From a virus, in IMG/VR virus record IMGVR_UViG_3300025154_001352, positions 1 to 42,928 of that record: a stretch of DNA of 42,928 nt. One strand, given 5' to 3'. Below are positions 1 to 42,928 of this stretch, in pieces (within the stretch, counting starts at the first letter, position 1; each line of letters starts with the position of its first letter). The notes under the pieces are model-generated. The model did no database searches and was not told the DNA's origin. It was given only the letters and a program-made list of their open reading frames with translations. The translations under genes were made by a program, and so were the position numbers.

Positions 1-98
1 CGTTCTTTAAACCCCATATATGATCTGCTAATCGTTTCTTATTCTTCTCGATACTAAATCCCGCCACTCCATCTTTCCATAAATCCTTGCCTTCGTGT
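1..98. repeat. Terminal redundancy, left copy
   Basis: Bases 1-98 are identical to bases 42831-42928. The glycosyltransferase frame runs through the join without interruption, so the redundancy reflects a circular or circularly permuted molecule with a unit length of about 42,830 bp. An overlap of this size is typical of assembler end overlap and need not be a physical terminal repeat. Confidence 0.93.
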
Positions 99-442
99 TT
101 AACTTCTTCTGTGCCGTATTCTTCGTAGTGATTGGAATAAGGACTTATCAGTTCGGTGTTGTCATCAATATCTAACGCCCACGCTTTTCCGATATATTCA
201 GGCATTGAAAGTATTTGTTTAATACCCACTTCTCCACCTGGTCTTGTTACTAGGATATTTGCCATCTCCATCGCTTTTGAAACTTCGACCATATTATCTT
301 TTTGCTGATCTATTATGTGCGTGTCGTTTGGAGTAAATCTTTGTATCATCTCAAAAGGCTGTCTTATCCTGTACCAACCGCAACCTCCATTATCAACCGG
401 CATACCCATAACTCTTAATGGTTTTATTTTAATTTTAGACAT
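1..442 (-). CDS. Glycosyltransferase, N-terminal part (gene crosses the circular join)
   Basis: This is the first part of a glycosyltransferase that continues at 42830 and ends at 42166; the joined gene is 369 codons (368 residues) in one uninterrupted frame. The start ATG at 442 overlaps the end of the upstream methyltransferase by 19 bases. The N-terminus carries a GWYR motif followed by a proline, as in GT-B glycosyltransferases seen in environmental phages, and then an acidic DIDDNTE segment. It probably transfers a sugar to a virion or cell-surface acceptor. It is the last gene of the glycan operon that begins near 4540. Confidence 0.8.
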   Translation of the reverse strand, partial: MSKIKIKPLRVMGMPVDNGGCGWYRIRQPFEMIQRFTPNDTHIIDQQKDNMVEVSKAMEMANILVTRPGGEVGIKQILSMPEYIGKAWALDIDDNTELISPYSNHYEEYGTEEVKHEGKDLWKDGVAGFSIEKNKKRLADHIWGLKN

Positions 443-855
443 ATATGCAATTCCCACTCATACCGATCCCGTTCCACCTTCGTAATTTCAAATTCCTTCT
501 TTGAATAACAATGCCCTGCTGGGCTGTCCTTTGTGAAGTAAAAGAAGAATACGGGTCCTGGTATGAACTTAACGTGTGTCGGATCAATAAAAGCATACTC
601 ACTCGGAAATGTTGGCACCCTTATATCGATCACCCCGTTTGTTTTTAATACATCACCCACCTTATTGAAGAAAGCTACTGTATCAGGCAAGTGTTCGATA
701 ACGTGATGGCAAAAGATAATGTCATATTTCTTGGGAAATTTGTAAGTCATAAAATCCCCCACATACTTTTGTCCGAAGTCGATCAAATCAATTCCATCCG
801 CTTCTTTTATTTGTCTGTCTTTGGGTCCGCAACCTATTTCAAGTATCTTTGCCAT
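424..855 (-). CDS. SAM-dependent methyltransferase, short class I
   Basis: A 143-residue protein. The SAM-binding motif I is at the very N-terminus (EIGCGP, about residues 6-11), an acidic motif II-like GIDLID follows, and HHVIEHL (about residues 50-56) matches the Methyltransf_11 pattern. At about 140 residues it is only the catalytic core of the family. It overlaps both neighbours by 17-19 bases and sits in the glycan operon, so methylation of a sugar or glycan is the likely role; the substrate is unknown. The ATG at 855 puts the motif close to the N-terminus. Confidence 0.75.
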   Translation of the reverse strand: MAKILEIGCGPKDRQIKEADGIDLIDFGQKYVGDFMTYKFPKKYDIIFCHHVIEHLPDTVAFFNKVGDVLKTNGVIDIRVPTFPSEYAFIDPTHVKFIPGPVFFFYFTKDSPAGHCYSKKEFEITKVERDRYEWELHICLKLK

Positions 856-1453
856 TTTTAAATATTCTTAAAGTAGTAGCAGGACTTAATTCCATGGCTA
901 TTTTCTCCTCTAGTTGAACCATTCCTAATTTCTCGAATACTTCCTTGTAATTTCTGGGAAATTTATATTTAGCGGGGTCTGACTCGACTTCTGCTATAAA
1001 GATATAGGTTTTAGCAATTTTAACCATTTTCTCAAATATCCAATCACTATCGTAATGAATATGCATCAATACTCCCGAAGTAAACACAACATCGTATTCT
1101 TCTTTGTTTTTAGTTAACCAGTCCTCAATCGTTGATATTTCAATCAAGTTACTTATATCTTCACCGTAATTTTCTCTTGAGAATTGGGGGGCATTTTCAT
1201 TTATTTCGACTCCCTTAAGATTTTTAAATCCATACTTCTTCAAATAACATAAATTTCTTCCTACAGAACATCCTAACTCCAAAATAGAATCGCTTTTTTT
1301 TGCATACTTCTTGAAAACCCTAAGCCACATTTTGCTAATGGGTTTCAGTTTTAAGTAAAACTCCTGTCTGCAAATGTCTACAAACCTTTTATAATCTGGA
1401 TTGACCTCAATATCTGGGTTTCTCCAAAACTTGTGAATATAATCTCTATCCAT
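839..1453 (-). CDS. SAM-dependent methyltransferase
   Basis: A 204-residue class I methyltransferase. Motif I is ELGCSVGRN (about residues 58-66), the acidic ribose-binding residue is in GVEIN, and the post-motif stretch VVFTSGVLMHIH is typical of Methyltransf_11/25 enzymes. About 50 residues precede motif I and may form a cap over the substrate. It overlaps the upstream glycosyltransferase by 8 bases and is translationally coupled to it. A sugar or lipid-linked glycan substrate is inferred from context only. Confidence 0.75.
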   Translation of the reverse strand: MDRDYIHKFWRNPDIEVNPDYKRFVDICRQEFYLKLKPISKMWLRVFKKYAKKSDSILELGCSVGRNLCYLKKYGFKNLKGVEINENAPQFSRENYGEDISNLIEISTIEDWLTKNKEEYDVVFTSGVLMHIHYDSDWIFEKMVKIAKTYIFIAEVESDPAKYKFPRNYKEVFEKLGMVQLEEKIAMELSPATTLRIFKNGKDT

Positions 1454-2342
1454 ATATAACTTCTAATTGTTTTCTCAGTGCTTCTTCGGGATTACCGCCA
1501 TCAAGATAGTCCTGAACAAAACACCTTCTAAGCTCCTTCATACTTTCAGGGTGTTCCAGCTCATAATCAATAACTTCAAGCAATTTCTTCGGTCTTACCA
1601 ATTTACAGGCATAGGATACTTGTGAATAAAAATCTTCTTTTGAATATATCTTGCCTAGCAATTCTTTAGGCTTCCACAAGTCAACTGAAATATAGGGAAT
1701 GTCCATCCAATAAGCAAGCGCCGCAAATGTTCCTTCACCAATTCCAACAACAACGTCAGCGTGTTTTAAAGCCTCATAACACAGCTTTATGTGATTGCTC
1801 TTGTCCCGCTCCGACATTATTGGGTTCGGATATTCAAAAGGATCGTGTTCCCCCAATATTATTTTTGAATAAACATAAGCCTTGTCATAAGTTTTTAACA
1901 TTTTGGCAACCTCCATATTTTCAGGAATGTCGTTGACCCAATGTCTAGGAGCAAATAAAACCCTTTTTCCTTTGTGTGGCACTCTTGGACCCAAACTGCC
2001 AAAAATTGTTGACCCCGTGATTTGTACCTTATCTTCGGGGATATTTGCATCCAACAGCCAGTCTTTTGTTTCTTGTCCCCAAGCCATAAATACATCACCA
2101 ATTAAAGGTTTGGAAAGCGGTGGGATATAGTCGTTAATTGAAAGAAGCCCGTGTTCGGCAACTATTACCCTTTTCCCCATTTCTTTTGCCTGCCGGCACA
2201 TTGTTGACAAAACACCTACGGCATCCTGCCAGACAACTAAAGTGTCGGATTGTTGCCAATCACCTACATAGTCCCCGCGATCACGAATAGCTTTATACAG
2301 GTCGTCTAGTATGTTGTTGAAATTGTATAAAGCGACCTTCAT
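1446..2342 (-). CDS. GT-B fold glycosyltransferase or glycerophosphotransferase-like protein
   Basis: A 298-residue protein with two Rossmann-like halves. The C-terminal half has VVVGIGEGTFAALA followed by IPYISVD, the pattern seen where GT-B enzymes (CDP-glycerol glycerophosphotransferase-like and UDP-GlcNAc 2-epimerase-like) bind the nucleotide sugar. The N-terminal half has HGLLSIND, again as in CDP-glycerol transferase-like proteins. The start overlaps the preceding formyltransferase stop as ATGA. It probably adds a sugar or sugar-phosphate unit in the pathway encoded by its neighbours; the exact donor cannot be read from sequence. Confidence 0.6.
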   Translation of the reverse strand: MKVALYNFNNILDDLYKAIRDRGDYVGDWQQSDTLVVWQDAVGVLSTMCRQAKEMGKRVIVAEHGLLSINDYIPPLSKPLIGDVFMAWGQETKDWLLDANIPEDKVQITGSTIFGSLGPRVPHKGKRVLFAPRHWVNDIPENMEVAKMLKTYDKAYVYSKIILGEHDPFEYPNPIMSERDKSNHIKLCYEALKHADVVVGIGEGTFAALAYWMDIPYISVDLWKPKELLGKIYSKEDFYSQVSYACKLVRPKKLLEVIDYELEHPESMKELRRCFVQDYLDGGNPEEALRKQLEVIYG

Positions 2343-3127
2343 ATAAATTGCCTCCTCAGTTTCGGTTCCTTGGGTGTTATCCTTTTGTCGAGGTATTGAT
2401 CCACTAAATCGTTGTTGAAAGTCTGGTAAATTACTCTTAGATGTTTTGGTTGAAAATCACTCTCTAAAAAGTTCTTACCAGCCTCAGGTTTTTGCTTGAA
2501 TAATTCCCACTTATCCATTTTAAATAAAGCCAGAGCCTCCTTAGTTGATTTTAAGACGGCTTTGCAGGCTACATCGTGTATCCCATCACCTTTTTCCAAT
2601 TCCGGTACTACTTGGTGAATAATATCTCCTGCATCCGGTGAATGTTGTATAAAGTGGAAGGTTGTTCCCGCCCAGTTCGGTTCCATAAAATAGAATGGCC
2701 AGAATAAGGTTGCAGCACCCCTGTATCTTGGTGATAACCCTAAATGTAGGTTAATTGTCTTTTCGGGAAGTGCTGAAAGTAACGGTTCCCGTATCATTCC
2801 CGTACCGAAAATTATTGCCATATCTGGTTTTAAATCTTTTACGAATTTAACCGCATCGTCATCGTTTAAAGTAGCTTTGTCCAAAGTAAGAAGTGGAATA
2901 TCGGGAGGTTCCTGTTTACCGAAGTATTTTATTTCAGCGTCTTTTCGTTCTTCAAAGTGCTGTCGCCAGTTCGCTGAATCAATAGGTGATAATCCTTCAG
3001 GCTCTTTAATGGAATCACCTCTTAACTGCATAATCCCCCCTACCATAGGAAAAGTGTCTGCTATCTTATTGGCGTAATATAGGTGTCTTGGCTGGTTTCC
3101 CCCCAACCACAGTATTCTCTCACTCAT
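2339..3127 (-). CDS. Formyltransferase (FMT-like; likely sugar N-formyltransferase)
   Basis: A 262-residue protein with the 10-formyl-THF formyltransferase core. The N-H-D catalytic set is visible: NLHLGLSPRYRG (Asn and His, about residues 126-137) and HSPDAGDI (Asp, about 163-170). The family includes methionyl-tRNA formyltransferase and sugar N-formyltransferases that act on 4-amino-4,6-dideoxy sugars. Because it follows a PseB-like dehydratase with an ATGA overlap and precedes glycosyltransferases, the sugar enzyme is more likely. No aminotransferase is encoded here, so the amino sugar would have to come from the host. Confidence 0.75.
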   Translation of the reverse strand: MSERILWLGGNQPRHLYYANKIADTFPMVGGIMQLRGDSIKEPEGLSPIDSANWRQHFEERKDAEIKYFGKQEPPDIPLLTLDKATLNDDDAVKFVKDLKPDMAIIFGTGMIREPLLSALPEKTINLHLGLSPRYRGAATLFWPFYFMEPNWAGTTFHFIQHSPDAGDIIHQVVPELEKGDGIHDVACKAVLKSTKEALALFKMDKWELFKQKPEAGKNFLESDFQPKHLRVIYQTFNNDLVDQYLDKRITPKEPKLRRQFI

Positions 3128-4017
3128 ATAAGTTTTAAAAATTCTTCTTTAGTAAGTCTTTTGGCGTTTTCAGAGGTGTATTCAAATATCCTGTCCGAAT
3201 AAGTAATACCAAATAGTTCAGGTTCAATTACATAGTGGTCGTCATATTCTTTTGTATGAATAGACTCGTCCTTGTTTATAAGTGCTTCGTGCAACTTTTC
3301 CCCTGGTCTCATTCCTGTAACTGTAAGTTTTGTGTCAGGTGCAAGTGCTTTGAACATATTAACAACACTCATGGAAGGAATTTTGGGTATAAACACTTCC
3401 CCACCCTTCATTTTATCTAGTGCCAGGAATATAAGGTTGCAAGCCTGATCTAAGGTTATCCAGAAGCGTGTCATTCTGTTGTCTGTTATGGTCAACTTCT
3501 TTGGCTTGTCTATTAAAATAGTTTCTATTACCGACCCCCTTGAACCAATGACATTTCCATACCTTACACAAGAAAAAGTAGTTTGGCTCTGCTGATTGGC
3601 TGAAATAAACAACTTCTCTGCGACCATTTTTGTAGCTCCGTATAAAGTAGTGGGGTGTGACCCCTTGTCGGTTGAGATTAAGATACATTTTTTAACATTG
3701 TTCACTTTACAGGCGTGTATGACATTTGTCGTTCCAAATACATTCGTCATTATCGTTTCTTCAGGCTGTTCCTCACCCACAGGGACGTGCTTCAACGCCG
3801 CCGTGTGAATAACAACATCAATATCCTTAAAAGCCTTTATTGTACTTATGGGGTCTCTCACATCTCCGACAATGTAACGTGCTTTGACTTCTCTTAGCAT
3901 CTTTCTTTGCTTGTACTCATCTCGGCTAAAGATGGTTACATTCTCACCCTCCTTAATAAGTTTTTTGGCAAGATGTGTACCAAGCGATCCTGTCCCACCG
4001 GTAATTAAGTAGTTCAC
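3124..4017 (-). CDS. NDP-sugar 4,6-dehydratase of the PseB/CapD type
   Basis: An extended short-chain dehydrogenase of 297 residues. It has the NAD-binding ITGGTGSLG at the N-terminus, STDKGS, the catalytic YGATK (YxxxK) and RYGNVIGSRGSV, the signature of inverting UDP-GlcNAc 4,6-dehydratases. It would make a 4-keto-6-deoxy sugar from UDP-GlcNAc or a related donor. The start is taken as the GTG at 4017, which overlaps the upstream stop as GTGA and follows a GGGGAGGG ribosome-binding site; a longer in-frame start at 4062 has no support. At under 300 residues it is slightly shorter than typical PseB. Confidence 0.85.
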   Translation of the reverse strand: MNYLITGGTGSLGTHLAKKLIKEGENVTIFSRDEYKQRKMLREVKARYIVGDVRDPISTIKAFKDIDVVIHTAALKHVPVGEEQPEETIMTNVFGTTNVIHACKVNNVKKCILISTDKGSHPTTLYGATKMVAEKLFISANQQSQTTFSCVRYGNVIGSRGSVIETILIDKPKKLTITDNRMTRFWITLDQACNLIFLALDKMKGGEVFIPKIPSMSVVNMFKALAPDTKLTVTGMRPGEKLHEALINKDESIHTKEYDDHYVIEPELFGITYSDRIFEYTSENAKRLTKEEFLKLI

Positions 4018-4178
4018 GCTATTCCCTCCCCGTGATATTCTTCTTTTTTCTTTAAAGGACACTTCTTTATTGTCCCCGCAAATAACTCTGATGACTGCAT
4101 AACTAACTTTTTCTCCACAACGTCTGCTCTAATTTGTTCACACTTTGTGTTTTTACAGTCTTTGCAAGTTTCTTTCAT
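4014..4178 (-). CDS. Small cysteine-rich protein
   Basis: A 54-residue protein starting with a CxxCxxxxC cluster (CKDCKNTKC) and a fourth cysteine near residue 40, so it may bind a metal ion. The ATG at 4178 overlaps the stop of the upstream gene as ATGA, which decides the start over a GTG at 4199. Its end overlaps the GTG of the dehydratase gene, making it a coupled member of the glycan operon. No family was recognised. Confidence 0.6.
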   Translation of the reverse strand: MKETCKDCKNTKCEQIRADVVEKKLVMQSSELFAGTIKKCPLKKKEEYHGEGIA

Positions 4179-4540
4179 AGGTGGTTTACTACGTGCCACG
4201 GTTTAACCAACTCGTGCCTCAATGCTTTCTTATTCTTTAGCCAGTCTTTACCATAAATGGCTGTCAATACGGTATCAACAAACATATCCACATACATATT
4301 CGGAAATTCAATTATTTTTCTGTGAACCTTGCTTTTGCTTCCATGCTGGTAAACATTTAAGTTTCTTATTCCCCGATAAATTGAAGCTATCTCTGGATCG
4401 TTGTAAGTTCTGTAAATTATTTCCCTTGCCTTTTGGTCTATCTTGTCGGCAAGTGCAATTAAAGACATTCTTAGTTTTTGGTCGTCAACGGTAATATATT
4501 GGTCTGAAGATTTGGGAAGTTTAGTGGCAAGTCTGGGCAT
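4175..4540 (-). CDS. Unknown protein between capsid and glycan genes
   Basis: A 121-residue, basic, mostly helical protein with no recognised domain. ATG 4540 is used because the alternative TTG at 4546 lies closer to a U-tract. It is the first gene after the terminator that follows the capsid gene, and it is coupled by ATGA overlap to the small cysteine-rich gene. Its position could make it either a minor virion component or the first gene of the glycan operon. Confidence 0.6.
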   Translation of the reverse strand: MPRLATKLPKSSDQYITVDDQKLRMSLIALADKIDQKAREIIYRTYNDPEIASIYRGIRNLNVYQHGSKSKVHRKIIEFPNMYVDMFVDTVLTAIYGKDWLKNKKALRHELVKPWHVVNHL

Positions 4541-4552
4541 AGACAAGTTATA

Positions 4553-4585
4553 TTAACAAAAAAAAGAAGCGGTTACAATACCGCT
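4553..4585 (-). terminator. Intrinsic terminator-like hairpin after the capsid gene
   Basis: On the minus strand a 6-bp stem AGCGGT/ACCGCT (4568-4573 with 4580-4585) is followed by TTC and a run of eight T (4558-4565). It lies 42 bases after the capsid stop and 13 bases before the next start codon. It probably limits transcription from the capsid gene into the glycan operon. No convincing promoter is seen before it, apart from a weak CTGACA. Confidence 0.75.
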
Positions 4586-4626
4586 CCTTTTTACCTATTG
4601 AGTAATAGACTGATAGGCTAGTCCGT

Positions 4627-5523
4627 TTAGCTGGTTGTCAGTTGAATTATCTTTCCTGACGATGCTTCGTTTCGTGCTTCAAGTGTCAATTCACCTACAA
4701 GCGCACCCCTCTTTGAATCTGCGACTTTCGCCACATCTACTTGAGAAATACCTCTAAGCATAGCCACTTTCCACATATCTCTTTGAAGTACTGCGATTGT
4801 ATCTGTATCCATGAAGGAATCCAAAATAATACGCTGTACACCAAAGTCCGACTCGTAAACAGATACTTTGTTGATAAGTTTAGCCTCACTGTCTACTTCC
4901 AAATACCTTGTATTTGAAGTTGCGAAAGCACTAATCTTTCTCTTCTGCCATCCGTTTACATAAGTTGCATCTGGTCTTCCACCGTTCCCCCAGATCTCCT
5001 GAAGCATTGTGTTATACAGTGTTTCAGTTAATGCTTGAGTTCCAGTTCCCGATCCGGATTCAACATAAGCCGTCAACCACGAAAGAATACCTTTCAGCCT
5101 ACGAGCTGTTCCAGAAGCTCCAGAATTGCCTGTGGCGGTGATGAGAGCTTTCTCAACATCCGTAGCAATTTCCTTCATCTTCTTTTCCATCTGGTAAGCG
5201 TACTCGTCTTCAAGACCTGCAACAGAGACTGCTCTGATTGTTTCGGATACCTCAATAGTCTTAGAAAAGATTTGAGTATATGCTCCTGTTCTTGTTCTTG
5301 ACTCTGCAAGAGAGAACGAGAAGTCAGCACCTTCAATTTGATTGTTGGCGCTACCTGTTGACAGAGTGTCTTTTTGCCATTCGTGATAAGTTCCACGAGC
5401 TTTGACATGTTCCAAGCCAGAAAAAAGAGGAGTTTCGTGCAAGGTTATCGTTGTGATAAGTCCTGTAAGGTCTTCTCTTTCACCAACCTGTTCGTATGTC
5501 TTTACTGCTGATGCCTGTGCCAT
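4627..5523 (-). CDS. Major capsid protein, SU10-like (HK97 fold)
   Basis: A 298-residue protein whose N-terminus (TYEQVGEREDLTGLI, then TPLFSGL and YHEWQKDTL) matches the SU10/DUF5309 major capsid family. It forms the icosahedral shell. The start has a GGGGGTGA ribosome-binding site 8 bases upstream. It lies 34 bases after the scaffold gene in the canonical order portal-scaffold-capsid. A terminator follows it. There is no N-terminal prohead leader of the long HK97 type, consistent with the separate scaffold gene. Confidence 0.88.
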   Translation of the reverse strand: MAQASAVKTYEQVGEREDLTGLITTITLHETPLFSGLEHVKARGTYHEWQKDTLSTGSANNQIEGADFSFSLAESRTRTGAYTQIFSKTIEVSETIRAVSVAGLEDEYAYQMEKKMKEIATDVEKALITATGNSGASGTARRLKGILSWLTAYVESGSGTGTQALTETLYNTMLQEIWGNGGRPDATYVNGWQKRKISAFATSNTRYLEVDSEAKLINKVSVYESDFGVQRIILDSFMDTDTIAVLQRDMWKVAMLRGISQVDVAKVADSKRGALVGELTLEARNEASSGKIIQLTTS

Positions 5524-5557
5524 AAATTAATTCACCCCCAAATCTTTTTTGTTACGG

Positions 5558-6235
5558 TTAGGATCTAATGATCCTTTTAATGTAGGTACGAAGTGCGTTT
5601 TTATCGCCTTTCGCAACTGCATCTTTCAGGTCATCGTTTGTAACACCCGATTCCGATGATCCCGATCCGTCAGAAGTTTCGGTCTTGATGCCTCTGGATT
5701 TAGCAATCGCCTCTTTAACGTGCCAGTTAATAAGTTCTTGTTGGTGCAATTTTTCGTAAGCGGTTTCGATGTCGCCAATTCTCTTTTGCATCGCAAATTT
5801 TACAACTGCGTTGCGGTCGAATTTTGGTCGTCCGTCTTTACCGTTATATTTATCCTCTAATCGAGTTAATTCACCTTTTACAAACTCATCTTCTTTATCA
5901 CGCTCAAGAGCCTCTTTGCTGACATAACCTAATTCATCAAGAATTGGTTTAAGAGCTTCTTTGATCTGCTCCTTCTGAGGATTCACCTCAGTCTGTGCAG
6001 TTCTTCCTTCAAGCTCTTTAATCCTTGCTTCAAGTTCGTCCGCTCTCCTGGCTTTTTCGTTCACTTCCCTGAATCGTGAGTAAGGAACGCTTTTCTCTGA
6101 TTCATCAGTACCCTCTGCGCTAGAGGACTCCTCCGAATCCTGAGCCGTTTCTTCTACACTGGATGAAGTGTCGACAGTATCGGTTTCTGTCGCCTGAGTC
6201 GCTTCAGTAACATCCTCGCCCTGTGATTTAGTCAT
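5558..6235 (-). CDS. Capsid scaffold protein
   Basis: A 225-residue, acidic and highly charged protein. It has a Ser/Thr/Glu-rich disordered N-terminus (about residues 1-50), a coiled-coil stretch rich in Glu, Arg and Ala (about 55-130), and a short basic C-terminal helix, as in scaffolds that bind capsid subunits through the C-terminus. Its place directly before the capsid gene supports the call; sequence similarity among scaffolds is low. The start at 6235 has AAAGGGGGTGA upstream. Confidence 0.75.
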   Translation of the reverse strand: MTKSQGEDVTEATQATETDTVDTSSSVEETAQDSEESSSAEGTDESEKSVPYSRFREVNEKARRADELEARIKELEGRTAQTEVNPQKEQIKEALKPILDELGYVSKEALERDKEDEFVKGELTRLEDKYNGKDGRPKFDRNAVVKFAMQKRIGDIETAYEKLHQQELINWHVKEAIAKSRGIKTETSDGSGSSESGVTNDDLKDAVAKGDKNALRTYIKRIIRS

Positions 6236-6370
6236 TTAAATCACCCCCTTTCTGTATGTTCTACATTTTTTACGTTGTATGCCAACGACAAAACATAGAT
6301 TGGTCTAGGACGGCGCTAAATCCTAGTAGGGAATGTCGAGCCTGCCCGAATCGACACCCCATACTAAAAT
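6236..6370 (-). other. 135-bp portal-scaffold gap with two hairpins
   Basis: No coding sequence is seen. On either strand it can form two 6-bp hairpins: CTAGGA/TCCTAG at 6305-6326 and TGTCGA/TCGACA at 6334-6356. Neither is followed by a T-tract on the minus strand, so they are not standard terminators. A TTGGCA-like box lies further downstream before the scaffold ribosome-binding site, but no good -10 accompanies it. The gap may hold a regulatory RNA or a processing site for the capsid mRNA. Confidence 0.4.
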
Positions 6371-8299
6371 TCACTGTTGACCGCCCGACTGAACGATCTG
6401 ATCCCTATAAACCATAATTGCCTGTAATAATTGTTTTGGTAACGACTTGGCTTCGGGTGAAGATATGAAGGCATCAATGTATTGTAAGAATTCCTGTGAT
6501 GGGTTTTGGGGAGGTTGAGGCTTGCCACCGTTGACTATTTGACGGATAGCCGCTATCGCTTCTACTTTGCCTTCTTGGGCTTGCGCAGGTTGAGCCGATG
6601 CTTGAGCTTGAGCATTGGCTTGTGTTTGTGCGGCACCTATTTCAATTTGTTCTGCCGCTCTTAATCGTCTTTCTTCTTTACTTTTCTTGATAATGTTTGA
6701 TATTGATCCGATAGAATAACCTTCCAAAAGTGTTTCCTGGTCGATGGCTTGAAGTTGATACAATTCTTTTAAAACAACCCTTCTTGCTTCGGCTGTTTGT
6801 GCGATCCAAGAAGTTATCTTTACATCTACTGCATTTTTCGCTGAAATAACAGTCGCACCTTCCGGGGCTCTTTCTCCTGCTTCTTCACCTATTACATCCA
6901 AAAAGACCTTTTCACCCGTTGCAGTGGTAGGAATTATCCTTCTGACAACCTGATATTTACTTGCCGCTATCGCTAAGATATGTTCATACACTTCTTCTAG
7001 GAATTCCTCAACATTTTCTATAACTTCGGATAAGTTGTTTGAATCGCCCACCTGTAAGGCTTCGATAGCATCACCCGACTTGGCGCTTGTCGGTATTCGT
7101 CCAAGTGACGCATCGTGTGCTCCACCCAAGTCCTCTATGTACCTATTAACATTTTCTATTTGTTGGAAGATAGCAGCCGACATTGGAGCAATGGGCTGTT
7201 GGTTGACTTCAAATCCCCGTTTCTTTTCTATGATTTGTCCGTTTTCGTTATTAATTACCCTTACTCCCGATCCTTTGTCTGCAACCCACTTACCCCTATT
7301 CATCAAATCGTTATATTCGGCTACTTGGCTTTCAAGCCTATCTAATAATCTATTAGGGGATATTAAATTTTTAACCCAACCAGTACCGTACATACTTAGG
7401 GGTTCAACATCACTTTGAAGTCTAAAGAATGGAAATCTTGTAAGTCCGGTATCTTCAGGTTGTCTTATTATCTTATCTCCCGCCATAGCTGCTATCATTA
7501 TCTTTGCTTTCTTGATCTTGGTTGGCTTTCCGTCTGGTCCTTCTACTTCTTCATCAACAAATTCTTTGTACCAATGTTCTTTAACAATAACTGTGGAATT
7601 AGACCGTTCTTCACCGAAAGTCCGCATACCCTTTTCAGCCTGCATAAGTCTTGCTTTCAAAGATGAAGCCGACAGAAGTTCATCACCCTTCATATCCTTG
7701 ATGTCATATTTGGGGTCGTTCTTTAAATCTTCTACATTTCTTCTTACTGCTAAAATTACATGTCTTGCTTCATTTGGATCACGTGCTACGGGATCCCAAT
7801 AAAGATCATAAGTATCAACCATATTGACAGCTATTTCACCCAATCCATCTTCCGCCTGGTCGTCCCACAACACTTGCCAAAAACCAGCCGAATATTTTAA
7901 AGCGTTCCATACAACAGCCTTCAGCTTTCTTCTGAGAAATAGTTTGTCGTGAAGGTAGTCTAAGTATCTATTTAGCTTATTCACTTCTTCAACGTTTTCT
8001 TCGGTTAAATTAAAAGGTGTTACTTCAGCTCGTGGTTTGTTTCTAAGTGAGAAGTTTCTTACAGCCCGTAAAGTAGAATAAATTTTATTAATTACAACTT
8101 TTACTTTACCCTTATCCCTTACATTGGTGACTATTTGTTGCGTGTTATTGTCCCATTTAGCATAGTGGTTACCCGATACCCACAAATCATACATAAACCA
8201 TTGCCAATCCACCTCCTTGCGGTTTGATTCGGCAACGGACCACTCACGCTGTAATTTGGCTCGTATAACTTCTATATCTTCAGTCTTCTTCTTTGCCAT
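6371..8299 (-). CDS. Portal protein, P22-like
   Basis: A 642-residue protein forming the dodecameric ring at the capsid vertex through which DNA enters. Family-like stretches are an early WVSGNHYAKWD, NALKYSAGFWQVLWDD, MVDTYDLYWDP and the long helix region before DLGGAHDASLG (about residues 385-400). The C-terminus has an Ala/Gln-rich low-complexity segment (about 545-565). It overlaps the upstream small membrane protein gene by 20 bases. Size and order (TerL, two small genes, portal, scaffold, capsid) fit short-tailed phages. Confidence 0.85.
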   Translation of the reverse strand: MAKKKTEDIEVIRAKLQREWSVAESNRKEVDWQWFMYDLWVSGNHYAKWDNNTQQIVTNVRDKGKVKVVINKIYSTLRAVRNFSLRNKPRAEVTPFNLTEENVEEVNKLNRYLDYLHDKLFLRRKLKAVVWNALKYSAGFWQVLWDDQAEDGLGEIAVNMVDTYDLYWDPVARDPNEARHVILAVRRNVEDLKNDPKYDIKDMKGDELLSASSLKARLMQAEKGMRTFGEERSNSTVIVKEHWYKEFVDEEVEGPDGKPTKIKKAKIMIAAMAGDKIIRQPEDTGLTRFPFFRLQSDVEPLSMYGTGWVKNLISPNRLLDRLESQVAEYNDLMNRGKWVADKGSGVRVINNENGQIIEKKRGFEVNQQPIAPMSAAIFQQIENVNRYIEDLGGAHDASLGRIPTSAKSGDAIEALQVGDSNNLSEVIENVEEFLEEVYEHILAIAASKYQVVRRIIPTTATGEKVFLDVIGEEAGERAPEGATVISAKNAVDVKITSWIAQTAEARRVVLKELYQLQAIDQETLLEGYSIGSISNIIKKSKEERRLRAAEQIEIGAAQTQANAQAQASAQPAQAQEGKVEAIAAIRQIVNGGKPQPPQNPSQEFLQYIDAFISSPEAKSLPKQLLQAIMVYRDQIVQSGGQQ

Positions 8300-8501
8300 A
8301 AATTATTTCTTGCTTAGACTCCTCGATTTCAGAAGTCCCGTCAGGTTCAGGTTCTAGGTGGTTTTCTTCTAGTTGGGTGTTGTCTTTGTATTCTTGGAAG
8401 TTTTTTGACATTAATCTATCCAACATATCCTTGCGTTCTTTGAAAGATAGATATTCCCGCACAACTAGAAGAATGAATAGACCTGCAATTATGTATTCCA
8501 T
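8280..8501 (-). CDS. Small single-span membrane protein
   Basis: A 73-residue protein with one N-terminal hydrophobic segment (about residues 2-17, YIIAGLFILLVV) and a charged, acidic tail. ATG 8501 is chosen because a longer in-frame start would lie inside a terminator-like hairpin. There is no Shine-Dalgarno; the start codon directly follows a run of seven T. Function unknown. It is the first gene of the portal-scaffold-capsid unit under the promoter at 8551-8578. Confidence 0.55.
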   Translation of the reverse strand: MEYIIAGLFILLVVREYLSFKERKDMLDRLMSKNFQEYKDNTQLEENHLEPEPDGTSEIEESKQEIIYGKEED

Positions 8502-8527
8502 AAAAAAAGACGGCACTATTTGCCGTC
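8502..8527 (-). terminator. Hairpin and U-tract between promoter and start codon
   Basis: On the minus strand a perfect 7-bp stem GACGGCA/TGCCGTC with a 5-base loop (8509-8527) is followed by seven T (8502-8508) and then directly by the ATG at 8501. It is a textbook intrinsic terminator by shape, but it sits about 17 bases downstream of the predicted transcription start of a strong promoter, so it may act as an attenuator or as a 5'-end stabilising hairpin. Confidence 0.75.
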
Positions 8528-8550
8528 CCGTATCAATGAGACCAATTAAG

Positions 8551-8578
8551 TTTATAACGATAGTACGTTTATTGTCAA
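8551..8578 (-). promoter_or_regulatory. Promoter for the portal-capsid unit
   Basis: TTGACA at 8573-8578 and TATAAA at 8551-8556 on the minus strand, 16 bases apart. The stop codon of the upstream 86-residue gene lies inside the -35 box. The bases from the -10 on (TATAAACTTAA then TTG) are shared with the promoter at 32408-32436. Confidence 0.7.
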
Positions 8579-8835
8579 AATTCGTTAGTTTTACTTAGGT
8601 TGGGGTCTTTGCTTCTACCGAATAAAATATTCTCTTTTACATACAAACTGTCAATTCTTCCTCCGTTATAGCGTATATAAATTTCACCCGATCCATTTGT
8701 GTCAACCATTTTAAGCATTTGAGTTATTGCGTCCCAAAAGAATTTATCCCACTTCCCGACATTGTTTAACTTATATATATCAGGAAAGAAGGCTTTTAAA
8801 TCCTTTTCAAACTTTGTTTTTGGATCGTCTTTCAT
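8575..8835 (-). CDS. Unknown 86-residue protein
   Basis: Follows the large terminase gene with an ATGA overlap, so the start is well supported. Mixed charge, with a central KWDKFFWDAITQMLKMV helix and a following segment that reads like a short beta sheet (GEIYIRYNGGRIDSLYV). Its stop codon is part of the -35 box of the downstream promoter. Position suggests a role in packaging or head assembly, but no domain was recognised. Confidence 0.6.
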   Translation of the reverse strand: MKDDPKTKFEKDLKAFFPDIYKLNNVGKWDKFFWDAITQMLKMVDTNGSGEIYIRYNGGRIDSLYVKENILFGRSKDPNLSKTNEF

Positions 8836-10253
8836 ACACTATCCCAATCTGTATCAGGTCTATCTTCAAAGAAACTTGTTTCCTTGTCAATTTCTTCCTG
8901 AGCTGGTGGGATGTAAGTGCCGGGAACCTTACCCTCCCACGGTTTCTTTTCCTTTTCAATATAATCATGGAAGTACATAGCATTTAAATCCCCTAGTGCA
9001 TCCATCATGTGATCATTTGACTTCTCAGGTTCTTCAGGTTGATTAGTGTCTGAGTCGGATAGTGTTGACCTATCTTTCCATCTATAAGCTAAAAATTCTT
9101 CTATTGTGTGCTTACAACTTGGATGTACGAAATACTTGCCGGCACGCAATCTTTCAGAAAACTTTTGTATCTTATATCTGACATAGTTTATTGTGCTTTC
9201 TCCCGACTCTTTCTTAACCGGTACAAAGTCTTCACCCAGATCAGCTAGGTCTTTAATATCAGATGCCTGTGCGGAATCCATTGTCGAGTATTCAGGCTCT
9301 ATATCCCCCCGAAGCTCGGATAACTTTCTTGCTAAGGGGGGATTAGTTAGCTCCACCTCGTACAACTCCTTAGTTTGATACCAGGTGTCATCTTTGTCTA
9401 CGGCGACCCAACATACTGCCGTAGGGTTTCTGTAACCCCTATCTAATCCCCGAATATAATAAACCGGTTTAAAGTCCGGTAAATCTACAATATGCCTTGA
9501 TGTGTCAAAATCGGTATAAACTAATCCCGTTGCTTTAATAAATGCTTCGTTTGATGTGTTAGGGTATTCCTGGACAAAGAATCTTCCAAGTTCTGCTTTC
9601 TTTTGAGTTAAAACTTCTTGTGTATAAAAATCACTAGCTTTGTAGAATAAGGGTTTGAATGGGCGCTTGCCTAGTACACATTCATCCCAAAATCCTTTAA
9701 AAAAGTTATACCCATTAGCAGTCGTCTCTATGATCACCCTGCCTGTTGGTACTACTGCCTGCATAGCACCGGCAAACAAAAGCTCAGGATGTTTATAAAA
9801 TGCAAATTCTGATAAATGTAAATTAGTTATTGTTTTGGATCTACCGAATTCCGTATTGTCAGCTGTACCTATGGTGTATCTTGAAGACATAGATTCATTA
9901 AATAGTTCATACTTTGAATTGTATTTAAGGGGTACTTGTACTTTGTTGATGTATTCGTAAGACTTGATGTAGGCTTTTACTCGGTCTAATAACTCAATGG
10001 CGTTATCTGCAATGTCTGCAACAATTACCGATCGGGAGTTTTCTTTCAGTATGAAGTCGGTGGTAAAGAGTGCAAGGATAAGTGAAGAGAAACCCTGCTG
10101 TCTTGCTTTTAAAATAACATCCCTGCCTGAGTAATCTTCAAGCAGGTATTTATCTTGAATTGAGTTTAGTTTGAAAGGGATCAGTTGACTTTCTTTGTCG
10201 ACAATTTCAAAGTTATCTTCTATGAACCTTTTGTATCCCCCGTTAGATGCCAT
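8832..10253 (-). CDS. terL: Terminase large subunit
   Basis: A 473-residue packaging motor. The N-terminal ATPase has a deviant Walker A (LKARQQGFSS, about residues 47-56) and SEFAFY as the Walker B/catalytic region (about 148-153). The C-terminal RNase H-like nuclease shows GLDRGYRNPTA (first Asp, about 270), STMDSAQ, and DHMMDALGDL (last acidic residues, about 415-424). It overlaps the small subunit gene by 11 bases. Headful packaging would agree with a circular assembly without fixed ends, but the terminase clade cannot be assigned here. Confidence 0.9.
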   Translation of the reverse strand: MASNGGYKRFIEDNFEIVDKESQLIPFKLNSIQDKYLLEDYSGRDVILKARQQGFSSLILALFTTDFILKENSRSVIVADIADNAIELLDRVKAYIKSYEYINKVQVPLKYNSKYELFNESMSSRYTIGTADNTEFGRSKTITNLHLSEFAFYKHPELLFAGAMQAVVPTGRVIIETTANGYNFFKGFWDECVLGKRPFKPLFYKASDFYTQEVLTQKKAELGRFFVQEYPNTSNEAFIKATGLVYTDFDTSRHIVDLPDFKPVYYIRGLDRGYRNPTAVCWVAVDKDDTWYQTKELYEVELTNPPLARKLSELRGDIEPEYSTMDSAQASDIKDLADLGEDFVPVKKESGESTINYVRYKIQKFSERLRAGKYFVHPSCKHTIEEFLAYRWKDRSTLSDSDTNQPEEPEKSNDHMMDALGDLNAMYFHDYIEKEKKPWEGKVPGTYIPPAQEEIDKETSFFEDRPDTDWDSV

Positions 10254-10725
10254 ACTCCTGTTTTTGGTTGGTTGCTATCTTATTAAAGTTTATATTTATG
10301 GGCGGACCGCTTTGTTTTAAACCGAAGTCCTCCCTCAGCATTTCCCCCGCTTTGACTTGAATTTGATAATCAGGAACTTCTATAAAGTCGGTAGTCTTAC
10401 TGTCTGCGTTCTTGCCTGTTACAAGTGCAGATACTACCTTTTTAGCGTCTAACCACTCGGCTTGTTTTTCCGCAAGTTTATGTTCGGTTATTCCCTTGTC
10501 TCGAAGTATCTCTCTGTAGTCCTCTATCGCAACAGACAATCCTTTACTTTCCACCAACTTTTGCTTTGGACTCCTACTGGTATTTTCCGCATATCCTGCG
10601 GCTACCATAGCCTTACCTAGAGGCATATTGGGATTCTCTTTTAATATCTCAAGCGTTGCCTTCTGAAGTTTAGTGGGCTTGACTTTATTCCCGTGGACAG
10701 ACATATCAAGCGGATTGTTGCACAT
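10243..10725 (-). CDS. Probable terminase small subunit
   Basis: A 160-residue protein (ATG 10725; a TTG at 10734 or ATG at 10704 are alternatives). The first half looks like the DNA-binding domain of small terminases: LGKAMVAAGYAENTS is a typical recognition-helix context, followed by helical oligomerisation sequence. It would bind the packaging site and load TerL, whose gene overlaps its end. Support comes from position and the HTH-like segment. Confidence 0.7.
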   Translation of the reverse strand: MCNNPLDMSVHGNKVKPTKLQKATLEILKENPNMPLGKAMVAAGYAENTSRSPKQKLVESKGLSVAIEDYREILRDKGITEHKLAEKQAEWLDAKKVVSALVTGKNADSKTTDFIEVPDYQIQVKAGEMLREDFGLKQSGPPININFNKIATNQKQEYGI

Positions 10726-10738
10726 TTTCCGCAAAAAA

Positions 10739-11578
10739 TCAAACTGTTATAACCTCTGTGTATAACAAAGGAAGCACATCTTTTCTTGACCTAATTTTAG
10801 TTCCATGATTGTGATGCGTTCTTGCATCGAAATCAATTAACATAGTTCCGTTTTCAAAGGTCTCTATCAACCTGTCTTGGTTGAGGCTCATTAGTACCAT
10901 AATCCGGTCATAGAAGAAGTACTCAATTCCATTCTCAATTTTTGATTGGGCTTTAATATAAAAACAATTCTTTAGTTTTATTCCCACTGCATGAAAGATA
11001 TCGTCAAATCCCCAATAAGGTTGCGGATTGAGTTCACCTAAGTCAACTCTTCTTCTGACAGATTCAAGCCACTCTGAATGTCTAGGGTTAACTTGGGTAT
11101 AGTCAAACGATACTTCTATTCTTCTTTTTTCTCTATTTACAGAAATACCAAAACCTCTATCTGTCCGATTGCAGCAGTTGATTGTCTGTCTAAAACTCAT
11201 TTCACCTGCCGGATACTTTTTTCCTGCTTCCTTATGAGGCCATCCGTATTTAGGAAGAAGTATTTTTGATACGAATTTAAAAGCTGTTGGAGACGGTTCT
11301 ATGTGTAAACCGGTTGTGAGGGATCCGCTTTTACCTCTTTGTGCCTTTAGTTCCCATTCTGCTGCATTGGGAATAGGAAGGTTATTCTCCTCAATTCCCA
11401 ATAAATCTTCTAATGTATTTCCTACGGCTCCTGCGTTTCCCGGTCTTCCGCTTTTAATCCATCCCATTGCTCTGATTTCTTTTAGTGATTCAATTAGGCT
11501 TTCTTTAGTGTAAACTTTCATCGGTTGTCCTTTTTCTGAGTCACTGGTTGGGATCGGGAACATTTCCAATTGTGTCAT
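10739..11578 (-). CDS. Type II restriction endonuclease, MvaI/BcnI-like
   Basis: A 279-residue protein that matches the MvaI/BcnI endonuclease family: WIKSGRPGNAGAVGNTLEDLLG near the N-terminus and the PD-(D/E)XK catalytic E-x-K in EWELKA (about residues 74-79), then GISVN and a C-terminal DNA-contacting half. Known members cut CCWGG or CCSGG as monomers; the target here is not known. It lies 41 bases downstream of a DNA methyltransferase, forming an apparent complete restriction-modification pair placed between the early genes and the terminase. No nonsense or frameshift mutation is visible. Confidence 0.8.
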   Translation of the reverse strand: MTQLEMFPIPTSDSEKGQPMKVYTKESLIESLKEIRAMGWIKSGRPGNAGAVGNTLEDLLGIEENNLPIPNAAEWELKAQRGKSGSLTTGLHIEPSPTAFKFVSKILLPKYGWPHKEAGKKYPAGEMSFRQTINCCNRTDRGFGISVNREKRRIEVSFDYTQVNPRHSEWLESVRRRVDLGELNPQPYWGFDDIFHAVGIKLKNCFYIKAQSKIENGIEYFFYDRIMVLMSLNQDRLIETFENGTMLIDFDARTHHNHGTKIRSRKDVLPLLYTEVITV

Positions 11579-11619
11579 GAGGTTTTAACTCTTTCTTTTG
11601 GTATGCCTTTGCCCCACTG

Positions 11620-12522
11620 TCAGTTAGCATCTTCTCCATTAGAGGGTGGTCTCCAGAAATCCAAAAGATATTCAAATGTAACGCCCATCGTGATGTAGTT
11701 ACTCGGCCACCCAAAGATGCCGATCCTGTTCACAATGTTCGTTCTATCCCAGATAATGATGTTCCTGAGTTCATAACCCCGTTTGCGCAGTTCTTCGATC
11801 AAAGCTACGTGGATAGTTATTCTTTGGTTTTCCCACCACATATCAGGCACATTAATTACACAGTGAGCTTTCGGTTTTAAAAGAGGAAGTATCCTCTCAA
11901 AAATGTCCCCCATTTCCTTTGTATAAATATCAAGCGGCATTGTACCCAGGTCTCTCGGGTCCTGGGAGTACTGCTCCACTTTCATATACTGGTCGTTTTT
12001 TCTTGTATCACCCCTCCTTGACTTGTTTTTTCTTTTTCGATTGAGCAAATTAGCATAGGGAGGGGAAGTCCAAATAAGACTTACGGTTTCATTTTCTAAG
12101 TAATTAGGAATATTTAGAGCATCATCAACCACGACCATTTGTTTAGTTTTGTTGAACAGCGTATCACTCGCCAGCCTTGTTCTGCACAAACTGGCATATT
12201 CTTCTTTCAAGTCAAAGCCTATGGCATTTCGGTCCAAATCACGGGCTGCAACGAGTGTAGTCCCACTTCCGACAAAAGGATCCAGCACAAGCTCACCCTG
12301 ATGGGAAAATAGCGAAATTACCTTTTTTGCAAGCGAAATCGGAAACGTTGCTGGATGAAGGGTTCTGTCTCTGATATCCCGTGATTCATAGTTGAACTGC
12401 CATACACCTAATTGGTTCTTGATCCACTCTTTAGCGGTTAAACAATTAATATGTGTCGGAGCACATTCGCAAGTTCGGGTAAAACCTATATCAAGTTTTT
12501 TGGAGATAACCGGGGATTCCAA
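11620..12522 (-). CDS. DNA methyltransferase (amino-methylating, TSPPY motif)
   Basis: A 300-residue enzyme. SAM-binding motif LDPFVGSGTT (about residues 80-89) comes before the catalytic TSPPY (about 151-155), with the motif X-like HPATFP segment ahead of them, so the order is X-I-IV. SPPY is typical of N4-cytosine, and sometimes N6-adenine, methylation. MvaI-family partner enzymes are N4-cytosine methylases, which fits the adjacent endonuclease. The start is a TTG at 12522 with a strong GAGGTGA ribosome-binding site. It would protect the phage genome and cleave-sensitive host sites from its neighbour. Confidence 0.85.
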   Translation of the reverse strand: MESPVISKKLDIGFTRTCECAPTHINCLTAKEWIKNQLGVWQFNYESRDIRDRTLHPATFPISLAKKVISLFSHQGELVLDPFVGSGTTLVAARDLDRNAIGFDLKEEYASLCRTRLASDTLFNKTKQMVVVDDALNIPNYLENETVSLIWTSPPYANLLNRKRKNKSRRGDTRKNDQYMKVEQYSQDPRDLGTMPLDIYTKEMGDIFERILPLLKPKAHCVINVPDMWWENQRITIHVALIEELRKRGYELRNIIIWDRTNIVNRIGIFGWPSNYITMGVTFEYLLDFWRPPSNGEDAN

Positions 12523-12557
12523 TATTCACCTCAGAGAGTATTTATAGAAATTATACT

Positions 12558-13304
12558 CTACTTATTGTCTTCAGCCTTCGGTTCTTGCTCTTTTACTTTC
12601 TGGTTTTGTATCTTCTCAAAAAGGTTATTACACTTAGTACAGACTGCGTGGAATTCTTTAGCACCTATCCTTGCATTTTGGCACCCACAGCTCCATCTTG
12701 ATAAACTTGATCTTCCTTTTATTTCTTTACCATTTTTGAACCAGTCTATTTTTCTATCATCATAAGGGACATCATCAGGTCTTTCTATTCCCCATTCTTT
12801 CATTAAAATTGAAAAAGGTTCATCTGCAACTGCCATATGACAACCAAATCCCGGTAACGGATGAAGCCCCATACTTTCCATCTTTTCAGTGAACTCTTTA
12901 CCGTGACCAGGCTTGCCTATATTTAATTGTTGTTGCCATAAATGGATGTATTCGTGGGTTAGAGTTTCAAGTTGAGCCCATCTGCCCCAGCGCCATTCTT
13001 TTTTACCGTCTTTTTCAATGTAGTGCTCAGCGTTGAAGTTTATCCTGCAAGAAAGTCCTACTGCATCTCTTACAAGTAAGTATTCTGCTAAGACTTTATA
13101 ATTTCTTAAGTTTTCAAAACCTATTACCGGATCAGGAACTTGCCCTCTGTCTATTCTTGCTATCGGATCGATTAGCCTGTCTCTTAATTGAACCCCTTTT
13201 AAATAAAGATATTGGGCTTCGTCTTTAAACTCCCAGTCGACAGCTTTTTCAGCATTTTTCCTGACTTCTGGCTGTGGGTTGTGAACTTCAATCAATCGCT
13301 CCAT
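12558..13304 (-). CDS. SprT-like zinc metalloprotease
   Basis: A 248-residue protein with the zinc-protease motif HEYIHLWQ (HExxH, about residues 116-120) followed by GKPGHGKEF with the third ligand His, as in SprT/Spartan-like proteins. A C-terminal zinc ribbon is visible: CGC and CTKC (about residues 205-225). SprT/Spartan proteins digest DNA-protein crosslinks; phage members have no settled role. The gene overlaps its upstream neighbour by 17 bases and lies 35 bases before the methyltransferase. Confidence 0.75.
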   Translation of the reverse strand: MERLIEVHNPQPEVRKNAEKAVDWEFKDEAQYLYLKGVQLRDRLIDPIARIDRGQVPDPVIGFENLRNYKVLAEYLLVRDAVGLSCRINFNAEHYIEKDGKKEWRWGRWAQLETLTHEYIHLWQQQLNIGKPGHGKEFTEKMESMGLHPLPGFGCHMAVADEPFSILMKEWGIERPDDVPYDDRKIDWFKNGKEIKGRSSLSRWSCGCQNARIGAKEFHAVCTKCNNLFEKIQNQKVKEQEPKAEDNK

Positions 13305-13590
13305 ATGGTGAGTTTTGATAAGGCTCCAGATAAGTTGTTAGATCTTCCGCATCGTCATCTTCTTCCGGTTGTTTGTTTTCAAGGTTCCAGGCTACTTCAT
13401 CTTCTAAGGCTTCCTTTTCGGCTTTCTTTTTGTCATAGGCTTCTATACATTTTCCCAAAAAGTAATCAACAAGTACCGTCATTGGAACGCCTGTCTCTGC
13501 ACCGATCCTGTAAAGTGCTTTTATTTTTTCGGAATGGATCCTTGGTTGATACACACGTTCATCTTTATCTCTTAATATTCTCTCTTTCAT
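13288..13590 (-). CDS. Small protein with ribbon-helix-helix-like segment
   Basis: A 100-residue protein. Residues about 13-50 (VYQPRIHSEKIKALYRIG, then VPMTVLVDYFLGKCIEAYDK) resemble a ribbon-helix-helix DNA-binding fold. The rest is a charged acidic tail. It could be a transcriptional regulator, but this is an inference from pattern only. It is coupled to the SprT-like gene by overlap. Confidence 0.55.
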   Translation of the reverse strand: MKERILRDKDERVYQPRIHSEKIKALYRIGAETGVPMTVLVDYFLGKCIEAYDKKKAEKEALEDEVAWNLENKQPEEDDDAEDLTTYLEPYQNSPYGAID

Positions 13591-13691
13591 TTCTTGCCAT
13601 CCTTGCGGATGTGTTTCTTACAGCACTCAGGTATTTTTATAATGCGCTTTTTAAATGGCTTTGGCTATTAGTTTGTTTATATTTTTCTTTT

Positions 13692-13949
13692 TCATATGTA
13701 TTTGTCAAAGAGTGTATTTATTTCTTCTATCAAAATGTCGTATCTTTCACTTGGCGGTATTCTGTTGTCAATAATCCTCTTTATTTCTTCTAAGAGTTGG
13801 GTGCGTTGAGAAGAAAGAAGATTATTAATAAAGTCTCTCATTTGTGGTAATACTTCGGCTTTATGACCATTCAAATCTATTCCAACCGCACTATATTTAT
13901 CAATTACTTCTATAAATTCTCCTTCCCACTCCTCTTTTAGTTTTGTCAT
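13692..13949 (-). CDS. Unknown 85-residue protein
   Basis: Acidic and helical, with no recognised domain. It starts with ATGAC immediately after the sequence TAAACAAATAATAT, where the TAA is the stop of the upstream 40-residue gene; no Shine-Dalgarno is visible. A TTGACA within its 3' end (about 13711) may belong to a promoter for the following genes, but no clear -10 is seen. The next 100 bases to 13590 hold no gene. Confidence 0.5.
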   Translation of the reverse strand: MTKLKEEWEGEFIEVIDKYSAVGIDLNGHKAEVLPQMRDFINNLLSSQRTQLLEEIKRIIDNRIPPSERYDILIEEINTLFDKYI

Positions 13950-13958
13950 ATTATTTGT

Positions 13959-14081
13959 TTACGAATTGGTTTCTTCTATTTTGTGTCCTTTGTGTGCCTT
14001 CTTAAATTCTTGTTTTAACCACTTGTAATCTTTTTTATTGGTTGAATCTGATTTTACATTACAGGTTTTACAAATCATCAT
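13959..14081 (-). CDS. 40-residue zinc-ribbon-like mini protein
   Basis: A short reading frame beginning MMICKTCN, with one CxxC pair, and lysine-rich after that. It has a good ribosome-binding site (AAAGGTGGTGAT) 7 bases before the ATG and abuts the next gene, so it is likely translated. With only two cysteines it may dimerise around a metal or be a remnant of a longer zinc protein. Confidence 0.5.
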   Translation of the reverse strand: MMICKTCNVKSDSTNKKDYKWLKQEFKKAHKGHKIEETNS

Positions 14082-14116
14082 ATTTAATCACCACCTTTAT
14101 ATTATTTGTTTAAGAG

Positions 14117-14437
14117 TTACGGCTTCATCGGCAACCTAAAAGTATAATCACCACTTAATCCAATTTTTCTATAACGAACATTTGTTTTTTTAAGCCAACT
14201 AACAAAACCCCTTAATGTCTTATATCCTTCGTGCTTTATTAAATTGCCTTTTAGTGTTATTTCTATGTTTTTTGTGTTTGACCAGTCGGCAATACTTGTA
14301 TTTGAAAAATAAACACATCCTTTTTTCCACTTAAAGTCACACACCGCACATTTATTAGTATCTATATTTGGTGTGCCACAAGAAGGACAACAATCCTCCC
14401 AACCCCATATCCGTTTTTCTTTTTTATTCCCTGTCAT
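14117..14437 (-). CDS. Unknown zinc-ribbon protein
   Basis: A 106-residue protein with two CxxC knuckles (CPSC and CAVC, about residues 17-34) that would form one zinc ribbon, then a basic C-terminal half. It begins with ATGAC after CAAATAATAT, the same start context as the gene at 13949. Function unknown; zinc ribbons of this sort often bind nucleic acid or protein partners. Confidence 0.55.
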   Translation of the reverse strand: MTGNKKEKRIWGWEDCCPSCGTPNIDTNKCAVCDFKWKKGCVYFSNTSIADWSNTKNIEITLKGNLIKHEGYKTLRGFVSWLKKTNVRYRKIGLSGDYTFRLPMKP

Positions 14438-14451
14438 ATTATTTGGTTAAG

Positions 14452-14721
14452 TTATTTAGATTTGTCCTTTTTGTCCTCAATAATAAACATCAAACTATCT
14501 CTGGTCTCAAATGGTCTGTAATAACCACCCTGACACTTGCCGACTTGATATTCAAGAAAATCATAGTCATCTCCAAAACTTCCCCAACCGACTCTATGTT
14601 TACTTACAACTTTCAACTCATCGTCTGGTGCAATAAACTTCAAAGCCTCTTTCTCAACCTTTGTTTCAGGTGTCATCATTATCTGTTTAGCACCTTCTGT
14701 AATTACTATGCTTATTTTCAT
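14452..14721 (-). CDS. Unknown 89-residue protein
   Basis: Starts MKISIVITEG, rich in beta-type residues in the first half, with a charged C-terminus (EDKKDKSK). ATG 14721 is preferred because the longer in-frame option to 14784 runs through a region that can form a strong nested RNA structure (14747-14815). No domain was recognised. Confidence 0.5.
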   Translation of the reverse strand: MKISIVITEGAKQIMMTPETKVEKEALKFIAPDDELKVVSKHRVGWGSFGDDYDFLEYQVGKCQGGYYRPFETRDSLMFIIEDKKDKSK

Positions 14722-14746
14722 ATTCTTTAAGCTAAAGAGCTTTGGT

Positions 14747-14815
14747 GGTGCGGACATTTTTCGGACTCTAACTCCATCCTTCAATGTGTATTGCCGTTAG
14801 ACAGACTACCGCACC
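14747..14815 (-). ncRNA. Putative structured leader RNA
   Basis: Three nested helices can form: GGTGCGG with CCGCACC (14747-14753/14809-14815), TCTAAC with GTTAGA (14767-14772/14796-14801), and CAAT with ATTG (14782-14785/14790-14793). On the minus strand the outer helix is followed by ACCA, which resembles a tRNA acceptor end, but no D or T arm can be drawn. It lies 26 bases before the start of the 14452-14721 gene and may control it. Confidence 0.35.
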
Positions 14816-14868
14816 CCAAAACCCTCTAAGTTGTTAAAATGCTTATTATATTGAGAAGCCCGATTACT

Positions 14869-15543
14869 TCAGGCTTCCTGTATAACCGCTTTGTATTTTT
14901 TGCCGTCAACTGTAACTTCTACTTCTTTGCCTACTAAGTTATCTTTTATTACTTCAATTCCCGTTTCTTTGAGTATTCCGTATTCGATATTTCCTTTAAG
15001 TAACTTTCCGCAAGTGATAGTTTTTTCTTCTTCCGTGGCTTCTCCCCAAGTTTTAATTCCTGCGTAAGCGTTTAATCCAAAACTTAAAGTACCTTTACAG
15101 GTAATATAAAGTCCTGCTGATATTCCGTTATAGTCACCAGCCTTAATCCAGTCACCAGCCTCAATCGAGTCACCAGCCTTAATCCAGTCACCAGCCTCAA
15201 TCGAGTTACCAGCCTCAATCGAGTCACCAGCCTTAATCGAGTTACCAGCCTCAATCCAGTCACCAGCCTTAATCCAGTCACCAGCCTCAATCGAGTTACC
15301 AGCATCAATCGAGTTACCAGCCTTAATCGAGTTACCAGCCTCAATCCAGTCACCAGCCTTAATCCAGTTACCAGCCTCAATCGAGTTACCAGCCTTAATC
15401 GAGTTACCAGCCCCAATCGAGCCGGTAACATATAATCCTTTATCTAAATCTATTTCTATTTCTTCATCAGAAATTAAATCTCCTTCGTACTTATATCTCC
15501 AACCTTCGTCAATTATTCCTTTAGTCTTTTTAGTTATCTTCAT
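14869..15543 (-). CDS. Hexapeptide-repeat protein (left-handed beta-helix type)
   Basis: A 224-residue protein. Residues about 42-138 consist of 16 tandem hexapeptides of the form A-G-(N/D)-(S/W)-I-(K/E/D), encoded by 18-bp DNA repeats. A short N-terminal domain and a C-terminal domain (GKEVEVTVDGKKYKAVI) flank it. Such six-residue periodicity normally folds into a left-handed beta-helix or a similar solenoid. The start has an AAAGGGGGTGA ribosome-binding site, so expression may be high. It is not in the structural module; the role is unknown. The stop codon lies in a 9-bp hairpin (about 14858-14880). Confidence 0.7.
   Translation of the reverse strand: MKITKKTKGIIDEGWRYKYEGDLISDEEIEIDLDKGLYVTGSIGAGNSIKAGNSIEAGNWIKAGDWIEAGNSIKAGNSIDAGNSIEAGDWIKAGDWIEAGNSIKAGDSIEAGNSIEAGDWIKAGDSIEAGDWIKAGDYNGISAGLYITCKGTLSFGLNAYAGIKTWGEATEEEKTITCGKLLKGNIEYGILKETGIEVIKDNLVGKEVEVTVDGKKYKAVIQEA
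15133..15426 (-). repeat. 18-bp tandem repeat encoding the hexapeptides
   Basis: About 16 copies of an 18-bp unit (plus-strand core CACCAGCCTTAATC, with variants TTACC/TCACC and CTTAAT/CTCAAT) run without spacers. Copies differ at a few fixed positions that change Asn/Asp, Ser/Trp and Lys/Glu, so it is an expandable coding minisatellite. Confidence 0.9.
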
Positions 15544-15654
15544 TTATTTCACCCCCTTTAGCCTTTTATGTAACTTCTTCATCCATTTGATACCGGCAGT
15601 TTTATACTTTTTCTTTTTAAGTTTATTTTTGGTCCGAACAAATATATCAATCAT
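15544..15654 (-). CDS. 36-residue highly basic peptide
   Basis: A short frame starting MIDIFVRTK, with 14 Lys or Arg in 36 residues and a KLKKKKYK stretch. The ATG at 15654 overlaps the end of the upstream 56-residue gene and its stop touches the next ATG, so it fits the tight packing of the operon. A nucleic-acid-binding role is possible, but nothing specific can be shown. Confidence 0.4.
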   Translation of the reverse strand: MIDIFVRTKNKLKKKKYKTAGIKWMKKLHKRLKGVK

Positions 15655-15817
15655 CTTTATAACAAAGCGCACATTGGTCGATCCATTCTTTTTCTGAGTG
15701 CCAACGGGTCCATATCCATTTCTTGCATTTCTTGCACTGAATAACTACCTTATCTTTAACAAGTTCATCCCAAGTTTTGGGATCTGTTGTTGATATAAAA
15801 TGTGATGAGTTAAGCAT
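15647..15817 (-). CDS. 56-residue zinc-ribbon-like protein
   Basis: A small protein with two CxxC knuckles: CKKC near residue 28 and CALC near residue 49, separated by a Trp-rich stretch (WIWTRWH). This is a complete zinc-ribbon pattern. The ATG at 15817 overlaps the upstream gene by 8 bases, which supports coupled translation. Confidence 0.55.
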   Translation of the reverse strand: MLNSSHFISTTDPKTWDELVKDKVVIQCKKCKKWIWTRWHSEKEWIDQCALCYKDD

Positions 15818-16010
15818 TTTTTATTTTTTTGCGGTGGTATCTTTGAATAGCGGAAATTAACCCCCTCATTACCGGAAATATCTCATTCTTTTCTATTGTA
15901 AAAAATACCTTGTCTTTTTCAATTAGTATCTGGTGGTTGGTGAGGTCGAAATACATCACAAATTTTTTTAAAGTCTTTATGGGAACCAATATCTGTTCTT
16001 GCGTTTTCAT
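15810..16010 (-). CDS. Unknown 66-residue protein
   Basis: A basic small protein (C-terminal RYHRKKIKNA) with a central beta-like stretch. No domain was recognised. It lies between the HNH endonuclease gene and the 56-residue zinc-ribbon gene with overlap or minimal spacing, so it is transcribed with them. Confidence 0.5.
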   Translation of the reverse strand: MKTQEQILVPIKTLKKFVMYFDLTNHQILIEKDKVFFTIEKNEIFPVMRGLISAIQRYHRKKIKNA

Positions 16011-16011
16011 T

Positions 16012-16437
16012 TTATGAGTTCAACTTTTTCTTTTTGCTGTAATATCGTGTATGGTGAGCAAAGTGATCGGGGGAATAAATCATGTGCAAATATTTACCAG
16101 CACATTTTTTTGAACAACAAAGATAATGAAATCTACTTTTAGGTACATAAAATTCCCTTAAGCAAACCAAACATTTTTTCGTCTTTCCATTTTTCCTTGC
16201 TTGGGTATGTATTTTTAGGTGTTCCACTTTTTCCAAGAGCATAAGATTTTCTATCCTGTTATCACTTTTATCATGATTCATATGGTGAACAACTTCATTA
16301 TCCTTTAGCTTTCTACCTATTTTTTCTTCCATTACCAACCTATGTACAAAATAATACCTTCCATCAATACTTATTTCCCTATATCCCTTTCTATTCCTTG
16401 CACCTTTATATCTGTCCAGTGAGTTATTGCCTAACAT
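16012..16437 (-). CDS. HNH homing-type endonuclease
   Basis: A 141-residue protein. The HNH core is clear: [12 protein letters not shown], then [20 protein letters not shown] (about residues 48-68, the HNH_3 pattern), followed by a second zinc-binding segment with CLVC and CCSKKC. Such enzymes are usually free-standing selfish endonucleases of phage genomes that nick or cut DNA. It is inserted among small early genes with a one-base gap from its neighbour, so it rides on their transcription. Confidence 0.8.
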
Positions 16438-16442
16438 AGTTT

Positions 16443-16802
16443 TTATTGCACGATTTCAATATTCAACCTTATAACACCGTCATAATTATTCTTTATTTGG
16501 TTTTGTATACTATCGTAAGTTTCTTTATCCATATTCATAATTAGTTGATATTTGGGTTCATCGTTCCAGTGGGTGAATTCGGGGAGATCTGGTTCCTGTA
16601 AGGTCTTAATGTATAAAACCCCCACCCATACAAACAAAACCATCAATATTCCTATAAGCAGAAGTCCAAATATTTTTAATTTGTTGTTTTTCATAATCCC
16701 TTGTGAGGCGATCCCGCCTAATTGGATCACCCCAATTACAAAAAAAAATAGTGACGAAATCCAGAAACTGATATCTCGCAATACCGTGCCGGTTCGCCTC
16801 AC
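16443..16802 (-). CDS. Two-span membrane protein
   Basis: A 119-residue protein if the GTG at 16802 is used, with hydrophobic segments at about residues 12-30 and 44-65 and a soluble C-terminal domain of about 50 residues. An internal ATG at 16694 with an AGGGA ribosome-binding site would give a one-span, 83-residue form; the upstream in-frame segment is so hydrophobic that the longer form seems real. Function unknown. Confidence 0.5.
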
Positions 16803-16820
16803 AAAGAATCATTTTAAAGA

Positions 16821-17108
16821 TCAACTCCAGCGTTCCATCATTCTTTCAAAAACTACTTCGTCTATTTCTTCGTATTTTCCATAATTTTTGAATGTGTTAT
16901 AAAAATTGTCGCAGGGTCTTAGATATCTGTAGTCATACCCAATTTTTACTTTAATAATTTTGTCGGGATCCTTTACTACCCCGTCTTTTGTACAGCTGTA
17001 ATTTCCTACTTTGCTTATATCTACTTTATTTTTCATATCTACATATTTGTCAGCCCATTCAACAAATTCAGAATTAATTTCTTTTATAGTTTTGGTTTTA
17101 TTTTTCAT
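16821..17108 (-). CDS. Unknown 95-residue protein
   Basis: A soluble, Lys- and Tyr-rich protein with no recognised domain; two cysteines only. It is packed 6 bases after its upstream neighbour and 18 bases before the membrane protein gene, as part of the early-type operon that starts near 18472. Confidence 0.5.
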   Translation of the reverse strand: MKNKTKTIKEINSEFVEWADKYVDMKNKVDISKVGNYSCTKDGVVKDPDKIIKVKIGYDYRYLRPCDNFYNTFKNYGKYEEIDEVVFERMMERWS

Positions 17109-17114
17109 ATTGAT

Positions 17115-17282
17115 CTATTGGTATCTTATAACCCTCCAACCCAATTTCTCAAAATACTTAACAATCATAGCGTGTCCCTCAACCAGTTCCTTCGCACTCT
17201 TTTTGATCGAGGTGTATTCAACCGCAACCCCTTCCGGTGAAACTAATTTGTATGTGAACATCCTGCTTTTGGGTTTTTTCAT
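17115..17282 (-). CDS. 55-residue unknown protein
   Basis: A short frame starting MKKPKSRMFTYKLV and ending KLGWRVIRYQ. The alternation of strand-helix-strand (MFTYKLVSPEGVAVEY, a KSAKELVEGHAMIVKYFEKLG helix, WRVIRY) looks like a small alpha/beta fold. It starts 2 bases after the stop of the 173-residue zinc-finger gene, so translation is probably coupled. Confidence 0.5.
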   Translation of the reverse strand: MKKPKSRMFTYKLVSPEGVAVEYTSIKKSAKELVEGHAMIVKYFEKLGWRVIRYQ

Positions 17283-17284
17283 AG

Positions 17285-17806
17285 TTATTCGTTTTTAATT
17301 GATGCTAAGTGTTGATCGTAACTTTCGTAATCATCTACTGAAATAACATTTTTGGGGTTTGAGTACGGCTCTCTTTTATCCCAATCTGCTTTCGGGTTCA
17401 ACCAATCTACAAAATCACAACCAGTTGCTTTGTTGTTTTGAAAGTCCCACTTGCCATTCTCGCACTTCTCAAAAGGTTTCCCCGCTTTACTTACTTTCTT
17501 TATAATTCCTCCTCCGCACTTTGGACATTTCTTCCCTTCGACATAATCAACAACTTTTTCTTTCTTTGGGTAGAAGGTTCTTTGTGGAGGAGCTTCAAAG
17601 CCGTTATCCAAAGCCCAGGTAATAGCCGTCTTTGCTTTCTCTAAGAAAGGTTGAATACTGACGTTGGTGTCTCGGTTCGTTACAAGGACTTCAATTCCTT
17701 TAAATAGAACTTTAAAAGTCATACTGGCTGGTGCTTCCGTTGTATGATTTTCAGGATTTATAGATTTTTCTTTTGTTTCTGGTTGCATAGGTCTTTCGGG
17801 TGTCAT
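17285..17806 (-). CDS. Protein with C-terminal topoisomerase-type zinc finger
   Basis: A 173-residue protein starting at an ATG that overlaps the upstream HNH stop as ATGA. The N-terminal half is unknown. The C-terminal half has CPKCGGGIIKK, GKPFEKCENG and ATGCDFVDW, a four-cysteine zinc finger like those at the end of DNA topoisomerase I. It may bind DNA during replication or recombination. It is among the better candidates for a DNA-metabolism protein in a genome with few of them. Confidence 0.55.
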   Translation of the reverse strand: MTPERPMQPETKEKSINPENHTTEAPASMTFKVLFKGIEVLVTNRDTNVSIQPFLEKAKTAITWALDNGFEAPPQRTFYPKKEKVVDYVEGKKCPKCGGGIIKKVSKAGKPFEKCENGKWDFQNNKATGCDFVDWLNPKADWDKREPYSNPKNVISVDDYESYDQHLASIKNE

Positions 17807-18210
17807 AATGATTGTCTTTTTTGTAAATGTTTTGTTATATGACAATTTCTACAAAGCCATACAACTTCTAATGGTTTAGAATAATCTTCGTGGTGGGCAT
17901 CAGTTTTGTCGTGACCACAAATAAAGCAGGATTGTCTTTTAAGTACCCCCGATGAAACAGCTCTATAAACTATCTTACCAGCACTCCACATTGCGGGATT
18001 TGTTTTCCTAGATTTTTTAGTAGCTTTATTCCACATTTCCCTTCTTTGTTCGGGTGTATATCTTTTGTAAAATTGCGCCACCTGCATTTTCCTATCACAT
18101 TCTTTGCAATGATAGGAATAATTTTGGTTGTGAGAATTGTAGTAAAAACTCGATAAAGGTTTTATTTTCTCGCAACCGTTACATTTCTTCCTATTTTTAT
18201 TATTCAACAT
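17803..18210 (-). CDS. HNH-type endonuclease with N-terminal zinc finger
   Basis: A 135-residue protein. N-terminal CNGCEKIKPLSSFY followed by CKEC forms a zinc finger often fused to phage HNH proteins. The C-terminal CFICGHDKTDAHHEDYSKPLEVVWLCRNCHITKH is a His-Me (HNH) core with two CxxC knuckles. ATG 18210 follows directly on the upstream stop; an ATG at 18222 is also possible. It is probably a homing-type or packaging-associated nuclease. Confidence 0.75.
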   Translation of the reverse strand: MLNNKNRKKCNGCEKIKPLSSFYYNSHNQNYSYHCKECDRKMQVAQFYKRYTPEQRREMWNKATKKSRKTNPAMWSAGKIVYRAVSSGVLKRQSCFICGHDKTDAHHEDYSKPLEVVWLCRNCHITKHLQKRQSL

Positions 18211-18211
18211 A

Positions 18212-18472
18212 TTAGTTAGCATAATCGGGCGGTAAAGGATAATTACTTACATCTCTATTTTTCCATTCATCGCTCCAGTTTAGTTCTTTCATTGAAAGGG
18301 CTAGGTTATAAATTGTTACCATCTTAAAGCATCTGTCTATCTTTTCAGGGTCATATATTTGATGTGCGAAATAGAGCATATCTTCCCAAGTTTCTTCATA
18401 TTCTATTATTTCTTCTTGGGTGAGGCTTTGGGCTAATTCTTCTGCTTTCTTTATTAAGACTTCATTTATCAT
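18212..18472 (-). CDS. Unknown 86-residue protein, first gene of the early operon
   Basis: Acidic and helical, with LIKKAEELAQSL at the N-terminus. It is the first gene after a TTGACA/TAAGAT promoter (18485-18513), whose predicted transcription start would leave only a leader of about 6 bases. Function unknown. Confidence 0.55.
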   Translation of the reverse strand: MINEVLIKKAEELAQSLTQEEIIEYEETWEDMLYFAHQIYDPEKIDRCFKMVTIYNLALSMKELNWSDEWKNRDVSNYPLPPDYAN

Positions 18473-18484
18473 ATTTCTGATGTA

Positions 18485-18513
18485 ATCTTATTAAATTGAT
18501 AACCGCTTGTCAA
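18485..18513 (-). promoter_or_regulatory. Promoter of the early operon
   Basis: TTGACA at 18508-18513 and TAAGAT at 18485-18490 on the minus strand, 17 bases apart. Unlike the promoters of late genes, no terminator-like hairpin follows; the leader to the ATG at 18472 is very short and has no clear Shine-Dalgarno. Confidence 0.65.
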
Positions 18514-18527
18514 CTAGCAATTTGTGC

Positions 18528-18683
18528 CTATTTTTTCTTGTTTTTCTTGGCTTCTGTACTTTTTTTCTGGAGTTGGCGGTAGTAGTCAGAACCATACCTT
18601 TTACTTGTTTTTAAACCCCCACGCTTACCCAATGCCCGGGCAATATTCTTCAATTCCTTGTCACCAAAAGTAAATTCATCCAT
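18528..18683 (-). CDS. 51-residue basic protein with ALGKRGG motif
   Basis: A short frame starting MDEFTFGDKELKNIARALGKRGG and ending in a lysine-rich tail. The KRGGxKTxKRYGxxYY pattern is seen in many small bacterial and phage proteins of unknown function. It is divergent from the integrase, whose start is only 38 bases away, so the two share a promoter region and this protein could be a regulator of integration. Confidence 0.5.
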   Translation of the reverse strand: MDEFTFGDKELKNIARALGKRGGLKTSKRYGSDYYRQLQKKSTEAKKNKKK

Positions 18684-18721
18684 CGAGGTATGATAGAATA
18701 TTTATGGAGTAATAGCAAGCG

Positions 18722-19807
18722 GTGGCACATAGAAGAAGCAAAGGTGAGGGGAGTATCAGTCAGACAACTAGAGGTTGGCTGGCACAAATCACCCTGCCTG
18801 ATGGTAAGAGGCGCAGTAAGAACTTTAAAGACCAGAAAAGTGCAAGAGAGTGGCTACTCCTTGTAAGGAAAGAGCTTTCGGATGGTGCGGTAGTAGATAA
18901 AGATATCCGCTTAGATAAATTCTTAGAGTTGTATATCAGAGATGTCGCCACCCACAATTTGCGGGAAAAAACCCTTCAAGCCTATGAGTCGCTAATAAGA
19001 ATTCACATCAAGCCCGAGCTGGGGTACTATAAACTCTCCCAGCTATCCCCCCCTATAATTCAGAAATTCTATTCTAAGAAGTTAGAAACATTGTCTAAGA
19101 GAACAGTGCAGTTTATCCATTCCATCTTACATAAGGCTCTTGACCAGGCTTTGAGATGGAATATGGTGATTAGAAATGTCTGCGACCTTGTAGATGCTCC
19201 CAGCCCCAAAAGAAGTGTTATGAATGTCTGGTCACCAGAACAAGCAAGACTTTTTTTGAAGTTTGTTGAGAATGACCGCTTTTATCCTTTGTATGCTCTA
19301 GCGATCGGAACCGGTATGCGGGAAGGTGAACTGCTGGGTATTTACTGGGAAGATGTCGACTTTATTAAAAGCGAAATTAGTGTTCAGCGTGCCCTTCAGT
19401 ATTTAGTTGGAAAAGGCCTTGTACTTACTGAGCCAAAAACTGATAAATCAAGAAGGTCTGTATCTGTTGCTAAGTTTGCGATGGATGCGCTTAGAAACCA
19501 CTTTGACGCTTCACCAAATAAACTAGGACTGGTGTTTGTTACCAAAAACAATACACCATTCAGTCCACGAAATATTGTCAGGCATTTTAAACTAAAAACT
19601 AAGGAAGCGGGTTTGCCGGAGATCCGCTTCCACGACCTAAGACACACCGCAGCTACATTAATGTTATCAGGAGGTATCCATCCGAAAGTCGTCCAGGAAA
19701 TGCTGGGGCATAGTCAAATTAGTCTGACCCTTGATACATATTCTCACGTTGTACCTTCGCTTCAGAAAGAAGCTGCTGAAAAGATAAACGACTTAATGCA
19801 TATTTAA
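18722..19807 (+). CDS. int: Tyrosine recombinase (integrase)
   Basis: A 361-residue phage integrase. It has an N-terminal arm-binding domain (GEGSISQ, then GWLAQI, then KSAREWL; about residues 7-50), a core-binding SAM-like domain (about 60-140) and a catalytic domain with the full set: Arg in GTGMREGELLG (about 200), HDLRH (about 304-308), LGHSQ (about 327-331) and the nucleophile Tyr in TLDTYSHV (about 337). The start is a GTG because the preceding ATG runs into a stop. Its last codons contain paired TTAATGC sites, and a tRNA-Lys lies 170 bases downstream, the usual setting of attP. Confidence 0.92.
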   Translation: MAHRRSKGEGSISQTTRGWLAQITLPDGKRRSKNFKDQKSAREWLLLVRKELSDGAVVDKDIRLDKFLELYIRDVATHNLREKTLQAYESLIRIHIKPELGYYKLSQLSPPIIQKFYSKKLETLSKRTVQFIHSILHKALDQALRWNMVIRNVCDLVDAPSPKRSVMNVWSPEQARLFLKFVENDRFYPLYALAIGTGMREGELLGIYWEDVDFIKSEISVQRALQYLVGKGLVLTEPKTDKSRRSVSVAKFAMDALRNHFDASPNKLGLVFVTKNNTPFSPRNIVRHFKLKTKEAGLPEIRFHDLRHTAATLMLSGGIHPKVVQEMLGHSQISLTLDTYSHVVPSLQKEAAEKINDLMHI

Positions 19808-19976
19808 TGCGTGGGGGTTAGTTTTATTTGAATTATTGGAATTAAAGCACTCATTAGACACCCATATATGACCTAATTCTTATTATTTGGACTTATTTGC
19901 CATATTTGGGGTATTGTTTAACTTGAAGGACAGACTCTTAATCAATTGCCCGTTCTTTGATGATGCAATAAATCTT

Positions 19977-20049
19977 GGCTCCCTAGCTCAATTGGCAGAG
20001 CAAGGCACTCTTAATGCTTAGGTTCTGGGTTCGAGTCCCAGGGGAGTCA
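19977..20049 (+). tRNA. tRNA-Lys (anticodon CTT)
   Basis: A full cloverleaf: acceptor GGCTCCC/GGGAGTC, D arm GCTC/GAGC with a GG in the loop, anticodon stem AGGCA/TGCTT with loop CTCTTAA (anticodon CTT, Lys AAG), variable loop AGGTT, T arm CTGGG/CCCAG with loop TTCGAGT, discriminator A. The CCA end is not encoded. It is complete and appears functional. It may supply a phage tRNA or, since it lies next to the integrase, preserve the host tRNA gene upon integration. Confidence 0.92.
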
Positions 20050-20062
20050 CAATCTTAATTGC

Positions 20063-20104
20063 AATTGACAGTGAGGTAAAATTAAAAATACCGAGCTGTC
20101 AATT
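20063..20104. terminator. 9-bp inverted repeat after the tRNA
   Basis: AATTGACAG at 20063-20071 pairs perfectly with CTGTCAATT at 20096-20104, and inside it GGTA pairs with TACC. On the plus strand it is followed by a short T-rich stretch, so it could end the integrase-tRNA transcript. It could also be part of the attachment-site architecture. Confidence 0.45.
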
Positions 20105-20125
20105 TCTTTAATGCCTATTTAATGC

Positions 20126-20296
20126 TTATCCGAAAACTTCATCTAAAATTTGTTTTTGTTTTTGCACCGAATTTATTTTCTTTTCTTCTAATTCTTGTGC
20201 CATCTTAATAAGTTTTGCTTGTACTTCGATAATTGATCTGTTATCCGGTTCATCCTTCCACCTTTGTCTTAATTCTGTAAGCTTTTGGTTATACAT
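20126..20296 (-). CDS. 56-residue helical protein
   Basis: A short frame starting MYNQKLTELRQRW; almost entirely helical and highly charged (QAKLIKMAQELEEKK), likely a coiled coil. It lies between the structured RNA candidate and the tRNA. No strong Shine-Dalgarno precedes it. Function unknown. Its end coincides with one TTAATGC arm-site pair, the way the integrase gene end does on the other side. Confidence 0.5.
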   Translation of the reverse strand: MYNQKLTELRQRWKDEPDNRSIIEVQAKLIKMAQELEEKKINSVQKQKQILDEVFG

Positions 20297-20403
20297 AGTA
20301 TATTATTCTTTTTAGGTAATAGTTCCCCTTCCTGTTTTTGTAAACGGAAAAACTATTTTTACAAAAGATTTAATTGATTTACCGCTTTTTTAAGTTCGGG
20401 CAT

Positions 20404-20500
20404 AACTGGACTCTCACCAGTTGCTTCCGTAGCAACTAAGCATTTCTGCGTAGGATAGGAGTGCGTGTTACCCTATATGTTGCTACCCCAGACACTCGGT
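20404..20500. ncRNA. Putative pseudoknotted structured RNA
   Basis: The 263-base gap from 20297 to 20559 holds no gene but many complementary segments. An 8-bp helix GTAGCAAC/GTTGCTAC (20429-20436/20479-20486) encloses two hairpins, GCA/TGC (20440-20449) and ATAGG/CCTAT (20455-20459/20472-20476). GAGTG (20459-20463) can pair with CACTC (20493-20497), giving a pseudoknot. A competing hairpin GTTGCT/AGCAAC (20420-20425/20431-20436) and another AACTGG/CCAGTT (20404-20422) share bases with these, so the RNA could switch. The strand is not certain; on the minus strand it would be the leader of the 56-residue gene. Confidence 0.45.
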
Positions 20501-20559
20501 CTTTTACATCTTGCGACTTTTTACAGTCCCCCCATCAACCAATTAAAGAGCTTTATTTG

Positions 20560-20808
20560 TTACAGAAGTTCCGCTTGGTTTAGCGTAGGCTTCTGATAAT
20601 TGTTTATTTTTCTAAAAGCACCGCCCCTTTCTTTTTTACTAGATAAAGGTTTGGTACTCACGGGAATTTTTAGATTATCTACAAATGGTAAGAATTTCCA
20701 ACCGTGAAGCACACAAAAACCAACTAAATGTTTTGTTCCATCTTTCAAAACTCTGTATGTAAGATTATCAACCGGAAATTGGCATCTTGGTTCAGTACAA
20801 TATTTCAT
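20560..20808 (-). CDS. Unknown 82-residue protein
   Basis: Starts MKYCTEPRCQFPV and has three cysteines and a His (CxxxxC, then FCVLH) in the first 35 residues that could bind zinc. The C-terminal half is basic and likely disordered. It overlaps its upstream neighbour as ATGA, which fixes the start. Confidence 0.5.
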   Translation of the reverse strand: MKYCTEPRCQFPVDNLTYRVLKDGTKHLVGFCVLHGWKFLPFVDNLKIPVSTKPLSSKKERGGAFRKINNYQKPTLNQAELL

Positions 20809-21107
20809 ATCTTTAAAAATTCCTCACACATTGTTTTAAATTCTTCTCTATCAAAAAATATCTCTATGCGGTCGTATTTCCCTGCATACTCTACTCGTGG
20901 TCTGCGTCTTATGCTTCCTGCACGGTTGAATAAAGTTATCTGTATCTGATTTCCGAACTTGTAGGAATTTTCCATAACCTCGATTGCTGGTCTACCGCTT
21001 AAAACAAGCTTCTCTCTGTCAAATGCAATTACTCCTTCAACGGGTTTATTGCTTTCAATTTTCCTATAAGTTACTCCGTTGTGTATATCCTCTCTGGTCG
21101 TTATCAT
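20805..21107 (-). CDS. Unknown 100-residue protein
   Basis: A mostly beta-type sequence with alternating hydrophobic residues (GNQIQITLFNRAG, then YDRIEIFFDREEF) and a short C-terminal helix. ATGA overlaps link it to both neighbours. No domain was recognised. Confidence 0.5.
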   Translation of the reverse strand: MITTREDIHNGVTYRKIESNKPVEGVIAFDREKLVLSGRPAIEVMENSYKFGNQIQITLFNRAGSIRRRPRVEYAGKYDRIEIFFDREEFKTMCEEFLKI

Positions 21108-21544
21108 AAATCATCATTACTGAACATAAATCCGCAATTCGGGCATTTTAATAATTGTTTATCTACAGGTTGAAGTTTCTCTTCTTTCTCGTTTGGGAGA
21201 GTTAAGTATCTTGTTATTATTTTATTCCATGAAATATTTTTGCCTTCTGGTAATACGTTTATATCAGGATATTTTTTAGCAAAGGCTATGGCATAATAAA
21301 GAGTTCTTTCAGACCTATTTATTTTTACTGCAAGACTTGCAACGGCATAAGCTGGATGGTCAAAATTTTCAATAACTAATTTGCCGACTCTGTGATATGT
21401 TTCAAGCAATGTCCATCGAGCGGAAAATTCCCCCTCCGTCAGAATGGCTTTTATTTCATCTGCTATTCGGTTAATTGTGTCTTCGGAATAACCAACTGAA
21501 GTTGTTTCTTGAAGTGATTTGTCTTGTCGTGTTAAACTTTGCAT
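21104..21544 (-). CDS. Helical protein with C-terminal zinc knuckle
   Basis: A 146-residue protein. The central part (ARWTLLETYHRVGKLV, LAVKINRSERTLYYAIAFAKKYPD, SWNKIITRYL) resembles the helical N-terminal domain of DUF1016-type proteins and also contains a plausible helix-turn-helix, so DNA binding is likely. One CPNC knuckle is at the C-terminus. Its ATG is part of a perfect 9-bp hairpin (21543-21564) and it has no Shine-Dalgarno, so initiation may be regulated. Confidence 0.5.
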   Translation of the reverse strand: MQSLTRQDKSLQETTSVGYSEDTINRIADEIKAILTEGEFSARWTLLETYHRVGKLVIENFDHPAYAVASLAVKINRSERTLYYAIAFAKKYPDINVLPEGKNISWNKIITRYLTLPNEKEEKLQPVDKQLLKCPNCGFMFSNDDL

Positions 21545-21564
21545 AGTTCTAAGGCTAGAACTAT
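21543..21564 (-). promoter_or_regulatory. Hairpin that buries a start codon
   Basis: ATAGTTCTA (21543-21551) and TAGAACTAT (21556-21564) form a perfect 9-bp stem with a 4-base loop. On the minus strand the 3' arm ends within the ATG of the 21104-21544 gene, so the start codon is partly paired in the mRNA. Confidence 0.5.
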
Positions 21565-21565
21565 C

Positions 21566-21883
21566 TTAAAAAAATGGACGGGCTTTGTCAACAGACAAAA
21601 TACCCGTCCTTTTTTGTAAGACAGCAGGTTCTTCTGCCGGCGGTTCAGTGGCTTTCTTCTTCACCTTCTTCTTACCGACTTCTTCGGTTCTCACTTTGTT
21701 CATAGGCGTTTGCTCGATGATGTCCCCCAGAAACATTGAAACATAGTCGGGGTTCACCAGCAAAAGTCCTCTGTCGTTGATATACGGTATGAGACTTTTA
21801 CTGCACATCTGGAAAACCATATCGGTAGTCAATAGTTTTAGGTCGGCTACCTTATCAAACGGGATAAACTTGCTGGTATCCAT
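21566..21883 (-). CDS. Unknown 105-residue protein
   Basis: An N-terminal folded part (about 55 residues, ADLKLLTTDMVFQMCSKS looks helical) and a Lys/Pro/Glu-rich linker. The last 14 codons encode, at the DNA level, a terminator hairpin. The start has a good AAGGAG ribosome-binding site and follows the excisionase-like gene by one base. No domain was recognised. Confidence 0.5.
   Translation of the reverse strand: MDTSKFIPFDKVADLKLLTTDMVFQMCSKSLIPYINDRGLLLVNPDYVSMFLGDIIEQTPMNKVRTEEVGKKKVKKKATEPPAEEPAVLQKRTGILSVDKARPFF
21568..21609. terminator. Terminator formed by the 3' end of a coding sequence
   Basis: GGACGGG (21576-21582) pairs with CCCGTCC (21603-21609), and an inner 6-bp helix TTTGTC/GACAAA extends the stem. 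Seven A lie at 21568-21574 (T-tract for the minus strand) and six T follow on the plus strand, so it can stop transcription in both directions. It lies wholly inside the last codons of the 21566-21883 gene. Confidence 0.75.
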
Positions 21884-21884
21884 C

Positions 21885-22073
21885 TTAGTTCTCCTTATTT
21901 TTCTTGATCCAATTTACCAGATCGGTTTCCATTATCCGGACATTCCGCTGTATTCGGATGTGGGGTATCTTCTTTTTCGCCACAAGGTAGTAAATCTTGC
22001 TCTTTGAAATATGAAGGTACTCTGCGACTTCGGGTATGGTTAGAAAAGAGCAAGATTTACTACCTTGTGCCAT
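21885..22073 (-). CDS. Excisionase-like helix-turn-helix protein (HTH_17/MerR type)
   Basis: A 62-residue winged-helix DNA-binding protein with the standard pattern LTIPEVAEYLHISKSKIYYLVAKKKIPHIRI, then DLVNWI. Proteins of this family act as excisionase, directing the integrase to excision, or as small regulators. The first ten residues (MAQGSKSCSF) are an unusual extension: their DNA is the exact reverse complement of the helix-coding DNA further on. The stop codon of the upstream gene falls within that segment. Confidence 0.75.
   Translation of the reverse strand: MAQGSKSCSFLTIPEVAEYLHISKSKIYYLVAKKKIPHIRIQRNVRIMETDLVNWIKKNKEN
21981..22069. repeat. Perfect 25-bp inverted repeat in the excisionase-like gene
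   Basis: Bases 21981-22005 are the exact reverse complement of 22045-22069, with a 39-base spacer. Both arms are coding in the same gene: one gives codons 2-10, the other the recognition-helix region. In mRNA the arms would form a very stable hairpin that covers the region right after the start codon and the stop codon of the upstream gene. Confidence 0.93.
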
Positions 22074-22320
22074 TGTCCTCTCCTTTCAAAAACTCAATTA
22101 ATTTAGTCTGTTGTATAAATAGCCACTTTCCTTTCATCGGTCCTGTCAGCTCCATATATTCCGTAAGGGTCAAGGTCGGTAATTTTTCAAGAGGTCTTGT
22201 CATATCAGGTTCAAAGTCGTGGTAATTCTTTTTAATTGCGCAATTTTCAAGACACACTTCATTCATCCGGTTACGGCATATTCCACAAGCTCTGGATGGT
22301 GGTAAATAAATTTCTTTCAT
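22060..22320 (-). CDS. Small cysteine-rich protein
   Basis: An 86-residue protein with CGICRNRMNEVCLENC in the first 30 residues, a likely zinc- or metal-binding cluster, and an acidic/helical C-terminus. A GGAG ribosome-binding site is next to the 22330-22361 hairpin, so its translation may depend on that structure. It overlaps the excisionase-like gene by 14 bases. Confidence 0.5.
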   Translation of the reverse strand: MKEIYLPPSRACGICRNRMNEVCLENCAIKKNYHDFEPDMTRPLEKLPTLTLTEYMELTGPMKGKWLFIQQTKLIEFLKGEDNGTR

Positions 22321-22329
22321 AGTTCACTC

Positions 22330-22376
22330 CACGGTCAGACCAAGAAGGTTGGCTGACCGTGTACGAATTACTTCGT
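22330..22376 (-). promoter_or_regulatory. Strong hairpin in front of the 22060-22320 gene
   Basis: CACGGTCAG (22330-22338) pairs with CTGACCGTG (22353-22361), and CCAA/TTGG extends it inward. A second hairpin ACGAA/TTCGT (22363-22376) abuts it. No T-tract follows on the minus strand; instead the ribosome-binding site GGAG is directly adjacent, so a translational or mRNA-stability role is more likely than termination. Confidence 0.5.
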
Positions 22377-22535
22377 GTACAGTTGCCTCAACCTTTTGTA
22401 GTGATCGATCCAAATTTCCGATCCGCAATTAGGACATTCATACACATCCCAATCCACACCTTTTTCTCGGTGCTTCATCAGCTCGGATAATTTAGTCCGA
22501 CATACAGGGCAAGGTCTGTAAGCCTTATCGTACAT
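22368..22535 (-). CDS. 55-residue zinc-ribbon protein
   Basis: Starts MYDKAYRPCPVC; CPVC and CPNC knuckles (about residues 9-12 and 34-37) make a complete zinc ribbon. The ATG at 22535 follows a very strong GGGAGGGGGTGAG ribosome-binding site, which decides the start. It lies between two hairpin-rich gaps. A nucleic-acid or ATPase-partner function is possible. Confidence 0.6.
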   Translation of the reverse strand: MYDKAYRPCPVCRTKLSELMKHREKGVDWDVYECPNCGSEIWIDHYKRLRQLYTK

Positions 22536-22562
22536 AGTCTCACCCCCTCCCTGGTCTGACCT

Positions 22563-22609
22563 CTTCAACAGATCAAGTCTGCTGAAGTGCTTAAACGGAT
22601 CTAGTCCGT
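22563..22609 (-). other. Two hairpins after the ATPase gene
   Basis: CTTCAACAGA pairs with TCTGCTGAAG (22563-22572/22578-22587) with one wobble pair, and ACGGA pairs with TCCGT (22595-22599/22605-22609). Neither is followed by a T-tract. They fill the 84-base gap between the ATPase stop and the ribosome-binding site of the zinc-ribbon gene. Confidence 0.45.
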
Positions 22610-22619
22610 AGAAGCTATG

Positions 22620-24101
22620 TTAAAGTCCTGGCGGTTTTTTCTGCGCTGTTTTTTGCGTCCCGCCCAATGTACGGTTATTAATTACCTCCAGCGCATCCCG
22701 CACTCTTACACCCCGTCTTTCAATTAAATATTGTTTGGCACTCTCGACACTCATATGTAATTGACCGTGCGGAGTTTCATAAGTCTTTCTTACAAACTGT
22801 ATTTTCTTCTGCTTCTTGCGTTCGCTTTCATACCGTCTTATCAAACACTGCCGGTGTTCAAGCGAACTGATCCAGTCCGCATATTCTAAGTATTGTTCAT
22901 TTGCACTTTCCATCATCGGATGTTGTCCTTCTCTGGTCGGCGCAATTTTTACAAAGTACGGATCGAACGGAAAAAACTGCTGTGCAACTTCAAACGCTTC
23001 TGCGTGGTTTGAAAGTTTAAAACATACAATATTTCCTAAGCTCCAAAAGTGCGGTCGAAGATCTTTACTCAATTGTTCAAGTTCCTGAAGGACAATATAG
23101 AGCTGTAACTTTCGTGAACGGTACTGCGGTGAAAGGCTCGCAATTTCAGGTGCCATCCCAGGAACTCTCAGAAGCGAATAGACTTCATCCAGTACCAGTG
23201 ATACGGGATGGTCTAAGGGGTTACTCGGTCGCCTCTTATTAATTTCTTCCAGGATCAGCGAGTATGCCTGCATAAATAAATAATTCTGCGTCATCTCCTG
23301 GTTTATTAGTCTTGCTCCATCGCAAATTACCAACTGTCCTTTTTCGATGGCTTCTTTCGCTGTCCATCCCGGGCGGTAATATCCAAGCCTGGCTCTTACA
23401 GCTCGAGGTTCGATAGCGTTAAGCGTTCCGATCAGTGCTGTAGTCTTGCGGGTCTTTTCGGATTCGGGAGCCTTCTGAAAACCATTTTCAAGCCAGTATT
23501 TCGCATCAGGCACCCGATCACCAAATCTTTCACACGCTGCTTTTAAAAGCTGTTCGTTATAGACAAGCTTTTTCGTTTCCGTGATCTGCCAGCTCTCACC
23601 GTGTTCGTTTTCAATAGCGGTCAGAAGTTTAAAGAAATTCACCGCAACAGAAATTCCCAGTTCACCAATGATCGGCGCTCTTTCCAGTTCGGGGTTTATG
23701 CGTTTCAAATTCTGCGCAACTCTCTGCACCTGATCTTCATAGTATCCGTACTCTTTTGAAAACTCAGGTAGGGGAGTCGCCCATTCAGGATTTCCCATAT
23801 CATCGTATACAACTCTCTCCAAAAGCCTTTCATAATTTTTGTCCTGAAGGATGAGGTTAAAGAGTGCATCAGTTAAGGATCCGCTCCAGTCCAAAACAAA
23901 GATCGATTCTTTCGGATGGCGCACAAAGCAGTCGAATGTGTGTCCAGCCAGATGCTCAGTCTTACCTGTTCCTGATTCTCCGATAATGCCTGTCCCTTTT
24001 GTTCGGGCATCATCGTAAAGATAGTCCATTGAAAGATCAACAAACGGATCAGGTGACGGTTTTCTTATAACGTTCCAAAAGCTATATAAGTCTATGCTCA
24101 T
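22620..24101 (-). CDS. TraG/VirD4-HerA-like DNA-translocating ATPase
   Basis: A 493-residue P-loop ATPase. Walker A is GESGTGKTEH (about residues 41-50), Walker B is VSLVLDEVYSLL (about 305-316), and LYIVLQELEQL after it matches the conserved Gln motif of VirD4/TraG coupling proteins and HerA/FtsK relatives. No membrane span is found at the N-terminus, unlike most VirD4 proteins. The ATG at 24101 overlaps the stop of the upstream gene as ATGA. It is unusual for a short-tailed phage: packaging is already covered by TerL, so it may act in DNA transfer, segregation or replication with its neighbours. Confidence 0.75.
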   Translation of the reverse strand: MSIDLYSFWNVIRKPSPDPFVDLSMDYLYDDARTKGTGIIGESGTGKTEHLAGHTFDCFVRHPKESIFVLDWSGSLTDALFNLILQDKNYERLLERVVYDDMGNPEWATPLPEFSKEYGYYEDQVQRVAQNLKRINPELERAPIIGELGISVAVNFFKLLTAIENEHGESWQITETKKLVYNEQLLKAACERFGDRVPDAKYWLENGFQKAPESEKTRKTTALIGTLNAIEPRAVRARLGYYRPGWTAKEAIEKGQLVICDGARLINQEMTQNYLFMQAYSLILEEINKRRPSNPLDHPVSLVLDEVYSLLRVPGMAPEIASLSPQYRSRKLQLYIVLQELEQLSKDLRPHFWSLGNIVCFKLSNHAEAFEVAQQFFPFDPYFVKIAPTREGQHPMMESANEQYLEYADWISSLEHRQCLIRRYESERKKQKKIQFVRKTYETPHGQLHMSVESAKQYLIERRGVRVRDALEVINNRTLGGTQKTAQKKPPGL

Positions 24102-24751
24102 TTTTTTAAAGGATAGCGTTTGCCATCCCCCCACATATAGATGGATGAACTGAATTGTTGTCCGAATGGAACTTTAGTAAAACTTTCGTAGTCCACTAAA
24201 AAGTATGGGTCATCAAATGGATTTCGTTTCACGAAGTTATCTACTCTTTCGCTGGAAACATCCAGCACAAAAAGTACAACCACTTCGGAAGCATCGAAAT
24301 GCTCTATTATCTTGGTAAGGTTCTGGCGGTAATTGGTCATCTTGGTCTTGATGATCCTTGCGCCTTCAAAATTGTTTTGTGTAGAAAATTCCACCAGAAG
24401 GAGTTTCTCGTTGTATCGGATGCCCCAGTCTGGTACTGATCCAAAGCCTTTGAAAAGTCTCTCGGGTATAAAGTCGCCATCATTATCGCTTCGGCAAATT
24501 CTTACAATGGTTTCGGTCACTCCCAGCCCGTGAAGTATGGGGATGTTTTTCTTACTCTTTGTTGCGTAGACAAATTTCTTGCCGTATTGTTGGCTGACCA
24601 ATCGCCCATATCTCACAAGCCTGGGGAGCAGCTGTTCCGTCCGTCTGTGGCGCTCCAGCTTGCCTGTGAACCACAATTTATAGTGATCCTGGGTCGCCCA
24701 GTCGAACATCATACTTACCCGTTGATACTCTTCTTTTCCTATTGTGCGCAT
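24098..24751 (-). CDS. Replication-relaxation-like protein
   Basis: A 217-residue protein. The N-terminal part (about residues 30-75) looks like a winged helix (RRTEQLLPRLVRYGRLV), followed by a nuclease-like core with VPDWGIRY and LLLVEFSTQ, i.e. a PD-(D/E)xK-like layout with Lys not evident. This matches the pattern of Replic_Relax proteins, which in conjugative elements are often encoded next to TraG/VirD4 ATPases, exactly as here (ATGA overlap). A role in initiating or regulating replication or transfer is plausible; nuclease activity is uncertain. Confidence 0.55.
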   Translation of the reverse strand: MRTIGKEEYQRVSMMFDWATQDHYKLWFTGKLERHRRTEQLLPRLVRYGRLVSQQYGKKFVYATKSKKNIPILHGLGVTETIVRICRSDNDGDFIPERLFKGFGSVPDWGIRYNEKLLLVEFSTQNNFEGARIIKTKMTNYRQNLTKIIEHFDASEVVVLFVLDVSSERVDNFVKRNPFDDPYFLVDYESFTKVPFGQQFSSSIYMWGDGKRYPLKK

Positions 24752-24770
24752 CGTATTTAACCCATTTGGG

Positions 24771-24841
24771 TAGTGGAGTAAATTAGAAGGTGGATTTTTA
24801 CTCCACTATTTCAGGATACACCCTCGTCAGGATAGTTTCAA
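24771..24841 (-). promoter_or_regulatory. Promoter with downstream 12-bp operator-like inverted repeat
   Basis: TTGAAA (24836-24841) and TATCCT (24813-24818) are spaced 17 bases on the minus strand. Right after the -10 comes a perfect inverted repeat TAGTGGAGTAAA/TTTACTCCACTA (24771-24782/24797-24808) that would overlap the transcription start, so a dimeric repressor could control the relaxation-ATPase operon. Confidence 0.55.
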
Positions 24842-24842
24842 A

Positions 24843-25136
24843 TTACTGCGAGAGGTTTCCGTAAGCTATCATCACGGAAACAAAGACTATATACAAGCTA
24901 GCCCAGCTCATCCACAAAATGACTTTGATCCGCTCGATCTTGTAGACTTCGGGATCATTCCATCCCACAAGGCGGATAGTGTTGCTGAGTGCTAGGCGGT
25001 GAATGGTTTTCCCCGGTCCCACAAAGATAGCGACCGGCACCATCGCCATATACTTGAGGCTGTTGATGAAGAAAAAGAACAGCCATATCCAAGACTTGAT
25101 CAGCAGGTAGTCCAGAATTCCGAATAAGCAACCCAT
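24843..25136 (-). CDS. Small membrane protein
   Basis: A 97-residue protein with hydrophobic segments at about residues 13-30, 30-43 and 72-90, and a short polar loop with KTIHRLALSN. ATG 25136 follows GGGAGAGAATGAA; a longer frame to 25163 is less likely. It is divergent from the LuxR-like gene. It could be the membrane partner of the ATPase, but this is inference from location. Confidence 0.55.
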   Translation of the reverse strand: MGCLFGILDYLLIKSWIWLFFFFINSLKYMAMVPVAIFVGPGKTIHRLALSNTIRLVGWNDPEVYKIERIKVILWMSWASLYIVFVSVMIAYGNLSQ

Positions 25137-25176
25137 TTCATTCTCTCCCTTCACTGTGTCCAATTAGATTTGTGTG

Positions 25177-25182
25177 TATAAT
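25177..25182 (+). promoter_or_regulatory. Possible -10 box for the LuxR-like gene
   Basis: A perfect TATAAT lies in the 117-base divergent gap, 72 bases before the ATG at 25254. No good -35 is found at 16-18 bases, so this is a weak call. Confidence 0.35.
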
Positions 25183-25253
25183 TAGTTTAGCGATATTGAG
25201 AATATTCACAAGCAAAAAGACTCTAAGATGCCTCGAGGAAGCCTCTAAACTTT

Positions 25254-25709
25254 ATGTCCCCCAAGAAGAAGAAAAAATGGTTCAATTTAGGACCAGCTCC
25301 GAAAAGGAAAAAGCCCTTTATGATGTCGGAGCTTCAAGAAAAATTAATCTTGAATTTAACTGAAATTGAGTTTTGGATAGCTTTTTCGATAGTTTCAGGT
25401 GCGGGCACCAAAGAGACTGCAGACAAATTAAATTACAGTGAAGCCAATGTCCGTTACTATCTCACCAAGATATTTAATAAATTATTAATTCCTGAAGATG
25501 TTGAAGGTGGGAAAAGAGAGCATATGACGATTGTTTATCAACATATAATTCGCGCATATGGAAATGAATTGATATACAGCGACCCCAAAAGGAGATGGGT
25601 AAGAAAACCCTTTACCGCAGGTGATATACCAACCAAAGATAAAGAAGTTTTCAAATTCTTTTACCGATTAATATTTAAGAGGGAACCCCCGCCAGAGTCT
25701 ATCCCTTAA
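25254..25709 (+). CDS. LuxR/GerE-type helix-turn-helix protein
   Basis: A 151-residue protein on the plus strand, opposite to almost all other genes. Residues about 32-85 (LTEIEFWIAFSIVSGAGTKETADKLNYSEANVRYYLTKIFNKL) match the GerE four-helix DNA-binding fold. The N-terminus is Lys-rich and there is no sensing domain; a C-terminal extension of 60 residues is unknown. It lies between the lysis genes and the ATPase operon and overlaps the convergent 65-residue gene by 11 bases. It may be the main transcriptional switch, since no CI-type repressor is evident. Confidence 0.65.
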   Translation: MSPKKKKKWFNLGPAPKRKKPFMMSELQEKLILNLTEIEFWIAFSIVSGAGTKETADKLNYSEANVRYYLTKIFNKLLIPEDVEGGKREHMTIVYQHIIRAYGNELIYSDPKRRWVRKPFTAGDIPTKDKEVFKFFYRLIFKREPPPESIP

Positions 25710-25896
25710 CTGAATTTTGTATTCTTTTAAGGTCCTCAGCAATTTCAAAATTTTCATTAGGTGTATCTGGATCGAACATATAACACCTTGTTCCTCTACA
25801 AACACTCAGGAATGGACATTCAACTCTTGATGAGTCCAGTCCTCTATGATTTGCCAGTGCCTGTGCTTTTGCTAATAGTTCACACCTTTCCGTCAT
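25699..25896 (-). CDS. Unknown 65-residue cysteine-containing protein
   Basis: Contains four cysteines (one near the N-terminus, then CPFLSVCRGTRC) and ends in a charged helix. It follows the holin-like gene by one base and ends opposite the LuxR-like gene. The start context AAACAAATAAA is AT-rich with no Shine-Dalgarno. Function unknown. Confidence 0.45.
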   Translation of the reverse strand: MTERCELLAKAQALANHRGLDSSRVECPFLSVCRGTRCYMFDPDTPNENFEIAEDLKRIQNSVKG

Positions 25897-25897
25897 T

Positions 25898-26107
25898 TTA
25901 TTTGTTTCTAATTACTTGAACATATCCCTCTTTATCGAGCTCAAGTTTCAAAAAATAGAGAACATAATTTATTAACGGTGCCAAATAAACCAATTCTGGC
26001 TTATCTGCTAATAAACTTAAAACATAAGCCAAAACTGCGGACACTGTCAAAAAGCCGATAATTTTTAAATGTTTTTTGTTAACTTCAGATAAAGTTATCT
26101 TTGCCAT
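25898..26107 (-). CDS. Probable holin, two membrane spans
   Basis: A 69-residue protein with hydrophobic segments at about residues 15-34 and 40-53 and a charged C-terminus (ELDKEGYVQVIRNK), the size and layout of class II/III holins. A GGGGGTGA ribosome-binding site defines ATG 26107. It lies next to the endolysin gene in the lysis cassette. Confidence 0.6.
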   Translation of the reverse strand: MAKITLSEVNKKHLKIIGFLTVSAVLAYVLSLLADKPELVYLAPLINYVLYFLKLELDKEGYVQVIRNK

Positions 26108-26108
26108 A

Positions 26109-26453
26109 TCATTCACCCCCAGTTTTTTTCCACAACCAAAACTTTTTCCACCAAGATTCTTCTGGATTCTTTTTTCTGCTTCTGACAAATTTCTGAATCC
26201 CCTCAATTTTGGTTTCAACAGCCAATGCAACTTTTTCACCGCTGCTTTGTATTTCTTCTTTAATATCTTTTCTAACTTCGTTGTCATGTTGTCGTGTTAG
26301 CTTCCATTGTTCCTCCAAAGCCGTAAGACGACCAGAAATATTTTCAAGTATTTCTCTATCAGCAAACAACAAATCCATTGTCTTTTGTATGTTGTCCAAT
26401 CTTCTGCTAAATTTCGCTAATTCGTCTTTTATATAATGTTCATCAGTATCCAT
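26109..26453 (-). CDS. Coiled-coil protein of the lysis cassette
   Basis: A 114-residue, strongly helical protein (FSRRLDNIQKTMDLLFADRE, LTALEEQW) ending in a Trp-rich basic tail (WWKKFWLWKK) that could sit on the membrane. It lies between endolysin and holin. It might regulate holin or act as a spanin-like or antiholin factor, but this is only inferred from position. Confidence 0.5.
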   Translation of the reverse strand: MDTDEHYIKDELAKFSRRLDNIQKTMDLLFADREILENISGRLTALEEQWKLTRQHDNEVRKDIKEEIQSSGEKVALAVETKIEGIQKFVRSRKKNPEESWWKKFWLWKKTGGE

Positions 26454-26459
26454 AAATGG

Positions 26460-27212
26460 TTACTTCGGCAGTAAGGCTTTCAACTGGTTCAGCCTAACCT
26501 TCCATCCATTCGTTTTACCTATCCATGTCCACCTATCCCAAACAACGTCTTTTATTTCTTTAATCAAGGTAAGTCCTGTGTCAGGCGGAATTACAGACGG
26601 TTCGGGTATAACAGGCGGTGTAACTGGAGGTGTTACAGACGGTTCTGGTGTAACTGGTGGATCAAAAGGCACATCAAACGACTTGCACACACACCTTCCT
26701 AAAGCGTTTGCGATTAAGTCGGTGTTGGCAAGTAACACTTTATCGTGGGGGTCTTGGCATTGTCCCATCTCAATTAGAACACAAGGGGTTTTTGCTGATA
26801 GGTATTGCCACATATAATAGAAACGGGTTTTTGAATTGCTCCTGCTTTTATAAATTATCCCGACATCGGGAAAATAGTTGTTATTGAATATCCCGCAAAT
26901 CCTTTGACTTTCAATGGTTGCACCATCGGTTGAAGGTTCAGGGAAATCCGCAAATCCACTCCCCATATCTCCTGCATAATCAGCATCACAATGAAGTGCC
27001 AAAAACAAATCGTGGTCTTGTCCTGTTACATTTACATCACCATAGGCATTTGCGTCTGTCTGAATTACACTAAAACCTCTTTCTCTCAATAAGGCACAAA
27101 GCCTATCGGCTATTCTTTTATTTACCTCTTGTTCGCCAGGAGCACCACTTCCAAGCCCAAGTGTGGAATACTGGCTGTTGCTATGCCCTGCCTGAATTAC
27201 AATTTTCTTCAT
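26460..27212 (-). CDS. Endolysin: N-acetylmuramoyl-L-alanine amidase (Amidase_3)
   Basis: A 250-residue lysin. The zinc-binding and catalytic residues of Amidase_3 are visible: His in IQAGHS (about 9), Glu in GEQEV (about 27), His in LALHCDA (about 75) and Glu in LIEMGQ (about 150). A Pro/Thr/Val-rich linker (about residues 180-212) joins a small C-terminal domain of 40 residues that probably binds the wall. It would cleave the stem peptide from muramic acid at lysis. Start overlaps the stop of the upstream gene as ATGA. Confidence 0.85.
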   Translation of the reverse strand: MKKIVIQAGHSNSQYSTLGLGSGAPGEQEVNKRIADRLCALLRERGFSVIQTDANAYGDVNVTGQDHDLFLALHCDADYAGDMGSGFADFPEPSTDGATIESQRICGIFNNNYFPDVGIIYKSRSNSKTRFYYMWQYLSAKTPCVLIEMGQCQDPHDKVLLANTDLIANALGRCVCKSFDVPFDPPVTPEPSVTPPVTPPVIPEPSVIPPDTGLTLIKEIKDVVWDRWTWIGKTNGWKVRLNQLKALLPK

Positions 27213-27463
27213 ACAAAAGTTTTAATTACTTCAAAAACTAAACTTGCCAAAGCTCCTGCTCCTGCGGCATAACCTATTGTTCTGTTTTTCCAATCCCACA
27301 ATTTACCAACCTTATCTTTTATATCTTCATAATCTCCATCTAAAGATACTTTTCCTTCCACACAAGCCTTAAGTGAGGCAATATCCTCAGACATTTGTTT
27401 TTGCCTCTCATCAATTCGGATTAAAAGTTCCCGTTGTGTAAAATTTTCTGTTTTAGTTGACAT
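27209..27463 (-). CDS. Holin-like or XhlA-like single-span protein
   Basis: An 84-residue protein: charged helical N-terminus (RELLIRIDERQKQMSEDIASL) and one C-terminal hydrophobic segment (about residues 62-80, GYAAGAGALASLVFEVI). This layout is that of XhlA-type proteins that work with holins and endolysins. ATG 27463 is preferred over a longer frame to 27505, although no Shine-Dalgarno is seen. Confidence 0.55.
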   Translation of the reverse strand: MSTKTENFTQRELLIRIDERQKQMSEDIASLKACVEGKVSLDGDYEDIKDKVGKLWDWKNRTIGYAAGAGALASLVFEVIKTFV

Positions 27464-27482
27464 GCTAGTGTATGATATGGTT

Positions 27483-27599
27483 ATGGCAAAGTTATTCGCC
27501 ATCATAGGTTTTGTTTTAGTCGTTCTGTCGGGTTCAATCTATGTCGGATTGCTTTACGTAATCCTTCTTGGATTGTTTTCCCCACTTATTGACGGCTAA
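27483..27599 (+). CDS. 38-residue hydrophobic mini-ORF on the plus strand
   Basis: An ATG-to-TAA frame starting MAKLFAIIGFVLVVLSG; almost fully hydrophobic. It fills the gap between two minus-strand genes and overlaps the 3' end of the 460-residue gene by 14 bases. No ribosome-binding site is visible, so it could be chance. If real, it would be a small membrane peptide (toxin-like or holin-like). Confidence 0.25.
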   Translation: MAKLFAIIGFVLVVLSGSIYVGLLYVILLGLFSPLIDG

Positions 27600-28968
27600 A
27601 ATCAATACCCATCTCTTTTGCTACTCGCATCAGTGCTTCTAATGATTTTGTAACTTTATTTCCCCCGATAACTTCCCCTGTTTTTTGCATTACTTTTGAA
27701 GTCCCGCCGATAACTTTAGGATTGCTCACTGCTCGTCTTGACAATCCAAACAACAAAGCATTCTTTAACCGATCCATTGGGTCTTGACCATATAGTGATC
27801 CAGTTCCCATCGCCAATAGATCAGTCAGTCCAGGCATTAAAGTTCCCTTACCAAGCCCCGCCTGTTTCTCCGCTATATCCTGAAATTTATAGAATTTACT
27901 CAATTCTCTTCCCAATTCTTTTAAGTTCTTTCCCTTATAGGTTAGTCCCTTGGTCGCTTCCTGTATGGTCTCCTGAAGTGCGTCTCTTACGGATCTCAAG
28001 TAACTCGCCTGTTCAATCGGAAGTTGATATTGATTTTCTTTGAGTGCTTTATCAATTACTTTTCTTTCCTTTGTTAAGTCGCCAACATTAAAACTTGCCT
28101 TACCTAATTTTCTTCCGCTTTTAATATCACCGGCTAAATTGGGAAGGTATTTGTTGATTAGATTGTTGAAAACACTTTTAATGTCTTCTGATTTACCCTG
28201 CATTGAAGGAATAATATTGCTTTCAAAGTCTTTGATCCGCTTCGCAAATGATTTATACAGGTCCTCGTTTGATACCATCTTGTTGCTTTTAATTGCGATC
28301 TCGTCAAATGCCGATTGCAACTCGTCAAGTTTTTCCGAAGATTTTTCAACAAAATTAGAAGTAATTTTATTTTTTGACATAAAGTCGGACAAAGACTCAC
28401 CCGTTTCTTGTAGGAATTTCCTTTGTTGTGAAGGTGATGGTTTAAGTCCTCGCACAACAAGTTTTTCACCCGTCTCTGTTACTCCCTTACCCATTTTTGA
28501 AGTTATCTTTGAAGCCACCTTACCGAATTTCACAACATCCAACAAGTCGGGGGTTGCTATCTCTCCAGCCAACCCTACCGCCATCCCCGCTCCGCTTTCG
28601 GGATTTATTCCCAATGTTTGCGGTAATTCGTCTATAACTGGTGTCCGGTCTTTTAATCCCCTTACACCGCCAACCAATGAAGGATGAAGTAATTTCCCCA
28701 ATTCCAAATCGCCTATCTTTCCAAGATTGGGTGCTTGATAATCACCCGTCATGTACTCACGCCCGCCCTTCATCATTCCACCCAAAATATCGGAAGGTGC
28801 AGACAATACTCTGGATGCGAGATTTAATGCTTTGTTCTGTGGCTTTACTTGTTGTTCCCCATACTGAGGATATTTAGCAATAGTTAATTTACCCACTTCT
28901 TCATCAGATATATTCTGATATTGTGGGTATTTTGCTTTTACCCTTTTTCCAACTTCTTCTGGTTTCAT
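27586..28968 (-). CDS. Probable internal virion (ejection) protein
   Basis: A 460-residue protein. The N-terminus has two YPQY repeats (VKAKYPQYQNISDEEVGK, then IAKYPQYGEQ), then glycine-rich amphipathic segments (about 45-150) and long helices. This mixture of helices and amphipathic stretches is common in podovirus ejection proteins that leave the head with the DNA. It is the last gene of a four-gene set with no gaps (269, 191, 255 and 460 residues). No domain was confirmed. Confidence 0.5.
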   Translation of the reverse strand: MKPEEVGKRVKAKYPQYQNISDEEVGKLTIAKYPQYGEQQVKPQNKALNLASRVLSAPSDILGGMMKGGREYMTGDYQAPNLGKIGDLELGKLLHPSLVGGVRGLKDRTPVIDELPQTLGINPESGAGMAVGLAGEIATPDLLDVVKFGKVASKITSKMGKGVTETGEKLVVRGLKPSPSQQRKFLQETGESLSDFMSKNKITSNFVEKSSEKLDELQSAFDEIAIKSNKMVSNEDLYKSFAKRIKDFESNIIPSMQGKSEDIKSVFNNLINKYLPNLAGDIKSGRKLGKASFNVGDLTKERKVIDKALKENQYQLPIEQASYLRSVRDALQETIQEATKGLTYKGKNLKELGRELSKFYKFQDIAEKQAGLGKGTLMPGLTDLLAMGTGSLYGQDPMDRLKNALLFGLSRRAVSNPKVIGGTSKVMQKTGEVIGGNKVTKSLEALMRVAKEMGIDFSRQ

Positions 28969-29729
28969 AGTATTCCCAAAGGGTCATCCTGTTTACTTTC
29001 ACTTCCATCTTTATATTCACCTGACAATATTCCCCTTATTTTTTCCAGTTCTGCCTTAAAGTCTTCATCAGACATTTTGTAATTCAATGCGGCAACCGAC
29101 TTATCTAACATCTGTGCCTCATAGTCAGATATTGTTCCCGTTCCTTTTAATTTTTCTCTCTCCGTAAGTGATAATTTATTCTTAATTTGTTCGACTTTCG
29201 CTTTTGTAGTCATGCCCTCTGAGCCAGGTATGACTCCACCCAAACGCAATAATCCTGTGATTGACTTTGTGTCTCTACCCAATACTTCATCAATGTCAGA
29301 TATTATGCGTTGCTTTTCTGGAGATATTGTGGATTCGGTAGATTTTACTTCTCCGGTTTCAAAGTCAATATCAAGCCCCAACTCTTTGGCTAACTTTTTA
29401 GCTTGTAACGTTTTTGTAATCTTATCTAATGAATCAACTTCCTTTGGTTTGTTTGCCTGTTCATAATCCGATAGTTGCGTTAAAGCGTTTAGCCCTGAAG
29501 TTCTTTCGGATTCCACATCCTGCTGTACTGTTTTTCTTCCCGAGATCATCTGAAACAATGCCTGAAGTGAATTCATCGGATTGTAGCCCTTTGGACCTTG
29601 TGACGAAATCTGCGGTACGGCTGTATTTTGATTGAATTGATCTATCTGACCCAACCGCTCCGATAATGAAGATGCCCTTTGATTGCTTTCAAGTATTTTC
29701 TTTTCTAATTCTGCTCGTATATCAACCAT
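28965..29729 (-). CDS. Unknown virion-module protein, helical
   Basis: A 254-residue helical protein rich in Lys, Glu and Ser, with a coiled-coil N-terminus. ATG 29729 follows a GGAGG ribosome-binding site that lies inside the end of the M23 peptidase gene; an ATGA overlap links it to the next gene. Likely an internal virion or tail-associated protein by position. Confidence 0.5.
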   Translation of the reverse strand: MVDIRAELEKKILESNQRASSLSERLGQIDQFNQNTAVPQISSQGPKGYNPMNSLQALFQMISGRKTVQQDVESERTSGLNALTQLSDYEQANKPKEVDSLDKITKTLQAKKLAKELGLDIDFETGEVKSTESTISPEKQRIISDIDEVLGRDTKSITGLLRLGGVIPGSEGMTTKAKVEQIKNKLSLTEREKLKGTGTISDYEAQMLDKSVAALNYKMSDEDFKAELEKIRGILSGEYKDGSESKQDDPLGIL

Positions 29730-30297
29730 TTTGTCCACCTCCCGTCAAATAATTCTTTAACCATGCTAAACTCATTGGATCAATATATTGTCTTCCCTTG
29801 CGTACCGAAATATCCAGATGTGATCCGGTTGAATTACCTGTGTTACCCGTCTTGCCTATTCCTTGTCCTGCGGCTACTCTTGTTAGTCCGGGATTTTGTT
29901 CCGATAAATGACTAAATCTATATACCGTTCCGTCATCCGCAATCACATCTGCAAAGTTTCCCCAATTCTTGTCAAAGCCGAATTTAACATCTCCAGCTGT
30001 CGGTGCATATACATCCGTTCCTTGCGGTGTTGCCAGGTCTAAACCTAAATGTTTACTTCCTTTTGTAATTCCCGAATAAAGAGCTGGATTATAGTTTCCA
30101 AACTTCTGCGTTATATTAAACTTTCCTTTTACCGGTGAAACAAAATCCTGTACTTCCTGTGCAAAATTGCCCACAGCTTCTCCTACCGCACCAGCTCCTT
30201 GTTTGGCTTTTTTCTGCATATAAGGCAATATCTCATCCATAAAACTAAAATCCACCTTCGGTCTGTTTTGTTGTATAAATCCTGCTGGGTCTATCAT
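29722..30297 (-). CDS. Virion-associated M23 peptidase
   Basis: A 191-residue protein. An N-terminal helical part (about residues 1-55) precedes a LytM/M23 domain: FGNYN, then the zinc ligands in HLGLD (about residues 83-87), FSHLSEQNP (about 128-136) and TGSHLDISV (about 157-165). The last motif is normally HxH; here it is H-L-D, so one ligand or catalytic His is replaced by Asp. The enzyme would make a local hole in peptidoglycan during DNA entry. Confidence 0.75.
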   Translation of the reverse strand: MIDPAGFIQQNRPKVDFSFMDEILPYMQKKAKQGAGAVGEAVGNFAQEVQDFVSPVKGKFNITQKFGNYNPALYSGITKGSKHLGLDLATPQGTDVYAPTAGDVKFGFDKNWGNFADVIADDGTVYRFSHLSEQNPGLTRVAAGQGIGKTGNTGNSTGSHLDISVRKGRQYIDPMSLAWLKNYLTGGGQNG

Positions 30298-31103
30298 CCT
30301 AAATATGCTCCTAATGACGCTAAATAATCCTTATTTTTCTTTCTTTCTGCTTCAGCTTCCAAGTCCCTTCTTTCTTTTTCTCTCTGGGCTTGTTCAAGTC
30401 CATAATCGTGTTGAGTTTGTGCACCCAATGCCGACCTTCTTGTGCCCGTTGTTATATCTTCGAGACCTCTTGTTGAAGCCAGTTTTATATCTTCTCTGTC
30501 CCTACCCATAATCCTATCAAGTGCTTCAAACCTGTTTTGAATATCGCTTTCAAGTAACCCTATATCTCTACTTGCCAATCCGGTGGCTTCTTCCCTTGTT
30601 CCCTGAATTATGCCTCTTTGGTTTAAACTGGAATTTTGCTGTTCTCTTTCAAGCTGTGTTTTTGTGGTTAATTCCCCTTTAGCCACTTTCTCATCCTCAC
30701 CCAACCTATTAAGTGCTTTTGTTGTATCTTCATTCAGTCTGTATTTATTGGTCTCATAATCAAACGCTATTGTTCCTATTTTATTTTCTAATTCATTAGC
30801 AACACTCTTTAAAAATTCTTTTCTTGCCTGGTCATCTGTTCCCATCGCATCTGTGTATTGTGATTCAATCCATTTTGCAGCAAAGTCATAATCATCTTTT
30901 GCAAAGTCTAAAAGGTCGTTCACATATTGATCTATTGAACCCGACATTGTATTAAATATGGAAGAAAATTGATTTGAAGAACCCCCAGTTAAACCCAATT
31001 CTTTTTCATATCTAGCAACTTCTGATGGGTTATTTAAAATCCCGTTAATTACATTTGGATCGTTAAAACCAATTTTTTGTAAGTCTGATGCCGTTAGTGC
31101 CAT
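30294..31103 (-). CDS. Probable internal virion protein, coiled coil
   Basis: A 269-residue protein, nearly all helix, with many charged heptads (ALNRLGEDEKVAKGELTTK, EQAQREKERRDLEAEAERKKN). An ejection or tail-tip role fits the neighbouring M23 peptidase, to which it is linked by an ATGA overlap. No domain was recognised. Confidence 0.5.
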   Translation of the reverse strand: MALTASDLQKIGFNDPNVINGILNNPSEVARYEKELGLTGGSSNQFSSIFNTMSGSIDQYVNDLLDFAKDDYDFAAKWIESQYTDAMGTDDQARKEFLKSVANELENKIGTIAFDYETNKYRLNEDTTKALNRLGEDEKVAKGELTTKTQLEREQQNSSLNQRGIIQGTREEATGLASRDIGLLESDIQNRFEALDRIMGRDREDIKLASTRGLEDITTGTRRSALGAQTQHDYGLEQAQREKERRDLEAEAERKKNKDYLASLGAYLG

Positions 31104-31104
31104 A

Positions 31105-31791
31105 TTAAATAAAATTCAGTAAAAATCCTGCGTAATTATCCTTTGCCAATAAGTTGACTTCAGCCAATGTCAGTTCGTCATTAAATACCGCAACATCATC
31201 AACCATTCCTGATGTGTAGTTACTGGTAAGCCGAATAGACCTGCCAATATTTATCCCAGCAGTGGTAGTATTTATCCCATCCCCCGATGCCGATGTCGAA
31301 TTAAGCAATGCTCCGTCAAGATATCCTTTAATTGTTGACGCATCATAAGTCAAAGCAATCTGATGCCAAGTTGTACCCAGCGATTGCGTAGAATAAAATC
31401 CTTGTGCCAAAACTCCATGCGAGTCCCTGTAGAAACCCAATCTTGGAGTTCCACTGTTATATTCATATCTTATGTCAAGACCTGTTTTACTGGTATCGTC
31501 ATCAATTCCAAAAAGGGTATAAGTACCCGATGTAATTTCTGACGATTGCTTGTACCACAAGACGATAGAGTATGCCCCACCCAAATAATTCAACTTACTT
31601 GCCAAACTTAAATACTTTGAAGAGTTGGATGAACCGAAATTAGCACCGTTTGTGTACCTGGCTGTACTGAACGTCACACTGCCGTTATTCGTTAGATTAT
31701 TGGAGTTTTTATCAGCATTAGCATCCTCAAGAGTCCAATACTCTTGTAAGTTAGAGTCCAGAAATAGAGAAGTGCCAATTAGTTCTGTCAT
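31105..31791 (-). CDS. LamG/concanavalin A-like lectin protein
   Basis: A 228-residue beta protein. The LamG_3 jellyroll pattern is visible: YWTLEDAN near the N-terminus, YSIVLWYKQ (about 72-80), TTWHQIALTYD (about 140-150), IKGYLDGALL, and GMVDDVAVFNDELTLAEV at the C-terminus. It is probably a glycan-binding receptor protein on the tail. The single domain fills the protein. Confidence 0.75.
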   Translation of the reverse strand: MTELIGTSLFLDSNLQEYWTLEDANADKNSNNLTNNGSVTFSTARYTNGANFGSSNSSKYLSLASKLNYLGGAYSIVLWYKQSSEITSGTYTLFGIDDDTSKTGLDIRYEYNSGTPRLGFYRDSHGVLAQGFYSTQSLGTTWHQIALTYDASTIKGYLDGALLNSTSASGDGINTTTAGINIGRSIRLTSNYTSGMVDDVAVFNDELTLAEVNLLAKDNYAGFLLNFI

Positions 31792-31818
31792 TTTTTTTCA
31801 TTTTTATTGACAAATCTT

Positions 31819-32358
31819 TTATCCAAGATTCTGTCCAATAACAAATCCGTCATAAGTATCGGCGGCAGTACAAATAAATCCTAATACATCCCATTTACTT
31901 GCTGTAGTAGTTAATGTGGGAGCTGATCCGCCAGCCCACTTGATGGTTGAAAACCAGGTTACAGTTCTTGACCCAGTAGCGTCTTGGACTAAGCGAATAA
32001 TAAAACACTGTCCTGCATCTTCGTTTGAAATAGCCAGTGTTCGATTCCCCCCAAGTGTTACGGTATGGATATTTCCCACATCTAAATCAAAAGTTACTGT
32101 TGAAACATCAGTATTGCTTTTGTAGTAAGGCTTTGTTGCAGCTGAAAAAGTTTTAATACCAGTAATTGTCTGGGCACCGGTTAAGGTAACTGCCGTACCT
32201 GATATTTTAGTTGCCGAAATAGCAGCTGAAGCGTCTAAATTATCATTATCAAGGTTGCCGTTTACTTCAGTGTAAAGCGTGTCAAAGTTTGCATTTATGT
32301 CCGTGTAGTTGACATTTTCTGCATCTGCCCAAGTTTTAGTTTTAGATAAAATCCCCAT
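31819..32358 (-). CDS. Tail fibre/appendage protein
   Basis: A 179-residue protein with an N-terminal KTWADAENVNYTDINANFDTL segment typical of phage fibres and decoration proteins (attachment part), then TITGIKTF, and a beta-rich C-terminus (TLGGNRTLAISN, WDVLGFICTAADTYDGFV). It has no Shine-Dalgarno; its ATG follows the hairpin-U-tract of a promoter cassette. Confidence 0.65.
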   Translation of the reverse strand: MGILSKTKTWADAENVNYTDINANFDTLYTEVNGNLDNDNLDASAAISATKISGTAVTLTGAQTITGIKTFSAATKPYYKSNTDVSTVTFDLDVGNIHTVTLGGNRTLAISNEDAGQCFIIRLVQDATGSRTVTWFSTIKWAGGSAPTLTTTASKWDVLGFICTAADTYDGFVIGQNLG

Positions 32359-32359
32359 A

Positions 32360-32387
32360 AATAAAAATAGACCACCCTACGGTGATC
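32360..32387 (-). terminator. Hairpin and U-rich tract before the fibre gene
   Basis: GACCACC (32370-32376) pairs with GGTGATC (32381-32387), a 7-bp stem with one wobble pair and a 4-base loop. On the minus strand TATTTTTATTT follows and leads straight into the ATG at 32358. Confidence 0.65.
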
Positions 32388-32407
32388 CGCTATTTTGAAT
32401 CAATTTA

Positions 32408-32436
32408 AGTTTATAGTTCATATTAAAAACTGTCAA
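32408..32436 (-). promoter_or_regulatory. Promoter for the fibre-lectin-ejection genes
   Basis: TTGACA at 32431-32436, with TAAACT at 32408-32413 (17-base spacing) or TATAAA at 32410-32415 (15-base). The stop codon of the upstream tail gene is inside the -35. TATAAACTTAA at the -10 is shared with the promoter at 8551-8578. Confidence 0.6.
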
Positions 32437-33824
32437 ATTTGTCTCTCCCCGATATGGCTTGTATAACCATTAACCGAAGGTTGTTCGCTGGCTACTGCGT
32501 GTCGAATTGAGTGCATTAAAGTTCTTCCGGTCACAGATCCCCCACCAGATGAATAATAGAAATTAAATTCTCCACTTCCGGCACTTGCCAAAATAGCCGT
32601 TGTTCCTGTTGGTCCCAGTTCAAATGTCCCAGTTGGTCCCAAAGTGCCACCCGAAGACTGTAAATTCAAGTCTCCCAAATCTGCAAAGTCTGCATCGTCA
32701 ACCGAAGCGTAAAATTCAACGTCTACATTCCCCCCTTCCGATGATCCCGTAATTCTCCCCCACTTATATCTTTTATAAGTATCCGGATTGTCAAAGTCGT
32801 CTTCTTTTCCGTCCCACCTTGCATCTATCGCAGTTCCATCGTCATCTTCTCCATAATGTCTATAAACCTTACCCGTTCTTTGACTGGCTAAATAAAGATC
32901 GGGCGTTGTTGATGTGGGATAAGTAGCGGCAAAATCGACACTCCAACCTGTATAGGTAGTCCAGGCTTCTTCACCCGTCCTTTTAGAAGCAATAATATCG
33001 TAAACCATCACCAGAGAATTTTCGGTATCCGAACCGTTGGGTACTGAAAAGAATACCTTATCGTTAAAAGTCCACGCTGTTGCTAAATGCAGATAAGCTT
33101 TGTTTATTCCCGCAATAGTAGTTTGAATTTTAGTAGATACAATATCCCTTCTAAAAGTATCCATCTGTGTTTTGTATAGCCTTCTTATTTGTGCTTCATC
33201 ATCTATAAACCAAATTTCATTTCCAACTCTGGTAACTCCTTTGGGTGATATTGTCCCTACAGCTTCATCTATATTTTCAAGGTTTGATGCGGTTGCTGTT
33301 ACTGTCCAGTCGGTATCCCCCCATCCCGTAAGGAACATAATTGAATGTTCTTTAAAAATAGCCAATGCATCTCCCCAATCTTCAATAGTAATTACTCTTC
33401 CACCACCAGGTAAAGATATTTTATCGGTTGCCGGTACCCAAGTTGTCGGATCACCAAATGCCGACCAAAATATCTCGTTTGGATAGGTCGTCCCCGTATA
33501 AGTGGCGTTATTGCAGGTGAACATATGGTTTTTATGCCATTTAAGAATATTCCCGTGAGGTATGTCCGCACCCAAATCAGTTAAGCAGTCGTTGGTTACT
33601 ACCGAAGCCCTATCCCACATGTGAATAGTATTATCCTCATTACAGAAGTACAATTTGTCATTGTAAGGCACTGTCGCAAAAGACATATCATTCCCTGTAG
33701 TAAATCCCGTCCCGATAGGGTCCCAAATTGTGCTGTTGTAATAACGAAGTATCCCGCCCTCCATCAATAAAAGGTCTTTTCCGCTTCCAGTCTTTCTCAA
33801 ATATGATGTAAACCCCTCGATCAT
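32433..33824 (-). CDS. Tail tube/nozzle-like protein, larger part of a split gene
   Basis: A 463-residue, beta-rich protein with repeated blades such as KLYFCNEDNTIHMWDRA, EIWFIDDEAQIRRL and KVFFSVPNGSD, as in the propeller-like podovirus tail proteins. It begins with MIEGFTSYLRKTGSGKDLLLM, a segment usually internal in related proteins; the normal N-terminus is on the separate 72-residue ORF just upstream. The ATG overlaps that ORF's stop as ATGA. It probably works with it as two chains, or a frameshift restores one. Confidence 0.65.
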   Translation of the reverse strand: MIEGFTSYLRKTGSGKDLLLMEGGILRYYNSTIWDPIGTGFTTGNDMSFATVPYNDKLYFCNEDNTIHMWDRASVVTNDCLTDLGADIPHGNILKWHKNHMFTCNNATYTGTTYPNEIFWSAFGDPTTWVPATDKISLPGGGRVITIEDWGDALAIFKEHSIMFLTGWGDTDWTVTATASNLENIDEAVGTISPKGVTRVGNEIWFIDDEAQIRRLYKTQMDTFRRDIVSTKIQTTIAGINKAYLHLATAWTFNDKVFFSVPNGSDTENSLVMVYDIIASKRTGEEAWTTYTGWSVDFAATYPTSTTPDLYLASQRTGKVYRHYGEDDDGTAIDARWDGKEDDFDNPDTYKRYKWGRITGSSEGGNVDVEFYASVDDADFADLGDLNLQSSGGTLGPTGTFELGPTGTTAILASAGSGEFNFYYSSGGGSVTGRTLMHSIRHAVASEQPSVNGYTSHIGERQI

Positions 33825-34039
33825 GATATTGAAATAGATACATTTTCAGTTACAGTAATAAATTCGGTTGGTTGAAACATCCCGACATTGGTAAGTCCAG
33901 TCCGTCTTTTTAAAGAAGCCTTATAAGTTATATCCCAATTACGCAGTAACGAGGCTTCGTTCCTCTTTATCTCTCTCTGGTGAGCCGTGTCGTTGAGTCC
34001 TCCAGAATAATCATTATAGTAAATTGCACTAGTGCGCAT
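33821..34039 (-). CDS. N-terminal part of the split tail gene
   Basis: A 72-residue ORF. YYNDYSGGLNDTAHQREIKRNEA, LLRNWDITYKASLKRRTGL is the characteristic N-terminus of podovirus tail proteins of the propeller type. It stops after PTEFITVTENVSISIS, and the rest of the protein continues in the -1 frame at 33824. The last residues resemble the repeat units of the spike. It overlaps the HNH gene by 11 bases. Confidence 0.65.
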   Translation of the reverse strand: MRTSAIYYNDYSGGLNDTAHQREIKRNEASLLRNWDITYKASLKRRTGLTNVGMFQPTEFITVTENVSISIS

Positions 34040-34472
34040 AATATTTATGGTTTTTTTTAAATCCCCGTTTGTCGAATTTTAAATGACAAGACGAACACAA
34101 CCTCAAATAATCAGTCACATCCCTTTTATATTTTCCGCTTATATTTGCCCATTCGAACTTTTTAGCAGTTGTCGTTTTACATTTCTCACAATAATTTGGT
34201 CTCCCTGCCCTCACTTTTATCCAAGCGTGTTTTGCAACAAGGCTCGCTTCTTCACCCTTCCAATTAACATTTCTTTCAGAAAATAACCACGGTGCAAATC
34301 TTCCCATCAAAGCCTTAGAAATTTTAGATCGATGAGAAGGAGAATTTTTCATTCCTAAACGTGTTGGTTTACCAATTCTCGCACAACTTCTACCACAGAA
34401 ACGAGAAGTCTTCATTCTTCCTTTTTTGGGTATGTATGTTTTTCCACAATTCTCGCATTTTTTCATTTTCAT
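34029..34472 (-). CDS. HNH homing endonuclease with NUMOD3-like motif
   Basis: A 147-residue protein: N-terminal zinc finger (CENCGKTYIPKKG, then FCGRSCA), a NUMOD3-like SPSHRSKISKALMG, and an HNH core (HAWIKVRAGRPNYCEKC, then LRLCSSCHLKFD). These features are typical of free-standing phage homing endonucleases. It lies between the adaptor and the split tail gene, sharing one base with the adaptor stop and 11 bases with the tail ORF, and may have been involved in splitting the latter. Confidence 0.8.
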   Translation of the reverse strand: MKMKKCENCGKTYIPKKGRMKTSRFCGRSCARIGKPTRLGMKNSPSHRSKISKALMGRFAPWLFSERNVNWKGEEASLVAKHAWIKVRAGRPNYCEKCKTTTAKKFEWANISGKYKRDVTDYLRLCSSCHLKFDKRGFKKNHKYYAH

Positions 34473-35152
34473 TAGATATATGAGTCATCGGTATACATAT
34501 CAGGATTTTGAGTAATGGTTACACTTTTAACTTCATCTGTTTGTTTATCCTGTAGATTTTCTACCATTCTTGCAACTAAAGCGTCAAATCTTTGCCTCAT
34601 CCTCTCGGCTGCAACATGCTCCTCGTCTTGGTCTAAATAATTGGCATAAGCACCATATTTAAGAAGATGATGATACCTTGCGGGAATAGAGGGTTCTGTT
34701 GCATCAGTTGTTAATTCTGTAGGTGTGTAGGTGTACCAAATCTTTAAAGCTGAAGCTGTTGTGGTATCTGGTATAGGCATAATTCCGATGTTATCACCAA
34801 TAATATAATAACCGGGGTCGGCTGTAGAAAAACCTTGTGAATTTAATGTGTCGGAGTTTGTAATATGTCTAATATCTGCATCTCCCATAGGCAATACTCT
34901 TTTCCAGGTGCCGTCTATCGAAACTTCCACCTTAACAATTTTCTCAAAATCTGAGGGCAAATCATACTCCTGCTGATCTGCAACCGTAGCCGTTGTGGAA
35001 GACTTAACAAAGTAGTCGGGATTGACCTTGATTATCTCGTCACACATCTGCATATAAGCGTCATTTAACCACGTTGATAGACCTGTATCCCCAACCTCAA
35101 CGCCGGGTCCGATCATATTCTTTAAATCTGTAATTAAGGCTCCCCTATTCAT
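34472..35152 (-). CDS. Head-tail adaptor protein
   Basis: A 226-residue protein with the pattern of podovirus adaptors: ALITDLKNMIG, LSTWLNDAYMQMCDEI near the N-terminus, QEYDLPSDFEKIVKVEVS (about residues 60-75), and a helical C-terminus after YHHLLKYGAYANYLDQDEE. It would sit beneath the portal. The ATG directly follows an 8-T tract and has no Shine-Dalgarno. Confidence 0.75.
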   Translation of the reverse strand: MNRGALITDLKNMIGPGVEVGDTGLSTWLNDAYMQMCDEIIKVNPDYFVKSSTTATVADQQEYDLPSDFEKIVKVEVSIDGTWKRVLPMGDADIRHITNSDTLNSQGFSTADPGYYIIGDNIGIMPIPDTTTASALKIWYTYTPTELTTDATEPSIPARYHHLLKYGAYANYLDQDEEHVAAERMRQRFDALVARMVENLQDKQTDEVKSVTITQNPDMYTDDSYI

Positions 35153-35178
35153 AAAAAAAAGAGCCGCCTTTCAGCGAC
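35153..35178 (-). terminator. Hairpin and U-tract before the adaptor gene
   Basis: GCCGCC (35163-35168) pairs with AGCGAC (35173-35178; two wobble pairs on the minus strand) around a GAAA tetraloop, followed by TC and eight T, and then directly by the ATG at 35152. Confidence 0.65.
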
Positions 35179-35203
35179 CCCAAACAAAATGAGTATCAAT
35201 ATA

Positions 35204-35232
35204 AGATTATCAGTTGTCTGGCTCGCTGTCAA
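35204..35232 (-). promoter_or_regulatory. Promoter for the adaptor gene
   Basis: TTGACA (35227-35232) and TAATCT (35204-35209), 17 bases apart, located at the very end of the spike gene, whose stop TGA touches the -10. The bases CTGATAATCTT and a following CTCATTTT are shared with the promoter at 42141-42169. Confidence 0.7.
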
Positions 35233-38200
35233 TTATTGTCCAAATGCTACTGACATCTTCTGTATCCGTCCAAGTAACAGTGCTTTCGGATGCGTCCTCC
35301 CATGGTGTACTAGAGTCAGCAGAATTCGACCATGTCGAGCTGACATCGCTTGTTTCCGTCCATGGTACATAGGCTTCACTAACTAAAGTCCAACCACCAA
35401 GATGTAAACCGCTAAGGTTTTCCGCTACGGTTATAGAATCATAGGTAGATATATATAAATTATCTATGAAAGTGGTTATATCTTCGGATACCGATATTCC
35501 TTCATAGGTGTTTATTTCCCAATAAGTCGCATTTTGAGTGGCAGTTGTGCTTTCCGATACAGATATTCCGTCATAAACACTAATTTGTTTCGGTTCGGTA
35601 GAAATTGAAATATTTTCTGTGACGGTTGCGGAATTATAAACATTAATTTCATAATTCCCCGTTGAGGTTGAAACAGTTGTATCATCAGTAACAGTGGCAG
35701 AATCGTAAACACTTACATCAAATCGGTTTGTAATACCTGTAATACTTTCCGAAATATTAATGCTATCGTAGACATTTGCCGAATGACCACCTGTAAATAA
35801 TGAAACTGTTATATCTTCGCTTACGGTTAAGCTATCAAATACTGAAATAATAAATACTGCTTCGATAGCAGTTACATCTTCAGAAACAAGAACAGAATCA
35901 AATACACCGATCTTGAATTGTGCTTGCTGAATAGTAATGTCTTCGCTTATATTTACACTGTCGCTTACATTTATCTGGGGATTACTTGATAATTGAATGG
36001 TGATGTCATCCGTGACCGTCACTAAATTGTAGCCATCAGGTCCGACACTAGGTGTATCAGGAAATGTACTATTCCAAGACTGAATAAGTGTCAGAAGTTC
36101 GCTATCATCGTCATTGTCATTTGAATTGGCATATTCTCCCGTATGTACCCCATCAGGTTTGATGTTGTAGTTGTTGTCATCAAAAAGGTTTGTATAGTGC
36201 CAAAGCAAAATTCCATCACCATCCTGATTGAAGAACTTATTAAATAAAATGGTGTGATTATCCTCCTTCGGATATGCGTCAAGCGGATTTTCTGTTTCAT
36301 TTTGTTTATTTACACCCCACTCCCCCATTACAATGGGTTTTCCATTGGTTTTGGCAATGTTTACATAATCAAGAAGCTGGTGTTTCCATCCTTCATATGT
36401 TGCAGTAGTTGGAAATCCATCGTAACATCCATAAGTTCTTAAGTTGAAATCGTCATCATAGGCATATTGGTGAAAGTCAAAATAGTCAACCGAAACACTT
36501 GCCGATTGATGCTGTATTTCATAATCCTGTCCATAATATGTTCCGTTATGTACCCAATCGCCCGACACCCAATCATAAAACTGATCTATTCCTCCCGATC
36601 CCACTAAATGATTTGGGTCCTGTGTTTTGATATAATCCGCAATTTCATCCCTCCAGGCTGTCATAGTAGTAAGCCTGTAGGAAGATGTTGTATTTTGGTC
36701 AGTGTCTGTGTTTGTATCTAACCGAAGTTCATTTCCAAGCTCCCAGGAAAAGATAGTATCATCTTGAGAGTATGGTACCCCGTTAACAGTATTTGTCCTT
36801 GCGGCAAGTTTGGCGATATACTCTTTAAACCACGCCTTTATATTAGAATCCAAGAAAAAGTCGTTACCTTGATTGTATCTATCATACACAGTTGAATATA
36901 TTTCGTTTGACCAATAACAATACTGTTGTTTTGGTCCCCAATTATTATATTGAGGCCAGTTATCCACTAAAGTAAGGACAATCTTTACCCCATACGCTCT
37001 TGCCCGATCTAGTACATTATCAAGGTTTGTAAACCATTCCTCACGCCACAACAATTCTCCTCCAGAAAGGTATCGGTTAAAACCCGCAGAGTTTGTTGGT
37101 TCGCTGGACTTATTAAAGGTCCAGCATCTCACAACCTTTATTCCATCTGTATTACATTCTGCAAAAAATGAATTTAACTCTGCTGTCGAATACTCATTTT
37201 GTATAAGTGGATAATTGTTGGCACCAATAAATCTTAACCTTCCGCTTCCTGTGTGAAATTGACTATCTGCTACAAAAACAAAATTGGGTAACAGAGCCAA
37301 TTCAGATATACCCACCGAGTCATTTACATTTAGTTGTAAATTTTCTGTTGTTGACGCAGATACATCTTCACTTACACTTACACCATCATAGATATTAACT
37401 TTCTTTGGAGTTGTCCCTGTTGTCAGGTCTTCTGTTGCTGTAACACCATCAAATACACTAAGAACAAGGTTTGCTTGTAAGGTAGTAATATTTTCCGTTA
37501 CAGTTAAACTGTCAAAAACATCGATATTATGGCTATTTTTAAAAGCGGATATATCTTCTGTAACAACTACAGAGTTAAATACATTAACAAAAGTTGTTGG
37601 AACTTGCGATGTGGTGTTTTCCGAAACAGAAACACTATCGTAAATGTCGGAAATATCGAGATCTGTAACCGTTGTTTGTTCTTCAGTCGTAATGTCTTCC
37701 GCTACTGTTGCAGAATCAAAAACCGATACGATATAGTTGGTTTGTAGTATTGTTATATCTTCAGAAGCGTTGACACTGTCAAATACATTTACTTCGTGAT
37801 AGTTCCTGGCTGCGGTAATGCTTTCACTAACATTTACTGAATCATAGACATTGATGTTGTAGCAGTTTTGTTGAATGGTAACATCCTCGATTACATTTAC
37901 AGAATCAAAGACATTTACTTCACAGGTTGTTCGAGAAGTGAGTGGACAGAATTCTGAAACAGACTCCGACACCTCAAGCATTATGCTATCAAAATATCCC
38001 GTTAAGTCTGCATCGCTATATGAATCCAAAACAACCCTGACAACTGTAACGCCCGCCCCGACCGTATAGCTACAATCCACTCTTTGCCAACTTCCGGTCG
38101 TATCAACTCCCGATGACTGGGCGTAACCACTCCAGGAGGTGTTAACCATCTTTACCCACAAGCCACCATCTGTATATGAAGATAGATAAATGTAGCCGCT

Positions 38201-39112
38201 CAGTTTCAGTGTTTCCCCCTCATAGACATTTACATCTTGATAGGCATAGCAGTTACCGTTTTCCTCAACCACTTTCAAGGAGTTTGATCCATCCCATGCC
38301 TGCTCCGTTGATGGATAAGTAACATTTGCAGTAGTACCCCCTTTGGTCCAACCAGAACCTGTTTCAAAGCTCGGATCCAATAGAAGATTCCCGCAACTGC
38401 CGTAGTGTCTTTGCCTGACTAAATAATCTTCGGAAACATTAACTGAGCTGTAAACATCTATTTCAAGGTCGGTCACTGATGCAACTTCTTCTGCTGTTAT
38501 ATCTTCGGAAACGTTCACAGAATCATAGACATTTATGGCTTGTACGCTCTTCCATGCGATTACACTTTCGCTTACGTTTACAGAATCAAAGACATTAATA
38601 CTTTTATTGGCTGTTTCAACCAAAGCATAAATGGCATACATCCCATCGGTGTCCAATAATGCTCCACCATTAAAAGGGTTCGGTAGTGAAGTTACAGTTG
38701 TTAATGCATCTATTCCTGCTCCACCGGAGGCAGCACTATCAATGGTGCTTGACCCCGCATGGGCATCCATTTGCACTCCCAACCAGTAAACAGTATTTTC
38801 AGTAATCGTCCAGTCAACCGTCACCGTCAGCCAGCCACCAGAAGAACTAGAGTTTGAATTATCAACATAAAGTCTTGTCCCGGCTTCTCCCGGTACTGTT
38901 GCCCCGTCTGCTGCGTATAAACCAATCTCCCAATTAGCCGTATTAGTACCAGTATCACGCCACCAACCGACCTCAGTTATATTTGTCGCACCTGCTGGTG
39001 AGGTATGTTTTGTTACACGGGCGTTCGCATCAATAGCTGACCCTATTCCCTCAGGGTCAGCCGTTGGTGCAGATGTTACAAAGCCCGAATTTACTCCTAG
39101 TGATAGTGCCAT
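35210..39112 (-). CDS. Tail spike with carbohydrate-binding and GH5-like glycosidase domains
   Basis: A 1300-residue protein. About residues 1-160: beta-sandwich N-terminal domain. About 165-235, 390-610 and 1020-1240: about 22 copies of a repeat of the type (I/V)-(N/S)-V-(F/Y)-D-S-V-x-V-S-E-D-I. About 240-385: CBM4/9-like module (NLLLDPSFETGSG, SGYFDSIM-like end). About 612-1015: GH5-like TIM barrel with FIGANNYP, the acid/base Glu in SWELGNE (about 790) and nucleophile Glu in VMGEWG (about 932), as in beta-mannanases. A Trp-rich tail closes it. ATG 39112 is used; no Shine-Dalgarno. It probably degrades host surface glycan during adsorption. Confidence 0.85.
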   Translation of the reverse strand: MALSLGVNSGFVTSAPTADPEGIGSAIDANARVTKHTSPAGATNITEVGWWRDTGTNTANWEIGLYAADGATVPGEAGTRLYVDNSNSSSSGGWLTVTVDWTITENTVYWLGVQMDAHAGSSTIDSAASGGAGIDALTTVTSLPNPFNGGALLDTDGMYAIYALVETANKSINVFDSVNVSESVIAWKSVQAINVYDSVNVSEDITAEEVASVTDLEIDVYSSVNVSEDYLVRQRHYGSCGNLLLDPSFETGSGWTKGGTTANVTYPSTEQAWDGSNSLKVVEENGNCYAYQDVNVYEGETLKLSGYIYLSSYTDGGLWVKMVNTSWSGYAQSSGVDTTGSWQRVDCSYTVGAGVTVVRVVLDSYSDADLTGYFDSIMLEVSESVSEFCPLTSRTTCEVNVFDSVNVIEDVTIQQNCYNINVYDSVNVSESITAARNYHEVNVFDSVNASEDITILQTNYIVSVFDSATVAEDITTEEQTTVTDLDISDIYDSVSVSENTTSQVPTTFVNVFNSVVVTEDISAFKNSHNIDVFDSLTVTENITTLQANLVLSVFDGVTATEDLTTGTTPKKVNIYDGVSVSEDVSASTTENLQLNVNDSVGISELALLPNFVFVADSQFHTGSGRLRFIGANNYPLIQNEYSTAELNSFFAECNTDGIKVVRCWTFNKSSEPTNSAGFNRYLSGGELLWREEWFTNLDNVLDRARAYGVKIVLTLVDNWPQYNNWGPKQQYCYWSNEIYSTVYDRYNQGNDFFLDSNIKAWFKEYIAKLAARTNTVNGVPYSQDDTIFSWELGNELRLDTNTDTDQNTTSSYRLTTMTAWRDEIADYIKTQDPNHLVGSGGIDQFYDWVSGDWVHNGTYYGQDYEIQHQSASVSVDYFDFHQYAYDDDFNLRTYGCYDGFPTTATYEGWKHQLLDYVNIAKTNGKPIVMGEWGVNKQNETENPLDAYPKEDNHTILFNKFFNQDGDGILLWHYTNLFDDNNYNIKPDGVHTGEYANSNDNDDDSELLTLIQSWNSTFPDTPSVGPDGYNLVTVTDDITIQLSSNPQINVSDSVNISEDITIQQAQFKIGVFDSVLVSEDVTAIEAVFIISVFDSLTVSEDITVSLFTGGHSANVYDSINISESITGITNRFDVSVYDSATVTDDTTVSTSTGNYEINVYNSATVTENISISTEPKQISVYDGISVSESTTATQNATYWEINTYEGISVSEDITTFIDNLYISTYDSITVAENLSGLHLGGWTLVSEAYVPWTETSDVSSTWSNSADSSTPWEDASESTVTWTDTEDVSSIWTIIDSEPDN

Positions 39113-39114
39113 AT

Positions 39115-39150
39115 ACAAAAAAGTGACGGTCTTATATTAGACCGCCACTT
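39115..39150 (-). terminator. 12-bp hairpin and T-tract before the spike gene
   Basis: AAGTGACGGTCT (39121-39132) pairs with AGACCGCCACTT (39139-39150) with one wobble; six T follow on the minus strand and the ATG of the spike is 5 bases further. The stop codon of the upstream gene is in the loop and arm. No promoter is seen upstream, unlike in the related cassettes. Confidence 0.75.
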
Positions 39151-39341
39151 GCTCCAATGCCGTCATTGACATTGATCCCCAATACCGGAGGACCCCTGTC
39201 TTCAAGTTTCTTAAAAGTAATAATAAGCGGTTTTTGGTCATTAGACCTGAACCACTTTAATATAGCTTTCCTTATTATCTTTACAGCCTTTGAAAAACCA
39301 TCAGCTGTGAAGATTGTGTCGTTTACATTTATTTCTAACAT
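39132..39341 (-). CDS. Unknown 69-residue protein
   Basis: Starts MLEINVNDTIFTADGF and contains a second INVNDGIG near the C-terminus; in between is a basic helix (KAVKIIRKAILKWFRS). It overlaps the S4-domain gene by 7 bases, and its stop codon is in the terminator hairpin. The NVND motifs resemble spike repeats, but the similarity is short. Confidence 0.5.
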   Translation of the reverse strand: MLEINVNDTIFTADGFSKAVKIIRKAILKWFRSNDQKPLIITFKKLEDRGPPVLGINVNDGIGASGGLI

Positions 39342-39475
39342 ACCTCTAAAAATGTCCTCTTACCGACTTTAATTTTGTCACCTTTTTTAAGTTTGAACAA
39401 CAAATTTTTGACAACTTTTCCATTTACTTCAACGGCACCCTGTTTGATTAGCCTTTTAGCTTGACTAATGCTCAT
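39335..39475 (-). CDS. Minimal S4 RNA-binding domain protein (46 residues)
   Basis: The whole protein is one S4 motif: ISQAKRLIKQGAVEVNGKVV, then LKKGDKIKVGKR. This matches the alpha-L fold of ribosomal protein S4, tyrosyl-tRNA synthetase and pseudouridine synthases, at the size of Hsp15-like single domains or smaller. ATGA overlap with the glycosyltransferase upstream and a 7-base overlap downstream support that it is a gene. It may bind structured RNA, for which this phage offers several candidates; the actual target is unknown. Confidence 0.75.
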   Translation of the reverse strand: MSISQAKRLIKQGAVEVNGKVVKNLLFKLKKGDKIKVGKRTFLEVC

Positions 39476-40332
39476 ATTTTCCAAGCCTTATTTGCGTCAA
39501 TAACACGTTCTTCTTTCTTCTTCTTTTTAGGTGTTGGTTCAAATTCTTTTGGAACAACTAACGGATAGATTGTTCCAGCTTGATTGATATGTTGGACAAA
39601 TATATTCGTATCTACTAAAAAAGGGAATTTCATTTTCTGGTATTTAGGGAATCCGGCTTTTTCAAAAAAGCCATCATTCATCACTCTTTCGCACCACCCA
39701 AGATCGGAAGTACCTGTTTTACTTTCCATCCTTCCCCTTTCGGGATTAAACCAAGTTTTGTGCGGTTCGTCAAAAACCCGCCTTGTCCACGTATCTCCTG
39801 CTTTATATTCTGGGCTTTCATCCCACATAGCTCTCATTATTTTCATATTGCAAAGGAATGTTCCTGTCGGGATACCGTTACACCAGACTTTGTCTCCGAA
39901 CTTCCACTTGTCATAATAGGAATTTCCATATCCCCTGTAAATCATGGGTTCAGGTGGATTACTCTTTGTAAAATATAGTCCGGATATTACCGGAATATCC
40001 CCTTTCCGCATGTAATCGTTTAATCTCCAAAAAGTGTTAGGTGGTAGGATATTGTCTTCTTCCAGAAAGAATAACCACTCTGCGTCCTGCTCAATGGCTT
40101 TCTTAACTATGATATTCTGTGCGTCTGACACAAGATACTGCAAAGGACAATAAGTAGGGATCCACTGCATAATTTCAGCCGAACTCCAATTAGTAGGAAT
40201 TAATTGTGAATACCTAGCCTGTACCCACTCCATTCTCACAAGTCCGGTTGTTGGCGTGCCGATAACAAACCTTAGTCGCCATTTACCGCTATTTTTAACT
40301 ATTCCCCCGCTTTCAAATGTATGGTATTTCAT
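39472..40332 (-). CDS. Glycosyltransferase, GT-A fold
   Basis: A 286-residue protein. DAQNIIVKKAIEQDAEWLFFLEEDNILPP (about residues 56-84) is the nucleotide-sugar-binding region with an EEDN in place of DxD, and GIPTGTFLCNMKIM (about 154-167) and the GTSDLGWCERV (about 209-219) acceptor/metal region follow, as in GT2/ANP1-like enzymes. The start overlaps the upstream methyltransferase stop as ATGA. It probably decorates virion proteins or host glycan. Confidence 0.75.
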   Translation of the reverse strand: MKYHTFESGGIVKNSGKWRLRFVIGTPTTGLVRMEWVQARYSQLIPTNWSSAEIMQWIPTYCPLQYLVSDAQNIIVKKAIEQDAEWLFFLEEDNILPPNTFWRLNDYMRKGDIPVISGLYFTKSNPPEPMIYRGYGNSYYDKWKFGDKVWCNGIPTGTFLCNMKIMRAMWDESPEYKAGDTWTRRVFDEPHKTWFNPERGRMESKTGTSDLGWCERVMNDGFFEKAGFPKYQKMKFPFLVDTNIFVQHINQAGTIYPLVVPKEFEPTPKKKKKEERVIDANKAWKI

Positions 40333-40937
40333 TTTTCTGCTTCTACAATTATTTGATCGTTTCTAAATACTGCATTCTTTGTCAACGGTACGAGCCATTT
40401 TACTTCAGCCACTTTTGCACCTTTCCTTGCAATATACACTGAACCCTTAAAGCCTACCGCCGTTAAGATAAAGTTGATAAATTCAGGTGTTATCGGGCAT
40501 TTGTGCATCTCTCCATCCGCCAACTGATTACCATAAATTACTTCAGCTAAATCCAAAAATTCTTCAGGGTTAAATGGCGGATTGGAAACCATATACAACC
40601 ACTCAGACACAACCCCATTAAAAGAAGGAGCCGAGATATAAAGTTTTGCACCCTTTTTCATTACCCGATGAACCTCTTTCATATAGGTTACGATCTGCTT
40701 TACGGGAAAATGCTCGATCACTTGGTTCATCTCCACATAATCAGCATAATTGTCTGGAAACGGTAATTTGCCTATATCTGCTTGTACAAATTCAGCGTCT
40801 TTTTCCACCTTAGCATTTTTGAAAGCACCACTTTTACTTCTTAGTTGTTCTTCGGTGTAGTATTTATCCACGTTGATAAAGCCGGATTTTAACCAGAGTC
40901 CGCACCCAAGATTCAACTTTTTAATTTTTTTCGTCAT
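40329..40937 (-). CDS. SAM-dependent methyltransferase
   Basis: A 202-residue class I enzyme. Motif I NLGCGLW is at residues 8-14, FINVDKYY carries the acidic residue, and YVEMNQVIEHF (about 87-97) is the Methyltransf_11 signature. It overlaps the upstream methyltransferase by 17 bases. The likely substrate is a sugar, as it is followed by a glycosyltransferase. Confidence 0.8.
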   Translation of the reverse strand: MTKKIKKLNLGCGLWLKSGFINVDKYYTEEQLRSKSGAFKNAKVEKDAEFVQADIGKLPFPDNYADYVEMNQVIEHFPVKQIVTYMKEVHRVMKKGAKLYISAPSFNGVVSEWLYMVSNPPFNPEEFLDLAEVIYGNQLADGEMHKCPITPEFINFILTAVGFKGSVYIARKGAKVAEVKWLVPLTKNAVFRNDQIIVEAEK

Positions 40938-41505
40938 GTTCAGGTCTTAAAATAGTCAAGGTTCTGTTTCTGGTAAGTTCAATTTCGTGAAAACTCCTGT
41001 CGTCTTTCCGCTTTTCAAGTAATACTTCCATATTGCCTTGGCTGTACCACGAATTTTCTAAAATCCTCCAAGGTTTTGGTCTGTAATTCTTATACAACAT
41101 TCCGCCTGTCATTTCATCTGCTGGATCAAAGTAACTCCAAGTCAACTCATTACACGGATTGCAGTGTGTCGGATCTTGAACATAAGCTGCCGATTGTCCA
41201 TAAGGTGTTGCGATCATAAACTGTCCACCGACCTTCAATATTCTCCACGCCTCATCCATGAAACGAATGAAATTTCCACCGTGGGGATCAATGTGTTCAA
41301 CTAATTGTGAAGCAATAATTAAGTCAGCACATTCGTCTGGGAATGACCATGGATATTTCTCCAAATCACAAACAACATCGATCCCAGGCTTCTCTACTAC
41401 GTCTACATTTATGAAACCAGTTATTAGATTTTCCCCCGCACCCAAATTAATGTTTACGTGAGATTTTAATTTCAGTAACAGTTTTACCTTTTCTTGTTCG
41501 GTCAT
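40921..41505 (-). CDS. SAM-dependent methyltransferase
   Basis: A 194-residue class I enzyme: motif I INLGAGENLI (about residues 18-27), FINVDVV, and DLIIASQLVEHIDPHGG (about 60-76). It is similar in layout to the next methyltransferase, so they may be an old duplication. The start follows a 72-base gap containing a pseudoknot. Confidence 0.8.
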   Translation of the reverse strand: MTEQEKVKLLLKLKSHVNINLGAGENLITGFINVDVVEKPGIDVVCDLEKYPWSFPDECADLIIASQLVEHIDPHGGNFIRFMDEAWRILKVGGQFMIATPYGQSAAYVQDPTHCNPCNELTWSYFDPADEMTGGMLYKNYRPKPWRILENSWYSQGNMEVLLEKRKDDRSFHEIELTRNRTLTILRPEHDEKN

Positions 41506-41515
41506 ATTAAAACTG

Positions 41516-41570
41516 ATGAGCTTTCTGGTAACGTTGCCGTAAATCCAAAAAGCTCATAAGTGGCAACGTT
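41516..41570. ncRNA. Interleaved 9+9 bp pseudoknot
   Basis: ATGAGCTTT (41516-41524) is complementary to AAAGCTCAT (41549-41557), and AACGTTGCC (41530-41538) to GGCAACGTT (41562-41570). The order A-B-A'-B' allows a pseudoknot or two mutually exclusive hairpins. It starts 8 bases downstream (minus strand) of the stop codon of the virion protein gene. In a different frame this gap also reads through without stops up to the ATGA of the methyltransferase gene. Confidence 0.6.
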
Positions 41571-41577
41571 TTTAAAG

Positions 41578-42075
41578 TCAGGCTGTGGCGAATCTCAATT
41601 GATATGTCACATTTACGCTCTGATTCGTTTGCAGTTGAGACGTAGCATAGGTATTACCGCAAAGGATAGAACCTGCTGTTACTGCTGTCGTTGCAAAAAC
41701 TCCGATGTTTTGTATCGTTCTGTTTGCTGTGATGATATTGGAGGCAAGAGTTCCAACCATCTGCAAAGTCTTGGACGAAACAACCGAAGGAGTCATTGTA
41801 AATCGGCAGTTGGTAGCATCGGCCAATTCGCTCTCAAGAGATGTTGCTGTTGCACCTGGTGCTGTTCCCAACCCTAATGCAAATGCAGTTACTTGAGAAG
41901 AACCTGCGATTGCACCCGCTGATTCAATTAAATAGTGCTGAAATCCTAGGTTTGTAACTAAATTCTTACACCACCCCGAATCTCCCACAACTTTCGCCCC
42001 ACCATCTTTGTGGTCAACAATATTCAACCTGTAAAACCCCGCTACATTTATTACGTCTGCTTGTCTTTTTGCCAT
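41578..42075 (-). CDS. Virion structural (tail-fibre-like) protein
   Basis: A 165-residue beta-rich protein: DVINVAGFYRLNIVD, FALGLGTAPGATATSLESEL, then strands up to NVTYQLRFATA. The GLGTxP and ESEL pattern occurs in phage tail or baseplate-type proteins. ATG 42075 is set by an AAAGGGGGTGA ribosome-binding site. It is the first gene after the promoter at 42141-42169 and is followed by two methyltransferases and a glycosyltransferase, so it may be the protein that carries the sugar. Confidence 0.6.
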   Translation of the reverse strand: MAKRQADVINVAGFYRLNIVDHKDGGAKVVGDSGWCKNLVTNLGFQHYLIESAGAIAGSSQVTAFALGLGTAPGATATSLESELADATNCRFTMTPSVVSSKTLQMVGTLASNIITANRTIQNIGVFATTAVTAGSILCGNTYATSQLQTNQSVNVTYQLRFATA

Positions 42076-42096
42076 TCGTTTCACCCCCTTTCAATT

Positions 42097-42121
42097 AAAA
42101 AAGGAGCGGTATTTCCGCCCC
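42097..42121 (-). terminator. Hairpin and U-tract between promoter and virion gene
   Basis: GGAGCGG (42103-42109) pairs with CCGCCCC (42115-42121), one wobble, then six T on the minus strand. It ends the glycan operon but also lies 13 bases downstream of the predicted start of the promoter at 42141-42169. Confidence 0.7.
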
Positions 42122-42140
42122 TAAAAATGAGAACAATTAA

Positions 42141-42169
42141 AGATTATCAGCTAATTTAATAGTTGTCAA
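42141..42169 (-). promoter_or_regulatory. Promoter for the 41578-42075 unit
   Basis: TTGACA (42164-42169) and TAATCT (42141-42146) at 17-base spacing. The stop codon of the glycosyltransferase is inside the -35 box. The sequence from CTGATAATCTT to CTCATTTT resembles the promoter at 35204-35232. Confidence 0.75.
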
Positions 42170-42928
42170 TTTAAGACGGTCTCCCTATAAGCATCAACCC
42201 ATTTGTCAGCCCATGCTTTTGCGTCTCTGTTGGCAATTACATAACTGTAAGCATTTCCCCCGATCTCCTGACGTTTGTCAGGCATTAGAAGAAGTGTTTT
42301 AAGTGCGTCATGGAATTCTTTTTCAGTTCTATAACGCATCGAGTTGCTGTCGTTTATATCCTCGGAATACGGAAGAATGTTTTTGACTACCGAAGGCACG
42401 CCCATAGCTGACATTTCATACCACTTGATAGAGCTTTTATATTGGTTAAATTTCATATCGCTTAAAGGAATTATTGCTATATCTAAAGCCATACACATAC
42501 TTCTGAATGAATGTCCCTCAAACGGAATCCAGGAATGGCTTTCAAGCAAATGTTTGTTATCTTCATCAATTATTCCGGGGAATCCGTGTCCAAAGTACAC
42601 AAATTTGAATTGGAATTCCCGCATAAGTTTATTTAAAGGCTCTTTGATCGAATACAGGTCTTCATAGTGACTGCTTCCCCCAGACCAACCGACCCTAAGT
42701 TGCCGGTTCGGAATTAAGTTTAACTTCCACCAATTTTCAAAGTTTATGCAGTTTGGTAGTACGGCTACATTTTTATTGTACTGGCTTGCGTATTCTTTTA
42801 GATTCTTAGTTGTTACAGTAACCAAGTTTGCGTTCTTTAAACCCCATATATGATCTGCTAATCGTTTCTTATTCTTCTCGATACTAAATCCCGCCACTCC
42901 ATCTTTCCATAAATCCTTGCCTTCGTGT
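42166..42928 (-). CDS. Glycosyltransferase (GT4-like), C-terminal part
   Basis: This part joins the segment at 1-442 across the circular closure. It has the GT4 fold: LRVGWSGGSSHYEDL (start of the donor-binding domain), FVYFGHGFPG, and YKSSIKWYEMSAMGVPSVV, the conserved E(x)7E-like region with a nucleotide-sugar-binding role. It ends with a C-terminal helix typical of GT-B enzymes. The stop codon lies in the -35 box of the next promoter. Confidence 0.85.
   Translation of the reverse strand, partial: HEGKDLWKDGVAGFSIEKNKKRLADHIWGLKNANLVTVTTKNLKEYASQYNKNVAVLPNCINFENWWKLNLIPNRQLRVGWSGGSSHYEDLYSIKEPLNKLMREFQFKFVYFGHGFPGIIDEDNKHLLESHSWIPFEGHSFRSMCMALDIAIIPLSDMKFNQYKSSIKWYEMSAMGVPSVVKNILPYSEDINDSNSMRYRTEKEFHDALKTLLLMPDKRQEIGGNAYSYVIANRDAKAWADKWVDAYRETVLN
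42831..42928. repeat. Terminal redundancy, right copy
   Basis: An identical copy of bases 1-98 in direct orientation; see the left copy. All genes in the copy belong to the glycosyltransferase that crosses the join. Confidence 0.93.

Follow-up and report, generated by a model that had tools for sequence, protein, structure and literature searches.

A conserved phage gene cassette combining a VirD4/TrwB-type ATPase with a predicted winged-helix PD-(D/E)XK-like protein

The IMG/VR virus record IMGVR_UViG_3300025154_001352, analyzed here over its whole length of 42,928 bases (the window), carries a tight cluster of minus-strand genes for a small membrane protein, a 217-aa nuclease-like protein and a VirD4/TrwB-type ATPase, and this trio recurs, its order unchanged, in each of the eight distinct phage lineages that we identified. 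We have fair confidence, because of the predicted folds, that the biochemistry of this cassette is that of a nuclease combined with a membrane-associated DNA pump; the purpose of the cassette does not follow from the folds. Our tentative interpretation is that the cassette processes the DNA of a temperate phage in the manner of a relaxosome, with mobilization as the preferred, weakly held purpose.

Results

The phage genome

An exact 98-bp repeat is present at both termini of the record (1-98 and 42831-42928), and therefore the genome is complete, a circular assembly of about 42.83 kb. The phage gene content described in an earlier note on this DNA was recovered: the window encodes a major head protein, a portal protein and a large terminase, as well as additional virion proteins and an endolysin. 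The tyrosine integrase (18722..19807, plus strand; phrog_1, E 1.6e-73), also recognized earlier, lies beside a complete tRNA-Lys(CTT) gene (19977..20050, plus strand; ARAGORN and Rfam), the probable attachment site of the phage; the Rfam scan gave no match besides the tRNA. At this probable site the phage genome holds the whole tRNA gene, beyond its 3' end alone. The top genome match of the integrase comes from Kroppenstedtia (44%), which merely hints at a host among Bacillota. The earlier suggestion of a phage-plasmid is not favored, because the integrase adjoins the tRNA-Lys gene and no partition (par) or replicon (rep) gene was found among the window proteins scanned.

Several other genes of the window were annotated in passing. 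A complete-looking type II restriction-modification pair, an MvaI/BcnI-family restriction endonuclease (10739-11578; PF15515, E 4e-56) and an N6/N4 DNA methylase (11620-12522; PF01555, E 2.3e-29), is flanked by the terminase and early genes. It is followed by the gene for a SprT-like protein (12558-13304; PF10263, E 6.5e-7), which is kept in all seven cassette-bearing relatives with 33-55% identity. Methyltransferase, nucleotide-sugar epimerase-like and formyltransferase-like genes are situated between head and tail genes (424-4062 and 40921-41505), perhaps for a change of surface glycans.

Layout of the cassette

The order of transcription is the 97-aa membrane protein (24843..25136, with the ATG at 25136), the 217-aa protein (24098..24751), the ATPase, a small Zn-ribbon protein (22368..22568), an 86-aa Cys-rich conserved protein (22060..22320) and an HTH_17 excisionase-like protein (21885..22073; PF12728, E 1e-14; phrog_66 excisionase, 4e-9), all on the minus strand. 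Homologs of the Zn-ribbon protein are likewise placed in L055 and L057, and the Cys-rich protein has homologs in L050, L057, L058 and L060. The ATPase ORF covers 22620-24134 if it starts from a GTG; the likely start, backed by the homologs, is the ATG at 24101. With this start the protein has 493 aa (22620..24101) and its gene shares an ATGA with the 217-aa gene, so the overlap of the two genes in the earlier note holds. The adjacent small membrane protein noted there does contain two hydrophobic stretches, predicted to form helices.

The cassette has the lysis genes on one side and the probable attachment site on the other. At its 3' side lie the tRNA gene and then the integrase, which reads toward the tRNA from the opposite side. 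The probable attachment site thus separates the cassette from the integrase, and therefore the two would be at opposite ends of the prophage, unlike in a typical mobilizable element. On the other side, a gene for a GerE/LuxR-type HTH protein of 151 aa (25254..25709, plus strand; PF00196, E 3.9e-6) is divergent from the cassette, and a palindrome (25196-25211) between this gene and the membrane-protein gene is a putative operator. The ATPase and 217-aa genes are GC-richer than the remaining genome, which had suggested recent gain of the cassette; this was rejected, since the pair is GC-richer in all eight phages.

The ATPase

The assignment of the ATPase to the VirD4/TraG-HerA type is supported by profile and structural comparisons. 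The NCBIfam model NF045973 (VirD4-like CD1115 equivalog) matched it with E 4.7e-9 and 35.6 bits, under the 250-bit curated cut-off, and matched six of the eight family members, while Pfam TraG-D_C gave weak matches to all eight. In a predicted structure of moderate confidence (AF2, pLDDT 73.7, pTM 0.76), a RecA-like nucleotide-binding domain carries an all-alpha insertion as in TrwB, and TrwB of R388 was the top Foldseek match in PDB (1e9r/1e9s; E 3.4e-8, probability 1.00, about 360 columns), followed by HerA and VirB4, with SIR2-HerA among the neighbors too. The Walker A and B motifs (GxxGxGKT and DEV) are conserved in all eight ATPases. When the family was aligned by hhalign with VirD4 proteins adjoining Replic_Relax proteins in Bacillota conjugative elements, the match reached 97.5% (E 6.6e-12, 309 columns), with a score of 99.9 versus at most 24.4 for shuffles. 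The same comparison with FtsK proteins of Bacillus phages gave 0.48%, i.e. nothing, and PF01580 (FtsK_SpoIIIE) was matched in just one family member (E 0.14).

Two other assignments were tried. VirB4 identity, suggested by a TIGR00929 match in two members, was rejected, as VirD4/TrwB is stronger both by structure and by the number of members matched. The PADLOC model mad8 matched the ATPase with E 2.9e-8, covering the shared ATPase core alone, and no other MADS component was present among the six proteins scanned; for lack of such partners, assignment to this defense system was not adopted.

A simple hydropathy scan of the relatives' seven ATPases detected no transmembrane stretch, and none was seen in the window ATPase. 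As judged from profiles and the model, the protein is a TrwB/VirD4-type coupling protein without its membrane anchor.

The 217-aa nuclease-like protein

The resemblance of the 217-aa protein to Replic_Relax, proposed in the earlier note, was borne out by profile-profile comparison and by the fold, but Pfam's own Replic_Relax model (PF13814) matched neither this protein nor its seven homologs. The best of five AF2 runs (pLDDT 91.9, pTM 0.88; 71-77 in the remaining runs) predicts an alpha/beta PD-(D/E)XK-like domain preceded by a winged helix. For the alpha/beta domain, Foldseek matches in PDB included PD-(D/E)XK enzymes (the nickase Nt.BspD6I, R.BspD6I2, McrC and cap-snatching endonucleases), with modest TM-scores of 0.2-0.4; the top viral structural neighbor covers the whole protein (TM 0.63).

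An hhalign comparison of the eight-member family profile with 16 Replic_Relax proteins yielded 94.4% (E 9.5e-8, 177 columns), the score of 56.7 exceeding those of 60 column shuffles (at most 17.1) and of decoy families (at most 29.9). The match is strong with the broad alignment only: smaller Replic_Relax subsets gave probabilities of 1-75%, and a narrow alignment, made of phage proteins, showed no significant link. Because of this drop, we consider homology of the two families likely rather than certain. One Replic_Relax protein in the matched alignment is 52-62% identical to the MobC region of CloDF13. In the CloDF13 record itself (NC_002119, about 6757-7513) the MobC frame appears broken, and the type given in a plasmid database is non-mobilizable.

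Replic_Relax proteins conserve H, PD, E and K, many of them have a Tyr four residues past the K, and most carry an acidic residue two positions after the catalytic Glu. In all eight members of the 217-aa family, H74, P107-[DE]108, E121, K/R137 and Y141 are kept and follow one another as in Replic_Relax; the second acid of the E-x-D/E motif is Ser or Cys in 8/8, and therefore nuclease activity is uncertain. MOBC relaxases such as TraX of pAD1 and MobC of CloDF13 belong to the PD-(D/E)XK superfamily, and the N-terminal domain of TraX is a winged HTH (PMC12857230). The predicted succession of a winged helix and a PD-(D/E)XK domain in the 217-aa protein corresponds to this layout.

Relatives and conservation of the trio

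When searched with single sequences, phages, plasmids, and viral and genome contigs produced no match for the ATPase or the 217-aa protein. The ATPase found nothing in 398 Bacillota genomes, and a repeat with the ATPase alignment found one marginal fragment only. The C-terminal part of the ATPase, used as a query, identified two phages, and an alignment-based scan identified more; after removal of near-duplicates, eight distinct lineages were retained (the window, L050, L051, L054, L055, L057, L058 and L060). As the collection scans were based on short peptide patterns, the family is under-sampled; the searches of genomes extended to about 400 sampled ones.

In this survey of gene neighborhoods, which the earlier note had proposed, the 217-aa homolog lies directly upstream of the ATPase in all eight lineages, the two genes overlapping or nearly so. 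Relative to the window proteins, identity is 30-49% for the 217-aa homologs and 37-52% for the ATPases. The preservation of the order, the (near-)overlap, the Walker motifs and most nuclease-type residues in eight lineages indicates that the pairing is more than chance. An HTH_17 excisionase-like gene follows the pair in five of the seven relatives (L050, L051, L054, L055 and L057), and six of the seven have an integrase homolog, one of these being just a fragment at a contig end. Terminase or tail genes are common to the window and several relative contigs, which shows that the relatives are phages, mostly distant ones. No ATPase was seen by single-sequence search in G005, a 38.6-kb relative by its head protein, so that carriage of the cassette across phages may be patchy.

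The membrane protein, the hairpin and the divergent regulator

A hydrophobic protein of similar size is encoded directly upstream of the 217-aa gene in 8/8 loci, the sequence alignment being weak, and the two-helix 97-aa protein may, as a separate component, anchor the ATPase to the membrane. A second membrane protein (134-178 aa) is encoded in most relatives and is absent from the window.

Just upstream of the start codon of the 217-aa gene, the window contains a perfect 12-bp inverted repeat (TAGTGGAGTAAA/TTTACTCCACTA; 24771..24808, minus strand), and all other phages have an inverted repeat at the matching place, with arms that differ yet pair. The repeat of L051 is imperfect and is not the minimum-energy fold, and that of L057 is short. 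When the upstream regions of other ORFs from these phages serve as the reference, with start codons picked by us from the alignment, the rough combined probability of the hairpin is 4e-4. The MAFFT alignment of these regions set the stems out of register, and therefore base pairs were checked by hand. The hairpin could be a nick or binding site, an operator or an RNA element.

Homologs of the divergent HTH protein in the relatives have 337-403 aa, with a transmembrane segment and an outer domain, and from these features look like a one-component membrane regulator. The 151-aa copy of the window is therefore one without the C-terminal part.

Discussion

A possible role in mobilization

Phages and conjugative elements are usually regarded as separate routes of gene transfer. 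In the preferred reading of the cassette, the winged helix of the 217-aa protein would bind DNA, the probable site being the hairpin that precedes the 217-aa gene or a position close to it, and the PD-(D/E)XK-type domain would cut or nick one strand. The ATPase would dock to the membrane via the separate two-helix protein, and its ring would pump the DNA so processed. Nicking by the 217-aa protein, the role of the hairpin as its target and that of the membrane protein as an anchor are inferences. The excised circular genome of the phage could thus be processed and offered to the type IV secretion system (T4SS) of another element, with CloDF13 and the VirD4-MobC-Xis-Int mobilizable elements as models.

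Mobilization is attractive because exactly such kinds of genes are present. We counted in its favor the ATPase class, the nuclease fold, the Replic_Relax profile match, the pairing in 8/8 lineages, the excisionase-like and integrase genes in most of them, and the hairpin upstream of the 217-aa gene in 8/8 (weak in two). Counted against it were the lack of any T4SS gene seen among the phage proteins scanned, the Ser/Cys at the second acid, a gene order reversed relative to Bacillota elements, the attachment site between the cassette and the integrase, the subset-dependence of the Replic_Relax match, the moderate confidence of the ATPase model, and the fact that phages already possess virions for transfer. 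The furthest version of this reading appears to us unlikely: complete temperate phages of one lineage would also be mobilizable by conjugation, each equipped with a MOBC-type relaxase, a split VirD4 coupling protein and an origin hairpin of its own, and the excised genome would exit via virions or via the secretion channel of another element.

A position beside lysis genes and an attachment site is classic for conversion genes, and that of the cassette fits exclusion of incoming DNA: the prophage would express a membrane-docked ATPase and a nuclease that intercept and cut phage or plasmid DNA entering the cell, with control by the divergent membrane HTH regulator, whose homologs have the transmembrane segment and outer domain. 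Pairs of a HerA-type ATPase and a nuclease or other effector are known in defense, SIR2-HerA is a structural neighbor of our ATPase, and there is the mad8 match. This match, however, is limited to the shared ATPase core, with no other component of the system in the scanned proteins, and TrwB is a clearly better structural match than SIR2-HerA. Moreover, the cassette keeps its excisionase-like and integrase neighbors in distant phages, whereas defense morons are usually often swapped. On balance we regard such a lysogenic-conversion role as conceivable but doubtful.

A function in replication or partition of the phage, with the nuclease as an initiator nicking the phage origin and the ATPase moving or segregating the circular genome, is possible because no known initiator or polymerase was recognized among the window proteins scanned, with part of the small ones classified. 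Against this role, ordinary early genes, ERF-like and replisome-organizer-like ORFs, appear by sequence to be carried by L050, L051 and L055, and VirD4-type ATPases are not known to act in replication. In its favor, annotators of Bacillus phages name the analogous protein a replication initiation protein, and such genes are tied to plasmid-type prophages in one paper (PMC9658697). However, a passage in another describes two near-identical Bacillus phages, one with and one without an FtsK/Replic_Relax cassette (PMC9476937), and therefore this cassette, at least, is dispensable. We consider a replication role improbable. Help with DNA entry, in which the ATPase would draw phage DNA into the cell at infection, is very improbable: this ATPase class pumps DNA at membranes, and such a role was proposed in a passage on SpoIIIE/FtsK of podophage Pony (PMC3853050), but the cassette is on the side of the integrase and excisionase-like genes, away from the virion genes, with no sign of the ATPase in the virion.

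To return to mobilization, the cassette hints that the phages harboring it may process or move DNA in a second, plasmid-like way. It allows the use of conjugation-type DNA processing by some phages to be tested directly, and is a compact system for asking about the role of the widespread, uncharacterized pairs of ATPase and Replic_Relax genes in phages. For structural work it supplies an unusual member of the PD-(D/E)XK group, together with a coupling protein that is soluble and apparently split.

Comparison with known systems

The mobilizable plasmid CloDF13 has a MobC relaxase and a MobB coupling protein. Like CloDF13 and the streptococcal IME class 8, the phage cassette combines a winged-helix nuclease of the Replic_Relax/MOBC superfamily type with a VirD4-class ATPase and, among the phage proteins scanned, shows no T4SS of its own; the IME class 8 also resembles the phage in having an excisionase and an integrase in one element. 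In the literature, PF13814 is treated as the MobC relaxase superfamily, and mobilizable elements with a compact VirD4-MobC-excisionase-integrase layout are described (PMC5357655). Unlike these systems, the phage has a far diverged 217-aa protein (no PF13814 match) with one acidic site residue replaced by Ser/Cys, an ATPase without a transmembrane domain, the relaxase-like gene ahead of the ATPase, a tyrosine rather than a serine integrase, and the attachment site between cassette and integrase, and its cassette is housed in complete phages. A literature search for phage-encoded relaxases gave nothing on point.

The pairing was described earlier as typical of conjugative elements, and in Bacillota Replic_Relax genes do often adjoin VirD4- or FtsK-type ATPases. 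The conjugative elements L102, L104 and L105 pair Replic_Relax with a VirD4 significantly related to the phage ATPase (the hhalign match given above); their VirD4 proteins are longer (830-1050 aa) and precede Replic_Relax, the reverse of the phage order, and at least in L105 a second, VirB4-like ATPase appears nearby, of which the phage has none. T4CPs without a transmembrane domain, possibly paired with a separate membrane protein, are a recognized class (PMC7431656). TraJ/TraI of pIP501 from the same source, likened by description, resemble the arrangement proposed here in that a soluble coupling protein is suggested to act together with a separate membrane protein, whereas pIP501 is a complete conjugation system whose relaxase is of the MOBQ type.

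Within phages, a comparable arrangement is known from 57 matching records of Bacillus, Geobacillus and Staphylococcus phages, in most of which an FtsK/SpoIIIE gene overlaps or precedes the Replic_Relax gene. These phages (Pony, Page, PM1, Finn and vB_BhaS-171) are of similar size and include podophages, and their ATPase and Replic_Relax genes likewise overlap or are adjacent; the pair adjoins lysis genes in several of them, with the integrase next in vB_BhaS-171. For such genes DNA injection (PMC3853050), plasmid prophage maintenance (PMC9658697) and prophage induction (PMC9476937) were suggested, in passages that report no experiment. The earlier proposal of a new DNA-handling system is therefore too strong, since an analogous pair is already annotated in dozens of phage records and PF13814 is treated as a MobC family (PMC5357655). 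The survey revealed neither a known phage family with a packaging or tail role for the ATPase nor a lack of any relation of the upstream protein to Replic_Relax. In the Bacillus-type pair the ATPase is FtsK-type, with no profile match to the present one, its gene comes first and no comparable membrane-protein gene was noted; the cassette described here is thus distinct from the known phage pair by its class of ATPase, by the order of its genes and by having a separate membrane protein.
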